Of a stretch of 64,000 bases of DNA, positions 1 through 64,000 are shown one piece after another. The stretch lies in assembly GCF_000427965.1 (NCBI RefSeq), contig NZ_ATZA01000015.1, forward strand, positions 39,167-103,166, written 5' to 3'. The translations under genes and the position numbers were made by a program. How positions within the stretch are numbered: the stretch's first letter is position 1; each line of letters opens with the position of its first letter. Under the pieces are notes generated by a model, which had not been told where the DNA came from, did not search any database, and saw nothing but the letters and a program-made list of their open reading frames with translations. The stretch is from Olivibacter sitiensis DSM 17696 (GTDB taxonomy: Bacteria > Bacteroidota > Bacteroidia > Sphingobacteriales > Sphingobacteriaceae).

Positions 1-51
1 ATTCTGCCCACTGCAAAAGCACGTTTAAAGAAATTGAATGAAAAGAAATAG
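1..51 (+). CDS. C-terminal tail of an upstream gene (partial)
   Basis: The first frame is open from base 1 to a TAG at 49-51 and ends in a lysine-rich tail (ILPTAKARLKKLNEKK). It overlaps the start of the next gene by 14 bases, as in translationally coupled operons. A tail of this kind is common at the end of tetratricopeptide-repeat proteins, but only 16 residues are visible, so the product cannot be identified. Confidence 0.35.
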   Translation: MLPTAKARLKKLNEKK

Positions 52-1786
52 TAATATGACAGCCAATAGTAGCTCGATAAAATATACATTGTTCATGCTT
101 TTTGGGCTGTCTGCCCATGCCGTGCAGGCTCAAGTAGATACCACCAAAAGAAAACCCGGCGAGCTGCCTCCTACCATGGAACAGGTAGAAGTGGTGCGCG
201 ATTATAGGCCCATATTGGCCGATGCCGTGAAAATTCGCCAAAGTCCGGATTTAACCAATATAAGGGCTTATCAGCCCAAGTTAAAATATAGCATACAGGA
301 TAAAAAGCTGGATATCAATACCGGTACACATCGGCTGGAGATACAGCCTTTGGCCGACCTAAGGCGAGAAACATTGTATAATAGCTATGCAAAGTTGGGG
401 GTAGGTAACTTAAGTACCCTTAACGGCGAGGTATACCTGGCAAGTGGGGAAGACGAATTTATGCAGTACGGTGGTTTTGCCCGTCACCTGAGCCAAAAAG
501 GAAAATTGGAAGGGCAAAGCTTTTCCCAGCAAAAAATAGGCGTTTTTGCGCGTTCCATCTTGGACGATTTCACGCTGGACGGAGAAATAGGTTTTAAGCG
601 AAACGCTAGCAATTACTATGGTTATAATCCTGATTTGCCCGATGCGAATCTTGATCCCTCCAGTATTGCATACAGCGACATATATGCCAAGGGGGAATTG
701 ACCAGCAACTTTACGGACAATGATGCCTTATTGAGCTATTCCGTGAAAGCGGATGCCTACTTGTTCAGTAATAACTATGATGCAGGAGAGAATGCCTTTG
801 CCATCAGTGCCAATGTGAATAAGCGAGTAAATGTCTTTAATATCGGAGCCAATGTCTCCGGTGACTTTGCCTCGGTAAAGGATGCAGCCTATTCTATTGG
901 TAACCATATTGGGAAAATCAATCCTTATGTCAGGTTTAAGGGAAAAGGATATAATTTAACGCTGGGAGCCAATTTCGTATCGGAGTTTGGTAGCCAGTCG
1001 CAGACCAATATTTTTCCTGCAGTCAATTTGGAGCTTGCGTTCATTCCGGAATATGCGACCATTTATGCCGGTGTGGATGGCGATGTCAAGCGTACCTCCC
1101 TCAGGACACTCGCCTACGAGAATCCTTACCTTAATACGAATATTGCCATTGAGAACATGACCGAGAAGTTCAACGCATATGGAGGTATCAAAGGCAATGG
1201 AGGCGCTACCCTAGGATATAAGGCGGGTGTCTTCTATAAACGTATCAACGACTTGCCTTTTTATGTGAATGCTCCAAATACAATAGGCCCTGCAGATGGC
1301 TCAATATACAACTTTCCCCGGTTTGACCTGATCTACGATAATGGAGAAAACAATATCTATGGGCTGGAAGGTGAAATCGATTTTCAGGTTTCCGAGGCTT
1401 TCAAGCTAGGCGGCAAGGTAACTATCTCGGAATATGATATCGAAAATGAGGAGGAGGCATGGTTCATGCCCAAGTTTAGGGCCGAAGGTAATACGCGAAT
1501 CAATATTACGGACAAGGTGTTCGTGACAGGCGAATTGCTTTTCGTAGGGCAGACATATGCCAAGGTTTATGAAAGTCCTTACTTTGGGGAAACGGCCTCG
1601 TTGGAGTACACAAAGGTTACCGTTCCTGCCTTTGCAGATTTAAGTGCAGGGATTGAATATCGGATTACACCCCGTATAGGCGTGTATGCACAGTTTAATA
1701 ACTTGCTGAATACCAGCTATCAAAGGTTTTTATATTATCCCCGATTAGGTTTTAATGCTATTGGTGGGGTAAATTTTTCATTTTAA
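38..1786 (+). CDS. TonB-dependent receptor-like outer-membrane beta-barrel (no plug)
   Basis: Predicted outer-membrane barrel of 582 residues. An N-terminal signal sequence ends near residue 32 (hydrophobic run, then AVQAQ). A short periplasmic stretch follows and then a long series of alternating amphipathic strands rich in Tyr, Asn and Gly, as in TonB-dependent receptor barrels. It is shorter than a full receptor, and I see neither a carboxypeptidase-like regulatory domain nor a clear plug. It is the first visible gene of a co-directional set with HU-SPOR, ExbB, ExbD and TonB-like proteins, so a role in an energised envelope complex is likely (inference). A second ATG lies at residue 7 (base 56); the first is kept because it overlaps the preceding reading frame. 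Specific ligand unknown. Confidence 0.75.
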   Translation: MKRNSNMTANSSSIKYTLFMLFGLSAHAVQAQVDTTKRKPGELPPTMEQVEVVRDYRPILADAVKIRQSPDLTNIRAYQPKLKYSIQDKKLDINTGTHRLEIQPLADLRRETLYNSYAKLGVGNLSTLNGEVYLASGEDEFMQYGGFARHLSQKGKLEGQSFSQQKIGVFARSILDDFTLDGEIGFKRNASNYYGYNPDLPDANLDPSSIAYSDIYAKGELTSNFTDNDALLSYSVKADAYLFSNNYDAGENAFAISANVNKRVNVFNIGANVSGDFASVKDAAYSIGNHIGKINPYVRFKGKGYNLTLGANFVSEFGSQSQTNIFPAVNLELAFIPEYATIYAGVDGDVKRTSLRTLAYENPYLNTNIAIENMTEKFNAYGGIKGNGGATLGYKAGVFYKRINDLPFYVNAPNTIGPADGSIYNFPRFDLIYDNGENNIYGLEGEIDFQVSEAFKLGGKVTISEYDIENEEEAWFMPKFRAEGNTRINITDKVFVTGELLFVGQTYAKVYESPYFGETASLEYTKVTVPAFADLSAGIEYRITPRIGVYAQFNNLLNTSYQRFLYYPRLGFNAIGGVNFSF

Positions 1787-1826
1787 TCAATAAAGCATCT
1801 AACTTTGCTTATAAAACAAAGCTAAT

Positions 1827-2978
1827 ATGACTCAAATAGGCAGCCTGTTAATACGATTACTCAATCAGCACGCTAAGGTAAGCGTGACTGGCATAGGCCT
1901 ATTTCAGAAGAAGAGAGTGCCTGCCAGATTTGATAGTGAAAGCAATCAGTTTCTTCCTCCCAGCTTTAGTTATGAATTGATAGCGCAGACAGGTAGCGAT
2001 CGCCATCTTTTGGATTATTTCATACAACAAGATCAAGTTACGCAAGAGGAAGCGGAAAGAAGGTTGGAAGAGGTGGCCAACTCATTGCTACAGGAAATAG
2101 AACAGAAAGGAACAGTGTCTCTGGCACCTCTTGGTTTTTTGTCTAAGCAAGATGGGGTGCTCGTGCTGTCCTCTGAAGAACTGCCCTTAGGCTTGAAGCC
2201 AGTGGCAGACATTGTATCGCAAGAGGAAACGCCTGATGTCGTTCCTGCATCTACCGGTATCCCTTCGCAGGAACCAGATATCGCCATTGAGGAGCCACAA
2301 CCCCCAACTGACCTGACGAACGAACAGGTGCCTGTGGAGGCCGAACCAGAGGACGAGCCAGTTTCAGAAGTGGAACAAATAGAAGAAAATGCAGCTGCCG
2401 CTGAGGAATTTGAAGGGGAGGGCGAAGCTGTTGGACGCGTGAAAATCCAAGAGCCAACAGGTATAAAATGGAAAAAAGTAGCGTTGTGGGGCGGTCTTAT
2501 ACTCTTATTTTTAGCAGTAGGTGTCTATGCTATTCTTGCCGTGAGAAAAAATCACGACGTCTATAACAGCTTTTTGGTAAAAGATACAGTGAGAAACGAG
2601 GCGGCTGAAGAGGAATCGACGGCGCCCGTAGAGGAAACGTTTATAGAAACAGAAATCGACAGCTTGGCTGAAGGAGAAGAGGCAAGTGGATCGGCAGAGG
2701 AACCTATAGAGGATACGGGATCGCTTATCAGAAAGATCGATCCAGCAAAGCCATATAACATTATCGTGGGGTCCTTGCCAAATAAAACACTGGCATTGCA
2801 GCAAGTGGAGATACTGAAAGAAATGGGTATTTCTTCCTTTGTGCTGGATAGCAACATGCCGGGCAATAGAAAGAAAATAAGCTGCGGGTCTTATGCCACT
2901 TACGAGGAAGCACTTGCCAGCCTAGCTTACGTGAGACAGCATATAAACAAAGATGCATTTATTTACCCTAGCAAATAA
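1827..2978 (+). CDS. HU-like (CCDC81-type) domain / SPOR domain membrane protein
   Basis: Protein of 383 residues with three parts. Residues 1-75 resemble the prokaryotic CCDC81-type HU domain (GSLLIRLLNQHAKVSVTGIG at residues 5-24). An acidic, proline-rich low-complexity region follows. A single membrane segment lies at about 214-238 (WKKVALWGGLILLFLAVGVY). The C-terminal 70 residues have a SPOR-like fold pattern (YNIIVGSLPNK at about 310). SPOR domains bind denuded peptidoglycan, so the tail should be periplasmic and the HU-like head cytoplasmic. A -7-like TAACTTTG at 1800-1807 lies just upstream, so this gene may also have its own promoter. It is followed by exbB, exbD and a TonB-like gene. 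Confidence 0.8.
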   Translation: MTQIGSLLIRLLNQHAKVSVTGIGLFQKKRVPARFDSESNQFLPPSFSYELIAQTGSDRHLLDYFIQQDQVTQEEAERRLEEVANSLLQEIEQKGTVSLAPLGFLSKQDGVLVLSSEELPLGLKPVADIVSQEETPDVVPASTGIPSQEPDIAIEEPQPPTDLTNEQVPVEAEPEDEPVSEVEQIEENAAAAEEFEGEGEAVGRVKIQEPTGIKWKKVALWGGLILLFLAVGVYAILAVRKNHDVYNSFLVKDTVRNEAAEEESTAPVEETFIETEIDSLAEGEEASGSAEEPIEDTGSLIRKIDPAKPYNIIVGSLPNKTLALQQVEILKEMGISSFVLDSNMPGNRKKISCGSYATYEEALASLAYVRQHINKDAFIYPSK

Positions 2979-3018
2979 TATCAAACAATTCGAACCTTAA
3001 AAAAGCAATATATACAAC

Positions 3019-3717
3019 ATGTTCTTATTACAAGTTAATAATCCTGCGCCTTTAGATTCCATGCTAACAACCCCAGGACCATCGGCAACACCAATAGAAG
3101 ATTTGCGCTTCATAGACTTGCTCATCAAGGGGGGATGGGTTATGCTACCCATTGCCATCTTGGCTTTTATCGCGTTGGTCATCTTTATTGAGCGCTATAT
3201 AACCATCAGAAAAGCTGGTAAGTACGATTCAAACCTGATGATACAGGTGAAACAGAATATACTTTCGGGCAGGTTGGATGCAGCGTCGGCAATATGTAGA
3301 AGTAACAATAGCCCACTTGCTAGAATGTTGCTGAAGGGACTTACACGCATAGGTAGGCCGATCAAGGATATTGAGGGAGCTATTGAAAACGTGGGCAAGC
3401 TGGAGGTAGCACGCCTGGAAAAAAATATCAATATTCTAGGTATCGTGGCCGGTATAGCGCCAATGCTTGGATTCGTGGGAACTATATTGGGGGTAATTAC
3501 GATATTTCATGAAGTATCCATAACGGGATCGATTGAAATTGGTACTGTCTCTGGTGGTCTTTACCAGAAAATGGTAACGTCTGCCTGCGGCCTTATTGTG
3601 GGGATTATCGCCTATGTGGGCTATCACATCCTCAATATGATGGTAGACAGGGTTATCCTACGAATGGAAAGCGATTCGATAGAGTTTATTGACCTGTTGG
3701 ATGAGCCTGGGAGCTAG
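3019..3717 (+). CDS. exbB: MotA/TolQ/ExbB proton-channel family protein
   Basis: Inner-membrane proton-channel subunit of 232 residues that would power a TonB- or Tol-like complex. Three hydrophobic segments are visible (about residues 37-58, 140-165 and 185-205), with the family's large cytoplasmic loop between the first two. The glycine-rich motif GIVAGIAPMLGFVGTILGVI (about 143-162) is typical of the family. The N terminus carries an extra 30-residue segment before the first membrane helix. ExbD follows 44 bases later. Whether it should be named exbB or tolQ cannot be settled from sequence alone; the symbol is used for the family. Confidence 0.9.
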   Translation: MFLLQVNNPAPLDSMLTTPGPSATPIEDLRFIDLLIKGGWVMLPIAILAFIALVIFIERYITIRKAGKYDSNLMIQVKQNILSGRLDAASAICRSNNSPLARMLLKGLTRIGRPIKDIEGAIENVGKLEVARLEKNINILGIVAGIAPMLGFVGTILGVITIFHEVSITGSIEIGTVSGGLYQKMVTSACGLIVGIIAYVGYHILNMMVDRVILRMESDSIEFIDLLDEPGS

Positions 3718-3761
3718 ACTAGAGGACAAAACTTAAAAAAGAGATATCAAACGATATTGTC

Positions 3762-4172
3762 ATGAATTTAAGAAATCGAAGTAAACGGCCAGCGGCAGAA
3801 GTACATACATCGGCACTCAATGACATCATGTTTTTCTTGGTGCTTTTCTTCTTGTTGGCATCGGCCGTAGCCAATCCACAAGTCGTGAAGTTGCTGTTGC
3901 CAAAATCCTCTTCGGGGGAGCAATCCGTAGCTAAGAAGACTATTACGGTGTCCATTACCTCCGATCTGAAGTACTATGTGGAGAAACAAGAAATTGCCGA
4001 AGACCAATTGGCACAGACATTGGAGCAATATGTTCAGCCAGATCAAGAACTGACCATTCTGCTATATGTGGATCGGTCTGTGGCCATCGAAGATGTTATT
4101 CAAGTGATGGATACTGCAAATAAGTTGAAAATCAGGTTGGTATTGGCTACCGAACCAAAGCCACAATCATAG
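3762..4172 (+). CDS. exbD: ExbD/TolR-family biopolymer transport protein
   Basis: ExbD/TolR partner of the preceding channel protein, 136 residues. It has a short cytoplasmic N terminus, one membrane helix at about 17-38 that includes the Asp of LNDIMFFLVLFF (the family's proton-carrying residue), and a periplasmic domain with KTITVSITSDLKYYVEKQ. It matches the family in length. It would form the proton-motive-force-driven stator with the ExbB-like protein and act on the TonB-like protein encoded next. Confidence 0.9.
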   Translation: MNLRNRSKRPAAEVHTSALNDIMFFLVLFFLLASAVANPQVVKLLLPKSSSGEQSVAKKTITVSITSDLKYYVEKQEIAEDQLAQTLEQYVQPDQELTILLYVDRSVAIEDVIQVMDTANKLKIRLVLATEPKPQS

Positions 4173-4201
4173 CGGCATAAAATAAGAAAGGGGTTACAGC
4201 G

Positions 4202-5020
4202 ATGAATTATAACCACCAGCAAGAAAACAATTTTCCCAAAGCCTTTGGTATAGCGACGGCAATTTTTGTGCTACTATTGGCCTTGAGCTATTTGTATATC
4301 ATCAGCTCCAAATTGCCGGAGTTTGGTACTGGAGGCTTGTTAGTCAATTTTGGCACATCGGAGGAAGGTATGGGTGATAATTATATGGGATTGGAAGAAC
4401 CTTCTGTCTCTGAGAATGCCAATAATACCCCGCCGGATAAAGTGGTGCCAGAGGTGGAATCTACCCCTGTGGTCTCTCAACAGAGCAGCGATAAATCAGT
4501 GGTGACGCAAGATGTGGAAGATGCGCCGGAGGTGGTAACGAAAGAGAAAGTGAAGCCCACGTCGAGTACTCCAGTCATTACTCCGGAAAAGAAAGAAAGT
4601 AAACCTACGGTGAACGAAAATGCCCTGTATAAGGGCAAGAAAAATAATGGATCTGGCACGGGCGATGGCACTGGTTCCGTTCCCGGCAATCAGGGCAGCA
4701 TCAATGGAAGTAATATGGCCCCAAATTATGGGGAGGGTGGCTCGGGCTATGGCCTTGTTGGGCTGCCAAATCGGTCTTTTGCCGTACGCCCCAAGATAGA
4801 GGATAATGGTAGGCAAAGTGGCGTAGTAGCCGTAGAGGTAACCGTAGATCGGAATGGGAACGTCATTAGGGCACGTGCGGGCGCCAAGGGAACAACCCTA
4901 CCCGACGCATCCTTGTGGGAAAAATGCGAGAGGGCCGCTATGGGGTCCAAGTTCAATACCATAGATCAAGGACCGGATCAAATGGTGGGTATCATTCCTT
5001 TTGTCTTCAAGGTGAGATAG
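4202..5020 (+). CDS. TonB/TolA-like energy-transducing protein
   Basis: Protein of 272 residues with one N-terminal membrane helix (about 15-36), a long periplasmic linker rich in Pro, Val, Glu, Ser and Thr, then a Gly-rich stretch. The C-terminal domain of about 80 residues contains VAVEVTVDRNGNVIRARAG, the usual core of TonB/TolA C-terminal domains. It lies directly after exbB and exbD and most likely transmits proton-motive energy to an outer-membrane partner, perhaps the barrel at 38-1786. TonB versus TolA cannot be decided from sequence alone. Confidence 0.8.
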   Translation: MNYNHQQENNFPKAFGIATAIFVLLLALSYLYIISSKLPEFGTGGLLVNFGTSEEGMGDNYMGLEEPSVSENANNTPPDKVVPEVESTPVVSQQSSDKSVVTQDVEDAPEVVTKEKVKPTSSTPVITPEKKESKPTVNENALYKGKKNNGSGTGDGTGSVPGNQGSINGSNMAPNYGEGGSGYGLVGLPNRSFAVRPKIEDNGRQSGVVAVEVTVDRNGNVIRARAGAKGTTLPDASLWEKCERAAMGSKFNTIDQGPDQMVGIIPFVFKVR

Positions 5021-5148
5021 GACATACGGCAAATTGCAGTTTTGTCATGGGCCGGCTATGCTCGGGGTGAAAAGAAAAATGAACTCGGGTTGAGCGGATC
5101 GTTGTTGTTCACCTAGATAAGACCATACTTTTAAATTAATTTTTGCAC

Positions 5149-6456
5149 ATGCTTTATAATGAGGTGATAGACTATCTCTACGGTAGGTTGCCTATGTTTA
5201 CCAGAGATGGTGCTGCTGCTATAAAAAAGGATTTGACCAATACCCTCAAGTTCTGTGAGGCGCTTGGAAACCCTCAAAACAAGTTTCGCTCCGTTCATAT
5301 CGCCGGCACCAACGGTAAAGGAAGCAGCTCCCATATGTTGGCAGCCATCTTACAACGTGCTGGCTACCGCACGGGACTATATACATCGCCGCACCTTTTG
5401 GATTTCAGGGAGCGCATACGGATAGATGGTTCTATGATTCCCCAGGAAGAGGTAATCTCTTTTGTGGAAGAGTGGAAACCGGTTATCGAAAAGATAGGTC
5501 CTTCTTTTTTTGAGGTTACCGTTGCCATGGCTTTTCATTACTTCGCCAAACAACAGGTAGACATCGCCATAATAGAAACGGGTTTAGGAGGAAGGTTGGA
5601 CTCCACAAACGTCATTTCTCCCGTCCTCAGCCTGATTACTAACGTCGGTATGGACCATATGAATATCTTGGGAAATACCTTAGTAGATATCGCAAAGGAA
5701 AAGGCAGGGATCATCAAAAGGGCTACGCCCGTAGTGGTGAGTGAAAGGCAGGAAGCTGTAGAAGAGGTCATTAGGCAAAAGGCCGATTTGGAAGCAGCAC
5801 CGCTGATCTTTGCCGGAGATGAGTATGAGGTGGTTGATATGGGGCTAAGCATGGGGCGGCGGCAAGTACGCGTCTTGGAGCTAGGCAATCGTTTATTGGT
5901 AGATGACTACCAGCTGGATCTGATGGGAAGCTATCAGCTGAAGAATATCGGTGGAGTATTGGCGAGCATTAATATGCTAAAGGAAAAAGGTTTTGCCTTT
6001 GATGATGCTGCAGTTGTCTATGGACTGGCTAATGTGCAAGCCCTTACGGGGCTTATGGGTAGATGGCAGGTACTGGGGACGGATCCCACCGTTATTTGCG
6101 ATACGGGGCATAACTATGACGGTTGGACAGAGATACTGGAGAGTCTCTCTCAATGCGAGTTCGATACATTGCACATGGTCATCGGTGTTATGCGAGACAA
6201 AGACCTCTCTCATATGTTGCCGTTGTTGCCGAAAAGTGCCATTTATTATTATTGCAATCCTCATTTCCCTAGGGCACTACCTGCCGAGGAACTAAAGAAG
6301 CAAGCAATGTCTTATGGCTTGAATGGCCTGGCGTTTGAAAATATAGAACAAGCCGTGACGCAGGCCTTAAATCAGGCAACAAAAGACGATATGGTATTCA
6401 TTGGAGGCAGTACTTTTGTAGTGGCTGAGGCGCTGCCAATATTTCTACATCGATAG
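5149..6456 (+). CDS. folC: Bifunctional folylpolyglutamate synthase / dihydrofolate synthase
   Basis: FolC adds glutamate to dihydropteroate and to folates in one-carbon metabolism and acts in the cytoplasm. The protein has 435 residues from the ATG at 5149; a TTG two codons upstream is less likely. The Mur-ligase-type ATP loop HIAGTNGKGSSSHML is at about residues 49-63. ETGLGGRLDSTNVI (about 145-158) and the C-terminal ligase domain with CDTGHNYDGW are present. Full length for the family. It is transcribed in the same direction as the exb/ton genes, but the 128-base gap suggests a separate promoter. Confidence 0.95.
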   Translation: MLYNEVIDYLYGRLPMFTRDGAAAIKKDLTNTLKFCEALGNPQNKFRSVHIAGTNGKGSSSHMLAAILQRAGYRTGLYTSPHLLDFRERIRIDGSMIPQEEVISFVEEWKPVIEKIGPSFFEVTVAMAFHYFAKQQVDIAIIETGLGGRLDSTNVISPVLSLITNVGMDHMNILGNTLVDIAKEKAGIIKRATPVVVSERQEAVEEVIRQKADLEAAPLIFAGDEYEVVDMGLSMGRRQVRVLELGNRLLVDDYQLDLMGSYQLKNIGGVLASINMLKEKGFAFDDAAVVYGLANVQALTGLMGRWQVLGTDPTVICDTGHNYDGWTEILESLSQCEFDTLHMVIGVMRDKDLSHMLPLLPKSAIYYYCNPHFPRALPAEELKKQAMSYGLNGLAFENIEQAVTQALNQATKDDMVFIGGSTFVVAEALPIFLHR

Positions 6457-6514
6457 TCAAATTTGCAATATCGTACGCTTTGACGTACTTTTAAGGCAGT
6501 TAATATACTGTACT

Positions 6515-7225
6515 ATGCTTGCTTCCTTTCGGTTTCGATCCCTTCTTGTGGTAATGATTTGCTTTTCTCTCGCGCCTGTTTTGCATGCGCAAACCGACAG
6601 CACCGATTTCGATGATGATTATTCTTTGGGGCCAGCCCCCTTGCCATTGGGTATGGATTTCGAATTTGGTATGTCCGTACCCACGGGCAAGGAAGCGTTT
6701 AATTTATATCCCTTAGGTGCCCAGTTTGAACTAGGGCCAAAAGTAGGAATGCTGACTTCTCAACGACTTTGGCTTAAGTTGTTGGGAGGCGTGCGATGGC
6801 TTGGACAGAATATGGACGGCTTTAACGGCAACGAAATGCAGCATTTTCTTAGCTGGTACTCTGGAGCAGAATTTACTTATCAGTTCCAAAAAAACAACCT
6901 TTTCCTCTATCCCATTCTACGCATCAATTATAATTGGTCCCGAAATTTTAGTTCTTATACGGAAGACGCGGGAACAGACTATAGCAATACCACCTATTCG
7001 TACACCTATATAAGAGGAAAAGATTGGTCGCCAGAGCTAGGCCTTAGGTTGCAGATAAGGACCGGTTACCTCAAGCTGAGCTATAATCTCTACCGCCCTG
7101 AATTACGCTTGAGCGATCGGGTTATCAACGACGATCACATGGCAGGTTATCATGGTATAGAGCGGCAGCGCATCAATTTCAGTACGATTAATATCGGTAT
7201 AGGTTACGATTTGTTTATCCAGTAA
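6515..7225 (+). CDS. Outer-membrane beta-barrel protein, unknown role
   Basis: Protein of 236 residues with a clear signal sequence (cleavage after LAPVLHA, about residue 25). Alternating strands follow with aromatic residues, and it ends in a typical barrel strand (INIGIGYDLFIQ). I do not recognise a named family. It precedes a lipoprotein gene by 7 bases, so the two are probably co-transcribed. Its size suggests a small 8-12-stranded barrel. Confidence 0.65.
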   Translation: MLASFRFRSLLVVMICFSLAPVLHAQTDSTDFDDDYSLGPAPLPLGMDFEFGMSVPTGKEAFNLYPLGAQFELGPKVGMLTSQRLWLKLLGGVRWLGQNMDGFNGNEMQHFLSWYSGAEFTYQFQKNNLFLYPILRINYNWSRNFSSYTEDAGTDYSNTTYSYTYIRGKDWSPELGLRLQIRTGYLKLSYNLYRPELRLSDRVINDDHMAGYHGIERQRINFSTINIGIGYDLFIQ

Positions 7226-7232
7226 TTTACTT

Positions 7233-8321
7233 ATGAAAAGAATTGAAACTTTATTTTTTCTGTGTACGGCCATGATTGCGATAAGCGGTCTTGTTTCTTG
7301 CGTTAACAAGGAAGATACCTTATTGGATTTGTTTCCCAATGAGACCGTTGTTAACCCAAAAGTGGGAATGTTGATAGATGGGAACTATCTAGAGCATGCG
7401 ACGATGGTAGGAGAGAATGAAGTAAAGGGCTTTTCTAGGCTTAATTTTTTTGAGACTCCAGACGTTTTTGCCGAGATCATACAGACAAGTTCGCGTCCGA
7501 ATCCTTCCCTTGTAGCAAATATCATCTATCAAAATGCGGCATACACTTTTTTTACGGAGCCTTATTATCTTCGATTTGGGATTTCGGACAATTATGGGCG
7601 TTCTTGGGAGTCATATGTACTGGATGTGGCATCTCCAACACCTCAAGATCACATAGCGGGCATATACGGAATGAATGGCCACAAGCAAGTGCTTGTGTTG
7701 GCTTCCCAGCTTCGATCTGGAGGTATGGGTGCCTATCTTTACAGCTATGACCAAGAAGCGAGAGCGGGTTCTGTTAAGTATTCTTTTGGTGCTTATACTG
7801 CTTCATCTCTTTGTTTCGTGACCGATGATGTCGGGTGGGCGCTACTGAAATCAGTTGCTGGGGATAAACTGTATATTTCTAGAACGGATGACGGGGGCTA
7901 CCAATGGACAAGCCCTTTAGAAATAGGCAATATGGTAGCTCCGGATATGGTTGCTTCTACGCCAATGCACTTGCTGGTGTACGACAGCCAAGGACGAGTG
8001 AGTAGTCTTGCCTCGACAGATGGAGGGTATACATTCGCTACGGGACCGCGTTTTTCCGATGTTCAGTTTGCGTCCGAAGAGAAGCTTTACGCAATCAATG
8101 GTGCCCTTTTTTACGAGAGCGAAGATGCAGGGCTCACTTGGCATGTAAGCAGTCCCACCATATATGGACAAAGCGTATTTGGCAATAGACTTTCCTTCTT
8201 TGATGAAAACCACGGGATCGTATATGCACAGGATAGGCTTTTTAGCACGGCAGATGGGGGCAGAACATGGGATATTGCCATCTTCCCCTATGATTATGTG
8301 TTCGATAGTGATTATCAATGA
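7233..8321 (+). CDS. BNR-repeat / Ycf48-like lipoprotein
   Basis: Secreted lipoprotein of 362 residues. The signal peptide ends in a lipobox (ISGLVSC, Cys at about residue 23), so it should be anchored to a membrane. The mature part has repeated blocks with SxDGGxTW-like patterns (SRTDDGGYQWTSP, STDGGYTF, SEDAGLTWH, STADGGRTWD), the signature of BNR/sialidase-like beta-propellers and Ycf48-like proteins. No catalytic site can be assigned. It is paired with the small barrel upstream and faces the receptor-like gene on the other strand, whose stop is 8 bases away. Confidence 0.7.
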   Translation: MKRIETLFFLCTAMIAISGLVSCVNKEDTLLDLFPNETVVNPKVGMLIDGNYLEHATMVGENEVKGFSRLNFFETPDVFAEIIQTSSRPNPSLVANIIYQNAAYTFFTEPYYLRFGISDNYGRSWESYVLDVASPTPQDHIAGIYGMNGHKQVLVLASQLRSGGMGAYLYSYDQEARAGSVKYSFGAYTASSLCFVTDDVGWALLKSVAGDKLYISRTDDGGYQWTSPLEIGNMVAPDMVASTPMHLLVYDSQGRVSSLASTDGGYTFATGPRFSDVQFASEEKLYAINGALFYESEDAGLTWHVSSPTIYGQSVFGNRLSFFDENHGIVYAQDRLFSTADGGRTWDIAIFPYDYVFDSDYQ

Positions 8322-8329
8322 TTTTAGCC

Positions 8330-11056
8330 TTATCCTTTTGGTGGGAACTTTTGAAAGCGAAAGTTCAATGAAAGCAAAAAATAACGTGCCAAGCGGTTGC
8401 TGCGGACATCAAATATGTCATTTCCGGATATTTCACGGCTTATGCCCGTGTTCTGGTTAAAGAGATCAAATCCCTGTAGGCGGATAGATGCCATTTCGTT
8501 TTTCAGGAAACTCTTTTCGATGTACACATTCATCAAGGTAGGGTTTACATTGCCTACATTCTCGTAGCCGGTATTGAATTGTTTTGCGAAATCAAGGCTT
8601 AATACCCAGTTGTTCTTGAGATAAGCCTTAGTGCCCGCCCCGAAATTGAAGTTCTGCGCTTCGATGTCGCCTAAGAAGGGAATGCTATAGTTGATCTTGT
8701 CAACATTGTATGATGCTCTCGCATCCGTTTCCAGAAAATCCTCTAATTGGAAGAGCAGTTGCGCACTTTGGCCAAGAACCAGGTTTTTTCCTAAGTTGCG
8801 CACATCGTCCACGAACGAAATATTATGGGTGTAATCCGCATTTCCACTCAGGTTCAGGGTCATCGCACCACCAGAAAGGGGCGAGCTGAAATGATAGTAG
8901 GTTCGTATGTCAAAATAGCCATTTGCATTCAGAAAATTGGTTTCTTGCTGAGTGGAATTTGGTATTCTGAATCGGTTGGACACTACTTTGTCGCTTATAT
9001 GTGTGTAGTTTAGGTTTAGGAAGAAGGAACTGCCACGCTGTATGCTGAAGTTTCTGTACTGCATGCTTACGGTATTGATGAACTCCGCACGTAAATTCGG
9101 ATTTCCCTCCACGATGAATTGGGGATTGCTCATATCACGTATAGGCAGTACCTGCAAAAAGCCTGGTTGGTTATTCTGCCCTTTGTAAATGAGCGATAAA
9201 TTGGAAGAGTTGCTGAGCTGATATTGAAAACGCATGCTCGGCACAAGGTTTACTCGTGTAAGTCGTGTGGAAATGTCTCCTTGAGTGGTGTTTCCGCTCA
9301 GGTCAGTTGGCTGTACGGCAAAGCCGATAATATATTTGGTGTGTTTTCCATCCAAGTGATAGTTCAACCCAAATTGGTTGAGCTGGGATAAATAGGCGTA
9401 ATCGACACTTAGGGAATCGACGTATCTCCTTCTGTTAAAAAGATCGCCCCAATCATAAACCATTCTGTCATTCTCGATATTCATCCGATTGAAGGTGTAT
9501 TGAAAATCCATAAAACTTCGCTCGTTAATCGGTTCGGTATAAGAAATCGTACCCGAAAGGCCTGTCGTATTCGAATTGTTGTTCTGTTGTTGGAAAAGCG
9601 TGTCCGAGCTACGAGGGTTGATAATATAGGAATCATCGATCACATCACTTCTGTCAATGATATCGGTTGTTTTTTTTGAGCCAATATAATCTATTTTGAT
9701 ACTTGCACTGAGGTTTCTTCCCTGTTTGTCAAACTTATGGTTGAATAACACGTCCATTTCCGCATTGGGCGATCTACTGTTATTCTCGGAGTTGTAATTG
9801 CGTAAGGTCCTTACCCAGTTATCGGTTATGATACTGTTGCTGTTGCTAGAAGCGTTGTTGCTTGTGTGGGAAAGGGTAGGGGTTATTTTTAGGTAATTCA
9901 TGGAATCGATATCCATTTCCATATTCCAAGACAGTTTATGTCTTTTTTGGCTGCTATTTGCCTTTACTTCGTCTAAGGAAAGTATTTTCCTATTTAGTTG
10001 GTAATAGCTTTCAACGCTGGTTTCGCTCTCGGTGTGATTGTCCCGCTGCACGTACGTATAGCCTCCATAGATGGTGAATTTTCCTATTTCGTCCCGAAAA
10101 TTAACCCCGGCGGAGTAGGAACTGTTAAAGCCATCCCCGGCATCGATCATGGAGTTGATATCAGGATTGGTTCTTGTCCCTGCTCCACTTACGTCTCCGA
10201 AACTGAATAGACTCGTATTGGTGTTATTGGTGGATGCGAGTATGGATAACTGTTTGCTGTCGTTAAACTTGTTGGCAGAAAAGCTTCCCAAGTGCCGATT
10301 TTGCGTTCCTCCGGATGCCGTTGCTTGTCCAAACATCCCCCTATTTTTGTCTTTTTTCAGGATAATATTGATGACCTTTTCTGGTTCCCCTATCTTAATA
10401 CCGGTTATATTGGCCTGATCTCCATAATCATCTATGACCTGGATGCTCTCAACTAAATAAGCGGGCAAATTACGTGTGGCCGTAATGACATCTCCACCAA
10501 AGAAGTCCTTTCCGTTCACGCGTGCCCTTGTCACCGATTGCCCTTGTGCGGAAATATTGCCATTTCTGCTCACCTGAAACCCCGGCATTTGTTTTAGCAT
10601 TTCTTCCACTAACGCATCATCCCTCACTTTGTAAGCATTAGCGTTATACTGTATGGTATCGGGTTTTATCAGCATTGGTACCACTCCATATACAACCACC
10701 TCTTGCAATTCACTGGGTTGCTCTTTTAGGTTGACGGTGACCAACTCGGTGATAGGTAAGAGGATGTCTGAGACGTATGTGCGCTCATAAATTTGAAAAC
10801 CAATTAGTGAAAAGGTGAGCTTGAAATTGGTCGAGGCCACTTTGCCGAAAAGGAAGCGGCCATGTTCATTGGTAGAAGACATCATGGTATCGCTTTCGGC
10901 ATAGAGACGTACGGTGACGCCAACTAGAGGTGTACCCGATGAATCTTGAACTACTCCTCTCACTTCCCGTGACGTAATTTGGGACTTGAGCGTCGTAGCT
11001 TGTAAACAAATTATTAAGCAGATCAGATATCTTCCCATAAAATCTTGCTCATTCAT
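8330..11056 (-). CDS. TonB-dependent-receptor-like outer-membrane barrel
   Basis: Outer-membrane protein of 908 residues. After a signal sequence (about residues 7-26) comes a carboxypeptidase-regulatory-like domain (SREVRGVVQDSSGTPLVGVT, about 28-47). A plug-like segment follows (YKVRDDALVEEMLKQMPGFQ, then VRVNGKDFFGGD-like) and a long C-terminal barrel. The layout matches the Bacteroidota outer-membrane beta-barrel family (OMP_b-brl type) rather than classic SusC. No substrate can be inferred from its neighbours. An alternative start is the Met at residue 7. The upstream 265 bases hold no gene before the tRNA. Confidence 0.85.
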   Translation of the reverse strand: MNEQDFMGRYLICLIICLQATTLKSQITSREVRGVVQDSSGTPLVGVTVRLYAESDTMMSSTNEHGRFLFGKVASTNFKLTFSLIGFQIYERTYVSDILLPITELVTVNLKEQPSELQEVVVYGVVPMLIKPDTIQYNANAYKVRDDALVEEMLKQMPGFQVSRNGNISAQGQSVTRARVNGKDFFGGDVITATRNLPAYLVESIQVIDDYGDQANITGIKIGEPEKVINIILKKDKNRGMFGQATASGGTQNRHLGSFSANKFNDSKQLSILASTNNTNTSLFSFGDVSGAGTRTNPDINSMIDAGDGFNSSYSAGVNFRDEIGKFTIYGGYTYVQRDNHTESETSVESYYQLNRKILSLDEVKANSSQKRHKLSWNMEMDIDSMNYLKITPTLSHTSNNASSNSNSIITDNWVRTLRNYNSENNSRSPNAEMDVLFNHKFDKQGRNLSASIKIDYIGSKKTTDIIDRSDVIDDSYIINPRSSDTLFQQQNNNSNTTGLSGTISYTEPINERSFMDFQYTFNRMNIENDRMVYDWGDLFNRRRYVDSLSVDYAYLSQLNQFGLNYHLDGKHTKYIIGFAVQPTDLSGNTTQGDISTRLTRVNLVPSMRFQYQLSNSSNLSLIYKGQNNQPGFLQVLPIRDMSNPQFIVEGNPNLRAEFINTVSMQYRNFSIQRGSSFFLNLNYTHISDKVVSNRFRIPNSTQQETNFLNANGYFDIRTYYHFSSPLSGGAMTLNLSGNADYTHNISFVDDVRNLGKNLVLGQSAQLLFQLEDFLETDARASYNVDKINYSIPFLGDIEAQNFNFGAGTKAYLKNNWVLSLDFAKQFNTGYENVGNVNPTLMNVYIEKSFLKNEMASIRLQGFDLFNQNTGISREISGNDIFDVRSNRLARYFLLSLNFRFQKFPPKG

Positions 11057-11275
11057 CTTAATCCTGCCTTAATGCTATCAAAAATTAATGACAGAGATAT
11101 AATTGAATAACGAAATATAACAATAATATATATAGGGAGACAAAAAAAGTGTAATTTGAATTCTATCAATAGGATATTGCCCGTGGAGAAGATTTCTCTC
11201 CAAAATTCAACTAAGTGGTTGAAAAAAATAATTTGAACATTTACAATATATTACGCCTGTCGAGATGAAAAAATA

Positions 11276-11305
11276 TTGACAAGCGCAATTATAAGGCTAT
11301 ATTTG
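11276..11305 (+). promoter_or_regulatory. Bacteroidota-type promoter of tRNA-Glu
   Basis: TTG at 11276-11278 and TATATTTG at 11298-11305 are separated by 19 bases. This fits the -33 TTG / -7 TAnnTTTG promoter of Bacteroidota. The tRNA begins 17 bases after the -7 element. Confidence 0.8.
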
Positions 11306-11321
11306 CACCACCATTAGAAAT

Positions 11322-11393
11322 GGCCCGTTCGTCTAGGGGTTAGGACGCAAGATTTTCATTCTTGAAACAGGGGTTCGATTCCCCTACGGGCTA
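11322..11393 (+). tRNA. tRNA-Glu (anticodon TTC)
   Basis: Cloverleaf of 72 bases. The acceptor arm GGCCCGT pairs with ACGGGCT with one G-U. The anticodon stem CAAGA/TCTTG encloses loop TTTTCAT, giving anticodon TTC (Glu). The T arm is AGGGG-TTCGATT-CCCCT. CCA is not encoded. The gene for a tyrosine integrase lies 250 bases downstream in the same direction, so the 3' part of this tRNA is the likely attachment site of the island that follows. Confidence 0.95.
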
Positions 11394-11417
11394 CACACTT
11401 AAAAGTCAAAACATACT

Positions 11418-11455
11418 AAAACGCTGTAAATTAAATGTTTACAGCGTTTTTTGTT
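11418..11455 (+). terminator. Rho-independent terminator after tRNA-Glu
   Basis: AAACGCTGTAAA and TTTACAGCGTTT pair perfectly around a loop of about seven bases and are followed by a T-rich run. It ends the tRNA transcript 25 bases after the gene and lies within the presumed left arm of the integrated element. Confidence 0.85.
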
Positions 11456-11509
11456 TTATCGGTATCTACAAATCTTTCAATTTTTCCCTATAAAAAAGTG
11501 AGTCATTCG

Positions 11510-11543
11510 GTGAGTCATTTTTTAAATCTATGCTACTCACTGA
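11510..11543. repeat. Island arm motif, left copy (GTGAGTCA-N16-TACTCACTGA)
   Basis: GTGAGTCA at 11510-11517 and TACTCACTGA at 11534-11543 are separated by 16 bases and are imperfect inverted repeats. The same two words with the same 16-base spacing occur at 29954-29987. A further GTGAGTCA lies at 11498-11505. The position between the tRNA attachment region and the integrase gene suggests an integrase or excisionase binding site (inference). Confidence 0.6.
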
Positions 11544-11642
11544 AAAGGTTTTAACTCGCTGTTTCACAACTTGTTTAAAAACTGGACATCTTGATTTCGT
11601 TCTGCTGCAAGGCTAAGTTTGTTTCACTTAAATGATACTATC

Positions 11643-12860
11643 ATGAGTACAAATTATTCCTTGCTCTTCTACCTGAAGAAACCAAAAAATTACGTAAGCG
11701 GCCCAAAGCCGATCTATCTGCGTATAACCGTGGATGGAATACCGAAAGAGGTATCCACCGGACGGGAGTGCGATCCCACAAAGTGGATATCAAAGGCCAA
11801 TCGTGCCAAGGGAACTAAAGAAGACGTTAAAACACTGAACGCTTATCTGGACACCCTCGAACACAAGGTAGCGGATACCCATCTCCAAATGACCAAACGT
11901 GGCGAGGAAATAACCGCGGAATCCATTAAAATGAAATATCTCGGAAGGGATATCCCGCGAAAAACATTGCTGACTGTTTTTCTTGAACACAACGAGCAGA
12001 TGAAAGCACTATTAGGAAAAGGTTTTAAGCCCAATACACTCAAGGGATACAACACTTCCCTTTCCCATATCGAACGGTATCTGAACGAAAGCCTTAACCT
12101 AAAGGATATTGAGGTACGAAAGATGGATCATGGTTTTGTTGCCGGTTATGAATTTTTCCTCCGCTCGGCACTCGGCTGCTCGGAAGTCTCCGCCGCCAAG
12201 TACATCAAGCACCTGCGGAAGATCGTCAAACTTTGCTTAGCACATAAATGGATTACAGAAGATCCTTTTGCATTCTATAAGAATTCTGCCAAAGCGAAAG
12301 AAAAAGAATTTTTGACCGAGGACGAGCTGGAACGTATCGAACGCAAGCTGTTCACTATTCCCAGATTGGCACATGTGCGTGACATCTTTGTGTTCTGCTG
12401 CTACACGGGGCTATCCTACGCCGATGTCAAAAAACTTTCTGATGATGATATCGGACGAGGTTTCGGAGGAAAGCTCTGGATATTCACCAACCGGGAGAAA
12501 ACAGAGACCGCATCGAACATTCCCATATTGCCAAAGGCACTGGAAATCCTTTCACGCTACAGTGATTATCCACCCCCTGTTTCCAAAGGTAAACTTCTTC
12601 CAGTCCTCAGTAACCAAAAGATGAACAGTTACCTCAAGGAAATCGCAGACCTATGTGGTATTACCAAGAAACTGACCTTCCACATGGCGCGGCATACATT
12701 TGCCACCACGGTGACATTGGCCAACGACGTGCCCATCGAAACGGTATCCAAGATGTTGGGGCATACCAATATCAAGACCAGCCAACATTATGCCAAGCTG
12801 CTGGACACACGGATCGGCAGCGATATGCTAACTTTACAGAGGAAATTGGCAGGAACTTAA
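11643..12860 (+). CDS. Tyrosine site-specific integrase (IntDOT-like)
   Basis: Integrase of the island, 405 residues from the ATG at 11643. An in-frame TTG eight codons earlier is unlikely. Parts in order: an arm-binding domain typical of Bacteroidota integrases (residues 1-90), a SAM-like core-binding domain (about 100-200), and the catalytic domain. Visible catalytic residues are His347 and Arg350 (HMARHTF), His374 (LGHTNIKTS) and Tyr383 (QHYAK). The first catalytic Arg is replaced by Ser258 in TGLSYADV, the substitution described for IntDOT of CTnDOT. It follows the tRNA-Glu and most likely recombines within its 3' end. Confidence 0.92.
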   Translation: MSTNYSLLFYLKKPKNYVSGPKPIYLRITVDGIPKEVSTGRECDPTKWISKANRAKGTKEDVKTLNAYLDTLEHKVADTHLQMTKRGEEITAESIKMKYLGRDIPRKTLLTVFLEHNEQMKALLGKGFKPNTLKGYNTSLSHIERYLNESLNLKDIEVRKMDHGFVAGYEFFLRSALGCSEVSAAKYIKHLRKIVKLCLAHKWITEDPFAFYKNSAKAKEKEFLTEDELERIERKLFTIPRLAHVRDIFVFCCYTGLSYADVKKLSDDDIGRGFGGKLWIFTNREKTETASNIPILPKALEILSRYSDYPPPVSKGKLLPVLSNQKMNSYLKEIADLCGITKKLTFHMARHTFATTVTLANDVPIETVSKMLGHTNIKTSQHYAKLLDTRIGSDMLTLQRKLAGT

Positions 12861-12874
12861 TTTGCCTATGTCTC

Positions 12875-12913
12875 ATATCCGATTGGGGACTTGAAATGTC
12901 CCCAATCGGATAT
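12875..12913. repeat. Perfect 15-bp inverted repeat between integrase and Rpn gene
   Basis: ATATCCGATTGGGGA (12875-12889) and TCCCCAATCGGATAT (12899-12913) pair perfectly around a nine-base loop. No T run follows, so it is not a classical terminator, though it may stabilise the 3' end of the integrase message or block read-through. Confidence 0.7.
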
Positions 12914-12954
12914 AAGAAACATTACATAAATTCAAAATACATTATATTTGAATC

Positions 12955-13827
12955 ATGGCCAAAACAGCACAACCAACAATAGGTACTTATATCGACCCAT
13001 TAACCGATTTTGCATTTAAAAAGCTCTTCGGGAGCGAACCTAACAAGGACTTGCTGATTGACTTCCTCAACGGCGTATTCCGTGGACGGAAACACATCGT
13101 GGATCTGGTTTACAACAAAAACGAACATCCGGGCGAAACGGTAAACGAGGGCGGTGCCATATTCGACCTTACCTGTACAGGAAACGATGGGGAGCAATTC
13201 ATCATCGAAGTACAAAGGGGAAAACAGGGGAACTTCAAGCAACGTGCAATTTTCTACACCAGCCGCTTGATTACCGAACAGGCTCCAAAGGGAAAACGTT
13301 CCGAATGGGCGTATAATGTGAAAGAAGTGTATCTCATCGCGCTCTTGGAAGATTTTTCCTTGGATGCGGGTAATGAGCAAGAGTTTCTGCATGATATTTG
13401 CCTAAGTAACAGGGAGACAGGTAAAGTTTTTTACGAAGGGCTGGGGTATATATTCATTGAATTGATTAAATTTGTAAAAACGGAAGCGGAACTGGATACC
13501 GACCTTGACAAATGGCTCTATGTTTTGAAGAACATGAGTAGCATGGATAAGATTCCGGTATATCTGCGCAAACCGATTTTTGAAAAACTGTTTAATATTG
13601 CTGAATACAGCAATCTGACAAAGGAGGAAAAGACCATGTACGATACAAGTCTGAAACGCAAATGGGACAACAAAGCTGTGTTGGACTATGCAGTAAATGA
13701 GGCCGCAAAGGAGGCCAAACAAGAAGAAAAAATGGAAATTGCCCGTGAAATGAAAAAGGACGGCATTTCCGTTGAGCAGATTGCCAAATTTACCAAGCTG
13801 TCCATCGAGAAAATCGAAAAGCTTTAA
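12955..13827 (+). CDS. Rpn-family PD-(D/E)XK nuclease / putative transposase
   Basis: Protein of 290 residues of the recombination-promoting nuclease (Rpn/YhgA-like) family. The N-terminal signature YIDPLTDFAFKKLFGSEPNK is at about residues 11-30. The nuclease core shows FDLTCTGNDGEQFIIEVQRG (about 63-82), in which the Asp and the ExQ stand for the PD-(D/E)XK metal site. The C-terminal part is Lys/Glu-rich and ends in a short helix-turn-helix-like repeat (GISVEQIAKFTKLSIEKIEKL). These proteins occur in many copies in Bacteroidota and are linked to DNA mobility or phage defence. TATATTTG at 12943-12950 lies only four bases before the ATG. Confidence 0.88.
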   Translation: MAKTAQPTIGTYIDPLTDFAFKKLFGSEPNKDLLIDFLNGVFRGRKHIVDLVYNKNEHPGETVNEGGAIFDLTCTGNDGEQFIIEVQRGKQGNFKQRAIFYTSRLITEQAPKGKRSEWAYNVKEVYLIALLEDFSLDAGNEQEFLHDICLSNRETGKVFYEGLGYIFIELIKFVKTEAELDTDLDKWLYVLKNMSSMDKIPVYLRKPIFEKLFNIAEYSNLTKEEKTMYDTSLKRKWDNKAVLDYAVNEAAKEAKQEEKMEIAREMKKDGISVEQIAKFTKLSIEKIEKL

Positions 13828-13851
13828 CAGAACGCTCACCATTCATAGAGT

Positions 13852-13882
13852 AAGCCATCCCCAAAACGGACGGCTTTTTTTG
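13852..13882 (+). terminator. Terminator after the Rpn gene
   Basis: AAGCCATCC pairs with GGACGGCTT (one A-C mismatch) around CCAAAAC and is followed by a run of T. It lies 25 bases after the Rpn stop codon. Confidence 0.7.
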
Positions 13883-13915
13883 TACCCCTCGCGTACACAC
13901 GACCAACATTTCGCT

Positions 13916-13956
13916 ATCGGCTCACTATTGGTTCTTATTGGCTCGTATCGGTTCAT
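13916..13956. repeat. Four head-to-tail 10-11-bp repeats (iteron-like)
   Basis: ATCGGCTCACT, ATTGGTTCTT, ATTGGCTCGT and ATCGGTTCAT follow each other without gaps (consensus ATYGGYTCNT). The 10-base period places each unit on the same face of the helix. The array lies in a gene-free stretch of the island between the Rpn terminator and a decayed regulator. Function unknown; iteron-like protein binding is a guess. Confidence 0.55.
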
Positions 13957-14038
13957 TTCAGTAGCCTTGTTTTTAAATCTGCACACACCAAGGCATTTTC
14001 ACCGCTTAGGCCACCGAACGCAAGGCGGGGGAATTGGG

Positions 14039-14257
14039 TCAAGGGCGCCGGAGGGCAAGGCCTATGGAGCGTATCCGCGAGAAGCGCATCAGCTTCCTGC
14101 GGCTGGCGTGGAAATGGCCATGCGGGTTGCCGCAATCGTGGTGGTAGAACAATGCCGCCACTAACCCGACGTGCGTGGGCAGCAACCGCCCGTCATCTCC
14201 TATCCGCTCAAAGAACGCGCTGAACGCGTGCTTGGGTATTTCCATCCGTTCAGCCAT
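14039..14257 (-). pseudogene. Truncated mobile-element transcriptional regulator (left copy)
   Basis: The first 60 or so residues (MAERMEIPKHAFSAFFERIG, then LLPTHVGLVAALFYHHDC and SRRKLMRFSRIRSI) match the start of a regulator found in Bacteroidota integrative elements next to a MerR/excisionase-like helix-turn-helix gene. After RSI the reading frame runs into unrelated residues and stops, so the wing and C-terminal half are missing. The helix-turn-helix remnant lies just upstream on the same strand. A second, even shorter copy is at 30053-30174. Confidence 0.7.
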
Positions 14258-14492
14258 TGCCGTTACCTCCCTCCATCATTTTCCTGATGTCCTCCCTGCG
14301 GTAGTACATGCTGCCGCCCAACTTGCGATACGGCAGATACGGAGGCTTTGCAACATACCGGGCGATATGCCCAGCAGCCTGCGCACCTCTGCGCTTTTTA
14401 ACCACTCCCTGCCAAGATTGTCTTTTTCCCTGTTCCCAATGATTTGCTTGAACTCCCCCAGCATTTCCCGCTTGAACTGCCGGAGGTCTTCC
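14124..14492. repeat. Island repeat, left copy (369 bp)
   Basis: Closely similar over its whole length to 30053-30431, in the same orientation. It carries the 5' part of a regulator and a helix-turn-helix gene. The left copy is ten bases shorter because of a deletion near 14340 that breaks the helix-turn-helix gene. Confidence 0.85.
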
Positions 14493-14515
14493 CGTGTGAC
14501 GATGTCTATTTCCAT
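14276..14515 (-). pseudogene. Frameshifted helix-turn-helix (excisionase-like) gene, left copy
   Basis: Starting at the ATG of 14515 (MEIDIVTREDLRQFKREMLG) the protein follows the MerR/excisionase-type helix-turn-helix with EWLKSAEVRRLLGISPGMLQ. Compared with the copy at 30179-30431, ten bases are missing near 14340. The normal end of the domain (LPYRKVGGSMYYRREDI in the other copy) is therefore read in another frame as ICRIASWAAACTT. The DNA-binding fold is lost, so the gene is probably dead. Confidence 0.75.
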
Positions 14516-14709
14516 ATTCCCATTGTTATGTTCCCATATCCGTATATCCCGATAGCGGGGTATTGATTTGCGCCGTTTACACGGCATGTGGTATATAGAC
14601 TTTCCAAAAGGGAAGTTTGTCAACGACATCAGAAAGAACACAGGCAAGGGTGGATAGATGCCCTGAGTTGTTTTATTTCTGTTTAAAATTCCGTATACAT
14701 TGATAAGTC

Positions 14710-14928
14710 ATGCAAGAACCCATGAAGAAAAGGAAGATGGCAATGGTTGCCAACCAAGTAAAAATAGAGGGAGAAGACCTACTGGACATCCAGCTTTGGT
14801 TAGACCGTCCAGCTTCTGAACGGATAGCCGAAGTGACACGTCTGCGCAGGGCATACTACAGTTGGTTGCTCGGAACCTATCCCAAATACATGGAAAAAAC
14901 AGTTAACCAGCGGAACCATGATGTTTGA
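14710..14928 (+). CDS. Small protein partnered with a nucleotidyltransferase gene
   Basis: Protein of 72 residues, highly charged, with DLLDIQLWLDRPASERIAEV (about 25-44) followed by RRAYYSWLLGTYP. It overlaps the ATG of the next reading frame, a nucleotidyltransferase N terminus, by 11 bases. In Bacteroidota such small proteins commonly sit in front of a nucleotidyltransferase, as in two-gene modules that resemble toxin-antitoxin pairs (family knowledge, from memory). Here the partner is truncated, so this gene is probably an orphan. Confidence 0.6.
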   Translation: MQEPMKKRKMAMVANQVKIEGEDLLDIQLWLDRPASERIAEVTRLRRAYYSWLLGTYPKYMEKTVNQRNHDV

Positions 14929-15025
14929 ACAGGATTTTATCGATTTCATCCAACTTCTGAACGAGCATCAAGTAAAGTACATGGTGGTCTGTGCGTATAC
15001 CCTTTCCGTACATGGCAGGGCATAA
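14918..15025 (+). pseudogene. N-terminal fragment of a nucleotidyltransferase
   Basis: Two adjacent ATG codons (14918, 14921) open a frame reading MMFEQDFIDFIQLLNEHQVK, then YMVVCAYTLSVHGRA and a stop. This is the usual start of a Bacteroidota nucleotidyltransferase (DUF6036-like), in which VVGGYAxxxHG normally continues into the catalytic Asp-containing strand. The catalytic part is gone, and the DNA continues directly into another gene fragment. A deletion that joined two genes explains this. Confidence 0.65.
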
Positions 15026-15441
15026 ACATCCAGTACAAATACCGAAGCGGTACGGAGGAGGTGCAGGGCCAGTCCATCAGGTACTGCATGCTCCACCAAT
15101 ACTACCCCGTGGCCACCATAGTGGTGTACACGGGAAGCAAGGGACAGGGCAGGCCATCCGAGTACAGCACCAAGGTACTGGACACGAGCATCCATTTCCA
15201 GTACCGCAGCTACCACATCTTCGACCATGGAGAGGGGGAACTACTGGCCATGGACAATATCTTTGCGCTGATAGTGGTTACCTGTCAAAAGGCGTTGCTG
15301 GAGGGCAAGGCGCCAGAGGAAGAACTTGGCGAAGACAGGAGCACCATAGCACGGGCGCTGCTATCGCACGGCAGGTACGACAACGGCCGCATTATCAGCT
15401 TCTTGGTGTTCCTAAAAAACTTTATCTATGGAGTTGTTTAA
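15019..15441 (+). pseudogene. C-terminal fragment of an Rpn/YadD-like protein, cut by IS5-family element
   Basis: The open frame reads GINIQYKYRSG, then YPVATIVVYTGSKGQGRPSE, SYHIFDHGEGELLAMDN, LIVVTCQKALLEGK and ISFLVFLKNFI. This resembles the middle and end of transposase/nuclease-like Rpn relatives in Bacteroidota. The N-terminal nuclease core is absent, having been fused to the nucleotidyltransferase stub, and the frame runs into the left inverted repeat of the IS, where it meets a stop. Assignment by recollection of family sequence, moderate certainty. Confidence 0.5.
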
Positions 15442-16348
15442 ACTTTTCATTGTAAAAGAAGATTCCCAATAAAATTTCCAGTTTTGTGGTGCTAAATCAT
15501 AAAACACGGAATCAAATTGGGAATCATCGATAAAGATACGATAATGGAACATATTTTACCACATCATAGCAAGGGTAAGCGGGGCTTCCAACCCCGGATA
15601 TGCCTTGCTGAGGTGATACAGGCAATATTTTACCGGCTGAAGACAGGGTGTCAGTGGCGGGAGCTTCCGGTGGGGCACTTCCTTTCACAAGGTTCCTGCT
15701 GGCAGCATGTTTACTATTATTTCAACAAATGGAGCGGGGATGGTTCCTGGCAATCGGTTTGGGTGAACCTGCTGAAGCGTTACCGTGAGTGCCTTGACCT
15801 TTCCCCGGCCCAACTGGACGGTAGCCATACCCCGGCCAAGAGCGGTGGGGAGGCCTTTGGTTACCAAGGGCGCAAATCGGCCAAGACGAGCAATTCGCTG
15901 TTCCTTTGCGACAACTCTGGACAGATGCTGTCCATGGGAGTTCCACAGGAAGGCCAGCACCATGACCTTTATCGGATAAAAGAACTTTTCGGGGCCATGT
16001 GTGACCTGCTGGAAGAGGCCGGGATCAGCATGAAGGGTGTGTTTATGAATGCAGACCCGGGTTTCGACGGAGATGAACTGCGCCAGTATTGTTCGGAATC
16101 GGAAATCGAGGCGAACATCAAGGCAAACCCAAGGAAAGGTGAGGCCGAAGCCACCGAATACCGCTACTTCGATGAGCAACTCTACAAACGGCGCACGGTA
16201 ATCGAACACGCAAACGCATGGCTGGATAGCTTCAAGGCCCTGCTGATTAGATATGAAACCACCGCGCGGAACTGGATGTCAATGCATTGGATAGCTTTCA
16301 GTGCGCTGTTCCTAAGGAGGGTAAAAAGAATGGGAAAAGTTTAAACAA
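15434..16348 (+). mobile_element. IS5-family insertion sequence (915 bp)
   Basis: A 15-bp perfect terminal inverted repeat (TTGTTTAAACTTTTC) occupies 15434-15448 and, inverted, 16334-16348. One transposase gene fills the interior. If the true ends are one base further in, AGT flanks both sides as a possible 3-bp target duplication. The element lies in already damaged DNA. Confidence 0.88.
15517..16344 (+). CDS. IS5-family DDE transposase
   Basis: Transposase of 275 residues. The N-terminal DUF4096-like part has FQPRICLAEVIQAIFYRLKT and GCQWRELP. DDE residues are visible as LDGSHT, NADPGFD and the C-terminal VIEHANAWLDSF. It is full length for the IS5 family (IS427-like), and the stop codon lies inside the right inverted repeat. 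Both ends and the gene are intact, so the copy may be functional. Confidence 0.92.
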   Translation: MGIIDKDTIMEHILPHHSKGKRGFQPRICLAEVIQAIFYRLKTGCQWRELPVGHFLSQGSCWQHVYYYFNKWSGDGSWQSVWVNLLKRYRECLDLSPAQLDGSHTPAKSGGEAFGYQGRKSAKTSNSLFLCDNSGQMLSMGVPQEGQHHDLYRIKELFGAMCDLLEEAGISMKGVFMNADPGFDGDELRQYCSESEIEANIKANPRKGEAEATEYRYFDEQLYKRRTVIEHANAWLDSFKALLIRYETTARNWMSMHWIAFSALFLRRVKRMGKV

Positions 16349-16460
16349 GTTCCTTGGTTTAGTGTTAAAGTTGTCCAACAAAGCGGGAGTATCACATTGG
16401 GTTCCAGTTTCCAAAGGGGGTACAATGCAGCAGATCTCCGTTTCATCTTGAAATAGTGAG

Positions 16461-16838
16461 TTAAGAGCAACTTGGGCAAATTCCTGACACGGTAAAATTT
16501 ACTTCGTGGACTTTATATTTTTTGGGTAACTTAAACTGGGGTTCCACATCTTCTAGGCAAGTGACGGTATGGCACTGTTCGCAACTAAAATGGATATGGT
16601 CGGGATGATGTTTTTCGTCACAATTATGACATTTTGCATACCTTATAACCCCATCGATATTCACGACTTTATGAATAATACCTTCGTATGTCAACCTATC
16701 TAGCACACGGTAAATCGTAAACCTATCGCACAGATCCTTCAAGGACGACTGTATCTGCGAATGTGACAATGCCTCCTCTGAACTGGTTATGAGGTTCAGG
16801 ATTTCAGTCCTAGCCCTTGTATTTCTCGTATTCTTCAT
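16461..16838 (-). CDS. Fur-family metalloregulator
   Basis: Repressor of 125 residues in the Fur/Zur/PerR superfamily. A winged helix occupies residues 1-70 (SHSQIQSSLKDLCDRFTIYR). The dimerisation and metal domain follows with HHPDHIHFSCEQCHTVTC (about 77-94) and a terminal CPSC, giving the two CxxC pairs of a structural zinc site and His residues for the sensing site. It is divergent from the ABC operon, and two palindromes lie between them, so autoregulation is likely. Which metal or ligand it senses (Fe, Zn, peroxide, haem) cannot be told from sequence. Confidence 0.9.
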   Translation of the reverse strand: MKNTRNTRARTEILNLITSSEEALSHSQIQSSLKDLCDRFTIYRVLDRLTYEGIIHKVVNIDGVIRYAKCHNCDEKHHPDHIHFSCEQCHTVTCLEDVEPQFKLPKKYKVHEVNFTVSGICPSCS

Positions 16839-16863
16839 TGCTACTACAAAGTTGATTGTTTAT

Positions 16864-16916
16864 ATCAACTCTGTTGCAATGACAAAAATAATCACTACAT
16901 TTGCAATACTGTTGCA
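16864..16916 (+). promoter_or_regulatory. Paired Fur-type operators over the ABC operon promoter
   Basis: TGCAATACTGTTGCA (16902-16916) is a near-perfect 15-base palindrome. A weaker related site, ATCAACTCTGTTGCA, lies at 16864-16878, 38 bases upstream. A promoter is built from the same bases: TTG at 16874-16876 and TACATTTG at 16896-16903, spaced 19 bases. One operator covers the -33 element and the other the end of the -7 element. The region also lies before the divergent Fur-family gene, so one repressor could control both directions. Confidence 0.8.
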
Positions 16917-16962
16917 TTAATAAGATTGTAAGTAGGTTACCCAAATATAACAATATTGAATT

Positions 16963-17664
16963 ATGATAGCAATCGAAAACACAAGTAAGTCATACAGAGG
17001 AAAGCAGGCCGTAAGTGGCCTTTCCTTGTCCGTAGCCAGTGGTGAAATATACGGACTGCTCGGGCCGAATGGCGCAGGAAAGTCAACCACGCTGAATATG
17101 CTGCTGGGCTTCCTGAAGCCTGACAGCGGCACGACCCTCGTCAACGGTGCAGATACCAGCACCAATGCCGAAGGTGCAAGGAAACAAACGGGCTATATCC
17201 CCGAAAACGTCAATCTTTATCCTTATCTGACAGGTATTGAAAACCTGGATTATTTCTGCAAGCTGGCAGGTATCCATTATAGTAGTGCGGAACTTTCGGG
17301 TATCCTTAGCACCTGTGGCTTACAGGAAGACGCCCACAACAAAAAGACGGAAGCCTATTCCAAGGGAATGCGGCAAAAAGTGGGCATTGCCATCGCCTAT
17401 GCCAAAAAGGCCAAAGTCTATTTATTGGATGAACCTGCAAGCGGCTTAGACCCCTTGGCAAGCAATGAGCTTTCCGCCTTACTTCAAAGACTGGCCAAGG
17501 AAGGAGCAGCCATACTAATGGCATCACACGATATTTTCAGGGTAAGGGAAACCTGCAATCGCATCGGCATATTAAAACACGGCGTGCTGGTTAAGGAAAT
17601 GAACACATCGGAAGTAACTGCCAACGAACTGGAAAAGATCTACCTCGACTATATGCAGGGCTAA
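16963..17664 (+). CDS. ABC transporter ATP-binding protein
   Basis: Cytoplasmic ATPase subunit of 233 residues. Walker A GPNGAGKST is at about 34-42, the signature is KGMRQKVGIAIAYA (about 138-151), and Walker B is VYLLDEPASGLD (about 156-167). It resembles the NosF/CcmA-type ATPases that work with ABC-2 membrane proteins. Two DUF3526-type permeases follow at 17 bp and then with a 4-bp overlap, so the three genes form one operon behind Fur-type operators. The direction is probably export, as for most ABC-2 systems (inference). Confidence 0.92.
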   Translation: MIAIENTSKSYRGKQAVSGLSLSVASGEIYGLLGPNGAGKSTTLNMLLGFLKPDSGTTLVNGADTSTNAEGARKQTGYIPENVNLYPYLTGIENLDYFCKLAGIHYSSAELSGILSTCGLQEDAHNKKTEAYSKGMRQKVGIAIAYAKKAKVYLLDEPASGLDPLASNELSALLQRLAKEGAAILMASHDIFRVRETCNRIGILKHGVLVKEMNTSEVTANELEKIYLDYMQG

Positions 17665-17681
17665 ACCATAAACTATTTCCA

Positions 17682-19091
17682 ATGAAACAGATTATCCTCA
17701 ACGAATGGAAAATGTTGCTCCGCATACAGGTACTGGCTTACCTCACCCTGTTTTTTATTATTGGCTTAACCCTGGTCACTTACTTAGGCATTTCACAGAA
17801 CAACAAACAGCGGGAACAGCAACAGGCGGCACAGGCACACGTCCGTGAGCAATGGGAAAGCATTGATGCCATGAACCCTCATAGCGCGGCTCATTACGGC
17901 TCTTACGCTTTTAAACCAACCAATACGCTAAACAGTATTGACGAAGGGATTAACGCCATAACGGGAAACGTACTCCGGCTGGAAGGACACGTTCAAAACG
18001 AATTAGCATATTCCGAAGCATCACAGTCCCTATCGGTATCAAAGTTCGGAAAGCTGAAACCAGCACTGCTATTGCAATATGTGATTCCGCTCTTTCTTAT
18101 TTTCCTTGCGTTCGCATCGGTAAGCAGCGAAAAAGAAACCGGGCGGCTTAAGCTATTGGTATTTCAAGGTACATCGCTTTCCAAGCTTATCTTTGCAAAA
18201 GCCCTAAGCGTATGGGCTTACGGTCTGCTGTTGCTTATCGTAACGGTCGGTATGCAGATGCTCTTAAATACGAAAGGCACAGATACAGATAGCTTCACCA
18301 GAACAGCCCTGTTATTGTTGGCTTATGCCGCTTACTATTATGTCATCACCTTGCTGGCCACTTGGTTTTCGGCAAGGCTAAAAAGCAATGCGGCATCCTT
18401 ATCATCTATGCTGGCGGTATGGATATTATGGACCATTTTCCTGCCCAAAATATGGGGCAATACGACCGACAAGCTCCATCCTTTGCCCAGCCGTCAGGAA
18501 TTTAAGACAGCTATGCAGGAAGACCGTTCCAAAGGGCTGGACGGGCACAATCCCTCCGATAAACGTTCCGATGCACTTAAACAGGAAGTGCTGGCAAAAT
18601 ACAATGTTAACAGTGTTGAAGAGCTTCCTATTAATTACGATGGGTTGCGCATGCAAGCCGACGAAGATTACGGAAATGACGTTTGGGATAAGCATTTCGG
18701 GAACAACTATGATATTCTTCAAAAGCAGAAGCAAGTGTATCAACTTTCGGGCATCTTTAACCCTTTTGCCTCCTTGCAAAGCGCCAGCATGGGCTTTAGC
18801 GGCAGCGATATGTACCATCACCTAGACTTTTTGCGACAGGCAGAAAATTACCGCCGGGACCTGATCAAAACACTGAACGAAAAGCAAGCCTACGGAGGCT
18901 CGAAAACAGGCGATTGGGGCTGGAAAGAAGGCAATGATTTTTTTAGATCCGTAAGAGATTTCGAGTACGGCACGCCTGCTGTCCGGAGTGTAGGCATTCA
19001 TTATGGAACGGATATGTTATTGCTGGCTTTGTGGGCTTTGGCAACTACATTACTTGTATGGCTCACGGCTAAAAAAATAAAACTGATATGA
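17682..19091 (+). CDS. ABC-2 type permease (DUF3526-like), first subunit
   Basis: Membrane protein of 469 residues. One helix near the N terminus (about 16-36) is followed by a large extracytoplasmic domain, then several helices between about 125 and 260, a second soluble domain, and a last helix at about 444-463. ASVSSEKETGRLKLLVFQGT (about 145-164) is the coupling motif typical of ABC-2 permeases. It overlaps the next gene by 4 bases (ATGA), indicating translational coupling. The architecture fits permeases of the DUF3526 group. Confidence 0.88.
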   Translation: MKQIILNEWKMLLRIQVLAYLTLFFIIGLTLVTYLGISQNNKQREQQQAAQAHVREQWESIDAMNPHSAAHYGSYAFKPTNTLNSIDEGINAITGNVLRLEGHVQNELAYSEASQSLSVSKFGKLKPALLLQYVIPLFLIFLAFASVSSEKETGRLKLLVFQGTSLSKLIFAKALSVWAYGLLLLIVTVGMQMLLNTKGTDTDSFTRTALLLLAYAAYYYVITLLATWFSARLKSNAASLSSMLAVWILWTIFLPKIWGNTTDKLHPLPSRQEFKTAMQEDRSKGLDGHNPSDKRSDALKQEVLAKYNVNSVEELPINYDGLRMQADEDYGNDVWDKHFGNNYDILQKQKQVYQLSGIFNPFASLQSASMGFSGSDMYHHLDFLRQAENYRRDLIKTLNEKQAYGGSKTGDWGWKEGNDFFRSVRDFEYGTPAVRSVGIHYGTDMLLLALWALATTLLVWLTAKKIKLI

Positions 19092-20404
19092 AGCAATTGT
19101 TCTCCATTATATCATTCGAGTTCCGGCATTTTGTCCGGAGCCCTTTTAAAATAGCTTCCCTGATTTTATTTATCGGGGCTGCCGTTTACGGTCTGCAAAA
19201 CGGCTATATTTTGCTGCACGGGCAAAATGCCGAGATTGAAACCATAAAGGCTAAAAACAAAGAAAACACGGCCGAAGTAATCGGCTGGTATGATGCCGGT
19301 AAAAAAGGCCCTGATGATAAACCGTGGATAGATGTTACCACCCCGATGCGGGCCATCTGGTACGCTCCGGCATCCGTTCTTAAAGTACCCTCCCCTTTGA
19401 TGCCTTTTAGCATTGGGCAAGCAGAACAGTTCGGGTATTACAAGGAGGTAACCAACGGGAGCAGCACGTTCGATGCCGACCTTTCCGAAGAAATAGCCAA
19501 CCCTGAACGACTGGCTATCGGCACACTGGATTTCAGTTTTGTGATCCTTTATCTGCTGCCGGTTTTAGCCATCATCCTGCTGTTCAACATCGGTGGATTG
19601 GAAAAAGATCTGGGGTTTGACCGTTTGATACGGGTCAATCATTCCTCATCCCGAAAATGGCTGTTGGCAAGATTTGGTTTTTATTTCCTATTGCTTACGG
19701 GAACGCTGCTTCTCCTGATGCTGATTTACGCCACCATTACAGGAGCATTGTCAGGTACATTTATAACACTGTATTTGTTGATAGTGCTATATACATTGCT
19801 ATGGTTTGCGGCCTTCTATTTTATCAACCTGAATGGGAAAGGAAGTGCTAGCCAAGCTATAAAGATGGCTTCGCTATGGCTGCTTTTCTGTGTCGTTATA
19901 CCCGGAGGCATACATCAACTGGCTTCGCTTAAATATCCTGGAAGCTATATGACCGATTACCTCGATGCCAGCCGGGACGAAACCTATAAACTGTACCGCC
20001 TGTCCGCCGATACCGTAAAGCAAAGGTTGCTGGCAGCCTATCCTGACCTTACAGAAACCCAATACGCAAAAGATACGTTGGCTAACGAGGGGATTATAGG
20101 CAATTCGGCAAGCGGACTGATCAACAAGCTAATGAAAAAGGCTGCCTTAACGGTAGAAAACAGCAATGAAGACAAGAACCGTTTTATAAGGAATACCAGT
20201 TGCTTCAATCCCGTAAGCTGGTTTCAGAACAGGATAAATGCCCTGTGCGAAACAGATTATTATGCTTACCGCCAGTACAGAACCGATATACAGGCTGTGA
20301 TCGATAAAAAAGTGGAACTGCTGCTACAAGATAGCTGGAACAAAGAAACGGTGGATAAGAAGAGGTTTCTCGAATATGTGAACGCATTTAAAACCAACAA
20401 CTGA
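19088..20404 (+). CDS. ABC-2 type permease (DUF3526-like), second subunit
   Basis: Membrane protein of 438 residues with the same plan as the preceding gene: an N-terminal helix (about 18-40), an extracytoplasmic domain, a group of helices (about 150-285) and a long C-terminal soluble part. NIGGLEKDLGFDRLIRVNHS is the likely coupling region. The two permeases probably form a heterodimer with the ATPase. It ends two bases before a small gene that belongs to the same transcript. Confidence 0.86.
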   Translation: MKQLFSIISFEFRHFVRSPFKIASLILFIGAAVYGLQNGYILLHGQNAEIETIKAKNKENTAEVIGWYDAGKKGPDDKPWIDVTTPMRAIWYAPASVLKVPSPLMPFSIGQAEQFGYYKEVTNGSSTFDADLSEEIANPERLAIGTLDFSFVILYLLPVLAIILLFNIGGLEKDLGFDRLIRVNHSSSRKWLLARFGFYFLLLTGTLLLLMLIYATITGALSGTFITLYLLIVLYTLLWFAAFYFINLNGKGSASQAIKMASLWLLFCVVIPGGIHQLASLKYPGSYMTDYLDASRDETYKLYRLSADTVKQRLLAAYPDLTETQYAKDTLANEGIIGNSASGLINKLMKKAALTVENSNEDKNRFIRNTSCFNPVSWFQNRINALCETDYYAYRQYRTDIQAVIDKKVELLLQDSWNKETVDKKRFLEYVNAFKTNN

Positions 20405-20406
20405 AA

Positions 20407-20610
20407 ATGATACCGCAAACATTTGAGCAGTGGAAAAGCTGTATCATAAACGATTGCAAAATTAACCTGACCGAAGAGTTTGCAAGGCAACGCTTGGCTG
20501 TTTACTGGGACGAGGGGAATCCCGAAACCTGCAAGTTCGTTCAGCTCTACGGAGAGCAGCATTTGCAAAACATCATTCAATGGCTTGAAATGGCCTTGAA
20601 AAGTGATTAA
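20407..20610 (+). CDS. Small conserved protein of unknown function
   Basis: Protein of 67 residues, soluble and rich in Glu, Gln and Trp (IPQTFEQWKSCIINDCKINL, then GEQHLQNIIQWLEMAL). It starts two bases after the permease stop, so it is co-transcribed with the ABC genes. I recall similar small proteins beside mobile elements in Bacteroidota but cannot name a function. Confidence 0.65.
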   Translation: MIPQTFEQWKSCIINDCKINLTEEFARQRLAVYWDEGNPETCKFVQLYGEQHLQNIIQWLEMALKSD

Positions 20611-20618
20611 AATGAAGA

Positions 20619-20792
20619 TAAGAAATCACCAAAGACCTTTTCGTTTACCTTAATCTATTACGGAAAAACTTTTGAATGCCTTTGGAACAAACAATGGGGC
20701 GGCTACCTGAATGCAGCTGGTTTTTATCGGGGCAGGAGATTGACAAAGAAAGAATAATTGCCGGTTTGCAAGATTATCTAAGAGCGAGGTAA
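20619..20792 (+). pseudogene. Frameshifted small gene after the ABC operon
   Basis: One frame reads KTFSFTLIYYGKTFECLWNK and then WGGYLNAAG. The sensible continuation, GQEIDKERIIAGLQDYLRAR followed by a stop at 20790-20792, lies in another frame. A single-base shift around 20695-20715 reconciles the two. There is no usable start codon in the first frame. It looks like a decayed partner of the 67-residue protein before it. Confidence 0.5.
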
Positions 20793-20850
20793 GAAATTGA
20801 TGCGTTAGAGACACGTTGGCATAAAAAATATAGTAGTTCTAAACTACAAA

Positions 20851-20904
20851 TGCAATATAGTTGCTATTTAGTTGGTTTATGTTTATTATTGCAACAATAT
20901 TGCA
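20851..20904 (+). promoter_or_regulatory. Paired Fur-type operators before the truncated permease
   Basis: TGCAATATAGTTGCT (20851-20865) and TGCAACAATATTGCA (20890-20904) repeat the palindrome found before the ABC operon, here 39 bases apart. A promoter-like pair, TTG at 20861-20863 and TATTATTG at 20884-20891 (20-base spacer, one mismatch to TAnnTTTG), again lies under the operators. It would drive the fragment at 20935. Confidence 0.75.
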
Positions 20905-20934
20905 TCAATCTTTACTGGAATAGCATTTACTGAC

Positions 20935-21126
20935 ATGTGGTTAATCGTAGCAAAAAAAGAGATCAAGGAAACATTCCGTAGTAAAATCTTTATCTTTTTA
21001 AGCTTTATCGTTTGGGGTTTATTGCTATTTGCTACAATCGGAGGATATAAAACCTATTCTAATATCAGCATCCAACAGAAAGAAGCGCTGAAAATGTTCC
21101 GGGACGAACTTGCTCAAAACGGGTGA
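20935..21126 (+). pseudogene. N-terminal fragment of an ABC permease
   Basis: From the ATG at 20935 the frame encodes 63 residues: MWLIVAKKEIKETFRSKIF, a hydrophobic helix (IFLSFIVWGLLLFATIGGYK) and the start of a soluble domain (IQQKEALKMFRDELAQNG). This is the usual beginning of a DUF3526-type permease, about 440-470 residues long when complete. It stops abruptly and is followed by an unrelated, receptor-like tail. It has its own Fur-type operators. Confidence 0.65.
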
Positions 21127-21202
21127 TATTTATAACGGAAATGGCTATTATACAGAGGGAATGCCTTTTAATTTTAAACTTTCGGTTGCCTTCCAGCTGT
21201 AA
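21125..21202 (+). pseudogene. Possible C-terminal tail of an outer-membrane receptor
   Basis: In the frame one base off the permease fragment, 25 residues ending NGYYTEGMPFNFKLSVAFQL and a stop resemble the last strands of a TonB-dependent receptor. The match is to general barrel-end character only. If correct, a deletion has joined a permease start to a receptor end. Confidence 0.3.
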
Positions 21203-21221
21203 AAAATATTTGCATTTATTA

Positions 21222-21236
21222 TGCAACAGTATTGCT
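21222..21236 (+). promoter_or_regulatory. Fur-type operator before the small peptide gene
   Basis: TGCAACAGTATTGCT matches the palindrome consensus TGCAAYAnnrTTGCA except for the last base. It lies 86 bases before the 43-residue peptide gene. No convincing second site is seen, and the promoter elements are weak (TTTATTATG just before the site). Confidence 0.65.
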
Positions 21237-21322
21237 ATAGTTGTTGTCTTTGAGATGTTGCACCGTAATGGGATATGCAGCCCCCATTTATTATCAGGCA
21301 TTACTTTTAAATTTCAAAAAAA

Positions 21323-21454
21323 ATGAAAGATCAAAAAAGAAAACTGACATTGGATGAACTGAAAGTGGGCGACTTTGTTACAAGCATCAGTTCAGAAATT
21401 TCACAACGTCTTGCAGGTGGTTTAGGTGCGGTCATTTCAAAAATTTTAATGTGA
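21323..21454 (+). CDS. Small peptide with a double-glycine-type leader (candidate RiPP precursor)
   Basis: Frame of 43 codons from the ATG at 21323 to TGA, preceded by an A-rich stretch. The first 33 residues (KRKLTLDELKVGDFVTSIS, then QRLAGG) look like the leaders of Bacteroidota class I lanthipeptide/pinensin-like precursors, which share an LxLDxLKVxxFVT motif and end in GG. The residues after GG are only LGAVISKILM, short and hydrophobic, with one Ser and no Cys. No modification enzyme is nearby. It could be a true precursor, a truncated one, or an unrelated membrane-active peptide. It has its own Fur-type operator. Confidence 0.45.
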   Translation: MKDQKRKLTLDELKVGDFVTSISSEISQRLAGGLGAVISKILM

Positions 21455-21838
21455 ATTGGCCTAAGATTGTGTTTCAGTACAACTAACAGCTTAACTGCTC
21501 TGGAGTAGTCCGCACCAACAACCTAAAACCATACAGGACAAAAAGAGGGTTTCCTGCTGATCATCCATCACTGAATACACCTCTCTAAACTTGTATTTTA
21601 TGTCATTGGCCTCTTTTTCATCTTGTGCAACATAGGTGCATTATGTTCTTTTGTTTATATTTGCAACACAGTTGCGATAATATCGCGAATAATTTATCGG
21701 TGCTTGAAAATAGATTTTAGAACAAACGGCCGATATCATGCTGCTTATCGTGGATGGGCTTCGTTTTATTCACTCTGATGAGCGCCATTCTGATTTTAAA
21801 AACGTCATCGAGAATAATGGAATATAAAACAGTCTTTA
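21455..21838. other. Gene-poor stretch with receptor promoter region
   Basis: Nothing convincing is encoded here. It contains the paired operators at 21626-21676. At 21750-21857 a frame overlapping the receptor start reads WMGFVLFTLMSAILILK, then TSSRIMEYKTVFNDVA and a stop. This could be the tail of a lost membrane protein, but the evidence is weak. Confidence 0.4.
21626..21676 (+). promoter_or_regulatory. Paired Fur-type operators before the TonB-dependent receptor
   Basis: TGCAACATAGGTGCA (21626-21640) and TGCAACACAGTTGCG (21662-21676) lie 36 bases apart. TATATTTG at 21656-21663 is a perfect -7 element that runs into the second operator. The start codon is 163 bases downstream, so the leader is unusually long. 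Confidence 0.75.
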
Positions 21839-24235
21839 ATGATGTGGCATAGAATTGTTGTTTTTTGTTTTACTTTTTTTATCAATCCTTTGTTTGCGCA
21901 AAAGACCTTTATCAAAGGAAGGGTTACGGATAGTGCAAATGGAATCGCTTTTATCAGTGTTGCATTGAAAAACGTAGCCCACGAAACTGATCAGCTGCAA
22001 ACATGGACGGATAGCCTGGGATATTTTCAGTTTGGAGTAAACAAAGACAATAAATATATTATCAAAGTATCTTATCTCGGCTACCAAGAGTTTATAAGTG
22101 ATACGATAGCAATAACGGAAGCCAATAATCCATTTATGTTAAACATTTCACTCAAGGAAGAATTTACCAGTCTAGAAGAAGTAGTCATTACAGGTAAAAA
22201 GCAAATCTTTGAAACCGACAAGGGAAAGATTGTTTTCAATGTGCAAAGTCTGGCTACTACATCAGGGCTTACCGCTTTTGACATGATGAAAAAACTGCCC
22301 GGCGTTACCGTTGACCAAAACGAAAACATTATACTTCGCGGGTCGACAGGGATAAATGTTTTGATAGATGGGAAAATGACTTATCTTTCCGGTGGTCAGT
22401 TAAGCAATTACCTTAGAGGAATGAGTGCCGAAGACCTCAATAAAATTGAGCTGATTACCGCGCCGCCGGCAGAGTTTGATGCTGCGGGCAATTCGGGAAT
22501 TATCAATATCATCCCCAAAAGAAATTTAAATCAAGGCTATGCGGTGGACATTCGCGGTGCTGTTTCAAAGGGGAAGTTCTGGATGAACAACCAAAACATT
22601 GCATCTAGTTTCCGCGCAGAAAATTGGAGTTTAAACGGAATGTTCGATTTCAAAACGCCGCACAGTTACACGCAAAACAAAAGCGGAAATACCATCAACG
22701 ATGCGGGAAATCTGTTGCAATTAAAAAGAGAGAATGAAAGTATTTATAAAGTAAAATTCTACACCTGGCGATTGGGCGCCGACTGGCAGTTTTTGCCAAA
22801 ACACAAAATAGGTTTAAACTATCACGGTTATTTTGACGATTTTAAAAGCTACAACAATTCTACTGTAAACAGATTAAGCTCTTCAAACGGATCGCATTCT
22901 TTTATCCGTTCCACAAACGACCTGATAGAACCTTATCATTACGATGCCCTTAATTTTAATTATCAGCATGATATAGATTCGCTCGGAAAAAAAATTACGG
23001 CAGATGCATATTTCACATCGTACCGAAATTATTCCGACGGATTGATGACAACACAAAATTACAATGCGAACGGAAATTTCCAGAACGAACATTTGCTCAG
23101 GTCATATCAACCAGGTTTTGTGAAAATAAAATCTGTTCAGACCGATACCGAATTGCCTTATGGAAAATTCTCCCTTAAAGCCGGTTTGAAATATGCCGAA
23201 GTGGAAAACGACAACCAATTCCGTTTTGATACCTTACAGACAGGAAAGTTTGTGGAAGTAGAAGCTATGAGCAACCATTTCAAATACAAGGAAAGGATTG
23301 CAGCGGCTTATTTCTCGGGGTCTAAAATGTTCGGCAAAACAAGCGTGGACGCCGGGCTACGGGTGGAGCACACTAATGCGGATGGGATCACCATAAAGCA
23401 GGATGTCAACAATAAATGGGAATATACCAAGCTTTTTCCCTCTTTAACTGTAGGACGGGTCATTAATGATGATAACAAAATAGATCTTTCGATAAGCAGG
23501 CGTATCAATCGCCCATCCTATACCGAGCTGAACCCCGTTCGTTGGTACAATGACCGGTATTTTTATTATTCTGGCAACCCCGACCTGGTTCCCGAACTTT
23601 CCTGGATATATAGTCTCACCTACAGCTTGAAACGGAAATATATTTTCTCCGCCGCTTACAATCAAAGTCTCAATTATATTAACCGTAGAGTGGTCATTGA
23701 TGATAACGGCACAACGATCAAAAGTCAGAGCGCCAATTTCGGCGCGCGGAACCGCCTTGATGTTACCTTGTCTGCACCAATAGAGCTATTCCCTTTTTGG
23801 GATGCCCAGCTCTTTTCCGACATCAGTTATACATCCTATCCCATTTCGCAACTTTCTGGCGATAAGCAGCTCTCGCAATGGTCGGGCATGTTTTCCCTCC
23901 AGCAGAATATTTCATTGCCCAAAGGATTTAACGTGAATCTCTCGGGATTTTATTATACCTCTGAATTGCGCGGTATCTACCTGACCGAGCCTGTCGGCTG
24001 GATCGATTTCGGTATAAAAAAGTCATTCCTGAACAACAAGCTGGAAGCACAGTTCAGCGTCAGTGATGTGTTGAACACCAATCGTTACTGGGCAAATTCG
24101 CAAACTGATGTTACGGATTATTATTACCGGGACAAACCTTATAGCAGAATTTTCGGTTTATCACTTCAATATCATTTCGGCGGTGAGCTCCTCAAGTCAT
24201 CCACAAGAAGAACTGAAGAACAGGAAAGGCTTTGA
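21839..24235 (+). CDS. TonB-dependent receptor-like outer-membrane protein of the Fur-type module
   Basis: Outer-membrane protein of 798 residues. The signal sequence ends at NPLFAQ (residue 20). A carboxypeptidase-regulatory-like domain follows (FIKGRVTDSANGIAFISVAL, about 22-41), then a plug with TAFDMMKKLPGVTVDQNENI (about 142-161) and AGNSGIINIIPKRN. The barrel contains the family motif RINRPSYTELNPVRWYND (about 556-573) and ends in YSRIFGLSLQYHFGGE, short of a charged tail. This is the OMP_b-brl type of receptor-like protein. Paired Fur-type operators upstream and the ABC operon before it suggest metal- or haem-linked uptake (inference). Confidence 0.88.
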   Translation: MMWHRIVVFCFTFFINPLFAQKTFIKGRVTDSANGIAFISVALKNVAHETDQLQTWTDSLGYFQFGVNKDNKYIIKVSYLGYQEFISDTIAITEANNPFMLNISLKEEFTSLEEVVITGKKQIFETDKGKIVFNVQSLATTSGLTAFDMMKKLPGVTVDQNENIILRGSTGINVLIDGKMTYLSGGQLSNYLRGMSAEDLNKIELITAPPAEFDAAGNSGIINIIPKRNLNQGYAVDIRGAVSKGKFWMNNQNIASSFRAENWSLNGMFDFKTPHSYTQNKSGNTINDAGNLLQLKRENESIYKVKFYTWRLGADWQFLPKHKIGLNYHGYFDDFKSYNNSTVNRLSSSNGSHSFIRSTNDLIEPYHYDALNFNYQHDIDSLGKKITADAYFTSYRNYSDGLMTTQNYNANGNFQNEHLLRSYQPGFVKIKSVQTDTELPYGKFSLKAGLKYAEVENDNQFRFDTLQTGKFVEVEAMSNHFKYKERIAAAYFSGSKMFGKTSVDAGLRVEHTNADGITIKQDVNNKWEYTKLFPSLTVGRVINDDNKIDLSISRRINRPSYTELNPVRWYNDRYFYYSGNPDLVPELSWIYSLTYSLKRKYIFSAAYNQSLNYINRRVVIDDNGTTIKSQSANFGARNRLDVTLSAPIELFPFWDAQLFSDISYTSYPISQLSGDKQLSQWSGMFSLQQNISLPKGFNVNLSGFYYTSELRGIYLTEPVGWIDFGIKKSFLNNKLEAQFSVSDVLNTNRYWANSQTDVTDYYYRDKPYSRIFGLSLQYHFGGELLKSSTRRTEEQERL

Positions 24236-24380
24236 TAGGTTTTTTGAAAAAATCGCAAATAAGCGCTCATAAAATAAATTACTCGTGTCCTTGACCTCGC
24301 ATCCTCAACGTGGGCTACATTTGGTTAACTATGTTGCTGATGAGTTGGTCGTTCAACGCAGCTGTCTTTTCCGCGCTTTT

Positions 24381-25008
24381 TTATCTGATACGATCATTTT
24401 CGTCGCTTGTACTGCCATTGCTCCGTGATGTTGCTCGCGTACCACCGAAGTTCCTGGAATAGGTGACCTTAAAAATGCGGGATTTTCCTGATTCCGGAAC
24501 GTAGGTCACTTCACTGTTCAAGTTAAAGGCCTCCCTCGTTAATGCTCCGTAATAGCTTTTCAGGTTCATGGTTTTAAAAATATTAACCACCGACAATTGA
24601 ACGTTCCCCCAGTTCTGTTTCAATGTCTTTTTCAGTCCCATATTAGCGGACCCGAAACCTTTTATCTTTTTTGAACCATCATACGACAAGGCATTATACC
24701 ATCCGGAGATTTCCATCAGAAAGTCTCTATGTAGTTTGACAGCATGATTTACGCTTGCAGAATAGGTAAAATATATTTTCTCAACAGGTAAAGCTGTATA
24801 ATCTAGATTAAACCGCCGCCAGCCTCCGGTAATATGGTAATTCATATCCCACCAGTTGCCTATTTTAAAAGGCAGACCTACTAAGAGTGTTAAGTTATCC
24901 TGCCGGACAAGGTTTTGTAGAGCAAGCATCATTAAGTCCCCTGTAGAATTGGCTGTTACCTGGTTCCGTGCAATGGGGGAATCGTCTCTGCTTAGTAATT
25001 GGATATAA
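24381..25008 (-). pseudogene. 3' end of an outer-membrane receptor gene cut by IS21-family element
   Basis: The open frame on the minus strand runs out of the IS end and reads YIQLLSRDDSPIARNQ, then LPFKIGNWWDMNYHITGG, and ends about 180 residues later. These are late strands and the C terminus of an outer-membrane beta-barrel receptor. The remaining upstream part seems to continue on the other side of the IS at 27636-27774. The stop is convergent with the intact receptor gene, and the sequences differ, so it is not a simple duplicate. Confidence 0.75.
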
Positions 25009-25088
25009 TGTTGATGTTGACCCCTCCGCTGGACATATTGACCCCTCTATCGAGTTAGTATCTTAGTCCAACTGATGACCTGACAATA

Positions 25089-25805
25089 TTACTTCTTTTT
25101 TCTTAGACTTTCGCCTTTAAGTTCTATTCTGTAAGATCCATGGATCAGTCTGTCGAGTATCGCATCGGCAATTGTGTCTTCCCCGATGACGTCATACCAG
25201 CTGGCCACAGGCAGCTGACTGGCAATTATGGTGGATGCCTTAGCGTGTCTGTCTTCAATTATCTCCATTAGATCGAGCCTTTGCTGCTGGTCCAGATTTA
25301 CCAGTCCGAAGTCATCGACAATAAGCAGGTCTGATTTTGATATTTTATCCATTAGCTTATGCAGAGTGCCTTCCAGTCTGGCCATTTTAGTCTTCAGAAG
25401 TAGTTTTTGTAGATTGAAGTACATTACTTTATATCCCTGGGCACAGGCTTGATGGCCCAAAGCTGAAGAGAGAAAGCTCTTTCCGCAGCCCGTCGCACCG
25501 CTGATCAATATGGGGTCTCCCTTTTTTATGTACTCACCGGTGGCCAGCGTAGTGATCATCCCTTTGTCCAGACCCCTGCTGGCAACCATGTTTATCTCTT
25601 CTATGGAAGCCTGATAACGGAACCCCGCATTCTGTTTAAGGCGGTAAAACCGCTTTTCATCCCGTTCATCCGCTTCTGCCTGCAGCAATAGGGCCAACCC
25701 TTCGGAAAGGGTAAGTTCTGTACTACGGCGTGTTTCATTCAGCGCTTTCCAGTTGCGCTCCATACCATGTAAGCGCAACGCTCTCATCTGTGTTTCAATG
25801 TTCAT
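25089..25805 (-). CDS. istB: IstB-type ATPase of IS21-family element
   Basis: AAA+ helper ATPase of 238 residues. Walker A ISGATGCGKSFLSSALGHQA is at about 102-121 and Walker B LLIVDDFGLVNLD at about 158-170, with DRHAKASTIIASQLPV (sensor 1) after it. Full length for IstB. It starts 47 bases after the istA stop on the same strand. IstB assists the DDE transposase in target capture. Confidence 0.94.
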   Translation of the reverse strand: MNIETQMRALRLHGMERNWKALNETRRSTELTLSEGLALLLQAEADERDEKRFYRLKQNAGFRYQASIEEINMVASRGLDKGMITTLATGEYIKKGDPILISGATGCGKSFLSSALGHQACAQGYKVMYFNLQKLLLKTKMARLEGTLHKLMDKISKSDLLIVDDFGLVNLDQQQRLDLMEIIEDRHAKASTIIASQLPVASWYDVIGEDTIADAILDRLIHGSYRIELKGESLRKKK

Positions 25806-25852
25806 CTTGTTTTATTATTGATGTATTATTCTGTTTATATATTATGGGGTTA

Positions 25853-27448
25853 CTATATCGCTGGTCCATCTTCAGGCTGATCAAATAGTGTCGGTGCGCT
25901 GTTCTGGTAATATGTCCTGCCCCTGATGTTGGTATGCTCCGGTAAGGATCTTTTTACGGAAGTCTCTTCCTGATTGTTGGCTGTTCCGTTTTCAAGCACA
26001 TTTCTAAAGTAATAGTAGGTATATAGCTTATTCTTTAGGACGTATTTGCATGCTTTATCAAACTCTTCTACCGGGAAGTCCCGCTTTAACCTGAACAGTC
26101 CGTCACAGGTACGGAATAACTGTTCGGGATAGCGCGCACGCTCAAAGAGAGCCTCCAGAAGTTCAGCAAACTCCGCAGAATGCGCTTTTGCTCTTGCCAG
26201 GTACGTTTCATGGGATCGGTTCTTATAGGCCTGATGCTCAGATCTTAGGTGTTCGGCAACAGTGGTATAGGCATTTTCCTGATAACTGCGTATGTGCGCA
26301 GCAATCTGTTTGCCCTGACAATAGATCCAGACCATACTGCGTGTGTAAATGATCTTTACTTTTGTCCCGATATAGGCAAAGGGCACGCTGTAGTAGTGTC
26401 TGTTGCGCTGTAGGTAGATATGCCCATTATCACCAACTTTGAGTTCAGCATAGTACTTCAGCTCGAAGCGATCTCTGGGAAGTTCGCCTAATGTGGATTT
26501 TTCTGCACTTAAGAACCGCTCTTCCCGGCAGTATGGCTTTTGCTGCATCCGCGTCTGGTTGTGCTTTAACATACAGGCTTTTATAGCGGCATTGAGCGAA
26601 TGGATATCAAAGAACTGTCTGTTCCTCAGTGGTGCAAAAACACGGCTATAGATCATTTTTACCTGATTTTCTACCAGAGACTTGTCTTTAGGCCGCCCTG
26701 CACGAGCCGGGACCACAGCTGTACCGTAATGGTTGGCGAAGTCTTCCATGGACTGGTTCAGGACCGGCTCGTATTTATCCGCCTTGGTGACCGCTGCTTT
26801 CAGATTATCCGGAACAATAGCTTTGGGCACTCCGCCCAAGGTTTCCAGACAACAGCTCAGTGCATACAAAAAGTCCGGCGTCTGTTGAGACGGCACTGTC
26901 ATGGCAAAAGCATAGTCTGAAAAGGGCAAGCAGGCCACAAACACCTCGCAGGCTATCAGCTCTCCTGTGGAACGGTCAATGTAATGTAGCTTTTTACCGG
27001 AAAAGTCAATATATAGTTTGTCCCCGGCGATGTGTTCCATCACCATGCTGCCTTTTCGTGAGACAAGCTGTTGTCTTAAATGATAGTTGAACTGCGGGTA
27101 GCTATAGCCGGTGGGATCACTTTCAATATATTCCTGCCATAGCAACAGTTTAGTGACTCCAGTGCGCTTAAGTTCTTCTTCATAATAACTAAGACGGCTT
27201 TTTAGGTATTCAAACTTATCCGCTTTGTAGGCAGGATTTCCTGCATGGAACGATTTTTCCAGCAAAGGATCCTCCTGTTTAAGAAGTTCTTCGGTATTGA
27301 ACCCGCCTTCGGCCATCTTTTTAAGGTATGACCTCACCGTATTCTTACTCATTCCAAGAATGCGGGCGATTGTCTTTATTCCGCTGCCTCCCTGGTACAA
27401 TCTGATTAATTGTTTTATCTGACTCATTCGTTTTGGTTTCCCGGCCAT
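25853..27448 (-). CDS. istA: IstA-type transposase of IS21-family element
   Basis: DDE transposase of 531 residues. An N-terminal helix-turn-helix (QIKQLIRLYQGGSGIKTIAR and MSKNTVRSYLKKM) is followed by an rve-type catalytic core: YIDFSGKKLHYIDRSTGE (first Asp, about residue 148), AIVPDNLKAAVTK (second Asp) and GRPKDKSLVENQVKMIY (Glu). A C-terminal Mu-type beta-barrel domain follows. Full length for the family, no frameshift. Confidence 0.94.
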   Translation of the reverse strand: MAGKPKRMSQIKQLIRLYQGGSGIKTIARILGMSKNTVRSYLKKMAEGGFNTEELLKQEDPLLEKSFHAGNPAYKADKFEYLKSRLSYYEEELKRTGVTKLLLWQEYIESDPTGYSYPQFNYHLRQQLVSRKGSMVMEHIAGDKLYIDFSGKKLHYIDRSTGELIACEVFVACLPFSDYAFAMTVPSQQTPDFLYALSCCLETLGGVPKAIVPDNLKAAVTKADKYEPVLNQSMEDFANHYGTAVVPARAGRPKDKSLVENQVKMIYSRVFAPLRNRQFFDIHSLNAAIKACMLKHNQTRMQQKPYCREERFLSAEKSTLGELPRDRFELKYYAELKVGDNGHIYLQRNRHYYSVPFAYIGTKVKIIYTRSMVWIYCQGKQIAAHIRSYQENAYTTVAEHLRSEHQAYKNRSHETYLARAKAHSAEFAELLEALFERARYPEQLFRTCDGLFRLKRDFPVEEFDKACKYVLKNKLYTYYYFRNVLENGTANNQEETSVKRSLPEHTNIRGRTYYQNSAPTLFDQPEDGPAI

Positions 27449-27635
27449 CAGTGATCCAATTGTTTGATTACTAAGTAACAGAAACTACTCGCAAAGGGGT
27501 CAGCATGCTCCAGCGTAATGAATTGAAAAACGAAATTAGGGGGTCAACATCAGCCAGTATGGCAGGCGAATATAGGCTTTAAACGCAATAAACACCCCTA
27601 AATTTAATTCAATCTTGAGGGGTCAGTATGCGCCA

Positions 27636-27774
27636 GTATATCCAGTAATATCGAAAACATATGGTTGAGGTAATGATAACCTATTCTTACATTATTCGTT
27701 ATCATAGGCTTTAAAAACTGATTTCCCGTTTCGACTGAAAATGGGTCGGTGTAGTGGACAAAAGAAGCAAGGTC
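27636..27774 (-). pseudogene. Receptor gene fragment on the other side of the IS21-family element
   Basis: On the minus strand the frame reads FVHYTDPFSVETGNQFLKPM and then ITNNVRIGYHYLNHMFSI before the IS. ExGNxxLKP followed by a tyrosine-rich strand is typical of TonB-dependent-receptor barrels and would sit just before the strands found at 24381-25008. Farther upstream the frame breaks and similarity is lost, so the gene was damaged beyond the IS insertion. Confidence 0.5.
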
Positions 27775-28230
27775 GTTATGGCATTCAGCATATAGGTGGA
27801 TGTTGGTTCCACCTGGTAAATTGCTTCATTAACAGTATGATTTGACACGCTACTATTGGCGAAGGATATACTACTTCCGATGGTGATACTTGAGTCGATG
27901 TAGCTGTTAAAAGAGAGTGTGCTATTGTGGCTGTTTTGTAAGGCATTTCTTCCAAAGTTCGATTTCTCCTTAGGGTTTCGGCATTTTGATCTTCTTTATG
28001 ATACAGCTTATGACATGGTGCAATTTTTAGTTGAACGCACAAAAATGATGCAGGATTGGGTAGATTATATTGATGTTGTAGCTAGATTAAATTTGAAATT
28101 TTGGCTATTTTAACGTGCAAGGTTGACAGGATTATCGCTGCAGGTTGGATGGTCTGTTTTTCTTTAAAATTCCTTATATTTGTGATACTATAGTGTTATT
28201 AATTATCTTATAAATAGGTTTACTGCTATT
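27775..28230. other. Gene-poor stretch before hipBA
   Basis: Only short, unconvincing reading frames occur. On the plus strand a frame ends in LLYDTAYDMVQFLVERTKMM and a few more residues without a recognisable family. TATATTTG at 28175-28182, 49 bases before the antitoxin start, is a good -7 element and the probable hipBA promoter, though no TTG lies at the expected distance. Confidence 0.4.
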
Positions 28231-28539
28231 ATGATATCACTTATTTCTCCATCCAAAGCTCAACAAAGAATAGCTGGGAACATTCGGGAAAGGCGGCTAT
28301 TGATGAAACTAACTCAAGAGGGCTTGGCCGAACGTTCAGGAGTTCCTCTTGCCACACTGCGCAAGTTTGAACAAAAGGGCGCTATTTCTTTAGAATCTCT
28401 TTTGAAACTATTGATGGTTGTTGGTGGGCTGGAAGAAATAATTGGCGTTCTGAAACCGTCAAAGCCAAACTTCACATCCATAGATGAAGTGTTAAGAGAT
28501 ACGAATAGCATAACCCGAAAAAGAGGACGTAAAAAATGA
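28231..28539 (+). CDS. hipB: HipB-like antitoxin (XRE-family helix-turn-helix)
   Basis: DNA-binding antitoxin of 102 residues. The XRE-type helix-turn-helix spans about 12-66 (IAGNIRERRLLMKLTQEGLA and SGVPLATLRKFEQKGAISLE). A basic tail (ITRKRGRKK) follows. The gene overlaps hipA by 4 bases (ATGA). HipB proteins bind their own promoter and inhibit the HipA kinase, so the pair should be autoregulated. Confidence 0.85.
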   Translation: MISLISPSKAQQRIAGNIRERRLLMKLTQEGLAERSGVPLATLRKFEQKGAISLESLLKLLMVVGGLEEIIGVLKPSKPNFTSIDEVLRDTNSITRKRGRKK

Positions 28540-29762
28540 TCCAGCCCGTTACAGAAATCAAGGTCGGGTTGGATTTCGGTTCGGGGATTCAGCCGGTAGG
28601 GCGTTTAGCCATACGCGACCGTGTTATTTATTTTGAGTATAATGAGGACTTCACACAAAAAGGCATAGAAATATCTCCGTTCCGCTTGCCCTTGCAAAAA
28701 GGTGTTGTAGAACTGCCACAACGTCCTTTCGAGGGATTGGCAGGTGTCTTTAGCGATAGTTTGCCCGATGGTTGGGGGCGTTTGCTCTTTGAGCGCATGG
28801 CAAGAGCACAGGGAATATTGCCAACCCATATATCGCCACTGGATCGTCTGGCACATGTCGGCTTGCACGGTATGGGTGCCTTGGTTTACGAACCCGATAA
28901 TAGCCCATCCGCTGTTCATGAATTGATTGACCTGGATCATTTGGCGTTACAAACAGAAGAAGTACTGCAAGGCAGCTCGGAAGAAGTCATAAAAGAATTG
29001 TTTGCTTTGAACGGATCATCTGCCGGCGCACGGCCAAAAGCACTTATTGGTGTGGATGCCGATCGCAAAAACAGCTCATACGGAGCAAAGCAACTTGAGG
29101 TGGGCTATGAGCCTTGGCTTGTCAAATTCCCCAATTCGCAAGATGGTCCTGACGCAGGAGCGATTGAATACGTTTATGCATTAATGGCGAAAGAAGCAGG
29201 TGTCTTAATGCCTGATGTGCATTTGTTCCCTTCGCAGAAAGGCGCGGGCTATTTTGCCGTTAAACGTTTCGACAGGGATGGGAACAAGAGGTTGCACATG
29301 CATACCGCAAGCGGCTTGTTGCATAGTGATTTTAGAACGCCGTCGTTGGATTATGAAGACTTGCTCAATTTAACCGGTGCGCTAACAAAAGATATTCGTG
29401 AAGTCGAAAAAATGTATCGCCTTGCTGTCTTTAATGTATTGGCGCATAACAGGGACGATCACGCCAAAAATTTCAGTTTTCTCATGCACGAAAACGGAGA
29501 CTGGAAATTAGCCCCTGCTTATGACCTTACTTTTTCAAGTGGACCAAACGGAGAACAAAGTACCATGGTTATGGGCGAGGGTAAAAACCCGGCGATTCGT
29601 GATATGGTCAAACTTGGCTTGGAAGCCAAGTTGTCCAAAAGACTTATTGAAGAAATTATAGAGCAAACAAAGAGCGCATTAGCACGATGGGAATATCTGT
29701 CCAAAAATTATAATGTCAATAAAGTCAATGTCGAATTGGTCTTAAACTCGATGTTATCCTAA
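28536..29762 (+). CDS. hipA: HipA-family serine/threonine kinase toxin
   Basis: Toxin of 408 residues. The N-terminal HipA domain contains LPQRPFEGLAGVFSDSLPDG (about 59-78). The C-terminal kinase-like domain has the catalytic loop HNRDDHAKN (His304-Asn312, Asp307 as likely base) and APAYDLT with Asp330 for metal binding. HipA of E. coli phosphorylates GltX; whether this one does so is unknown. All key residues are present, so the pair is probably active and may stabilise the island. Confidence 0.9.
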   Translation: MIQPVTEIKVGLDFGSGIQPVGRLAIRDRVIYFEYNEDFTQKGIEISPFRLPLQKGVVELPQRPFEGLAGVFSDSLPDGWGRLLFERMARAQGILPTHISPLDRLAHVGLHGMGALVYEPDNSPSAVHELIDLDHLALQTEEVLQGSSEEVIKELFALNGSSAGARPKALIGVDADRKNSSYGAKQLEVGYEPWLVKFPNSQDGPDAGAIEYVYALMAKEAGVLMPDVHLFPSQKGAGYFAVKRFDRDGNKRLHMHTASGLLHSDFRTPSLDYEDLLNLTGALTKDIREVEKMYRLAVFNVLAHNRDDHAKNFSFLMHENGDWKLAPAYDLTFSSGPNGEQSTMVMGEGKNPAIRDMVKLGLEAKLSKRLIEEIIEQTKSALARWEYLSKNYNVNKVNVELVLNSMLS

Positions 29763-29953
29763 ATGGATTCCCATCCATTATGTTTCGTGACATTTTGCGG
29801 CTTCCCTCTACCTCTATCCTCCTTTTTTGTTTAAAATCGGCCTCAGTATTTCAAAAAAGGCCAAAAGGTGTTCACAGAAAGTACCAGGTGGGCTACAGAT
29901 CTTCACATCAAAAAACAAAAATCCTGATTCATTCAATTATTCGCATAAAAACA

Positions 29954-29987
29954 GTGAGTCAATTCCTCGCATACCTTTACTCACTGA
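29954..29987. repeat. Island arm motif, right copy (GTGAGTCA-N16-TACTCACTGA)
   Basis: GTGAGTCA at 29954-29961 and TACTCACTGA at 29978-29987, with the same 16-base spacing as the copy next to the integrase at 11510-11543. The intervening bases differ. It lies between hipA and the second copy of the regulator repeat. Confidence 0.6.
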
Positions 29988-30052
29988 TAACATCATAACT
30001 AATTGTAAAACAATGTTTTAAACTATTTAACATTTTGACTGCCATAGGCTGT

Positions 30053-30174
30053 GGGTTGCCGCAATCGTGGTGGTAGAACAATGCTGCCACCAACCCGATG
30101 TGCGTGGGCAGTAAGCGCCTATCATTGCCAATCCGCTCAAAGAACGCGCTGAACGCGTGCTTGGGCAATTCCAT
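30053..30174 (-). pseudogene. Truncated mobile-element regulator (right copy)
   Basis: MELPKHAFSAFFERIGNDRR and LLPTHIGLVAALFYHHDCGN are read before the similarity to the left copy ends. The frame then continues into unrelated residues until a stop at 29977. It retains even less of the gene than the left copy. Confidence 0.65.
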
Positions 30175-30431
30175 CCGTTCAGCCTTTGCCGTTACCTCCC
30201 TCCATCATTTTCCTGATGTCCTCCCTGCGGTAGTACATGCTGCCGCCCACCTTGCGGTAGGGTAGCGTGCCGTTTACACGGAGGTTCTGCAATGTACCGG
30301 GCGATATGCCCAGCAGCCTGCGCACCTCGACACTTTTCAGCCATTCCCTGTCAAGGCCTTCTTTTTCCCCGCTCCCGATGATTTGCTTGAACTCCTCCAG
30401 CATTTCCCGCTTGAACTGCCGGAGGTCTTCC
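30053..30431. repeat. Island repeat, right copy (379 bp)
   Basis: Direct repeat of 14124-14492. Similarity begins at GGGTTGCCGCAATCG and ends at GGAGGTCTTCC. This copy keeps the ten bases missing from the left one. Confidence 0.85.
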
Positions 30432-30451
30432 TTTTGCCTTTCATGAGCCAA
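30179..30451 (-). CDS. Helix-turn-helix (excisionase-like) protein with replaced N terminus
   Basis: Protein of 90 residues with an intact MerR/excisionase-type domain: EWLKSVEVRRLLGISPGTLQ and NLRVNGTLPYRKVGGSMYYR, then REDIRKMM. Residues 1-7 (MAHERQK) come from the DNA beyond the repeat boundary at 30431, so the natural start (MEIDIVTRED in the left copy) has been lost. It could still be expressed from the new ATG. Such small proteins act as recombination directionality factors or regulators in Bacteroidota elements. Confidence 0.65.
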   Translation of the reverse strand: MAHERQKEDLRQFKREMLEEFKQIIGSGEKEGLDREWLKSVEVRRLLGISPGTLQNLRVNGTLPYRKVGGSMYYRREDIRKMMEGGNGKG

Positions 30452-30621
30452 TAGGTAAAATATACTATTAAAAGCAGTAGCAGCAGATTGCCTATCAAAA
30501 AGCCATAGCCATATCTATTGAGTGTAAATCCGTTAGTGTACAATACTTGAAATACTTGAACTGCACACAGGCTAAAAAGCGTGATCGACAGAATAAGCAA
30601 CAATCTTTTATAAAGCCTCAT
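30432..30621 (-). pseudogene. Membrane protein gene truncated by the island repeat
   Basis: The frame from the ATG at 30621 encodes two hydrophobic segments (LLLILSITLFSLCAVQVFQV and LIGNLLLLLLIVYFTYWLMK). Beyond 30432 it enters the repeat and continues as Ser/Lys-rich nonsense to a stop at 30337. The original 3' part is missing. It begins 13 bases after the stop of the Bor-like gene, so the two were one operon. Confidence 0.6.
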
Positions 30622-30634
30622 GGTGAAAAGAGAA

Positions 30635-30925
30635 CTATTTGGTCACGGTAACGGTAGTTGGATTGTAGAGTCCAAAAGTAAGGCCCGATACTAAACCGTT
30701 GATAAAAGTATGTGTAATGTTGATGGAATAATCTTTCGCATCGCCTACCAGTTCCTTGCTGTCGACTACGGAAATTGGTGCGAGGCCATATACTGCATAG
30801 TGATTCCATTTGCTTGCTTTTTGATTGGTCTGTGGACCCTTTCCTACCACTGCTGTGTAAGAATAACACGAACTTAACAACACGCATGTCGTAATTAAGA
30901 GAATGCCTTTTTGTAATGATTTCAT
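30635..30925 (-). CDS. Bor-like lipoprotein
   Basis: Lipoprotein of 96 residues. The signal peptide ends in LLSSC (Cys20). The mature part has NHYAVYGLAPISVVDSKEL and ends in NGLVSGLTFGLYNPTTVTVT, the pattern of the Bor/Iss family. The family was first known from phage lambda, but chromosomal members are common in Bacteroidota. Function here unknown. It lies just outside the island repeat. Confidence 0.7.
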   Translation of the reverse strand: MKSLQKGILLITTCVLLSSCYSYTAVVGKGPQTNQKASKWNHYAVYGLAPISVVDSKELVGDAKDYSINITHTFINGLVSGLTFGLYNPTTVTVTK

Positions 30926-31145
30926 TTGAGTTTAATTTTTATTCTTCTTTTTTGAGAAGCAAACATAGTGCTGTGAAAAATAGCATGGTAATAAAATAGA
31001 CGAAAAGCGCAATTTGGAGGATATACGGTATCTGTTGTCGATGAAGTGCACATGATACGCTCGATTTATTTAGATAGTTACTGGTAAAACACTACCATAC
31101 TTCATAAATAAATTTTAACTTTGTTTTAAGAATCATAGCTGTTCA

Positions 31146-31904
31146 ATGTTTTCATTTTTGTGGTCGAAGAAGAAGTTGATTAAGGATGCCGGATGGATAG
31201 GGGTGGATATGCATTCGCATCTGTTGCCCGGTATAGATGATGGGGTGCAAGATGCAGCCACTGGAGCGACATTCATAGAAGAATTGCTTGCTTTGGGCTA
31301 TCGAAGGTTTATCTGTACGCCACATGTGTATGACGAAGTACACCCCAATACGCCTTTTACCATTGAATCTTCACGTGACTTGTTGCAGAAAGAGTTGAAT
31401 GATAGAGGTATGGAGGTCCCTTTGTCTGCAAGTGCCGAGTACATGATGTCAGGAGCATTTCCTTCCTTGTTAGCGGAAGATATGCTGTTGCCACAGCCAA
31501 ACAATTATCTTTTGGTTGAAATGTCGTATATCGTGGAAACGGCCAATGTGGAACAGCTGCTTTTCGATATCTCTATTAAGGGCTATAAGCCTATCTTGGC
31601 GCATCCGGAACGCTACGCATTTTATTTTCAAAATCGGAATCGCATAAACGCACTCAAAGAGTCCGGCTGCCTATTGCAGCTCAATCTTTTGTCACCCACG
31701 GGATATTATGGGAAAGAAGTAGCCAAAATGGCCAGTCACCTAATCAAACAGGGATTATATGACTTAGTGGGTACTGATTTGCATCATCAAAAACATCTGG
31801 ACAGAATAAAACAATATGTCCTTTCGGGTAAAGCCTATGAGGATCTACATGGATTGTCCTTGATGAACACAGAGATATATGCTGGTTGCGTAGTGCGCCA
31901 ATAG
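31146..31904 (+). CDS. CpsB/YwqE-type PHP-family tyrosine phosphatase
   Basis: Metal-dependent phosphatase of 252 residues. PHP-fold metal ligands are visible in DMHSHLLPGIDDG (about 21-33), CTPHVYDEVH (about 58-67), LAHPERYAF (about 154-162) and GTDLHHQKH (about 218-226). CpsB enzymes remove phosphate from tyrosine kinases that control capsule or exopolysaccharide chain length. No polysaccharide genes or kinase lie next to it. A -7-like TAACTTTG lies at 31117-31124. Confidence 0.88.
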   Translation: MFSFLWSKKKLIKDAGWIGVDMHSHLLPGIDDGVQDAATGATFIEELLALGYRRFICTPHVYDEVHPNTPFTIESSRDLLQKELNDRGMEVPLSASAEYMMSGAFPSLLAEDMLLPQPNNYLLVEMSYIVETANVEQLLFDISIKGYKPILAHPERYAFYFQNRNRINALKESGCLLQLNLLSPTGYYGKEVAKMASHLIKQGLYDLVGTDLHHQKHLDRIKQYVLSGKAYEDLHGLSLMNTEIYAGCVVRQ

Positions 31905-31957
31905 CGGATGTTTTGGTTCACAGTGCGCATTTAGGGAAATAGCTAAAGATCTAAATA

Positions 31958-31994
31958 AAAAAAAGGCATTGAGTAAATTATCAATGCCTTTTTT
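31958..31994. terminator. Bidirectional terminator
   Basis: AAAAAAGGCATTGA and TCAATGCCTTTTTT form a 14-bp stem with an eight-base loop, with A and T runs on the two sides. It lies between two convergent genes and can serve both. Confidence 0.88.
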
Positions 31995-31997
31995 ATC

Positions 31998-32222
31998 CTA
32001 CATTGAGTCGGTACTTACAGAGTCTTTCTGTGTTAGAGGTTCCGTAGGTTGCTCATTACGCATGTTATTTCCATCCTGAGGATCGCCTTCTAAAAGGGTG
32101 TCTATATATGTCTCATTCTCGTCGGGTTCATTACGTGCATTGCCACCACAGGCCATTAATTGCCAGGATAAGCCAATTAGGCAGGCAGCAAGGTAAAATG
32201 TTGTTTTAATGCGCTTTTTCAT
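31998..32222 (-). CDS. Small lipoprotein, unknown function
   Basis: Protein of 74 residues. The signal peptide ends in the lipobox QLMAC (Cys25), followed by a short acidic and asparagine-rich mature part (DENETYIDTLLEGDPQDG) without recognised motifs. It would be a short unstructured surface or periplasmic peptide. It is convergent with the cpsB-type gene across a shared terminator. Confidence 0.6.
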   Translation of the reverse strand: MKKRIKTTFYLAACLIGLSWQLMACGGNARNEPDENETYIDTLLEGDPQDGNNMRNEQPTEPLTQKDSVSTDSM

Positions 32223-32311
32223 ATCGTATGTGATAAAAGTTTATAATTACTTTTAAGACATTTTTCCGTAGAATTTGTTTGAGTAACGGGATATAAAGAT
32301 GGTAAAGCCGC

Positions 32312-33235
32312 TTATTGGTTAATCGCCTTAGTCCACAATTTGTCTGGATATACTCCTTCTCTTGTTAGTTGTGCCAGCGATTCTTTTACCAATGCCTTGT
32401 CCTCTTGGTAAGTAACTCCAAAACAAGGTGCATTTACGCGAATGACTTTAAAGTTAGCTTTGCCAGCCTTTAAGATGTCCTGAGCGGCTTCCGGGATTAA
32501 GAACTCTGATTTTGGGTTTTGCTTGTTTTTTGAGACGAAATCAACAAACATAGGCTCCAAAAGCGAAAATATGGCGGGAGTGAACCCCCAGAAATTCATC
32601 GAAACTACCTCGTCTTCTGCCAAGGTGCCCAAGCTACCATCTCCTTGCTCATAACGAATAGCTCCAGTCTCATCACGGAAAACCTTGGCTCGTTCGTCCA
32701 GTTGTTTGAGATCATCCTCATCCGTGGTGGCACATACACCACGTGTCACGGGGCCACTGTCCGACAGTGTTTTCCCTATGGTGTACCCCAACAGGGAGAA
32801 ATAATTGTCTTCTACCTCTTCGGTAAGGAACTTGTGCATAGCAATAAAAGCTTTGGCACTGTAGAAATCATCGGCATTGATGACGCAGAAATTTTCGCTT
32901 ACTTTATCTTTTGCAGACAATAGAGCATGTCCGGTGCCCCAAGGCTTGGCGCGCTCGATAGTATCCGTAAAACCATATTCACTCAGGTCAGTCGTTTGAT
33001 AGGCATAGGACACTTCGGCGTATGGGCTTATTTTATAAGCAATATTGTTTTCAAAGATTTCTTGGTGTTCTGGACGTATGATAAAGCACACCTTGCCGAA
33101 ACCAGCTTCTATGGCATCGTATATGGAGTATTCCAAAATGGTCTCGCCATTTGGTCCAAAACCGTCAATTTGCTTGTTCCCACCATAACGGCTGGCCATC
33201 CCTGCCGCTAAAATAACTAAAGTTGGTTTATTCAT
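32312..33235 (-). CDS. NTP-transferase-family sugar nucleotidyltransferase-like protein
   Basis: Cytoplasmic protein of 307 residues with the nucleotide-binding start LVILAAGMASRYGGNKQIDG (about 6-25) and a metal-binding VINADDFYSAKAF (about 120-132). The family joins sugar phosphates to nucleotides, but the true substrate of this Bacteroidota branch is not clear to me. The FxxTYQEDK-like end is typical of the group. It stands alone, 140 bases downstream of the MlaF gene on the same strand. Confidence 0.8.
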   Translation of the reverse strand: MNKPTLVILAAGMASRYGGNKQIDGFGPNGETILEYSIYDAIEAGFGKVCFIIRPEHQEIFENNIAYKISPYAEVSYAYQTTDLSEYGFTDTIERAKPWGTGHALLSAKDKVSENFCVINADDFYSAKAFIAMHKFLTEEVEDNYFSLLGYTIGKTLSDSGPVTRGVCATTDEDDLKQLDERAKVFRDETGAIRYEQGDGSLGTLAEDEVVSMNFWGFTPAIFSLLEPMFVDFVSKNKQNPKSEFLIPEAAQDILKAGKANFKVIRVNAPCFGVTYQEDKALVKESLAQLTREGVYPDKLWTKAINQ

Positions 33236-33375
33236 TACTTGATTATCATTTATTTAGTATTATCAATTTTATTGTCTAACAAACAAAGGGTGTTAAAGTT
33301 ACAAATAATGCCAATCAACAGCGTACTTCTCAATGGAAGAAACTACTTGTATAGGCTAAAAAGTTACGATGTTCG

Positions 33376-34128
33376 TCAGAAGCTTTTTTTAGCAATTCGC
33401 ATGAATGGGCTTGCGAATACAAAATCGTTCAGCTCTTTCACATCTGTATGGGCAATTTCCTTGTTGGAGCCCTCCCATTTTTTTTCCCCTTGATATAGGA
33501 ACAAAATATATTGCCCAATACCCATAACGGAATTCATGTCATGGGTCACTACGATCGTGGTAGTATTAAATTCTTCGGTAATATCTTGAATCAGTTCATC
33601 TATAACGATCGAAGTTTTAGGGTCCAACCCGGAATTGGGCTCATCGCAAAACAGGTATTTTGGATTCATGGCTATGGCGCGTGCAATACCTACTCTCTTT
33701 TTCATGCCGCCCGACAGTTCTGCCGGATACAATTTGTTGCTCTTAGGTAAGTTTACTCTCTCTAGACAGGAGTTAGCGCGTTCTATCCTTTCTTTTTTGC
33801 TCATGTCCGAAAACATTTGCAAAGGAAATGTGATGTTTTCCTCCACTGTCATGGAATCGAAAAGTGCCGAGTTCTGAAATAGCATGCCTATCTCCTTGCG
33901 AATTGGGATACGTTCGTCAAAATTCATTCGAGTAAAATCCTGACCTTGATACAGCACTCTGCCTTTGGTAGGCGCATGTAGCCCTACCATACATTTCAGC
34001 AAGGTACTTTTCCCAGATCCAGACCCTCCAATGATGAGACTGATGCGTCCAGGTTCAAACTTGGCCGATATCCCCTTTAATACTTCGTTGTCTCCAAATG
34101 ATTTATATATGTCTTGAACTTCGATCAT
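33376..34128 (-). CDS. ABC ATPase of an MlaFE-type lipid transport system
   Basis: ATPase of 250 residues. Walker A GGSGSGKST is at about 34-42, the signature LSGGMKKRVGIARA at about 137-150, and Walker B YLFCDEPNSGLD at about 157-168. VTHDMNSVMGIGQ (switch His) follows. It is the partner of the MlaE-like permease encoded 27 bases upstream. These systems move phospholipids between the membranes with an MCE (MlaD) protein; none is present within this window near the pair. Confidence 0.9.
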   Translation of the reverse strand: MIEVQDIYKSFGDNEVLKGISAKFEPGRISLIIGGSGSGKSTLLKCMVGLHAPTKGRVLYQGQDFTRMNFDERIPIRKEIGMLFQNSALFDSMTVEENITFPLQMFSDMSKKERIERANSCLERVNLPKSNKLYPAELSGGMKKRVGIARAIAMNPKYLFCDEPNSGLDPKTSIVIDELIQDITEEFNTTTIVVTHDMNSVMGIGQYILFLYQGEKKWEGSNKEIAHTDVKELNDFVFASPFMRIAKKSF

Positions 34129-34155
34129 TGCTCTGCTAGGGTGACTAATAGTTAA

Positions 34156-34890
34156 TTATAACATGGCGGCTGTGATGGCATAGTCGCTTGCCAGAATGCT
34201 TATACAGCTTACCACTACCCCTTTGGTGCTAGCCTGTCCTACTTCTAATGACCCGCCTTTTACATAAAACCCTTGATAAGCGGATACTGACGTGATGACA
34301 AAGCCAAATACAAATGCCTTTACCATAGCGACCGTAATCGTATAGCCTCTAAAGCCGTCGGTGATGCCGCTGATATAGTCAGCAGGGGTTACGGCTCCGG
34401 AAAGCGCACCTCCGATAAGTCCGCCCGTCAAAGCCAGGGCGATGGACAATACTACCAATATTGGTACCATGGTGATCCCTGCAAGGATCTTGGGAAGGAT
34501 GAGGTAGCCAGGTGCATTGATGCCCATGATTTCCAGTGCATCTATTTGTTCGGTAACACGCATGGTGCCTATTTGCGAAGAGACGGACGACCCTACTTTT
34601 CCAGCCAGCACCAATGCCGAGATGGTAGGGCTTAGTTCCAGGATGCTGGAATCTCGGTTTATCTGCCCAATGATGGAATTAGGGATTAAATCTGAGACAA
34701 GCTGAAAGGCAATTTGCATAGTCATTACCGCGCCTATGAAAGTCGATATAATGGCTATTAAGCCTAGGCTATCCACACCCACACTATACATCTCATGTAA
34801 GATTTCCTTTCTATATATGGCCCATTTTTCGGGTTTCTTGAACACCGATTTCAATAAGATAAGATATTTGCCTAAGCTGTTAAAAAACAT
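34156..34890 (-). CDS. MlaE-family ABC permease
   Basis: Inner-membrane permease of 244 residues with about five to six hydrophobic segments. GKVGSSVSSQIGTMRVTEQI (about 117-136) followed by DALEIMGINAPGYL is the conserved coupling region of MlaE/TrgD4 proteins. Full length. It forms an operon with the ATPase that follows. Confidence 0.9.
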   Translation of the reverse strand: MFFNSLGKYLILLKSVFKKPEKWAIYRKEILHEMYSVGVDSLGLIAIISTFIGAVMTMQIAFQLVSDLIPNSIIGQINRDSSILELSPTISALVLAGKVGSSVSSQIGTMRVTEQIDALEIMGINAPGYLILPKILAGITMVPILVVLSIALALTGGLIGGALSGAVTPADYISGITDGFRGYTITVAMVKAFVFGFVITSVSAYQGFYVKGGSLEVGQASTKGVVVSCISILASDYAITAAML

Positions 34891-35303
34891 ATATACAAGG
34901 GTGTAAATGTTGAAATATCTTCAATAATTTCTCTAATGTTTTGTCCAAATATAGGGTTTGGCGTAAATAAACCACAAATTTTGTGCAATATAAGCATAAA
35001 GCATATGAATCAAGAAAGCCGCAAAAAGCCCTTGCATTCGCTATATGGGAATATTTGGTAGACTTTTCATGCTTTTTTTATGCTCCCCCGTTTCCAAACT
35101 AAGCAACTAACCATTGGGTGCGTCATTTTGTTTTATTTAATAAAATAATTGTTGAATAATATGGTAACGGGATGATTATGTCTGGTGCCTAAGGGCCGCA
35201 CCACAAGTTCCCCGTTGAAAAAGAAAAGAGCGATGCAGAAACTTGGCAGCTAAAGAGATTACATGTAACTAGTTTTGACTATGTTTGGCTATAAATTCAT
35301 AAG
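34891..35303. other. Intergenic region between divergent genes
   Basis: No gene or clear RNA is seen in this stretch. It separates the mlaE gene (minus) from the SDR gene (plus) and should hold both promoters. TATGTTTG at about 35279-35286, 18 bases before the SDR start, is a possible -7 element without a matching TTG. Confidence 0.4.
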
Positions 35304-36017
35304 ATGGACGAAAGTAGAGAAAAATATGCCTTGATAACTGGAGCGACGAAAGGTATTGGTAGAGCAATCGCTTATAGATTGGCCCAGGCAGGGTATCACC
35401 TTTTGTTGATTGCCAGAAGTGAAGCAAACTTAACAGAATATCAAAAAGAGCTGCAGGCTGCTTATAGCACTATTAACGTGATGATATATCCATGTGATCT
35501 GAGTATAGAAAGTGACCTGCGGGAATGTGCAGTATCTATTGATGCCAATTGCCCACAGATAGATGTACTGATCAATAATGTGGGATTATTCCATGCAGGA
35601 TCGATATTGGATATTCCCCTGGCAGAGATGAAGGTATTGTTCGATATCAACTATTTTGTGGCTCAGTACCTTTCGGCCTTTTTTGGAAACAAAATGGCCA
35701 AAGTAGGGAGCGGACACATTATCAATATAGGCTCCATAGCTGCCGAGCAGGCCACGGAGCATGCCAGTGCGTATAGTGTAACAAAGTTTGCCCTACATGG
35801 TCTAACAGTAAACTTGAGGGCAGCATTGGCTCCCAAAGGTATAAAAGTGTCGGAAGTGATTCCTGGCGCTACTTGGACTTCTTCTTGGGAAGGCAGCGAC
35901 CTACCGCGCGAAAAGTTTGTGACAGCAGATGACGTAGCGCGTGCCGTGGTGGCCTGCTTGTCTGTTGGAGAAACCGCTAATGTGGAGGAAGTGGTTGTAA
36001 AGCCATTCTATCGGTAG
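35304..36017 (+). CDS. Short-chain dehydrogenase/reductase
   Basis: NAD(P)-dependent oxidoreductase of 237 residues with the Rossmann motif TGATKGIG (about 11-18), NNVGLF (about 91-96), catalytic Ser in INIGSIAAEQ (about 139-148) and YSVTKFALHG with Tyr and Lys (about 154-163). Length is usual for classical SDRs. The substrate cannot be inferred. The next gene starts 24 bases later on the same strand. Confidence 0.88.
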   Translation: MDESREKYALITGATKGIGRAIAYRLAQAGYHLLLIARSEANLTEYQKELQAAYSTINVMIYPCDLSIESDLRECAVSIDANCPQIDVLINNVGLFHAGSILDIPLAEMKVLFDINYFVAQYLSAFFGNKMAKVGSGHIINIGSIAAEQATEHASAYSVTKFALHGLTVNLRAALAPKGIKVSEVIPGATWTSSWEGSDLPREKFVTADDVARAVVACLSVGETANVEEVVVKPFYR

Positions 36018-36041
36018 AATATTAAAGTAGAAAATAAGGTC

Positions 36042-36956
36042 ATGGATAGATCGAAAATCAGTTGGGGATTGGCACTGCTTTCGGCAGGAGTTATCTGGTT
36101 GTTGGACAATTTGGGAGTAATTGATTTCTCATGGATGTCTGTTTTCCGTTTTTGGCCACTCATCATTATCCTGGTGGGGATCAATATCATGTTGCCAAAA
36201 AACGAAAAAGGTAATTATGCATACGGTTTCTTTATGGTAATATGCCTAGCTTTTTTCATCTACCAAGGTGTAACTGGCACATACAGCCCGTTTACGTGGA
36301 ACAAAAGCAGCAATGGTGATACGGTAGAAACAGCGAAAAGCAATTCTGACGAGAAAATTGACGCGGCATGGTCTGATGAGATAAAATATGCCAAGCTGAA
36401 AATAGAGGCCGGTGCAGTGTCTTACAGGTTGGCCAGTGGGAACAATGCCCTCATAAATGTGGATATGCCGAAAAACAGTCCAAGACATTCTTTGCAAACT
36501 GTAGTGAAAGGAGAGCAGGCAACGCTTTCGCTCGCCACGAAATCCAGCGGAGGAGGGGGGAGCTCCAAGCGCGTAGGAATAATGCTTCACCAACAACCAG
36601 TCTGGGATATCCAATTGGAAATGGGTGCTGGTTCGGCCAATTTTGACTTGAGCAACCTGAAGGTAGCTAAGATGAGCGTGGAAGAAGGGGCGTCTTCAGT
36701 GCAGTTAAAGTTTGGCAAGCCCTATCAAAATAGCAAGGTGAGCATAGAAAGTGGTGCTTCTAGCACAAAAATTTTATTGCCCAAAGGAACCTCTTGTCGC
36801 ATTAAGATGGAGTCTGCCATCTCTTCCAATAAACTGAGAAACTTCAAGAAAATACGCGATGGTGTCTACGAATCAGAGGGTTTTGATGAGAATGGTAGCT
36901 TTTATACCATAGATTATGAGGGCGGACTGAGCTCTTTTTCCGTAAATTGGTATTAA
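36042..36956 (+). CDS. LiaI/LiaF-like membrane protein
   Basis: Protein of 304 residues. Three or so hydrophobic segments occupy residues 5-85 (LLSAGVIWLLDNLGVIDFSW, FWPLIIILVGINIMLP), as in the LiaI/DUF5668 transmembrane region. A soluble beta-rich C-terminal half follows (LKIEAGAVSYRLASGNNAL, GAGSANFDLSNLKVAKMSV), the repetitive pattern of the LiaF-like/DUF4097 domain. LiaF proteins tune cell-envelope stress responses in Firmicutes; the role in Bacteroidota is not established. An RDD-family gene follows 4 bases later. Confidence 0.8.
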   Translation: MDRSKISWGLALLSAGVIWLLDNLGVIDFSWMSVFRFWPLIIILVGINIMLPKNEKGNYAYGFFMVICLAFFIYQGVTGTYSPFTWNKSSNGDTVETAKSNSDEKIDAAWSDEIKYAKLKIEAGAVSYRLASGNNALINVDMPKNSPRHSLQTVVKGEQATLSLATKSSGGGGSSKRVGIMLHQQPVWDIQLEMGAGSANFDLSNLKVAKMSVEEGASSVQLKFGKPYQNSKVSIESGASSTKILLPKGTSCRIKMESAISSNKLRNFKKIRDGVYESEGFDENGSFYTIDYEGGLSSFSVNWY

Positions 36957-36960
36957 GCAA

Positions 36961-37581
36961 ATGGATACCTCGCCAGAAGATAGATTTTATGTGATAAAGG
37001 ACGGGAAACCAACAGGGCCATACACCTTGGAAGAGCTTATGGGGCTGTCGCTTTCGGGTACTGACTTTGTAAAAATTGGGGATAAGGGGGAGTTCATGGA
37101 AATTCGAGAGTCGAGCTTGTTGAGCAAGGTTTTGGGCTTGGCGCATCAAGCGGTTCAACCACAGTATTTTGCTTCTTTGGATATTCGGCTTTTGGCTTGT
37201 GCCATAGATTATTTCATCGCAGCAATACTCGTTGCCCCCGTCGTTCTGGTGATGATGCACAAAATAGAAGATAGGCAGACCCTATTCACCTTATTGATCT
37301 ATGTTGTGCCCTTTTTCTTTTTTATTAAGTTCATACTATCGGTAGTCTTTGAAAGCGGCAGAGTACAGGCTTCTCCTGGTAAATTCTTATTGCATATTCG
37401 TGTTGTGGATACGAAAGGCAACAAACCCTCCTTTGGACGTGTTTTTGCCCGTCATGCGTTTAAACTATTTGGGGTGGCTACTTTCGGCATTGGTTTCTTG
37501 ATAGGTTTTTTCAATAGAAAGCAGCAATGCCTGCATGATCTTTTGGCGAAGACGCTGGTCGTTCGTGATAGGCTTATTTGA
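36961..37581 (+). CDS. GYF_2-like plus RDD-family membrane protein
   Basis: Protein of 206 residues. Residues 9-50 (YVIKDGKPTGPYTLEELMGL) form a GYF_2-type domain. The rest is an RDD domain with LDIRLLACAIDYFIAAILVA (Arg and Asp as in the family name), SPGKFLLHIRVVDTKGNKPS and two to three membrane helices. It is translationally close to the LiaF-like gene, and the two are likely to act at the membrane together. Molecular role unknown. Confidence 0.82.
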   Translation: MDTSPEDRFYVIKDGKPTGPYTLEELMGLSLSGTDFVKIGDKGEFMEIRESSLLSKVLGLAHQAVQPQYFASLDIRLLACAIDYFIAAILVAPVVLVMMHKIEDRQTLFTLLIYVVPFFFFIKFILSVVFESGRVQASPGKFLLHIRVVDTKGNKPSFGRVFARHAFKLFGVATFGIGFLIGFFNRKQQCLHDLLAKTLVVRDRLI

Positions 37582-37712
37582 TAGTTTCACTTGTGCATCT
37601 TAGACAAACAAATCAATGATGTCATTTTTAACTAGAACTAATTGATGTTGTCTTTGCCCATTTCTACGTATGTTAAATTGTGTTAACAATGCAATAAAAC
37701 AAATTAATTCAA

Positions 37713-37720
37713 TAACTTTG
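37713..37720 (+). promoter_or_regulatory. Candidate -7 element almost abutting the FKBP gene
   Basis: TAACTTTG matches TAnnTTTG and ends eight bases before the ATG at 37729. No TTG is found at the usual distance upstream. If used, the message would be nearly leaderless. Confidence 0.4.
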
Positions 37721-37728
37721 CCCTTGCT

Positions 37729-38286
37729 ATGAGATTGCTACGCAAAACAAAATATAGTTACTTGTTCTTCATAGGAGCGCTATTTATTGCCTCTTGCATG
37801 AAAGATGAACAACCTACTTATGATCCAGAGCTTCAAAAACAGCAAGAAGCACCTATTATCGCCGCTTATGTAGAAGAGAGTGAACAGATGCAAGGGGCAC
37901 AATATGATGAAGAAACGGGTATTTGGTACGTGCTGGAGAGTACCGGTAGCGGCAATTATCCATATGAACAGTATCCCAACGTGACGGTACACTACAGAGG
38001 AGAGCTATTGGACGGTACTGTTTTTGATGAAAGTGAAGACGATAAACCGCTGGATGGCAATCTCTACTATTTGATCGATGCTTGGAAAATTGCTTTCATC
38101 CCTAAAGCAAAGATTGCATTTGGGCTATTTCAAAATGGACTTCAAAAAGGAGCAAAAATAAAACTTGTCACTCCTTCTGTGTACGCCTATCGTAATCAGT
38201 CCAACGCAGTTATTCCTGCCAACTCCCCGTTATTTTTTTCTATTGAAGTGCTAGATGTTTATGATTCAGGCACAATTACACCTTAA
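37729..38286 (+). CDS. FKBP-type peptidyl-prolyl isomerase lipoprotein
   Basis: Lipoprotein of 185 residues. The signal peptide ends in LFIASC (Cys23). One FKBP domain spans about 80-180, with NVTVHYRGELLDGTVFDESE, GLQKGAKIKLVTPSVYAYRN and IPANSPLFFSIEVLDV. FKBP lipoproteins of Bacteroidota (GldI in gliding species) help proteins fold in the periplasm. The next gene encodes a longer relative, so the two are an operon. Confidence 0.88.
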   Translation: MRLLRKTKYSYLFFIGALFIASCMKDEQPTYDPELQKQQEAPIIAAYVEESEQMQGAQYDEETGIWYVLESTGSGNYPYEQYPNVTVHYRGELLDGTVFDESEDDKPLDGNLYYLIDAWKIAFIPKAKIAFGLFQNGLQKGAKIKLVTPSVYAYRNQSNAVIPANSPLFFSIEVLDVYDSGTITP

Positions 38287-38301
38287 CAGTTAAACAGCAG
38301 A

Positions 38302-39231
38302 ATGACTATTAATTTCAAGAGATTAATGTTTTGGGTCGTTCCTATCCTGATGGGCCTAGTAGCCTGTGAAAAAAAGGAATATCAGTCTATAGAAGAATTG
38401 GATGAAGAGAACATACAACAGTATATTCGGCAAAATAACCTTTCCGTGCAGCAATACGGTACTACGGGTATGTATTACGAAGTGTTGCAAGAAGGTGACC
38501 CAGAAAAGCTCTTGAAGTTCGATGCGCTTGTGCCTATGGTGTTTACCGTTAAGTCCTTGGATGGGACTTACGTTTCTTCAGATACCTTACAAGGTAGCAA
38601 TCGTTATTATGATTTCTTGGGATATTACCCTTATGGCAACAGTTCATCGGCCAATTTGCCTTCTTCGCCCGTTGAGGCCAATAATAGCATAAAGAATGTC
38701 TTGGCCGAAATGTTGAAATATGAGAACGGTAGAATTAGAATTATCATTCCATCACGCTATCTATATGGAAGAAACGGCAATAGTAGCTTAGGTATTCCCG
38801 CCAACGCGTCTCTTGACTATGTATTTCACGTACTATCTGCTTCGACTTTGCCAGCCTATGAAGATTTTCAGATTAGGAATGCTATTGCCAATGCGGGCGC
38901 ATCAGCTGATGAGTACGAGAAGACGGAAACGGGCATTTATTATAAAATACTGGAGCTGGGCGATGGCGATGGACTTACTATTGACTCTCTGGTAACCGCT
39001 TCTTATGTAGGAAAGTTCTTAAGCGGCGCCGAGTTTGACTCTAGTGATTCTGCAGTATTTCGTCTCAGTGGTGTGATTACCTCTTGGGGAGAAATAATCC
39101 CCAAGGTGAATAGGGGAGGTAAGATAGAATTTTACACGCCATCTACTTCTGCCTATGGCAGGAACGGGAGTGGCTCCATCCCGCAGTTTACGCCACTTTA
39201 TTTCAGTGTTACCATTCGTAATGACGATTAA
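38302..39231 (+). CDS. Two-domain FKBP-type lipoprotein
   Basis: Lipoprotein of 309 residues. The lipobox is MGLVAC (Cys22). Two FKBP-like domains are visible. The first (about 50-180) contains LYGRNGNSSLGIPANASLDY. The second (about 205-307) contains TASYVGKFLSGAEFDSSDSA and SAYGRNGSGSIPQFTPLYFS. The first domain is more divergent. It is paired with the single-domain protein upstream, 15 bases away. Confidence 0.82.
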   Translation: MTINFKRLMFWVVPILMGLVACEKKEYQSIEELDEENIQQYIRQNNLSVQQYGTTGMYYEVLQEGDPEKLLKFDALVPMVFTVKSLDGTYVSSDTLQGSNRYYDFLGYYPYGNSSSANLPSSPVEANNSIKNVLAEMLKYENGRIRIIIPSRYLYGRNGNSSLGIPANASLDYVFHVLSASTLPAYEDFQIRNAIANAGASADEYEKTETGIYYKILELGDGDGLTIDSLVTASYVGKFLSGAEFDSSDSAVFRLSGVITSWGEIIPKVNRGGKIEFYTPSTSAYGRNGSGSIPQFTPLYFSVTIRNDD

Positions 39232-39247
39232 GGGAGACTATCTATCT

Positions 39248-40162
39248 TCACTGGCCGTATACCTGCTCTAAAGCACGGTCTATGGTCGGATACTGGAAGT
39301 GGTAGCCTGTATGGATTATTTTTTGCGCACTCGCCTTAGTGCTACTCAGCACCAGTTCGCTCATTTGTCCTAATATACCCCTTATAAGGAAGGCTGGTAT
39401 ATTTGGCAACCAATAAGGCTTATGCAAATGCCTGGCGATGGCTTTTACCAGCTGCTCGTTTGTGATGGACTGAGGAGCCACCATGTTGTACGGCCCGCTT
39501 AGATCCATATGTTCAATAGCATAAGTATATATGCCCACGGCGTCTGCCAAATGAATCCAAGGTGTCCATTGTTTTCCGCTACCCAACGCGGTAGATAAAC
39601 CCAGGTGGGCACTAGTCGCCAATTTTGGCAGTGCACCCCCGTAAAGGTCCAGTACCATGCCCGTACGGAGGGTTACGGTGCGTAAGCCAAGCTTCTTTCC
39701 TTTGTTGACGGCATTTTCCCAGGCCGTACATGCCATGCCAAGGAAATCTAGGCTAGCGGGCTTAGTCTCCGTCATCAACTCGTTGCCACGGTTGTTGTAA
39801 TAGCCAGTGGCTGACGCTGATATCACATGCCGAACGCTCTCGATATTTTCCTTTTTAATGGTGTTGTATAACAAGGTTATGCTTTTTGTACGACTGGTGA
39901 CGATGCCTTTTTTTACCCTATTGCTCCATGGAAGTGCCGCTATATTTGCTCCGGCTAGGTGTATTATGGTATCTACTTCAGAAAGTGCCTCTTTGTCCAT
40001 CGTGCCATTCTCCGTATCCCAGATAAAATAGCTGACTTCGGCGATGGGGCGCTCCGGATAGCTGCGAACAAGTGCATGGACGGTATATCCTCTCTCTATT
40101 AAATGGGTAGAAAGCGCCTTGCCTATCAGTCCCGAGGCTCCTGTTATTAATATTTTTCGCAT
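39248..40162 (-). CDS. TIGR01777-family NAD-binding oxidoreductase
   Basis: Epimerase-like protein of 304 residues of the extended SDR39U1/YfcH group. The Rossmann motif is ITGASGLIG (about 5-13). IHLAGANIAALPW (about 67-79) and SASATGYYNNRG with the Ser/Tyr motif are present. The C terminus carries the DUF1731-like segment (NIPAFLIRGILGQMSELVLS). The reaction is not established for the family. It lies 11 bases downstream of a second NAD-binding protein gene on the same strand. Confidence 0.85.
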   Translation of the reverse strand: MRKILITGASGLIGKALSTHLIERGYTVHALVRSYPERPIAEVSYFIWDTENGTMDKEALSEVDTIIHLAGANIAALPWSNRVKKGIVTSRTKSITLLYNTIKKENIESVRHVISASATGYYNNRGNELMTETKPASLDFLGMACTAWENAVNKGKKLGLRTVTLRTGMVLDLYGGALPKLATSAHLGLSTALGSGKQWTPWIHLADAVGIYTYAIEHMDLSGPYNMVAPQSITNEQLVKAIARHLHKPYWLPNIPAFLIRGILGQMSELVLSSTKASAQKIIHTGYHFQYPTIDRALEQVYGQ

Positions 40163-40173
40163 ATTACCCCTAT

Positions 40174-41061
40174 TTACGTATTTGTTTCTGCCAATGTTAG
40201 ACGGATGGCCTCATCAAAATGAATGCAGTCTATTGGAAATAATTCATGGATTCTGTTTTCAGCACAGAGCAGGTCTCCCGTAATATTTTCTTGATAAGCC
40301 CTTGCCGCTGGAACGCTTACACCTGTTATCATGCTTACGAACAGTGCCGCAATTTCATTGCCAATACTTGGGATTTGTATTATTTTTCGTTTTATATGAG
40401 TAATATCAAGATAAGTCTGCAGCATATCCTTGTAACTGAGTGTGTCTGGACCACCGATGTCAAACTGCTGATTAAAGGTTGCAGGGTTAAGGATCATCAT
40501 GTTGACATAATTCAGTAGATCGTTAAGGGCAATGGGTTGCGCCTTCGCATTGGCCAATCTTCTATCTGTCAGTATCATGGGTTTCTTAGACAACCTATCC
40601 ATCATTTTCATCAATATGGAGCCCGGGCCTATAATGTTGCTCATGCGAACCACGGTAAAATTGATGTAGCTCTCCTTGAGCATTTGAAAAGCATCTTCCA
40701 CAAAGGGAGTGCGCAACCTGGTTATATATATGAAATGCCCACAATTGGTTCTGCGTGCCAACCTCACGAAATTCTGTAGCGAGAGCATTTCCATATTGCG
40801 GTAAGAGTCGTTCCACTCGGCGGAGTCTTGGCTAAGATATATGGCAGCATCGGCCTGCGAGGGGATAGATGAAGCATACTGTTCCCTTATCAAGTCGCAA
40901 ACTGCGGGGTGAATATTAGGTAGCAACGATAGCCCATAGTCCATAAAATGCTTCTCATTTCTAATGAGGCAGTACAGCTCTTGAAAGCCATTTTCTTCAG
41001 CAAGGAACTTGGCCAGTTTCTCTCCCAAATAATTATTCAGTCCGTTTAGTAAGATGTTCAT
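40174..41061 (-). CDS. NAD(P)-binding epimerase/NmrA-like protein
   Basis: Protein of 295 residues with an N-terminal nucleotide-binding fold (ILLNGLNNYLGEKLAKFLAE), in which the usual GxxGxxG is altered to GLNNYLG. The middle holds FIYITRLRTPFVEDAFQMLK and VRMSNIIGPGSI, and the end resembles atypical extended SDRs. The altered glycine motif is unusual and may mean weak or altered cofactor binding. It is probably co-transcribed with the TIGR01777 gene. Confidence 0.7.
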   Translation of the reverse strand: MNILLNGLNNYLGEKLAKFLAEENGFQELYCLIRNEKHFMDYGLSLLPNIHPAVCDLIREQYASSIPSQADAAIYLSQDSAEWNDSYRNMEMLSLQNFVRLARRTNCGHFIYITRLRTPFVEDAFQMLKESYINFTVVRMSNIIGPGSILMKMMDRLSKKPMILTDRRLANAKAQPIALNDLLNYVNMMILNPATFNQQFDIGGPDTLSYKDMLQTYLDITHIKRKIIQIPSIGNEIAALFVSMITGVSVPAARAYQENITGDLLCAENRIHELFPIDCIHFDEAIRLTLAETNT

Positions 41062-41381
41062 TGTCGAATAATTATTCCACTTATATTTTTAACCCCCTAT
41101 CTGTGTTTTGTCCAAATAGGGAATAAGTTCAGCTGATACTTTTAAAGCGTTGGATCATCTCAAGTAAAAACTAAATGCCAAACTTAAAGTATTACTTAGT
41201 ACAATCGTGGCTTGCGAATGTTTAATTTTTTCTCGAAAAGATTTTTGTCAACTCTCTAATGGCGTAAATATATAAAGGCAATAGGCTATTACAATCTCAA
41301 TAAAAGAAAAGAGTTAGAGCTCATTTTTTTGATAAACATTTGTGTTACTTCAGGTGTTTCTCCTACTAAAACGGTATAACT
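41062..41381. other. Intergenic region between divergent genes
   Basis: No gene is apparent. It is AT-rich and separates the epimerase-like gene (minus) from the 107-residue protein (plus). A weak inverted repeat (CCCTAT and AATAGGG around 41094-41121) is the only structure seen. Promoters for both directions are expected but not clearly recognised. Confidence 0.4.
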
Positions 41382-41705
41382 ATGGCAAAGATGGATTTCG
41401 ATAATGGCATTAAACCGCTACATGTTCCCGCTACTTTCGACCGCGATGCCGACATTGAGGAGCAAGCGGTATATGCTTTGGCGTATTTGGGCAGGGCGAC
41501 CGCTCCTCAGGTAGCTGCCAAGCTTGCTGAGCTCAATTCTAAGGAAGACGTCGAAGAGCTTGAAGTCATCGTGGCTAAGCTGTTGAATAAGCTTTACGAT
41601 CAGGGTTTTATCAACGGGGTAGATACCGGCAAAGGTATGCAGTATAACCTAGACAAGGAGGTGGTGGCTCATACAGGGAAGGTGGATCCCAAAGATATAC
41701 ATTGA
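41382..41705 (+). CDS. Small winged-helix-like protein, unknown function
   Basis: Soluble protein of 107 residues. The middle resembles a winged helix (AVYALAYLGRATAPQVAAKL, then VAKLLNKLYDQGFINGVDTG), but no DNA-binding family can be named. The length and the acidic composition argue against a strong nucleoid protein. It is convergent with the DUF2157 gene, 6 bases away. Confidence 0.6.
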   Translation: MAKMDFDNGIKPLHVPATFDRDADIEEQAVYALAYLGRATAPQVAAKLAELNSKEDVEELEVIVAKLLNKLYDQGFINGVDTGKGMQYNLDKEVVAHTGKVDPKDIH

Positions 41706-41711
41706 CAGCGA

Positions 41712-42749
41712 TCAGGAAAATCCGTTCCATATCTTTTCGGCCCGGCGTCCAATGAGCCAGAAAGAGAGCGCGAGCAATGCAAAGAAAACGGCTCTGTTGA
41801 GGTTATCCCAAAGGTATTCAAAATAGCGGGTGTACAAGTTGATCAGCACAAAGGTGATGCCGAATTCGCGTGCTATAGCATCGTTCTTTTTTAAGCCATA
41901 CCAGGCAAAACCTAAAGAAATAGCGGTAGATACCAAGCCCCAGTAAAGGATGTGGTACTGCTTCACCTTGGCCCATTTGTCCAAGTCATCATAATTCCCA
42001 AATATACTTAATAGCCAAAGGGATATGAGCAGGTAAATGATGCCAATGAGATAGCTCAATTGTTGGAAGGGTTGGGCAACCCTGATACGTGGCTGTATCC
42101 AAAGTGCAAAGGCAGTGAGAAACGTGCCAAAAAGGGTAAAGCGCAGTGGATAGTTCATGCCCCAGAACTTGAATCCCCAATTGCTGTGATAGGCGGTTTC
42201 CGTAGCAAACCAGATGCCCAGTGCCACGAGCATGAAAGTCCAGATAGTTTTTGAAGACAGCTTGATGGCAAGCACGGTGTAGATGACTATGGATAGTAGG
42301 AAAAGCAGGGAATAGCTGCCATCTGTTTTGTTGATGACCTTGCCTAGATAGCCCACGCAGGTAGCCGTGGCAAACACGCCCAGTACCATCAGGCTCTCGC
42401 TACTCAATTTTTTCTGCGGATATTTTTTTTTCTGATAATAACCCAACGCATAGAATAAAACAGCAAGTGTGGCACATAGTGCACTGATGACAATGTTTGG
42501 CGTATCATATAACCGTTCGAAAACCGCGAGGATTTCCTTGTCAATGAAAAGTGAGAGAAAGGCCAGTACCACGCAGGACAGCGCTACCCAGAAAGAATAC
42601 TGGGCAAGCCTGCGCCAGTCGAAGCCTTTCACTTCGTAGGAATCGCGGAGCTTCTCCGCCGTTTGGCCATCGATCAATCCCTCCTGTTCCCAGTACGAGA
42701 GCGCATTGGATATGGTTTCCTCTTCCTGTCTGTCTATATGCAGTTTCAT
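41712..42749 (-). CDS. DUF2157-type polytopic membrane protein
   Basis: Protein of 345 residues. The N-terminal soluble part (SNALSYWEQEGLIDGQTAEK, about 16-35) is the DUF2157 domain. About nine hydrophobic segments follow, such as YSFWVALSCVVLAFLSLFID and FWGMNYPLRFTLFGTFLTAF. The function of the family is not known. It precedes no obvious partner; ribF lies upstream with a 39-base gap. Confidence 0.8.
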   Translation of the reverse strand: MKLHIDRQEEETISNALSYWEQEGLIDGQTAEKLRDSYEVKGFDWRRLAQYSFWVALSCVVLAFLSLFIDKEILAVFERLYDTPNIVISALCATLAVLFYALGYYQKKKYPQKKLSSESLMVLGVFATATCVGYLGKVINKTDGSYSLLFLLSIVIYTVLAIKLSSKTIWTFMLVALGIWFATETAYHSNWGFKFWGMNYPLRFTLFGTFLTAFALWIQPRIRVAQPFQQLSYLIGIIYLLISLWLLSIFGNYDDLDKWAKVKQYHILYWGLVSTAISLGFAWYGLKKNDAIAREFGITFVLINLYTRYFEYLWDNLNRAVFFALLALSFWLIGRRAEKIWNGFS

Positions 42750-42788
42750 GGCGAAATTCTCGGTGCAAAATGATGCAAATAAGCAAAT

Positions 42789-43766
42789 TTATTCTGCAAA
42801 CAAGAGCTTACGGATATTTTTTTCATCTATGGCGAGCTGCAGTTGCATCTCTTCCACCGTGGTGAACTTCTGGTCGTGACGCACGAAATGCAGGAAATTT
42901 ACATGGATGGTCTTGCCATAGAGATCTTCATTGAGGTCAAAGAAGTTGACTTCAATACTTCGAGTGATGCCATTGACAGTAGGGCGAGTACCTATGTAGC
43001 CCATTCCTTTGAGCTTTTCGCTGGTGGTGGGCGGAACAAATTCCCCTGAGCCAAATTGTGCCTTGTCAATGAGGTAGGCCTCTACGGCATATATTCCATA
43101 AGCTGGGATGAGCTTATAGGGTTCTTCTACTTCGATATTGGCTGTGGGGAAGCCTATGGTGCGGCCCAGCTGCTGTCCCTTGACGATTTTCCCAGTCAAT
43201 GGGAAAGGGTAACCTAAGTAACGGTTGGCAGTATCGATGTCGCCCAGTATGAGCGCCTCACGAATCTTCGTGCTCGATACGGCTACTTCATTGACATCCT
43301 GCTCGGGTATTTCCTGTACCGTATATTGGTATTGCTGCGAGTATCTGTTTAGATCCGCTATGGAGCCGCCGCGATTTTTGCCAAAGTGGTGATCGTAGCC
43401 GATGATAACCCGTTTGGTGCCTATCTTACTTACAAGTACCTCACGAATATATTCTTCTGGCCCTTGGTTGGAAAAGTCGCGGGTGAATGGGGTGATGATG
43501 AGGTGATCTATGCCGCAGGCAGCGAGGCGTTCGGCTTTTTCCTCAATCGTGTTTATAAGCTTGAGGCTTTCATCCTCGGGATGGATAATCATTCGTGGGT
43601 GCGGAAAAAACGTCAATAGAACGGTCTCTCCATCAATGATGCGGGCATATTCCGTCAGCTTGCTGATGATTTTTTGATGCCCTACATGTACACCGTCAAA
43701 AGTGCCCATGGTGACCACAGCATTGTCCAGGGGGGTGAATTCGTCGAGGCTTCTGTAAATCTTCAT
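42789..43766 (-). CDS. ribF: Bifunctional riboflavin kinase / FAD synthetase
   Basis: Makes FMN and FAD from riboflavin and ATP in the cytoplasm. The protein has 325 residues. The N-terminal adenylyltransferase domain has VTMGTFDGVHVGHQKIISKL (about 19-38) and SSTKIREAL (about 164-172). The C-terminal flavokinase domain has GRTIGFPTANIEVE (about 201-214) and the NFFDLNEDLYG motif. Full length. It starts one base after the truB stop, so they are in one operon. Confidence 0.95.
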   Translation of the reverse strand: MKIYRSLDEFTPLDNAVVTMGTFDGVHVGHQKIISKLTEYARIIDGETVLLTFFPHPRMIIHPEDESLKLINTIEEKAERLAACGIDHLIITPFTRDFSNQGPEEYIREVLVSKIGTKRVIIGYDHHFGKNRGGSIADLNRYSQQYQYTVQEIPEQDVNEVAVSSTKIREALILGDIDTANRYLGYPFPLTGKIVKGQQLGRTIGFPTANIEVEEPYKLIPAYGIYAVEAYLIDKAQFGSGEFVPPTTSEKLKGMGYIGTRPTVNGITRSIEVNFFDLNEDLYGKTIHVNFLHFVRHDQKFTTVEEMQLQLAIDEKNIRKLLFAE

Positions 43767-43767
43767 C

Positions 43768-44472
43768 CTATTGTTCCGTTTTAGTCTTTAAGGACTTGAT
43801 ATGTTCCGTCAGATCTAATACCTGGAAGGCATCATCTACATGGAAATCACCACTTCGGGTTCTTCTCAGTGCGCCGAGGTAGGCCCCAACTCCAAGGGTT
43901 TGGCCAAAATCGTGTGCTAATGATCGGATATAAGTACCCTTGCTGCACACCACGCGAAAGTCAACTTCCGGCAAATCTATTCGGGTGATATCGAACGCCA
44001 TGATTGTGACGGCCCTGGCCTTGAGTTCTATCTCTTCTCCACGACGTGCTTTTTCATACAGCCTTTCGCCGCCTACCTTCACGGCAGAGTGGGCAGGGGG
44101 ATATTGCTCAATATTACCCAAAAATAAGGCACATGCAGAGTTGATCTTATCTTCGCTAAGTCCCTCTAAGCTGACAGCTTCGCTGGGCTCGCTTTCCAAA
44201 TCGTAGGTAGGAGTGGTGCTGCCAAGTACAAAGGAACCTGTGTACTCCTTTTCTTGAGCTTGCAATTCGTCTATGGTCTTCGTTTTCTTGCCTGTGCACA
44301 CAATCAGCAATCCGGTAGCCAGTGGATCCAATGTTCCAGCATGTCCTACTTTGATTTTTAGTGGTTTCAGTGAGTTTCGTATCTTGCTCACCACATCAAA
44401 GCTAGTCCATTTATAGGGCTTGTCCACGAGCAGCACTTCTCCACCTTCAAAGTCAAATTTTCTGTCTTTCAT
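43768..44472 (-). CDS. truB: tRNA pseudouridine(55) synthase
   Basis: Forms pseudouridine 55 in the T loop of tRNAs. The protein has 234 residues from the ATG at 44472; a longer frame reaches 44547 but lies inside uppP and is unlikely. The catalytic Asp is in VGHAGTLDPLATGLL (about 42-56), and GGERLYEKARRGEEIE and CSKGTYIRSLAHDFG are typical. The start overlaps the uppP stop (TAATG). Confidence 0.95.
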   Translation of the reverse strand: MKDRKFDFEGGEVLLVDKPYKWTSFDVVSKIRNSLKPLKIKVGHAGTLDPLATGLLIVCTGKKTKTIDELQAQEKEYTGSFVLGSTTPTYDLESEPSEAVSLEGLSEDKINSACALFLGNIEQYPPAHSAVKVGGERLYEKARRGEEIELKARAVTIMAFDITRIDLPEVDFRVVCSKGTYIRSLAHDFGQTLGVGAYLGALRRTRSGDFHVDDAFQVLDLTEHIKSLKTKTEQ

Positions 44473-45269
44473 TACAATACATTCAGGTTCTGCCCACCGT
44501 AGTACCACAACAAGATGATGGCTAAGCCAACGATGATGCGGTACCAACCAAAGAGCCTAAACCCGTATTTGGTAACATAGCCCACAAAAGACTTGATGGC
44601 TACAACGGCCACCACGAAACCAACTAGATTGCCGATACCCAAGGTCACCAACTCATCTGACGTAAAGCTGTTGCCCGAGGTGAAATATTTCAGCAATTTA
44701 TAGGCCGTTGCTGCAAACATGGTAGGCACGGCCAAGAAGAAGGAGAATTCTGCCGCAGCTTTACGCGACAATCCTTCGGCCATACCACCCACAATGGAAG
44801 CGCCGGAGCGACTGGTGCCAGGTATCATGGCCAAGCATTGATAAAAGCCTATCTTCAATGCAGTTAAATAACCGATTTCGTCCGAGTCGTCTATTTTGGG
44901 GTTCAAAAACCACTTGTCCACAAACAGCAAGATGATACCTCCCAATACCAATACTACGGCTACTACCAAAGGGCTTTCCAACAGCTCGTCGATATAATCG
45001 TTGAATAAGAGACCAAATATGGCCGCGGGGATGAAACCTACTATCAGTTTGAGGTAGAAAGCCACCGAACGAAAAAATCGTCGCCAGTACAATACCAATA
45101 CCGATAGGATGGTGCCCAGCTGTATGGCTATGGTAAACAGCTTTACAAAATCGGTGGGTTGTATCCCCATAAGTGCCGTAGCCAATATCATGTGTCCAGT
45201 GGAAGATACCGGCAAAAACTCGGTGAGCCCCTCAATGATGGCCAGCACCAGGGTTTGTACTAAATCCAT
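44472..45269 (-). CDS. uppP: Undecaprenyl-diphosphatase
   Basis: Membrane phosphatase of 265 residues that recycles the undecaprenyl carrier for peptidoglycan and other glycans. EGLTEFLPVSSTGHMILAT (about 14-32) and IPGTSRSGASIVGGMA (about 153-168) are the catalytic motifs. About eight membrane helices. It overlaps DUF3098 upstream and truB downstream by the TAATG arrangement. Confidence 0.95.
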   Translation of the reverse strand: MDLVQTLVLAIIEGLTEFLPVSSTGHMILATALMGIQPTDFVKLFTIAIQLGTILSVLVLYWRRFFRSVAFYLKLIVGFIPAAIFGLLFNDYIDELLESPLVVAVVLVLGGIILLFVDKWFLNPKIDDSDEIGYLTALKIGFYQCLAMIPGTSRSGASIVGGMAEGLSRKAAAEFSFFLAVPTMFAATAYKLLKYFTSGNSFTSDELVTLGIGNLVGFVVAVVAIKSFVGYVTKYGFRLFGWYRIIVGLAIILLWYYGGQNLNVL

Positions 45270-45511
45270 TACTTCCTAGACTTATTCGGGTTGATGAGGA
45301 TGGAAACTATACCTAAGGCAAAGCCAGCCACCACCACGATAGGCGCTATGGTAATCTTCGTGAAACTATAAATGTCGTTTTTTCCAGCCATCAGCACAAA
45401 TCCTAGTACTACCACCAGGATGCTGACGATTAGCAATTGATAATTGAGCTTGCCAAAAACCATTTCTATCTTTTTGGTTTCCGTGTTTCCGTATTTTCTT
45501 TTTTGAGCCAT
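45269..45511 (-). CDS. DUF3098 small membrane protein
   Basis: Protein of 80 residues with two hydrophobic segments (YQLLIVSILVVVLGFVLMAG and PIVVVAGFALGIVSILI) and a basic N terminus. In Bacteroidota it sits between ftsX and uppP, as here. Function unknown; placement suggests a role in the envelope or cell division. Confidence 0.85.
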   Translation of the reverse strand: MAQKRKYGNTETKKIEMVFGKLNYQLLIVSILVVVLGFVLMAGKNDIYSFTKITIAPIVVVAGFALGIVSILINPNKSRK

Positions 45512-45613
45512 ATCTTATGGGGTGTGAGTTGTCAGTTGCGAGTTAAGTGCTATTGGATACTAGCTGTCAACTATTCGCTTTCGTTAAAATTCTGTTGTCT
45601 TTAGTCTCTAGTT

Positions 45614-46492
45614 TTATCTGTACAAATCGTCTATCCGTAATCTTAGGTATTTGCTTACCGCGAAATAGGTGCTCAAACCTGATATCAAGATACCCAATCC
45701 TATGATGCCGACGAATATTAGCGCAAATTCAAAATAGTTTCTTAACATGACTATTTCGGGAATTTGTTGTTGCCCGAAATACAAGGTGGCCAAGAGCAAA
45801 ATAATGGCAATCATGCCTCCCAGTAGGCCATGTGCTATGCCATAACCCAGAAATGGCCTGCGAATGAAGCTTTTCGTTGCACCTACCATTTGCATGCTCT
45901 TTATTATGAAACGCTCGGAATAAATGGCAAGGCGAATAGTGTTGTTGATCAATGCTACCGCTATGATGAGCAAGATGCCCGCAAATGCAAGGATGATAAT
46001 GCCGATAATCCGAATATTGTGGTTTACCATATCGATGAGTGAGTCTTGATACACCACCTCCTTCACCATGGTGTTGTCACTTATCTGCTTGATGAAAGTT
46101 TGTATGCCCGCTTGATTGGCATAGTCAGCTTTTAGATAAACATCTATTGAGGGAAGTAATGGGTTGTAGCCCAGGAACTTGATAAAGTCTTCGCCTAAGT
46201 CGGTCTGTAGATTCTTGGCTGCCAGTTCCTTGCTCACATATTGTGTGCGCAACACCGCCTCGTTGGCATCTATTTCCTTTTGCAGACTTAATACGTCAGA
46301 CTCATTGGCTCCGTCGCTTACGATAATGTTCAGTACGATGTTTTCCTTAACATAACGGGAAAGATTGCGTGCATGCACTAAGATGAGGCCCAACAGCCCC
46401 GTCATAAACAGCACCAAGGCTATACTGATTACGGTAGACACGTATACCGATTTGGTCTTTTTGGAGGATGTGCTTACTTCAAATTCTTCCAT
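45614..46492 (-). CDS. ftsX: Cell-division ABC transporter permease FtsX
   Basis: Inner-membrane protein of 292 residues with four hydrophobic segments (about 20-42, 165-190, 215-240, 255-280) and the extracytoplasmic loop between the first two, as in FtsX. MQMVGATKSFIRRPFLGYGI (about 203-222) is the conserved coupling motif. Its ATPase partner FtsE is not in this window. FtsEX activates peptidoglycan hydrolases at the septum. Confidence 0.92.
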   Translation of the reverse strand: MEEFEVSTSSKKTKSVYVSTVISIALVLFMTGLLGLILVHARNLSRYVKENIVLNIIVSDGANESDVLSLQKEIDANEAVLRTQYVSKELAAKNLQTDLGEDFIKFLGYNPLLPSIDVYLKADYANQAGIQTFIKQISDNTMVKEVVYQDSLIDMVNHNIRIIGIIILAFAGILLIIAVALINNTIRLAIYSERFIIKSMQMVGATKSFIRRPFLGYGIAHGLLGGMIAIILLLATLYFGQQQIPEIVMLRNYFEFALIFVGIIGLGILISGLSTYFAVSKYLRLRIDDLYR

Positions 46493-46594
46493 GACACTTC
46501 ATTTATGTGGCGAAAATAACGATTCATTGCGATATAACGGTCATTAGATGTCATATTTTTCGTACTTTCGCCAGTCAAAGTGTAAACGATCATA

Positions 46595-49378
46595 ATGGAT
46601 TATCATTTTAGAGACATAGAACAAAAGTGGCAAAAATTTTGGGCCGACAACCAAACATTCAAAGTAGACAATACCTCTGAAAAACCAAAATATTATGTGC
46701 TGGACATGTTCCCTTACCCATCGGGGGCAGGCCTCCATGTGGGCCATCCATTGGGATATATTGCATCCGACATCTTCGCAAGGTATAAACGTTTGAGAGG
46801 CTTTCATGTTTTGCACCCTATGGGTTACGACTCTTTTGGTCTCCCTGCAGAGCAGTACGCCATACAGACGGGGCAGCATCCTGCCATCACTACAGAAACC
46901 AATATCAATCGCTACCGCGAGCAATTGGACAACTTGGGCTTCTCTTTTGACTGGAGCCGGGAGGTGCGCACCAGTGAGCCATCTTATTATAAATGGACAC
47001 AGTGGATCTTCATGCAGCTTTTTGAGGCCTATTATGATAAGCAAGCAGATAGGGCCATGCCCATAGCGCACCTAGTAGCACATTTTGAGCGGCAAGGTAC
47101 AGATGGCATACAGGCCGTTTGCGATGAAGACGTTAGGCAATTTACGGGTGATGAATGGCGCTCGTTCTCTGACGAAGATCGAGAGCGTGAGCTACTGAAG
47201 TACCGCTTGGCTTACCTGCGCGAGAGTTCGGTAAACTGGTGTGCTGCGTTAGGAACCGTATTGGCCAACGATGAGGTAGTCAATGGAGTTTCCGAGCGGG
47301 GAGGCTATCCCGTGGAGCAGAAAAAGATGCTGCAATGGAGCATGCGCATCACGGCCTATGCCGAGCGCCTGCTCACAGGGCTTGATACCATCGACTGGCC
47401 CGAGCCTCTGGTGGAGATGCAGCGCAATTGGATAGGTAAGAGTATCGGTGCCAGCGTGCGCTTTGATGTGGCGGGACACGATGCGGCCATTGAGGTATTT
47501 ACCACTAGGGTAGACACGATCTATGGTGTCAGTTTCGTGGTACTGGCCCCTGAGCATGAGCTGGTGACCCAGCTCACTACCGCTGCACAGCAGGCGGAAA
47601 TAGAAACATACATCGAGCGTACCGGTCGCAAAAGCGAGCGCGATAGAATGGCGGATACCAAAACGGTATCTGGCGCTTTTACAGGGAGCTACGCTCTGCA
47701 TCCGCTCACTGGAGAGCAGGTGCCGATCTGGATTGCCGACTATGTGTTGGCTGGTTATGGTACAGGTGCCGTCATGGCCGTGCCATCCGGCGATCAGCGT
47801 GACTACCTTTTCGCCAAGCACTTCAATCTGCCCATCATCCCAGTGACCGATGCACAGGTCATCGATGAAGAGGCAGATGCCAGGAAGGAAGGGAAATATA
47901 TCAATTCAGGTATCATCAATGGCCTGGAATATAAAGAGGCTGTTGAGGTGCTTATTGCCAAACTAGAAGATATAGGACATGGCAAGGCTAAGATCAATTA
48001 CCGTATGCGCGATGCCATCTTTGGCCGCCAGCGCTACTGGGGAGAGCCCGTTCCGGTCTATTTCAAGAACGGTTTGCCCCGATTGATAGCGGAAAGCGAA
48101 TTGCCTTTATTGCTGCCAGAGGTAGACAAATATTTGCCTACCGAGACAGGTGAGCCACCGCTGGCACGCGCCACCAATTGGAAATACCAAGGGCAATATG
48201 AATATGAATGGAGTACGATGCCCGGTTGGGCAGGCTCCAGTTGGTACTGGTACCGCTACATGGATGCACACAACGATAAGGAGTTTGCATCCAAGCAGGC
48301 CATTAACTATTGGAAAGCAGTGGATTTGTACATAGGTGGCTCCGAACATGCCACGGGGCATTTGCTCTATAGTCGCTTTTGGAACAAATTCCTGAAAGAT
48401 ATGGGCTTTGTAGTAGAAGAAGAACCCTTCAAAAAGCTGATTAATCAAGGCATGATCCAAGGAAGGTCTAATTTCGTTTATCGCGTGCTGGATGAAGAAG
48501 GAAAAGGAACCAATATCTTTGTGTCTTACGGCCTGCGCGATCAATATACTACCGCGCCTATCCATGTGGATGTTAACATCGTGAGCAACGACGTCTTGGA
48601 CATCGATAAGTTCAAAGCTTGGAGGCCAGAATATGTCGATGCTGCTTTTATATTGGAAGACGGCAAATATATCTGCGGTACGGAGGTGGAGAAAATGTCC
48701 AAGTCCAAGTACAATGTGGTCAATCCAGACGATATCGTGGCCAACTACGGCGCAGATACCCTGCGCATGTATGAAATGTTTCTCGGCCCGTTGGAGCAGA
48801 GCAAGCCATGGAATACCAACGGTATCTCGGGCGTGTACAATTTCCTGCGTAAGTTCTGGAAACTTTTCCATGACGCGCAAGGCAATTTTGCCGTATCTGA
48901 TGCCGAACCCACAAAGGCCGAACTGAAATCCCTGCACAAGATCATCCGTAAGGTAGAGGAAGACATCGAACGTTTTTCCTTCAATACTTCCGTGTCGAGT
49001 TTCATGATCTGTGTCAATGAGCTCACAGAGCTGAAATGCAATAAGCGGGCCATTTTGCAAGAACTCGTCATCGTGCTTTCGCCCTATGCTCCTCACATCA
49101 CCGAGGAGCTGTGGACTTTGCTCGGCAACGCACCAGGTACCATTTCCTATGCCTCGTATCCGGTGTTTAACCCCAACTATCTGGTGGAAAGTGAGTTTGA
49201 ATATCCTATATCCTTTAACGGGAAAATGCGCATGAAGCTCAATATGTCCTTAGACATGGATATCGATGAAGTGGAGAAGACAGTACTGGGCAACGAAGAG
49301 GTGCAGAAATTCATAGATGGCAAGGCTGTCAAGAAAGTTATCGTGGTAAAAGGGAAAATTGTGAATGTCGTGTCGTAA
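46595..49378 (+). CDS. leuS: Leucyl-tRNA synthetase
   Basis: Charges tRNA-Leu with leucine. The protein has 927 residues, long for the enzyme but normal in Bacteroidota. The HIGH-type motif is HVGH (48-51) in [13 protein letters not shown]. The editing domain (CP1) includes [20 protein letters not shown]. The KMSKS motif is intact at 700-704. A C-terminal anticodon-binding domain follows. It is divergent from ftsX, and the peptidase gene follows 11 bases later. Confidence 0.97.
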
Positions 49379-49389
49379 GGCCAATAACA

Positions 49390-51516
49390 ATGGATATGAA
49401 CAAAATTTTATATGTCATCATGAGCGCTAGTTTACTTATTTCGACTCAAGTGAGCGCACAGAAGAAACGTTTAGACCTAAGGCAATCCACTGGTATGGCG
49501 CCATCGCTTACCAAAAACATCCCTGCGGTGAGCGGGTGGCTTGACAATGAGCACTATCTGGAGGCAGATAGGCAGGAGCGCAAGACCTATGCTGTCCATA
49601 TCAAAACTGGAGAACGGGAGTTATACACACCTGCTCCGAGTGCTGATGTGCGCGTATTGGTGGAGGAAGGCAATATTTATATACAGTATGGTACGGAAGC
49701 ACCAAAACAGCTGACCAACAATGCCGATGAGGAACGCAATCCCACACTGTCGCCCGATGGAAATTATGTGGCTTTCACACGTAATAAGGATCTATATGCC
49801 ATTGAGGTGAACAGTGGTAAGGAAATACGCTATACTTCGGATGCGACCGATGTCATCTACAACGGATGGTCCTCTTGGGTATATTATGAGGAAATATTGG
49901 GTAGGTCCACACAGTATAAGGCTTTTTGGTGGTCGCCAGACAGCAAACATTTGGCCTATATGCGCTTTGATGATACCAAGGTACCCATGTTCCCTATCTA
50001 TGGCTCTAAGGGACAGCATGGCTATCTGGAAGAGACGCGTTACCCCAAGGCAGGTGATCCCAATCCCGAAGTGAAGATAGGCTTTGTACCGGTGGCAGGG
50101 GGAGCGACCGTATGGGCAGATTTCAACGAAAAGGACGATCAGTACTTCGGCACACCCTACTGGAGCTTCGATAGCAAGAGCATGATGGTGCAATGGATGA
50201 ACCGTGATCAGAACAACCTGAAATTCTACGCCGTAGACCCTTCGACTGGAACCATAAAGGAAATCTATGATGAAAAGCAAGCAGCCTGGATAGACCTCGA
50301 TCAAGATGGACGCATCGAGTACCTGAAAGATAACAAACACTACATTCTTAAGAGTGACCGTACTGGTTGGGCTCATTTTTACCTCTATACCTTGGATGGA
50401 CAGCTGGTCAATCCGCTTACATCTGGCAAATGGCAGGTGAATGGCCTGGAGTATGTAGACGAAAAGAAAAAGCAGGTCTATTTTACTGCTCGCAAGGAAT
50501 CCAGCTCCACGGTAGATCTGTACAAGGTAGATTACTCGGGCAAGAACTTAAAGCGTTTGACCTTTGGCGACTATACTCATAGCGTGCGTATATCGCCCGA
50601 TGGCAAACATTTCATCACCACCTATTCCAATGTAGGTACGCCCACCAAGCTGGCATTGCTCACCACCGAAGGGCGTTTGGTGAAGGAACTGGCCGATAGC
50701 AAGGCAGATGACTTCGACAGCTACACGTTTGGCCAGACTGAGATGATTACCATTCCCACGGAAGACGGCTACCAGCTGCCTGCGGTGATTACCTATCCTA
50801 CGGATTTCGACGAAAGCAAAGTTTATCCCGTTATCTTTAGCATCTATGGTGGTCCCAATGCTGGAACAGTACGCAATACATGGAAAGGGGCCAACAACCA
50901 ATTGTGGGCCAATGAAGGCATAGTACAGATTTCCGTAGACCATCGCGCCTCTGGGCATTTTGGTAAAGAAGGCGTGGCATTGATGCACAGAAACTTGGGG
51001 AAATGGGAAATGCACGACTACATTACCGCGGCGAAGTGGCTGAAAGCCAAACCGTGGGTAGCCAAGGACAAGCTGCTTATCACCGGCCACAGCTATGGCG
51101 GCTATATGACCTGTATGGCATTGACCTATGGCGCAGATTATTTCGATTTTGGCGTTGCAGGTGCCCCTGTTACGAGTTGGGAGCTGTACGATACCCATTA
51201 TGCCGAGCGTTTTATGGATACGCCGCAGGACAATCCCGTGGGCTACAAGAATGGATCGGTACTCACCTATGTGGACAACTATAAAGGGCTATTGCGTATC
51301 ATGCACGGCGATATGGACGATAATGTGCACATGCAGAACACCATACAACTAGTAGACAAGTTGCAGGACGCAGGCAAGCATTTTGAGCTGATGATCTATC
51401 CCGGTGGGAGACATGGATGGGGCGGTGCAAAAACACGGCACGACCGCAATGAACGCTATCGGTTTTATTATAAGCATTTACTGGGGAGGGAAGTGCCAGC
51501 AGAGTTATTGCAATAA
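49390..51516 (+). CDS. S9-family prolyl peptidase (dipeptidyl peptidase IV-like)
   Basis: Exported serine peptidase of 708 residues that removes Xaa-Pro dipeptides. The signal sequence is at the N terminus (about 1-24, ending in QVSAQ). An N-terminal beta-propeller (DPP IV N domain) is followed by the alpha/beta-hydrolase domain. The catalytic triad is visible: Ser568 in GHSYGGYM, Asp644 in MDDNVHM and His675 in GRHGWG. Acts in the periplasm or outside the cell. A terminator follows at 51545. Confidence 0.93.
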   Translation: MDMNKILYVIMSASLLISTQVSAQKKRLDLRQSTGMAPSLTKNIPAVSGWLDNEHYLEADRQERKTYAVHIKTGERELYTPAPSADVRVLVEEGNIYIQYGTEAPKQLTNNADEERNPTLSPDGNYVAFTRNKDLYAIEVNSGKEIRYTSDATDVIYNGWSSWVYYEEILGRSTQYKAFWWSPDSKHLAYMRFDDTKVPMFPIYGSKGQHGYLEETRYPKAGDPNPEVKIGFVPVAGGATVWADFNEKDDQYFGTPYWSFDSKSMMVQWMNRDQNNLKFYAVDPSTGTIKEIYDEKQAAWIDLDQDGRIEYLKDNKHYILKSDRTGWAHFYLYTLDGQLVNPLTSGKWQVNGLEYVDEKKKQVYFTARKESSSTVDLYKVDYSGKNLKRLTFGDYTHSVRISPDGKHFITTYSNVGTPTKLALLTTEGRLVKELADSKADDFDSYTFGQTEMITIPTEDGYQLPAVITYPTDFDESKVYPVIFSIYGGPNAGTVRNTWKGANNQLWANEGIVQISVDHRASGHFGKEGVALMHRNLGKWEMHDYITAAKWLKAKPWVAKDKLLITGHSYGGYMTCMALTYGADYFDFGVAGAPVTSWELYDTHYAERFMDTPQDNPVGYKNGSVLTYVDNYKGLLRIMHGDMDDNVHMQNTIQLVDKLQDAGKHFELMIYPGGRHGWGGAKTRHDRNERYRFYYKHLLGREVPAELLQ

Positions 51517-51544
51517 AGTAAGAGTAGCTATTAAAAGGATACCA

Positions 51545-51582
51545 AAAGCCATCCTCGTTTATCATAGGATGGCTTTAGTTTT
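51545..51582 (+). terminator. Terminator after the S9 peptidase gene
   Basis: AAAGCCATCCT pairs with AGGATGGCTTT around a ten-base loop and is followed by AGTTTTTT. Confidence 0.85.
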
Positions 51583-51675
51583 TTCTCTTTCAGAGAAGCT
51601 AACAGCCTTAAATAACGGATATTACCTTAACTAACCATTTTGATTTTGCTGATTTATGGCTATCTTTGAAAAAAG

Positions 51676-51867
51676 ATGTTGATTATGTTAACAAAAACAA
51701 GATTAATCCAGTCATTGGATAAATTACCTGAGCATTTCTCCATCGATGATTTGGTCGATCACGCCGTGCTTATAGAGAAAGTACAAAGAGGACTGAATGA
51801 TATAGCTAGTGATAGAGTGAATTCCAAGAATAACGCCCGCAAGAAGCTAGCAAAGTGGTTGAAGTAA
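51676..51867 (+). CDS. Antitoxin of a ParE/RelE-type pair
   Basis: Protein of 63 residues, acidic and helical (SLDKLPEHFSIDDLVDHAVL, then LIEKVQRGLNDIASDR), with a C-terminal basic tail. It overlaps the toxin gene by 13 bases. A second start lies at 51685. Antitoxins of this size normally bind their toxin and their own promoter. Confidence 0.8.
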   Translation: MLIMLTKTRLIQSLDKLPEHFSIDDLVDHAVLIEKVQRGLNDIASDRVNSKNNARKKLAKWLK

Positions 51868-52163
51868 TTTGGACAGATAATGCTGTCGCTGATTTGAATG
51901 ACATTGGAGAATATATAGCCAAGGATTCAGAAAGGTATGCGGAATTGACCGTGTCAAAGCTGTTTGCCGCAGCAGATGTCCTTGAAGAAAATCCCAGAGT
52001 AGGTAGTGTCGTATCGGAGTTCAGGGATGATAAGATTAGGCAGTTGATTATTGACAACTACAGAATGGTTTATCAGGTTGCTGATGCTGAAGATTGCGTG
52101 TATGTTCTGACAGTTCATTATGCCAAACGTCTTGTTAAAAATACGCGTCATTTCAAGAGATGA
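51855..52163 (+). CDS. ParE/RelE-superfamily toxin
   Basis: Protein of 102 residues. Start is a GTG inside the antitoxin gene, which gives the familiar beginning VEVIWTDNAVADLNDIGEYI (about 2-21). YRMVYQVADAEDCVYVLTVH is the central strand and terminal helix region. The ParE branch (DNA gyrase inhibitors) is more likely than RelE because of the N-terminal helices, but this is a judgement. All parts are intact. Confidence 0.85.
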   Translation: MVEVIWTDNAVADLNDIGEYIAKDSERYAELTVSKLFAAADVLEENPRVGSVVSEFRDDKIRQLIIDNYRMVYQVADAEDCVYVLTVHYAKRLVKNTRHFKR

Positions 52164-52177
52164 CGTATTTAGGCATT

Positions 52178-52606
52178 TCACTTATCTATTTGCAGATTAT
52201 TCTTCATAACATTGGTGCTCCACAAGGCCCATGCTATTAGCACGGGTTGGAAAAACAAGCGTGCCAAGCGCTTCTCATCCGTATCTAGCCCAAAGGCGTC
52301 TCTTCTGTGAATGTACTGCGCCCAATTGCCGGGAAAAACCATTAAGAAGAACATGGCGGCTATTTTTCCGATAGCCCTTTGATGCCTGCCCGCAAAGATC
52401 AGCGCTAGGCCAAAGGCAATCTCCACGTAGCCAGATAGAACTACCGTCAAATCGGTATTGACAGGCACCCATTGCGGTACCTGCGCCCTGAATGCCTTGC
52501 GGGCAAAGGTCAGGTGGGCAATGCCCGCAAACAGCAAAAAGGTGCCGAGAGCCACTCTGGCTATCCGCTGTGTGAGGGTGCCTGATGTTGGTGATTTCTT
52601 TCGCAT
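52178..52606 (-). CDS. DoxX-family membrane protein
   Basis: Protein of 142 residues with four hydrophobic segments, beginning RIARVALGTFLLFAGIAHLT (about 14-33) and VVLSGYVEIAFGLALIFAG (about 49-67). DoxX proteins occur with redox functions, but the exact role is unknown. It is convergent with the toxin gene and divergent from the lysophospholipase-like gene. Confidence 0.8.
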   Translation of the reverse strand: MRKKSPTSGTLTQRIARVALGTFLLFAGIAHLTFARKAFRAQVPQWVPVNTDLTVVLSGYVEIAFGLALIFAGRHQRAIGKIAAMFFLMVFPGNWAQYIHRRDAFGLDTDEKRLARLFFQPVLIAWALWSTNVMKNNLQIDK

Positions 52607-52773
52607 AGTTTATTTGAAACATATGGTATGGCTGAAAGTTTGACTTCTTGAAAGGCTTTGTGCGACTTGCCGTATAATGGACTCTCATTGTCTAGGTAAG
52701 ACCCTTGTATACAAATATGACTTTATATGTTACTTTTGCCAAGGAAGGTAATAAGACTTTCAATGGAAAGAAG

Positions 52774-53610
52774 ATGACAAATGCATTTGACGTGAAGAGT
52801 AGCGATGGGCTGAAACTCAAGTTCTATCATTTTGACGTGGCCGAGGTCGAGCCATCGGCGCTGCTGTGCCTGGTACATGGTATGGGCGATCATGTGCAGC
52901 GACACCTGCCGCTCATAAACTATATGAATGGGCAAGGTATCTGTGTGATGGCCTTTGATCAGCGAGGACATGGCCGTTCGGAGGGATTGCGTGGACATAG
53001 TCCTTCCTATGATATACTGATGGAGGACATAAACTTGCTCATATCGCAAGCAAAGGAATACCATCCGCATCTGCCGATAGTACTTTATGGACATAGCATG
53101 GGGGGCAATCTGGTGCTCAATTATGCCCTGCGCAATGCCAGGGGGATACAGGCCGTCATCGCATCCTCACCTTGGTTGCGCTTGGCCTTTGCGCCTCCAC
53201 GTTGGAAGATGCTGTTGGCTAGGTTGATCTATAAGATCTGGCCTACTTTTCAGGAGAGAACGGGGCTAAATGCCGAAAAGCTAAGCCACAACCCAAAGGT
53301 AACCATCGATTATGCAAACGATCCCTTGGTACACGATAAGATTACGGCAGCCTTTTATGTCAACCTGCTGGAAGCAGGCGAATGGGCCATTGCCCATGCG
53401 CATGAGTTGAAGGTGCCCGCCTTGCTGCTGCATGGCTCGGCCGATGAAATCACGTCACTGGAAGGAACAAAGACCTTTACGGAACATGCAAAAGGGAAGG
53501 CAAAGCTCCACGTATTTGAGCAATTGTATCACGAGATTCACAACGAGGATGAAAACGAAAAGCTGTTTTCGCTTTTGGTAGATTGGATACGTCAGCATGT
53601 TGTGCAGTAG
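52774..53610 (+). CDS. Alpha/beta hydrolase (monoacylglycerol lipase/lysophospholipase type)
   Basis: Cytoplasmic serine hydrolase of 278 residues from the ATG at 52774, which has GGAAAG eight bases upstream. A longer frame begins with a TTG at 52705 but lies over a promoter-like TTG and TACTTTTG (52731-52738). Motifs: LCLVHGMGDH (oxyanion region), nucleophile Ser108 in YGHSMGGNLVL, Asp in LHGSADEITS and His in YHEIHNE. The family splits monoacylglycerols or lysophospholipids. Confidence 0.88.
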   Translation: MTNAFDVKSSDGLKLKFYHFDVAEVEPSALLCLVHGMGDHVQRHLPLINYMNGQGICVMAFDQRGHGRSEGLRGHSPSYDILMEDINLLISQAKEYHPHLPIVLYGHSMGGNLVLNYALRNARGIQAVIASSPWLRLAFAPPRWKMLLARLIYKIWPTFQERTGLNAEKLSHNPKVTIDYANDPLVHDKITAAFYVNLLEAGEWAIAHAHELKVPALLLHGSADEITSLEGTKTFTEHAKGKAKLHVFEQLYHEIHNEDENEKLFSLLVDWIRQHVVQ

Positions 53611-53621
53611 TTTTTAAGTTT

Positions 53622-55271
53622 TCATTTCACGCCAAGTTTGATGATGCTTGCCACAATGAACTTTCTATTCTTTGTTTTAAGAAATTCGTTCAAAATGGTT
53701 TCCTTGCTCATTTGCGGCTTGAAATTGAATGTGTTTTTACCGTTTACATAGATTTTTACCTGTTTATCAAAATCGATCATATCTGGTGATAAGTATAGTT
53801 CTATCTGTGCTACACATGAGGATTCAATGGTGATGATGTTATCCCTGATTGTTGCTCTGACGGCACCAGACTTACTCTTGGTGAAGGTTGCCTGCTCTGT
53901 TTTTCCGTTTTGTGTTACCATTGGGTTCAAAGGTTGGTGCCAATCAGCCCTTTCACCTACGGTGTCTAGCTTGCTGATCGCTATCCAGGCATAGCGTCCG
54001 TTGCGCACGTCGTCCGTTTCCCAATAGATTTCATTTGGAAAGGGGTTTCTTCTGTGGGTAGCTAAGGTGTCAAAAAGGAAATTGATGCTGTCTACATGGT
54101 TGAAGGCCAATCCGTGACTGCCATGAAAAGCGTAATTCCGCCAATTGGCACCCTGCTCTCGGGAAAAAGTGTAAATTTGATTTACCAGTGGATATGGAAA
54201 GACATCGTCTTCTATGCCACTTATCCCATAGAATGTCTTATCGTTCCCGAGGTTCTTGATTGTCGTGTTGCCGGTATATACCTTGGGCAGGAAGTTGAGA
54301 CCAAAGAAAGCGGCAAACATGGATGGCTTGTTCAATGCAAGCCAGAATGCACCGGAACCACCGTTGGAGTGTCCACCGACATATACCTTGTTATCGTCAA
54401 TGTTGTAGCGCGATTTTACCTGTACTATCTCTCTTAGGATGGTTTCGAAAGCTTCTTGCTGATAAATCCAACCGAAGTCTTTCTTGCCGAAGGGATATAG
54501 TATGAAAGAGTCTTTTGTCCTGTCCATGATCTTGATCTCTTTTCCGTTGGGTATGTGGGCAGGATTTGAAAAGGCAGACCTGTTGACAACCGCGCCGTGC
54601 AGATAAACGTATAATGGCGTACTTTTCGAACTCGTATAACTATCGGGTATATACAATAGGTAGGGGATCGTCAATGTATCATTGACCTTGATCTGATACA
54701 ATGTCCAGATCCCTTTTTCATTTGGCGTGTCAAAGTCATGAAACGATTTGATTTGCGCAATTAATTCTTGGACGGTATGGTCTTGTTGGAACTTTTGCCA
54801 ATAGTTCTCATCGTCCATGATACTAATATTGACATGCTTGGTACTATCCTTCAAATCAGACAGTATGGCGTTGATGGCTGCATTGGCTGAATCTGCCTTT
54901 GTCTTAAAATCATCGATAAACTTTTTCCATTCGGGCAGCTCGTGAAGACATTGATTTAACGTATCGTTGGCAAAGAAATTGTAGCTATCCAAATCATACC
55001 CTATTTCAGCGGATCGTTTGAGATAATACTTAGCCTTTTCCGTCTGGCCGGCATGGCAGGCTGCCACTGCGGCAAAATACGTATCGTAATTACTCTGCCC
55101 ATTACTGGTGTCAGCATAGAACGTATCGTAGAATTTGAAGGCCTGTATCAAGTCTTTTTTTTCGTAGTAATACCTTGCCGAGTCATAAAGATTGATTTGC
55201 TTTTCTTGGCCTATTGCAATATTGCTTGATAAACTCAATATAAAAATGTAGATAGTTTTTTTCCAACGCAT
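53622..55271 (-). CDS. Exported esterase/hydrolase with N-terminal TPR-like region
   Basis: Protein of 549 residues. Signal sequence 1-21 (LSSNIAIGQ). Residues 25-110 look like tetratricopeptide-type helices (DSARYYYEKKDLIQAFKFYD, AACHAGQTEKAKYYLKRSAE). An alpha/beta-hydrolase domain follows with nucleophile Ser302 in VGGHSNGGSGAF, as in PHB-depolymerase and peptidase S9-like esterases. The catalytic His is probably in HGSHGLAFNHVDS. A beta-rich C-terminal part ends the protein. The substrate is unknown. Confidence 0.75.
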   Translation of the reverse strand: MRWKKTIYIFILSLSSNIAIGQEKQINLYDSARYYYEKKDLIQAFKFYDTFYADTSNGQSNYDTYFAAVAACHAGQTEKAKYYLKRSAEIGYDLDSYNFFANDTLNQCLHELPEWKKFIDDFKTKADSANAAINAILSDLKDSTKHVNISIMDDENYWQKFQQDHTVQELIAQIKSFHDFDTPNEKGIWTLYQIKVNDTLTIPYLLYIPDSYTSSKSTPLYVYLHGAVVNRSAFSNPAHIPNGKEIKIMDRTKDSFILYPFGKKDFGWIYQQEAFETILREIVQVKSRYNIDDNKVYVGGHSNGGSGAFWLALNKPSMFAAFFGLNFLPKVYTGNTTIKNLGNDKTFYGISGIEDDVFPYPLVNQIYTFSREQGANWRNYAFHGSHGLAFNHVDSINFLFDTLATHRRNPFPNEIYWETDDVRNGRYAWIAISKLDTVGERADWHQPLNPMVTQNGKTEQATFTKSKSGAVRATIRDNIITIESSCVAQIELYLSPDMIDFDKQVKIYVNGKNTFNFKPQMSKETILNEFLKTKNRKFIVASIIKLGVK

Positions 55272-55352
55272 GGCAATTATAGATTAAAGACTGATTTGAT
55301 GCAAAGGAAGAACGTTAAACGGAATGAAAATTGTACTTTTCGGCCAAAGCCT

Positions 55353-56201
55353 CTATTTTTTGACGTACTGAAATATGAGTCTATCGTTGCCCATTCGATC
55401 TATGGACTGGAAGAAGCTTTTGGGATTGGAACCCGTGAGTTTTTTGTAGACCTTATTGAAATAGGATTGGTCGTAGAAATGGCTTTGATAGCCGATGTCC
55501 GTGAGGCGCTGAAACTGGTCTTGGAAAGACTGTCGCTTCAGTGAGTAGCGGAACTGCGCTATGCGGCGATAAGTGATGGGCGTATTGCCGATGGCCTGTT
55601 TGAAAAGCCGATTGAAGGAGCGGAGAGACAAATGGAGCTCTTGGGCTATCTCTTCCATTTTCCAATCGCGATCAAAATCCTGCAGCATGGCTACGGCCTT
55701 CCGCATCAAGGGATATTCCCTTGGTACCAATCGACACCAAAGAAACTCTTCCAAAAGCGCTATACGCTCCTTGTGAGCTTCTAACGAGAATAGCCTGTCC
55801 TTGTATTGCTGGAACTGGTCATCTTGGTTCCAGTGGTCGAAGAAACCGTTCTGTTCGGACATGACCTGCTCCATCGAAAAGGGGATAAACTGATTGAGAC
55901 CAAAATCCTTGAATAATATAGTCACTCGATCTACTTTACCCATGATGTCTACCAGCAAAGGGGCTTGTTTCCTTATCTGGACAATGGCGCCACCCTTGCC
56001 CACCATACTTTGCTTAGCCAAAAAGTAGTTCTCGGCAAATACAAACTCCGAATCTTTATAAAGGGTCAATGCGGTGAAGGTATTAGGAAAGGAGTAATGT
56101 ACGCTTCTGAAATTGGGATCTTCACTTTTGATGAAATAATAGCATAGAACAAATGGTTTCAGTTTGTCACTTGGCTCATGTGTTTGGATAGCGTTGGTCA
56201 T
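55353..56201 (-). CDS. AraC-family transcriptional regulator
   Basis: Protein of 282 residues. The N-terminal half is a small-molecule-binding-like domain (KPFVLCYYFIKSEDPNFRSV). The C-terminal half is the two-helix-turn-helix AraC domain: LHLSLRSFNRLFKQAIGNTP (about 187-206) and DIGYQSHFYDQSYFNKVYKK (about 239-258), then LTGSNPKSF. The signal it responds to is unknown. It faces an esterase gene and lies downstream of the acetyltransferase gene. Confidence 0.88.
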   Translation of the reverse strand: MTNAIQTHEPSDKLKPFVLCYYFIKSEDPNFRSVHYSFPNTFTALTLYKDSEFVFAENYFLAKQSMVGKGGAIVQIRKQAPLLVDIMGKVDRVTILFKDFGLNQFIPFSMEQVMSEQNGFFDHWNQDDQFQQYKDRLFSLEAHKERIALLEEFLWCRLVPREYPLMRKAVAMLQDFDRDWKMEEIAQELHLSLRSFNRLFKQAIGNTPITYRRIAQFRYSLKRQSFQDQFQRLTDIGYQSHFYDQSYFNKVYKKLTGSNPKSFFQSIDRMGNDRLIFQYVKK

Positions 56202-56271
56202 ACTCGTAAGGCTCTTTCTGGCACTTAGTAAACGTATTTAGTACTTAGACGTACCCCTTGGTACCTGCTTT

Positions 56272-56757
56272 CTATAGGTCTTTTTTCATCCAAATGTTGC
56301 AAGAGCTATGCCCCGAGTTTCCAAGTGGAGCATCCAAGTGTACAAATCCCTGCTTTTCATAGATGGATACGGCCTTGGAGAACTGTGGTAAGCTCTCGAT
56401 ATATATGGCTTTATAACCGAAATCTTTGGCCGATTGCATGCTCTTTTCCATCAACATCTTTCCTACTCCGTGGCCGCGGGCCGACCGGCTGATATAAAAC
56501 TTGACCAGTTCCGCCATCAGATCTGGCAAGCCATCTGTCGGATAGATGCCGCAACAACCCATTACTTCATCGTCCATCTCGGCCACCCATAGTATTGAAC
56601 GTTCTTGTTGAAATAGTTGGAAGAGCTGATCTGTGGTAGGGTCGGAGTAAACCGTGCCACATTTTGGAGAGTCATGTTCTTCAAAGACCTGTCTGATTAC
56701 CTTTGCCAATAAAGGATTGTCTGTCTCCTGTACCGTTCGTATAATGTACTGCTTCAT
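56272..56757 (-). CDS. GNAT-family N-acetyltransferase
   Basis: Protein of 161 residues from the ATG at 56757 (MKQYIIRTVQETDNP). A longer frame starts at 56853, but its first 32 residues do not fit the family. The acetyl-CoA-binding motif is ISRSARGHGVGKMLMEKSMQ (about 90-109), with WVAEMDDEVMGCCGIYPT (about 57-74) before it. The substrate is unknown. Confidence 0.85.
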   Translation of the reverse strand: MKQYIIRTVQETDNPLLAKVIRQVFEEHDSPKCGTVYSDPTTDQLFQLFQQERSILWVAEMDDEVMGCCGIYPTDGLPDLMAELVKFYISRSARGHGVGKMLMEKSMQSAKDFGYKAIYIESLPQFSKAVSIYEKQGFVHLDAPLGNSGHSSCNIWMKKDL

Positions 56758-57029
56758 AAATTCTTCTGGTAAAGATAGGAAATTTGATGTGGACGTGCGA
56801 TAATCACTTAAGGAAAGCCTAGACCTGTATATCGTATGCCCGCAAAATTTCATAGGATTGGTTTCTCGAGGGATGTTTTGTCTAGAATTTATTTGATAAT
56901 ATTAATTTATGTTTTAATATTATTTATTTTATATTCGCTTTTGTTTAATCTGTGAGAGATTTTATAGTTTAGTCATGTCGGAATGATCCTACGGAACATA
57001 TCGAAGTGTCAGGTATTAAGTAAAGTAAA

Positions 57030-57521
57030 ATGAAAGACGGTAAGATTCTATTCAAAGAACGGCAGCAGTTTCGGCAATGGTGGTTTTGGGTTTTGTTATT
57101 GGGCTTCGATCTGTTCATGCTATGGCGATGGTACCAATGGGGGCAAGTATCAAATGATTTCAGTGAAAGTGGTCTGATAGTACCCTCTGTCATCCTTTTT
57201 CTAGTGAACGTGTTGTTCTTTGTTCTCCAACTGGAAACGGTTATAAAGGAAGATGGTATATATGTACGGTTTTTCCCTTTTCATATTCATTACAAATATT
57301 TCCCTTGGCAAGATCTATATAAGGTATATGTAAGGCAATACCGTCCTTTGTTGGAATACGGCGGCTGGGGCATTCGATTTGGTGCAAAGGGTAGGGCCTA
57401 CAATGTTTCGGGCAATTGGGGGATTCAGTTGATAAGAAAGAAGGGACTAAACGTACTAATTGGTACGCAACAACCGGAAGAGGTTGAAAAAGTAATTGCT
57501 GGTAGGGTATTGGAAGACTAA
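57030..57521 (+). CDS. Two-helix membrane protein with PH-like domain
   Basis: Protein of 163 residues. Two hydrophobic segments (about 17-38 and 53-72) are followed by a soluble domain with YEGGWGIRFG-like and GTQQPEEVEKVIAG motifs that resemble bacterial PH domains seen in other Bacteroidota proteins. Role unknown. It is convergent with the DUF3817 gene; a 7-base repeat (AGCTTTT) lies between the stops. Confidence 0.65.
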   Translation: MKDGKILFKERQQFRQWWFWVLLLGFDLFMLWRWYQWGQVSNDFSESGLIVPSVILFLVNVLFFVLQLETVIKEDGIYVRFFPFHIHYKYFPWQDLYKVYVRQYRPLLEYGGWGIRFGAKGRAYNVSGNWGIQLIRKKGLNVLIGTQQPEEVEKVIAGRVLED

Positions 57522-57538
57522 GCTTTTAGCTTTTAGCT

Positions 57539-57865
57539 TTAGGCTCTAGTCTTTAAGCTTTCAGCTTCCCTCTTCAGCTTTCGTTCTACATAAAATGGAG
57601 CAAATGGAATGAGGGAAGCCAAGAATAGGAGCGCAGAGCGTTTCAGTGACCATTTGTACTCGCTGTGGCAATAGAAGAGCATAATGACGTAAGCTACAAA
57701 GAGTGCCCCATGGGCACTGCCGACTATACGCACGTAAATAGGAAGATCGGCAAAATACTTTAGCGGCATAGCTACAAATACCAATAAAATAAAGGAAATA
57801 CCTTCCAATAAGGCAATGATTCCAAATATGTTGAGCGCGGTAGCAGAGGATTGCGATGATGTCAT
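57539..57865 (-). CDS. DUF3817-family membrane protein
   Basis: Protein of 108 residues with three hydrophobic segments (LNIFGIIALLEGISFILLVF, IVGSAHGALFVAYVIMLFYC and LLFLASLIPFAPFYVERKL). GSAHGALF and PFAPFYVE are the hallmarks of DUF3817. Function unknown. Confidence 0.85.
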   Translation of the reverse strand: MTSSQSSATALNIFGIIALLEGISFILLVFVAMPLKYFADLPIYVRIVGSAHGALFVAYVIMLFYCHSEYKWSLKRSALLFLASLIPFAPFYVERKLKREAESLKTRA

Positions 57866-57975
57866 TGTAGCGTGTCTGAATGATGGAGAACTTCACAAAT
57901 ATATACAGCACTTATACAGCATAGTAATATATCTTCAGCTTTTACTGTAATTTGACTATCTAACGATATAAAAAA

Positions 57976-58010
57976 CAAGGAGAAATCCCTTCGTCAGAGA
58001 TTTCTCCTTG
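57976..58010 (-). terminator. Terminator of the RND efflux operon
   Basis: CAAGGAGAAATC and GATTTCTCCTTG form a 12-bp stem with an 11-base loop. In the minus direction it is followed by a T run (TTTTTTATA). It lies 47 bases after the stop codon of the RND pump gene. Confidence 0.88.
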
Positions 58011-58057
58011 CCAAGTGGTCGATAATAAATAACCATCAACCAACAACGAGTAACTAC

Positions 58058-61000
58058 CTAATGCTTTCCTTCGTATTCCTTGACTTCTTTGTGCTCGTAG
58101 TCTTCTGTTAGCAAGGCGTCGATATCCAGACCTTTTTTATCCATGCCGAAGCGATGGAGGATATTATCCATGGTTTGGTAAACCACGGGTACGATGATGA
58201 GCGTTAGGAACATGGAACTGATCAAACCACCGATGATAACCCAAGCCAGTCCGTTTTTCCATTCGGAGCCTGCACTGGAAGCCAGTGCAATAGGCATCAT
58301 TCCGATTACCATCGCTATGGTGGTCATGAGGATAGGGCGCAGACGGGCATGGTTGGCATGGATAAGTGCTTGCCTGGTACCGTGTCCTTCGGCTTTCATC
58401 TGATTGGTGAAATCCACCAGTATGATCGCATTTTTTGCCACCAGACCGATAAGCATGATGAGGCCGAGTATGGTAAAGATGTTCAGCGAGTTGTTGGTTA
58501 GTGCCAATGCCAGCAAGGCTCCAATAACGGAAAGCGGAATGGAGAACAATACCACAAATGGGTATACAAAACTATCATAGAGTGCTACCATGATGAAATA
58601 CACCATCACGATGGCGATAATCAATGCCGCCCCCAGTGTACCGAAGCCTTCGCTTTGGTTTTCCATGTCTCCGCCCCATACGTAACTTACGCCTTGTGGC
58701 CTGCGTACCTCCTTTAATTGTGTTTCAAAATCCTGAATGATACTACCTGATGGGCGGCCCACGGCCTGGGATTGCACTTTTACCGAAGTGCTCTTGTCCC
58801 TTCTTTCCAGTTGGCTGGGGCCAGAACCTTCCCTGATATCTGCAAATTGCGACAGCTTAATGAGTTTGCCTTGGTCATTGGCAAACAATAGGTTGCGTAC
58901 ATCATCTATATTCTTGCGGTCATAGTCGTCAAACCGGATGTTGATGTCATATTCATATTCCCCTTGGCGGAATTTGCCATCGGTATTGCCGTTGAATGCC
59001 GTTTGCATGGTAGCACCTACTGTTTGCAAGCTCAATCCCAAAGCGGCCATTTTATCTCTGTCTACTTCTACCGTGATTTCTGGATTGCCTCCCTCAACAG
59101 AAAGTTTTACTTCGGATGCGCCCGATGTTTTTGTCAGGATGGACGTTGCCTCTTCCGCATAATGCATCACACTATCTAGATCTGGGCCTATTACGACCAT
59201 TTCTATAGGAGCTTGCTCTGCCATACCCAAGATACTGACCGGTACGGTTTTGATCTTGGCACCTATCAAGATTTTTTCTAGCTCGCCTTTCAGTTTGGCT
59301 GCGTAAATATTGGATGGATCGGCCCGGTCTTGCTTGTCTACCAGCTGCACCGATATCTCCGACTTGTAGGCTGTAGTCAACGCGCCCGCCATCGCATCGC
59401 TCGATTGTCCTACGGTGGTGATCATACGGGTAATCTCAGGCTTTGTACTTAGGTAATCTTCTGCCTTGCGTGTCATCTGGTTGGTCTGTTCAATGGAAGC
59501 GTCCTTGGGCAGCTCTATCTGTACCAAGAATTCGCCACGGTCTCCCTGGGCAAAAAATTCAGCGCCGATATAACCACCACCTACTAGTCCACAGGAACCG
59601 AACAGCAAAACTACTACAGTAACGAGGGTGATGGCCTTGTGTTCTAGGGTCCAGTTGAGTATGTCGGTAATCCAGTGGGTGAAGCGGTCCAATTGTCTTT
59701 CGAACCAAAGGATGAAACGGCCAAATATGGTCCTATTTGATATGCGCTCTAGTTTACCAAAGCGCGATGTTAGCAACGGTACGATGGAAAAAGAGGCGAG
59801 TAGACTGAGGGTAGTAGAAATAACCACGACCACGCAGAATTGCTTCAAAATATCAGATACCAATCCGGTACTGAGTGCAATAGGTAAAAATACCACGACG
59901 ATAACCGAGGTAATGGAAATAACGGTAAAGCCTATTTCCTTAGTAGCGTCAAAGGAAGCCCTCACTTTGTTCTTGCCCATTTCCATGTGGCGATAGATGT
60001 TTTCTATGACTACTATAGCGTCATCTACCAAAATACCTACGACTAGCGAGAGCCCTAATAGCGACATCAGGTTCAGCGTATAGCCTAGCAAGTTCATGCC
60101 GATAAAGGTAGCTATAAGCGAAGCGGGAATGGAAACCATCACGATAACGGCATTTCTCAAGCTGTGCAAGAAAAAGAGCATGACAAAGGCCACTAGGATG
60201 ACGGCAAAGAACAAGTCGTGGATGACCGCATCGGCCGACTCCAACGTATAGATAGAGGAATCGCTGGCAATATCTATATTAAGGCCAACTTCCTTATAGT
60301 CTTCTTGCAAGGTATTTACGATTTCCGAGATGCCACGACTCACTTCCACCGCATTGGCATCCGATTGTTTCAATACTTGAAGCGCAATGGAGTTCTGCCT
60401 ATCCACACGTGCTATTTTCTCCACATCCTTTTGCGTATCCTGTACATCAGCTACGTCCTTTAGTCGTATCTGTGAACCATCTGCCGTGGTAGTGACTATC
60501 AGGTTACGCAATTCTTCCACATTTTGGTATTTTCCAGCCAAACGAATCAGGATATCTTGATTTTGCGTTTTCACGCTACCTGTAGGGAAGTCGAGATTGG
60601 AAGCAAGGATAACCTGTTGTACATTTAACGGCGAAAGTTTGTAGGCTTCCAGCTTGGATGCATTGAGGTTTACCTGTATTTCCCTTTCGCTACCGCCAAT
60701 CAGGTTCACCTGTGCCACACCGTTTACACGGGAGAGTACTGGTTGTATCCTTTTGTCTATCAAATCAAAGAATTCTACATCGCTCATATTGCCCGTGGCA
60801 GACATGGTGATAATAGGCAGGTCATCCAATGAGAACTTGGCCAATGAAGGCGTCTCCACGTCATCGGGCAGGTCAGATAAAATGGCATTTATCTTTCGCT
60901 GGGCGTCGTTCAATGCATAGTCTGGATCTGCTCCACTGTTGAGCGTCACGGTTACCAACGACAGGCTTTCGTATGAGGTAGCCTCCAATTTTTTGACGTT

Positions 61001-61225
61001 CTCCATGGAAGACACCGCATCTTCGATCTTTTTGGTGACGGTGTTTTCTACTTCGTTTGGCGAAGCTCCGGGATATACGGTAGAGATGGAAACAACTCCT
61101 GGCGTGAATTTGGGTAGCATCTCATAGTTGAGCGAGAGGTAGCTCATGATGCCCAGCATGGTAAGGGCAGAGAATACCACAATAACAATGGATGGCCTCT
61201 TGATAGAAATTTCTGCTATCTTCAT
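58058..61225 (-). CDS. RND-family multidrug efflux pump (AcrB-like)
   Basis: Inner-membrane pump of 1055 residues that uses the proton gradient to expel compounds. The N-terminal helix and porter domain with VSISTVYPGASPNEVENTVT (about 45-64) are followed by a helix group containing GILVDDAIVVIENIYRHME, with the two Asp of the proton relay. The second half repeats the plan (MLIGLVAKNAIILVDFTNQM). Length and motifs fit the HAE-1 type. The adaptor and TolC-like genes precede it in the same operon. Substrates cannot be predicted. Confidence 0.95.
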   Translation of the reverse strand: MKIAEISIKRPSIVIVVFSALTMLGIMSYLSLNYEMLPKFTPGVVSISTVYPGASPNEVENTVTKKIEDAVSSMENVKKLEATSYESLSLVTVTLNSGADPDYALNDAQRKINAILSDLPDDVETPSLAKFSLDDLPIITMSATGNMSDVEFFDLIDKRIQPVLSRVNGVAQVNLIGGSEREIQVNLNASKLEAYKLSPLNVQQVILASNLDFPTGSVKTQNQDILIRLAGKYQNVEELRNLIVTTTADGSQIRLKDVADVQDTQKDVEKIARVDRQNSIALQVLKQSDANAVEVSRGISEIVNTLQEDYKEVGLNIDIASDSSIYTLESADAVIHDLFFAVILVAFVMLFFLHSLRNAVIVMVSIPASLIATFIGMNLLGYTLNLMSLLGLSLVVGILVDDAIVVIENIYRHMEMGKNKVRASFDATKEIGFTVISITSVIVVVFLPIALSTGLVSDILKQFCVVVVISTTLSLLASFSIVPLLTSRFGKLERISNRTIFGRFILWFERQLDRFTHWITDILNWTLEHKAITLVTVVVLLFGSCGLVGGGYIGAEFFAQGDRGEFLVQIELPKDASIEQTNQMTRKAEDYLSTKPEITRMITTVGQSSDAMAGALTTAYKSEISVQLVDKQDRADPSNIYAAKLKGELEKILIGAKIKTVPVSILGMAEQAPIEMVVIGPDLDSVMHYAEEATSILTKTSGASEVKLSVEGGNPEITVEVDRDKMAALGLSLQTVGATMQTAFNGNTDGKFRQGEYEYDINIRFDDYDRKNIDDVRNLLFANDQGKLIKLSQFADIREGSGPSQLERRDKSTSVKVQSQAVGRPSGSIIQDFETQLKEVRRPQGVSYVWGGDMENQSEGFGTLGAALIIAIVMVYFIMVALYDSFVYPFVVLFSIPLSVIGALLALALTNNSLNIFTILGLIMLIGLVAKNAIILVDFTNQMKAEGHGTRQALIHANHARLRPILMTTIAMVIGMMPIALASSAGSEWKNGLAWVIIGGLISSMFLTLIIVPVVYQTMDNILHRFGMDKKGLDIDALLTEDYEHKEVKEYEGKH

Positions 61226-61285
61226 TCGTAAATGTTTTTAAAATATCGATTTGAGTGCTTTATGCCCTAAAAAGGGGCGCTCTTG

Positions 61286-62350
61286 TTATTTTTTTTGCAA
61301 CTGTATCTCGGTGCCGTCTACTAAATTGATCTGGCCGCTGGTGATCACTAGCTCACCTTCGTTGAGCCCATCCAATACTTCCACTTGTTCTCCCAATATG
61401 CGGCCAGCCGTTACTTTTTTCAGTTTGGCTTTGTTGCCTTCAACCACGTAGAGCTGATTGCTGTTTACGCTGCCTACAAATGAAGAACGAGGAATGACAA
61501 TAGTAGGAGCCTGCTGTGGCAGCTCGAAGGTTGCCGTGCCATACATGCCCGCTCTTAGCACTTGGTTGTCCGTATTGTCAACCAGAATTTCCACTGGGTA
61601 GTTCAGCGTATTGTCGGCCTTCGGGGCGATAAAATTGATTTTTCCGGCAAAGGACTTATCTGGGAATACGGAGCTGCTTATCTTGACAGCATCTCCTTCC
61701 TTAATATTGACTACTTGCACTTCATTTGCTGTTACCTTAAGCTTCAGGCGCGAAACATCCACGATATCGAACAAGGGATCGCCTACTCTTACATAAGAGC
61801 CAAGCTCCACGTTGCGCGCATTGACAATGCCCGATATCGGGGCTTTAACATAAGAGTCTTGCACCCTGCGCTTGGCTTGGTTCAGTCGGGTCTCCGCATT
61901 GCGAAAGGCAAGGGTAGTTTGATCCAGTTGCGCTTTGGTGACACCACCGGTTTTGAATGAGCTCTCATAGCGTTCGAGATCGGTCTTAGCGTTGTTGTAG
62001 GCATCTTCGGCGCTTTGCACATCCAAGGTAAGTATTTCATCGTCGATGCGGGCCAACACTTGGCCTTTGGATACGCGCGATCCCTCATCCACTAATAGGC
62101 GCGTGATGCGCCCGCTGTTCTCTGCCAATAGGCTCAAGTCTTGGTTTGCTGCAAAATTGCCGTTGGAGGAGAAGTCCAAGTTTACGGACTGCTTCTTTAC
62201 GGTATCTATATTTACCAGTACGGCTCCGCTTCCACTTTCGGCAACTACACGCGTCGCTTCTTCGTTTTTCTTCTTGTTGTTGCTCAGCACCCAGCCGATG
62301 AGCACGGCGACCGCGATTATTATAATAATGGTAATGATTCCCTTTTTCAT
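61286..62350 (-). CDS. RND efflux periplasmic adaptor
   Basis: Membrane fusion protein of 354 residues that links pump and outer-membrane channel. One N-terminal hydrophobic segment (IITIIIIIAVAVLIGWVLS) anchors it. The lipoyl motif (LLVDEGSRVSKGQVLARIDD, about 88-107, then SYVKAPISGIVNARNVELGS), a helical hairpin (about 108-160) and the beta-barrel part are visible. The gene lies between the TolC-like gene (11 bp) and the pump gene (60 bp). Confidence 0.94.
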   Translation of the reverse strand: MKKGIITIIIIIAVAVLIGWVLSNNKKKNEEATRVVAESGSGAVLVNIDTVKKQSVNLDFSSNGNFAANQDLSLLAENSGRITRLLVDEGSRVSKGQVLARIDDEILTLDVQSAEDAYNNAKTDLERYESSFKTGGVTKAQLDQTTLAFRNAETRLNQAKRRVQDSYVKAPISGIVNARNVELGSYVRVGDPLFDIVDVSRLKLKVTANEVQVVNIKEGDAVKISSSVFPDKSFAGKINFIAPKADNTLNYPVEILVDNTDNQVLRAGMYGTATFELPQQAPTIVIPRSSFVGSVNSNQLYVVEGNKAKLKKVTAGRILGEQVEVLDGLNEGELVITSGQINLVDGTEIQLQKK

Positions 62351-62361
62351 ATCCTTTCGTA

Positions 62362-63702
62362 CTATTGATTGATCAGTGATTTAATATTGCCGTTTGCCTT
62401 TAGTAATTCAATTTTGGCCAATTTGTATTTTAGCAGAGCCTCGTTATAGCTATTCTGTGCGGTTACCAGATCGGTTTCCGACGTAAGTAGGTCGGTCAGG
62501 CTCGCCAAGCCGTTTTTGTAGTTGTTTTGCGTACTGTTGTAGACTTCCTCGGCCAGTTGCTTGTTTTCCCTTTGGGTTTCTATGGTAGTTAGGCTATTCT
62601 TGATCTGTTGTTTGGCGTTATCGTGCGCCATCTTCAACGAGTTCGAGGTGTTCTTGATGTCCTGCTCCAATTTTTTTATCTCGATGTCTGCTTGGCGTAC
62701 GCGCGAGCGGCGGTTGAAACCGTCGAATATGGGTATGTTGAGCGTGAGTGTGATGGCACTCATATCATAGTTCAGCGCATTGTTTGTATACAGATTGAAC
62801 CGATCGCTCTGGGTGTTATAGGCATAATTGGCGCCGATTGAGAGCGTAGGGTAGTACTCGGCCACAATGGATTTCTTTTGATAATCCAATAGCACCCCTT
62901 GACTCTGAAGCACCTTGAACGACAGTAGCTTGTTCACGTTAAAGTCGTCATTGGTGATCGTGGCTTCGCTTTCCAGTTGAGACACGATATCATTGGGTAG
63001 TGTGATAGACTGGTCTACGGGCATACCCATATAATATTTGAGCAGGTTGGTCTGCTGGTTTATGGCCGATTCCAGTTGCTCGCGTTGAGCGAGCAAGTTG
63101 CTCAGGTTCACTTTCACGCGGTCTAGGTCTATCTTTTTGGCCAGGCCCACCTCATATTGGCTATTGGTCATTTCCAATAGTTTTTTGGTCCGATCTATAT
63201 TGGCATCAATGACGGCGATCTGTTCCTTGTTCAAAATCACCTGAAAGTAATTGGCTGCTACTTGCTGGATGAGGTTTTCCTCGCTCAGCTCAGCGGCCAG
63301 ACGGTAGTATTCTTCGGTAGATCTCGCCGCCTTTAGGCCTGTAAATACCGCTTGGTTGAAGAGTTGCTGGCTCAGCTGCACTTGCGCCATACCTTGCCAA
63401 GCCTGTCCTATCTGAATGGTCTGGAACTCACCGTTCTCGTTAGGAAAAACAAACTGCGGAATGATGAGGTTATAAGCTGCATTGGTCGTAGCGCTCAATT
63501 GTGGGAGGGCATTAGACCTCACCTCGTCTATTTGATGCTGACCATTCAGTATGTCAAGCTTTGCCTTCTGCAACGCTTCGCTGTTCTGCATGGCATAGTT
63601 CAGGGCTTCTCTTAGGCTTAAAGGAGCTTCTTGAGCTATGCTGTGTCCTATACTTAATAGGAACACAAGAAACGATAGTTGTAGCTTTTTACTTAAATTC
63701 AT
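62362..63702 (-). CDS. TolC-family outer-membrane efflux channel
   Basis: Protein of 446 residues. Signal peptide 1-23 (LSIGHSIAQ). Two repeats of long helices typical of the outer-membrane efflux family: LSLREALNYAMQNSEALQKA (about 28-47) and, in the second half, DNAKQQIKNSLTTIETQREN. It is the first gene of the three-gene efflux operon. Its upstream region contains the end of a partial transposase gene, 33 bases before the start, so an IS insertion may influence expression. Confidence 0.93.
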   Translation of the reverse strand: MNLSKKLQLSFLVFLLSIGHSIAQEAPLSLREALNYAMQNSEALQKAKLDILNGQHQIDEVRSNALPQLSATTNAAYNLIIPQFVFPNENGEFQTIQIGQAWQGMAQVQLSQQLFNQAVFTGLKAARSTEEYYRLAAELSEENLIQQVAANYFQVILNKEQIAVIDANIDRTKKLLEMTNSQYEVGLAKKIDLDRVKVNLSNLLAQREQLESAINQQTNLLKYYMGMPVDQSITLPNDIVSQLESEATITNDDFNVNKLLSFKVLQSQGVLLDYQKKSIVAEYYPTLSIGANYAYNTQSDRFNLYTNNALNYDMSAITLTLNIPIFDGFNRRSRVRQADIEIKKLEQDIKNTSNSLKMAHDNAKQQIKNSLTTIETQRENKQLAEEVYNSTQNNYKNGLASLTDLLTSETDLVTAQNSYNEALLKYKLAKIELLKANGNIKSLINQ

Positions 63703-63735
63703 AAGTAAATGTTCATAATTAATTCAAGTTGCTAG

Positions 63736-64000
63736 TTATATAATCTTGTTCAATGTAAAAGCGAAGATGAACAGGGATATTTTAAGAATCCATCCCCTAA
63801 ATGTTACGGCATGGATTTTTCTAAGAAACAGCCCCTTTATCTCACTGATGGTCGTCTCCACCCTTTTTCTCATATACTCTTTTATGAATGCCGCGCTTGC
63901 ACTGTCCTTCCTTTTGCTGTTTGCCTTTCGGTGCACTTTAAGGGCAATCTGATCGTTCTCCAGCAGATCGTCCTCTATTTGGTAGTTGGTATAGGCTGAG
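63736..64000 (-). CDS. 3' part of an IS transposase (IS982/IS4-like), partial
   Basis: On the minus strand an open frame enters from the end of the window and reads YQIEDDLLENDQIALKVHRK, then EYMRKRVETTISEIKGLFLR and ends in ISLFIFAFTLNKII. RKRVETTISEI with its Glu resembles the last catalytic block of IS982-type transposases. Only the last 88 residues are present. The element lies directly upstream of the efflux operon, so it could supply or disrupt a promoter. Confidence 0.65.
   Translation of the reverse strand, partial: SAYTNYQIEDDLLENDQIALKVHRKANSKRKDSASAAFIKEYMRKRVETTISEIKGLFLRKIHAVTFRGWILKISLFIFAFTLNKII

Follow-up and report, generated by a model that had tools for sequence, protein, structure and literature searches.

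A Fur-family gene of Olivibacter sitiensis DSM 17696 lies beside a series of paired palindromes, raising the question of which protein, loaded with which metal, these sites serve. We examined the surrounding 64,000 nucleotides (the window), in which the gene (16461–16838, minus strand) encodes a 125-residue protein that we predict to be a zinc-sensing repressor, Zur, by comparison with PF01475, PRK11639, and PDB 4mtd. The seven palindromes listed in a previous sequence-only reading were all found: a weak site at 16864–16878 followed by a perfect one at 16902–16916, a site at 20851–20865 upstream of a perfect one at 20890–20904, a single site with one mismatch at 21222–21236 (−101 from the start of a precursor gene), and a pair at 21626–21640 and 21662–21676. 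The start-to-start spacings given there for the three pairs (38, 39, and 36 bp) are likewise correct. The weak site has two mismatches to the core TGCAA-N5-TTGCA; its counterpart in L194, the closest relative, is also weak and lies at the same 38-bp distance (L194 13319/13357). The L194 pair at 14156/14196 is the equivalent of the 20851/20890 pair, and the single site at 21222 corresponds to L194 19212.

The palindromes are genuine. Allowing at most one mismatch, the strict pattern TGCAAYANNRTTGCA gives nine strand-wise matches across the whole window, at six places (16902, 20851, 20890, 21222, 21626, and 21662), a count attained in 0 of 100 shuffled windows (mean 0.61, maximum 6). The looser core TGCAANNNNNTTGCA was not significantly enriched (7 in the window versus 4.5 expected, with 19 of 100 shuffles attaining 7), and with three mismatches allowed the window held fewer matches (67) than the shuffle mean (79.5), again without enrichment. 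Because of these two results, plain counting was set aside as evidence, and we relied on the strict form, pairing, and recurrence; the signal is carried by the strict form together with clustering and pairing. Across all 110 contigs of the genome (5.05 Mb), a search for TGCAAYANNRTTGCA at the same threshold returned 34 places, far from the hundreds of unrelated promoters that would have counted against a dedicated operator, with 47 strand matches versus 10 for a reversed control. Six of these places are those in the window and two form another pair on contig C44, while 21 of the remaining 26 overlap ORFs of at least 100 residues. One of those 21 (C56) overlaps its ORF only via an early alternative start.

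Genes of Bacteroidota are known to follow a −33/−7 promoter consensus, and the sites are interwoven with sequences of this kind. The predicted promoter of the ABC transporter operon (16874–16903, plus strand), read in the sequence, has TTG at 16874–16876, 19 bases, and TACATTTG at 16896–16903, just as had been described; the weak site covers the −33 TTG, and the perfect site at 16902 overlaps the end of the −7 element. The TTGCA end of one operator would supply the −33 TTG, and the TGCAA start of the other would supply the end of TAnnTTTG. The −7 element at 20.85 kb is TATTATTG; at 21.63 kb, GTG occupies the −33 position and the downstream site overlaps TATATTTG (21656–21663). TAnnTTTG runs into a site at 15 of 26 locus pairs in the class and at 21 of 30 loci in the family. 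Among the 52 site ends of the class, TA occupies the expected offset in 20 and lies two bases further along, as in TATATTTG, in another 20, with 0, 4, and 1 at the offsets between and beyond these two.

Pair starts lie 36–40 bp apart in 18 of the 26 class pairs and outside this interval in 8 (allowed range 21–51), and among the 75 family pairs listed, 57 fall at 36–40 bp and 35 at exactly 38 bp. So sharp a peak could also arise from protein contact between two dimers, through cooperative or looped binding, which we regard as unlikely: at 38 bp, or about 3.6 helical turns, the site centers do not face each other, and promoter-like elements form part of the sites. The D49/R52 bridge described as linking two dimers in gram-negative Zur (PMC4219657) is also not kept in the window protein, which has S31 and K34 at the aligned places. 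Since the −33 and −7 elements are partly made up of operator ends and 38 bp corresponds to about 3.6 turns, promoter geometry, and not dimer contact, is the most likely source of the spacing. This would be a simple design, in which the operators contain parts of both promoter elements.

The view that the two-site layout is a recurring design is borne out well beyond this genome: 26 of the 395 class genomes contain exact pairs, and a looser pair form turns up in 85 of 301 genomes of the family; reversed-pattern controls gave 0 in both searches. The idea of a compact, self-contained regulon did not hold up. At no more than one mismatch, the genome carries one further pair, 39 bp apart on contig C44, between genes for a ZigA-type zinc GTPase (NF038288, 545.5 bits, slightly below the cut-off of 600) and a MerC protein (PF03203). 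At 30 family loci, the closest ORF on either side, up to 400 bases away, was scored for ZigA, MerC, and Zur; ZigA was a neighbor at 17, MerC at 18, and at least one of the three at 22; the 8 loci lacking all of them include the window's own 20.9-kb locus. In the class, a Fur-family gene adjoins 9 of the 26 pairs; 11 match any Fur, ZigA, MerC, or ABC-permease reference, and 15 match none. All four genus relatives searched have the paired operator at ZigA/MerC. In another genome (G372), the pair lies between a Zur-like gene and the divergent, same ABC/DUF3526 operon, which continues into a gene judged MerC-like by eye and then ZigA. A perfect-core palindrome was also seen by eye between C56 and an apparent metal P-type ATPase gene, a position at odds with simple uptake repression. 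Zur regulation is described for COG0523 GTPases, ZigA among them (PMC2770081, PMC8000910), and the paired operator ahead of the ZigA-type gene in this genome, and beside ZigA in the family, resembles those systems. The paired palindromes are most likely a zinc (Zur) operator of Bacteroidota, offering a testable operator with which zinc regulons could be read off many genomes.

The predicted repressor is consistent with this assignment. Its Fur domain scores 35.7 bits against PF01475 (cut-off 23.1). The best NCBIfam match is the Zur model PRK11639, at 39.3 bits far below the cut-off of 167, and we propose a Zur-like function as likely but do not assign the protein to that equivalog. E. coli Zur (EcZur, 4mtd) is the best match in the Protein Data Bank; C70, H56, and H78 align with C88, H77, and H96, and C86/C89 with C103/C106, whereas E111 falls in a gap and a C-terminal CPSC lies outside the alignment. 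The protein thereby has the site-B Cys with its His partners and two CxxC pairs. In EcZur, C88 is reported to coordinate the site-B zinc, and regulation is lost when this residue is mutated (PMC4219657). An iron Fur regulon was set aside given this Cys and the ZigA/MerC neighbors. The sequence-only reading was right to place paired operators at the promoter of the Fur gene and at neighboring units, with the metal now refined to zinc as the most likely one.

We consider it quite probable that zinc-loaded Zur binds the paired operators and shuts the window promoters when zinc is plentiful. With the −33 and −7 elements each incorporating one 15-bp site, two zinc-loaded dimers would close the promoter; under zinc shortage the repressor would leave, and zur, the ABC transporter with its two DUF3526 permeases, and the outer-membrane receptor would be expressed. 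At E. coli znuABC, two Zur dimers are described on one overlapping box, joined by the D49/R52 bridge (PMC4219657). The arrangement predicted here is similar in having a Fur-family zinc repressor, two dimers over the promoter core, and a kept C88 position, but it differs from the published box in having two separate 15-bp palindromes of different sequence, 36–40 bp apart, one for each promoter element. TGCAA does not appear as the start of a word in the main text, figures aside, of PMC2770081, PMC8000910, or the Zur review PMC6103462, and no Zur box for Bacteroidota was found described in the open-licence literature surveyed.

Which Fur-family protein acts at these sites is a separate matter, as the genome has four such genes. 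The four genus relatives have the pair at ZigA/MerC, yet their best match to the window Zur is just 34–36% identical, making it probable that the ZigA/MerC operator is also read by a resident paralogue of Zur type (C31 or C56). It is conceivable, and we rate it as a minority possibility of some weight, that this paralogue is the repressor and that the window gene is an accessory copy sharing or competing for the sites. In other genomes (L083, L088), the pair is found at the Fur genes most similar to C31, which favors that arrangement. By contrast, the promoters of window-type orthologues themselves bear the pair, spaced 38 bp in G015, G445, and G546 (one site weak in the last) and 37 bp in G111, which argues for the window protein itself. 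In O. sitiensis, neither C31 nor C56 has a good site ahead of its own start, a point against the main reading. In one comparison across genomes, at most 20 first-look candidates were scored for some of them. Upstream of a 57% orthologue (G057) there is only one site at no more than one mismatch, and among the matches listed for G019, neither a pair near the partial orthologue (64% over residues 43–125, L071) nor a site with up to two mismatches in its expected promoter region (L071 7353–9508) was present. A Fur-family sensor of iron, manganese, or nickel, or a mercury response through MerC, would accord with the MerC family name and the weak similarity to Zur models; the ZigA-type GTPase that recurs among neighbors scored for Fur, ZigA, MerC, Zur, and ABC-permease genes, and the Cys at the EcZur C88 position, make it very improbable.

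Zinc-loaded Zur, our preferred repressor, would control a set of transport genes here. The ABC operon comprises an ATP-binding protein (16963–17664, plus strand; PF00005), 77.6% identical to the L194 copy and 65–72% to those of G083, G131, G148, G339, and G372; an ABC-2 permease with DUF3526 (17682–19091, plus; PF12040 and PF12679), with 51–57% homologues in five other class genomes; and a second DUF3526 permease (19088–20404, plus; PF12040, 28.5 bits, cut-off 25). A 67-residue ORF follows (20407–20610, plus), resembling by eye an ORF beside the L158 paired site and Zur gene, and window 20404–20590 aligns to L194 10706–10521. The 798-residue outer-membrane beta-barrel protein at 21839–24235 (plus; PF14905, 318 bits) is a probable TonB-type receptor, with a Plug score of 23.7 bits, marginally below the cut-off of 23.9, and 64.6% identity to the L194 copy. 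An IS5 transposase gene (15517–16344, plus; NF033580, 134 bits, cut-off 110) flanks the cluster.

Four transcription units had been counted behind the sites; the sites stand, but two of the units are fragments of genes truncated by deletions, as judged against the island of a relative. The ORF at 20935–21126 (plus) aligns with the N-terminus of another DUF3526 permease, 470 residues long in L194, and window 20849–21113 matches L194 14154–14419 at 72.7%. At the junction (21113–21122), the alignment jumps from L194 14419 to 19110, leaving about 4.7 kb of L194 missing here, and resumes over window 21122–21428 (L194 19110–19416, 77.7%). The ORF at 21323–21454 (plus) keeps a pinensin-type lanthipeptide leader (NF038180, 27.4 bits, cut-off 24); by alignment with relatives its core is lost, the leader GG being followed by LGAVISKILM, with no Cys and no His. 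We read it as a remnant, not a working pinensin-family member. No LanB or LanC was seen by eye among the window ORFs, and the single PF14028 match of the genome lies on contig C14. The 20.9- and 21.3-kb units are remnants of a larger lanthipeptide island, itself probably Zur-controlled, of which a complete relative is found in G546, another genome of the family.

In the family, the operator stands ahead of 14 of 15 pinensin-leader precursors, 13 of those 14 being intact with a His-rich core; because 12 of the 15 belong to a single genus (g14, probably Pedobacter), these are not 14 independent events. The sites at L176 and L188 were read singly, beside the pattern parse of the other loci. Pinensins are class I lanthipeptides, and the relatives share with that family (NF038180) the leader and, in G376 and G546, an adjoining LanB in two parts, LanC, and C39 exporter. 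They differ from pinensins in a PTHT..TD..H core with two Cys, a Zur-type operator, and linked DUF3526 permeases and a TonB receptor. This context suggests that the lanthipeptide is zinc-controlled, perhaps zinc-binding; an operator ahead of a His-rich peptide would make it a product of zinc starvation, possibly a zinc scavenger.

Zincophore biosynthesis is described as being under Zur, with uptake presumed to proceed through TonB-dependent receptors (PMC10957091), and S,S-EDDS is a further zincophore of this kind, cited in PMC9248904. The systems seen here share a TonB-type receptor and a predicted Zur-type control with these, but the candidate is a ribosomal peptide and putative zinc binder. 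Tentatively, and at somewhat less than even confidence, we propose that the intact relatives make a ribosomal zincophore: a Zur-switched class I lanthipeptide (PTHTxxTD...H...C...C), exported by C39 and brought back, zinc-loaded, by the TonB receptor and DUF3526 ABC transporter that belong to it, with the window carrying the wreck of such an island. In G546 the lanthipeptide would travel with its own zur gene, next to mobile-element genes for a relaxase and a coupling protein. The conserved His, Asp, and Cys residues of its core would make this orphan peptide a directly testable metallophore candidate and would tie a group of lanthipeptides annotated just as pinensin-type to zinc starvation. 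Neither this operator nor a zinc-regulated lanthipeptide was found in the titles and abstract beginnings surveyed on Zur, zincophores, and pinensins.

A wider comparison covered the best 80 of 547 loci, several on short contigs, where absence of the permeases is weakly informative. Among further loci of the class, 21 of 25 were parsed (L206, L214, L217, and L220 were left out). At the Chitinophaga loci L232–L236, no credible site with at most one mismatch precedes the precursor; L236 has one 1-mismatch core match, seemingly inside the upstream gene, and at L232 a form with two mismatches lies at −98. Of the other 66 loci, 5 (L237, L271, L275, L281, and L288) contain a single perfect core.

The sequence-only reading had placed palindromic sites at window positions 16864 (weak), 16902, 20851, 20890, 21222, 21626 and 21662, and a re-check of the window sequence returned the same coordinates. 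Allowing up to one mismatch to TGCAAYANNRTTGCA, we found six places in the window, all within 16.9–21.7 kb, and their nine strand-wise matches were equalled in none of 100 shuffles; looser forms of the palindrome were not enriched in the window. The whole assembly (5.05 Mb), in which the window belongs to contig C17, holds 34 such places: the six in the window, two that form a pair on contig C44 at a start-to-start distance of 39 bp, and a further 26. Of these last, 21 are overlapped by ORFs of at least 100 aa. No further pair beyond the window and C44 was present among the 34. The C44 pair is flanked by a COG0523 GTPase gene that matches the model of ZigA, a zinc metallochaperone, better than any other (545.5 bits against a cut-off of 600), and by a MerC-domain gene (PF03203), beyond which lie genes for a LolD-like ATPase and then a permease. 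Its promoter anatomy matches that in the window, as the first site ends in TTG and TATATTTG runs into the second.

The paired arrangement recurs outside this genome. Searching with an exact two-site pattern, in which the gap could be 6–36 bases, and with the reversed pattern as a control, we found pairs in 26 of 395 genomes of the class and none with the control; starts were 36–40 bp apart at 18 of the 26 class loci. A slightly looser pair was present in 85 of 301 genomes of the family, again with no control match, and among the matches listed (n = 75) 57 were spaced by 36–40 bp, 35 by exactly 38. A Fur-family gene lies at the pair in nine of the 26 class loci, and 15 of the 26 had no match to any reference protein used. 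Among 30 family loci, which include the window's own 20.9-kb pair without a ZigA, MerC or Zur neighbor, ZigA was found in 17, MerC in 18, and one or more of ZigA, MerC and Zur in 22. TAnnTTTG runs into a site at 15/26 class and 21/30 family loci. In three related genomes (loci L098–L100), pairs 30 bp apart adjoin a gene that by eye is DnaK-like, with a lipoprotein-like ORF carrying a His motif (by eye) also at the pair in L099.

The window repressor (16461–16838, minus strand; 125 aa) is a Fur-family member by domain profile. Its best curated and best solved relatives are Zur proteins, and it scores far below the Zur equivalog cut-off. Residues C70, H56 and H78 align with C88, H77 and H96 of E. 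coli Zur, which bind zinc at one site, and C86/C89 with C103/C106, which do so at the other (PMC4219657). Window-type orthologues (57–78% identity) in four genomes (G015, G445, G111 and G546) have a pair at their own promoter, 37–38 bp apart; one member of the G546 pair is weak, as is window site 16864, and the G057 orthologue has one site only. The window's own genome encodes three more Fur-family proteins, and by eye the C70 Cys position is common to the window repressor and the paralogues on contigs C31 and C56; these two may recognize the same sites. A tree of 19 such proteins, with weak support for 10 of its 16 inner branches, spreads the pair-bearing members over several groups. On C31 (locus L072, 4299–8974), the Zur-like paralogue has no operator before its start and adjoins genes resembling an RND efflux system (by eye). 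On C56 (locus L073, 4065–4503), TGCAATCGCATTGCA directly follows the paralogue and is itself followed by a gene that resembles a metal P-type ATPase (by eye) and whose product has a His-rich N-terminus, an unexpected setting for a repressor of uptake genes.

The sites, their spacing, their placement and their neighbors are observed directly. Given these, zinc-bound Zur would occupy both sites of a pair, cover the −33 and −7 elements and thereby repress the promoter, and loss of zinc would lead to derepression. Since part of each promoter element is built into the operator sequence, the promoter's own spacing would suffice to fix the distance between the sites.

Homologues of the permease of the ABC/DUF3526 operon (51–57% identity) occur in five other class genomes. 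The transporter operon is preceded by a pair in two of them (G083 and G372) and by one or more good sites in the other three (G131, G339 and G148); a ZigA-like gene is nearby in all except G131, and in G372 a divergent Zur-like gene has the pair between it and the operon. From these sites and neighbors, the ABC/DUF3526 set tends to occur within presumed zinc-starvation operons.

The pinensin-leader model matches 15 of the 301 family genomes, 12 of them from one genus. An operator (at most one mismatch) stands 97–110 bases before the start codon in 14 of the 15 precursors, that of the window included; the sole exception, locus L176, has no such operator and a Cys-rich core without His. Five of the 15 are listed with another site no more than 34 bp away, again at up to one mismatch. 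The class search gave 25 further leader-model loci, and neither the operator nor a THT core was found in the 21 that could be parsed. THT, TD and two Cys are kept in all 16 homologues of the peptide in the protein database; from these residues and the putative switch, one might guess that the peptide binds zinc.

Related C39 exporters were surveyed at 80 named loci, the best 80 of 547, several of which are short contigs. A THT-type precursor was present in 14 of these best 80, with both LanB parts in all 14; a DUF3526 permease matched in 14/14 of them versus 0/66 of the others, a missing permease being weak evidence. Within the same best 80, the operator precedes nine of the 14 precursors (Pedobacter, Sinomicrobium, Sphingobacterium) and is absent in all five from Chitinophaga. 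By these counts, the operator, the His-rich core and the DUF3526 transporter tend to occur as a set; one lineage is an exception as regards the operator. Four Chitinophaga loci (L232, L233, L235 and L236) have the same His-rich precursor and no TGCAA-N5-TTGCA site; short ATTGC..GCAAT palindromes seen by eye about 60–70 bases before the start are perhaps another operator.

A complete, closely similar region exists in G546, a genome of the same family. It holds Zur and the ABC ATPase (77.6% each), a pair with 40-bp spacing, two permeases (the first was checked for DUF3526), a TonB receptor, an operator and a lanthipeptide precursor. Next come LanC, LanB in two parts, an exporter of the C39 type and a further receptor-like gene; the other side carries ZigA and a receptor that shares 64.6% identity with that of the window. 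Because the same stretch carries relaxase and coupling-protein genes, it is probably a mobile element, likely a conjugative one with zinc cargo. ParA-like, relaxase and YWFCY/TraG coupling-protein genes lie beside the Zur and lanthipeptide genes (L194, the G546 stretch; 275–3505 and 10902–12902). Window blocks 16462–17664, 20849–21113, 21122–21428 and 22179–24233 align to G546. Relative to G546, about 4.7 kb is absent from the window at 21113–21122, and of a permease only the N-terminus is left there. The precursor departs from its G546 counterpart beyond the leader, near 21428; it is still recognized by the pinensin-leader model (27.4 bits), and its core contains no Cys and no His. A second outer-membrane beta-barrel gene is present as a fragment at 24381–24932 on the minus strand (PF14905, 65.9 bits). 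The window cluster is flanked on both sides by mobile elements: upstream (11619–16344) an integrase-like ORF (by eye), an Rpn-family nuclease and an IS5 transposase that adjoins the cluster, and downstream (25089–27448) two ORFs resembling an IS21 pair (by eye).

The leader before the lanthipeptide precursor gene (21228–21322) contains a conserved GGGGATAAGCCGAAACCCC hairpin followed by AGTAGGCAT. The alignment comprised 14 sequences, the window and loci L175, L177–L182, L184, L188, L232, L233, L235 and L236. Rfam gave no match up to E = 1 for five of the leader loci. In three of the five predicted pairs both partners vary, and GCC and GGC of the leader could pair as a pseudoknot. The hairpin and AGTAGGCAT are kept in Chitinophaga too and are damaged in the window.
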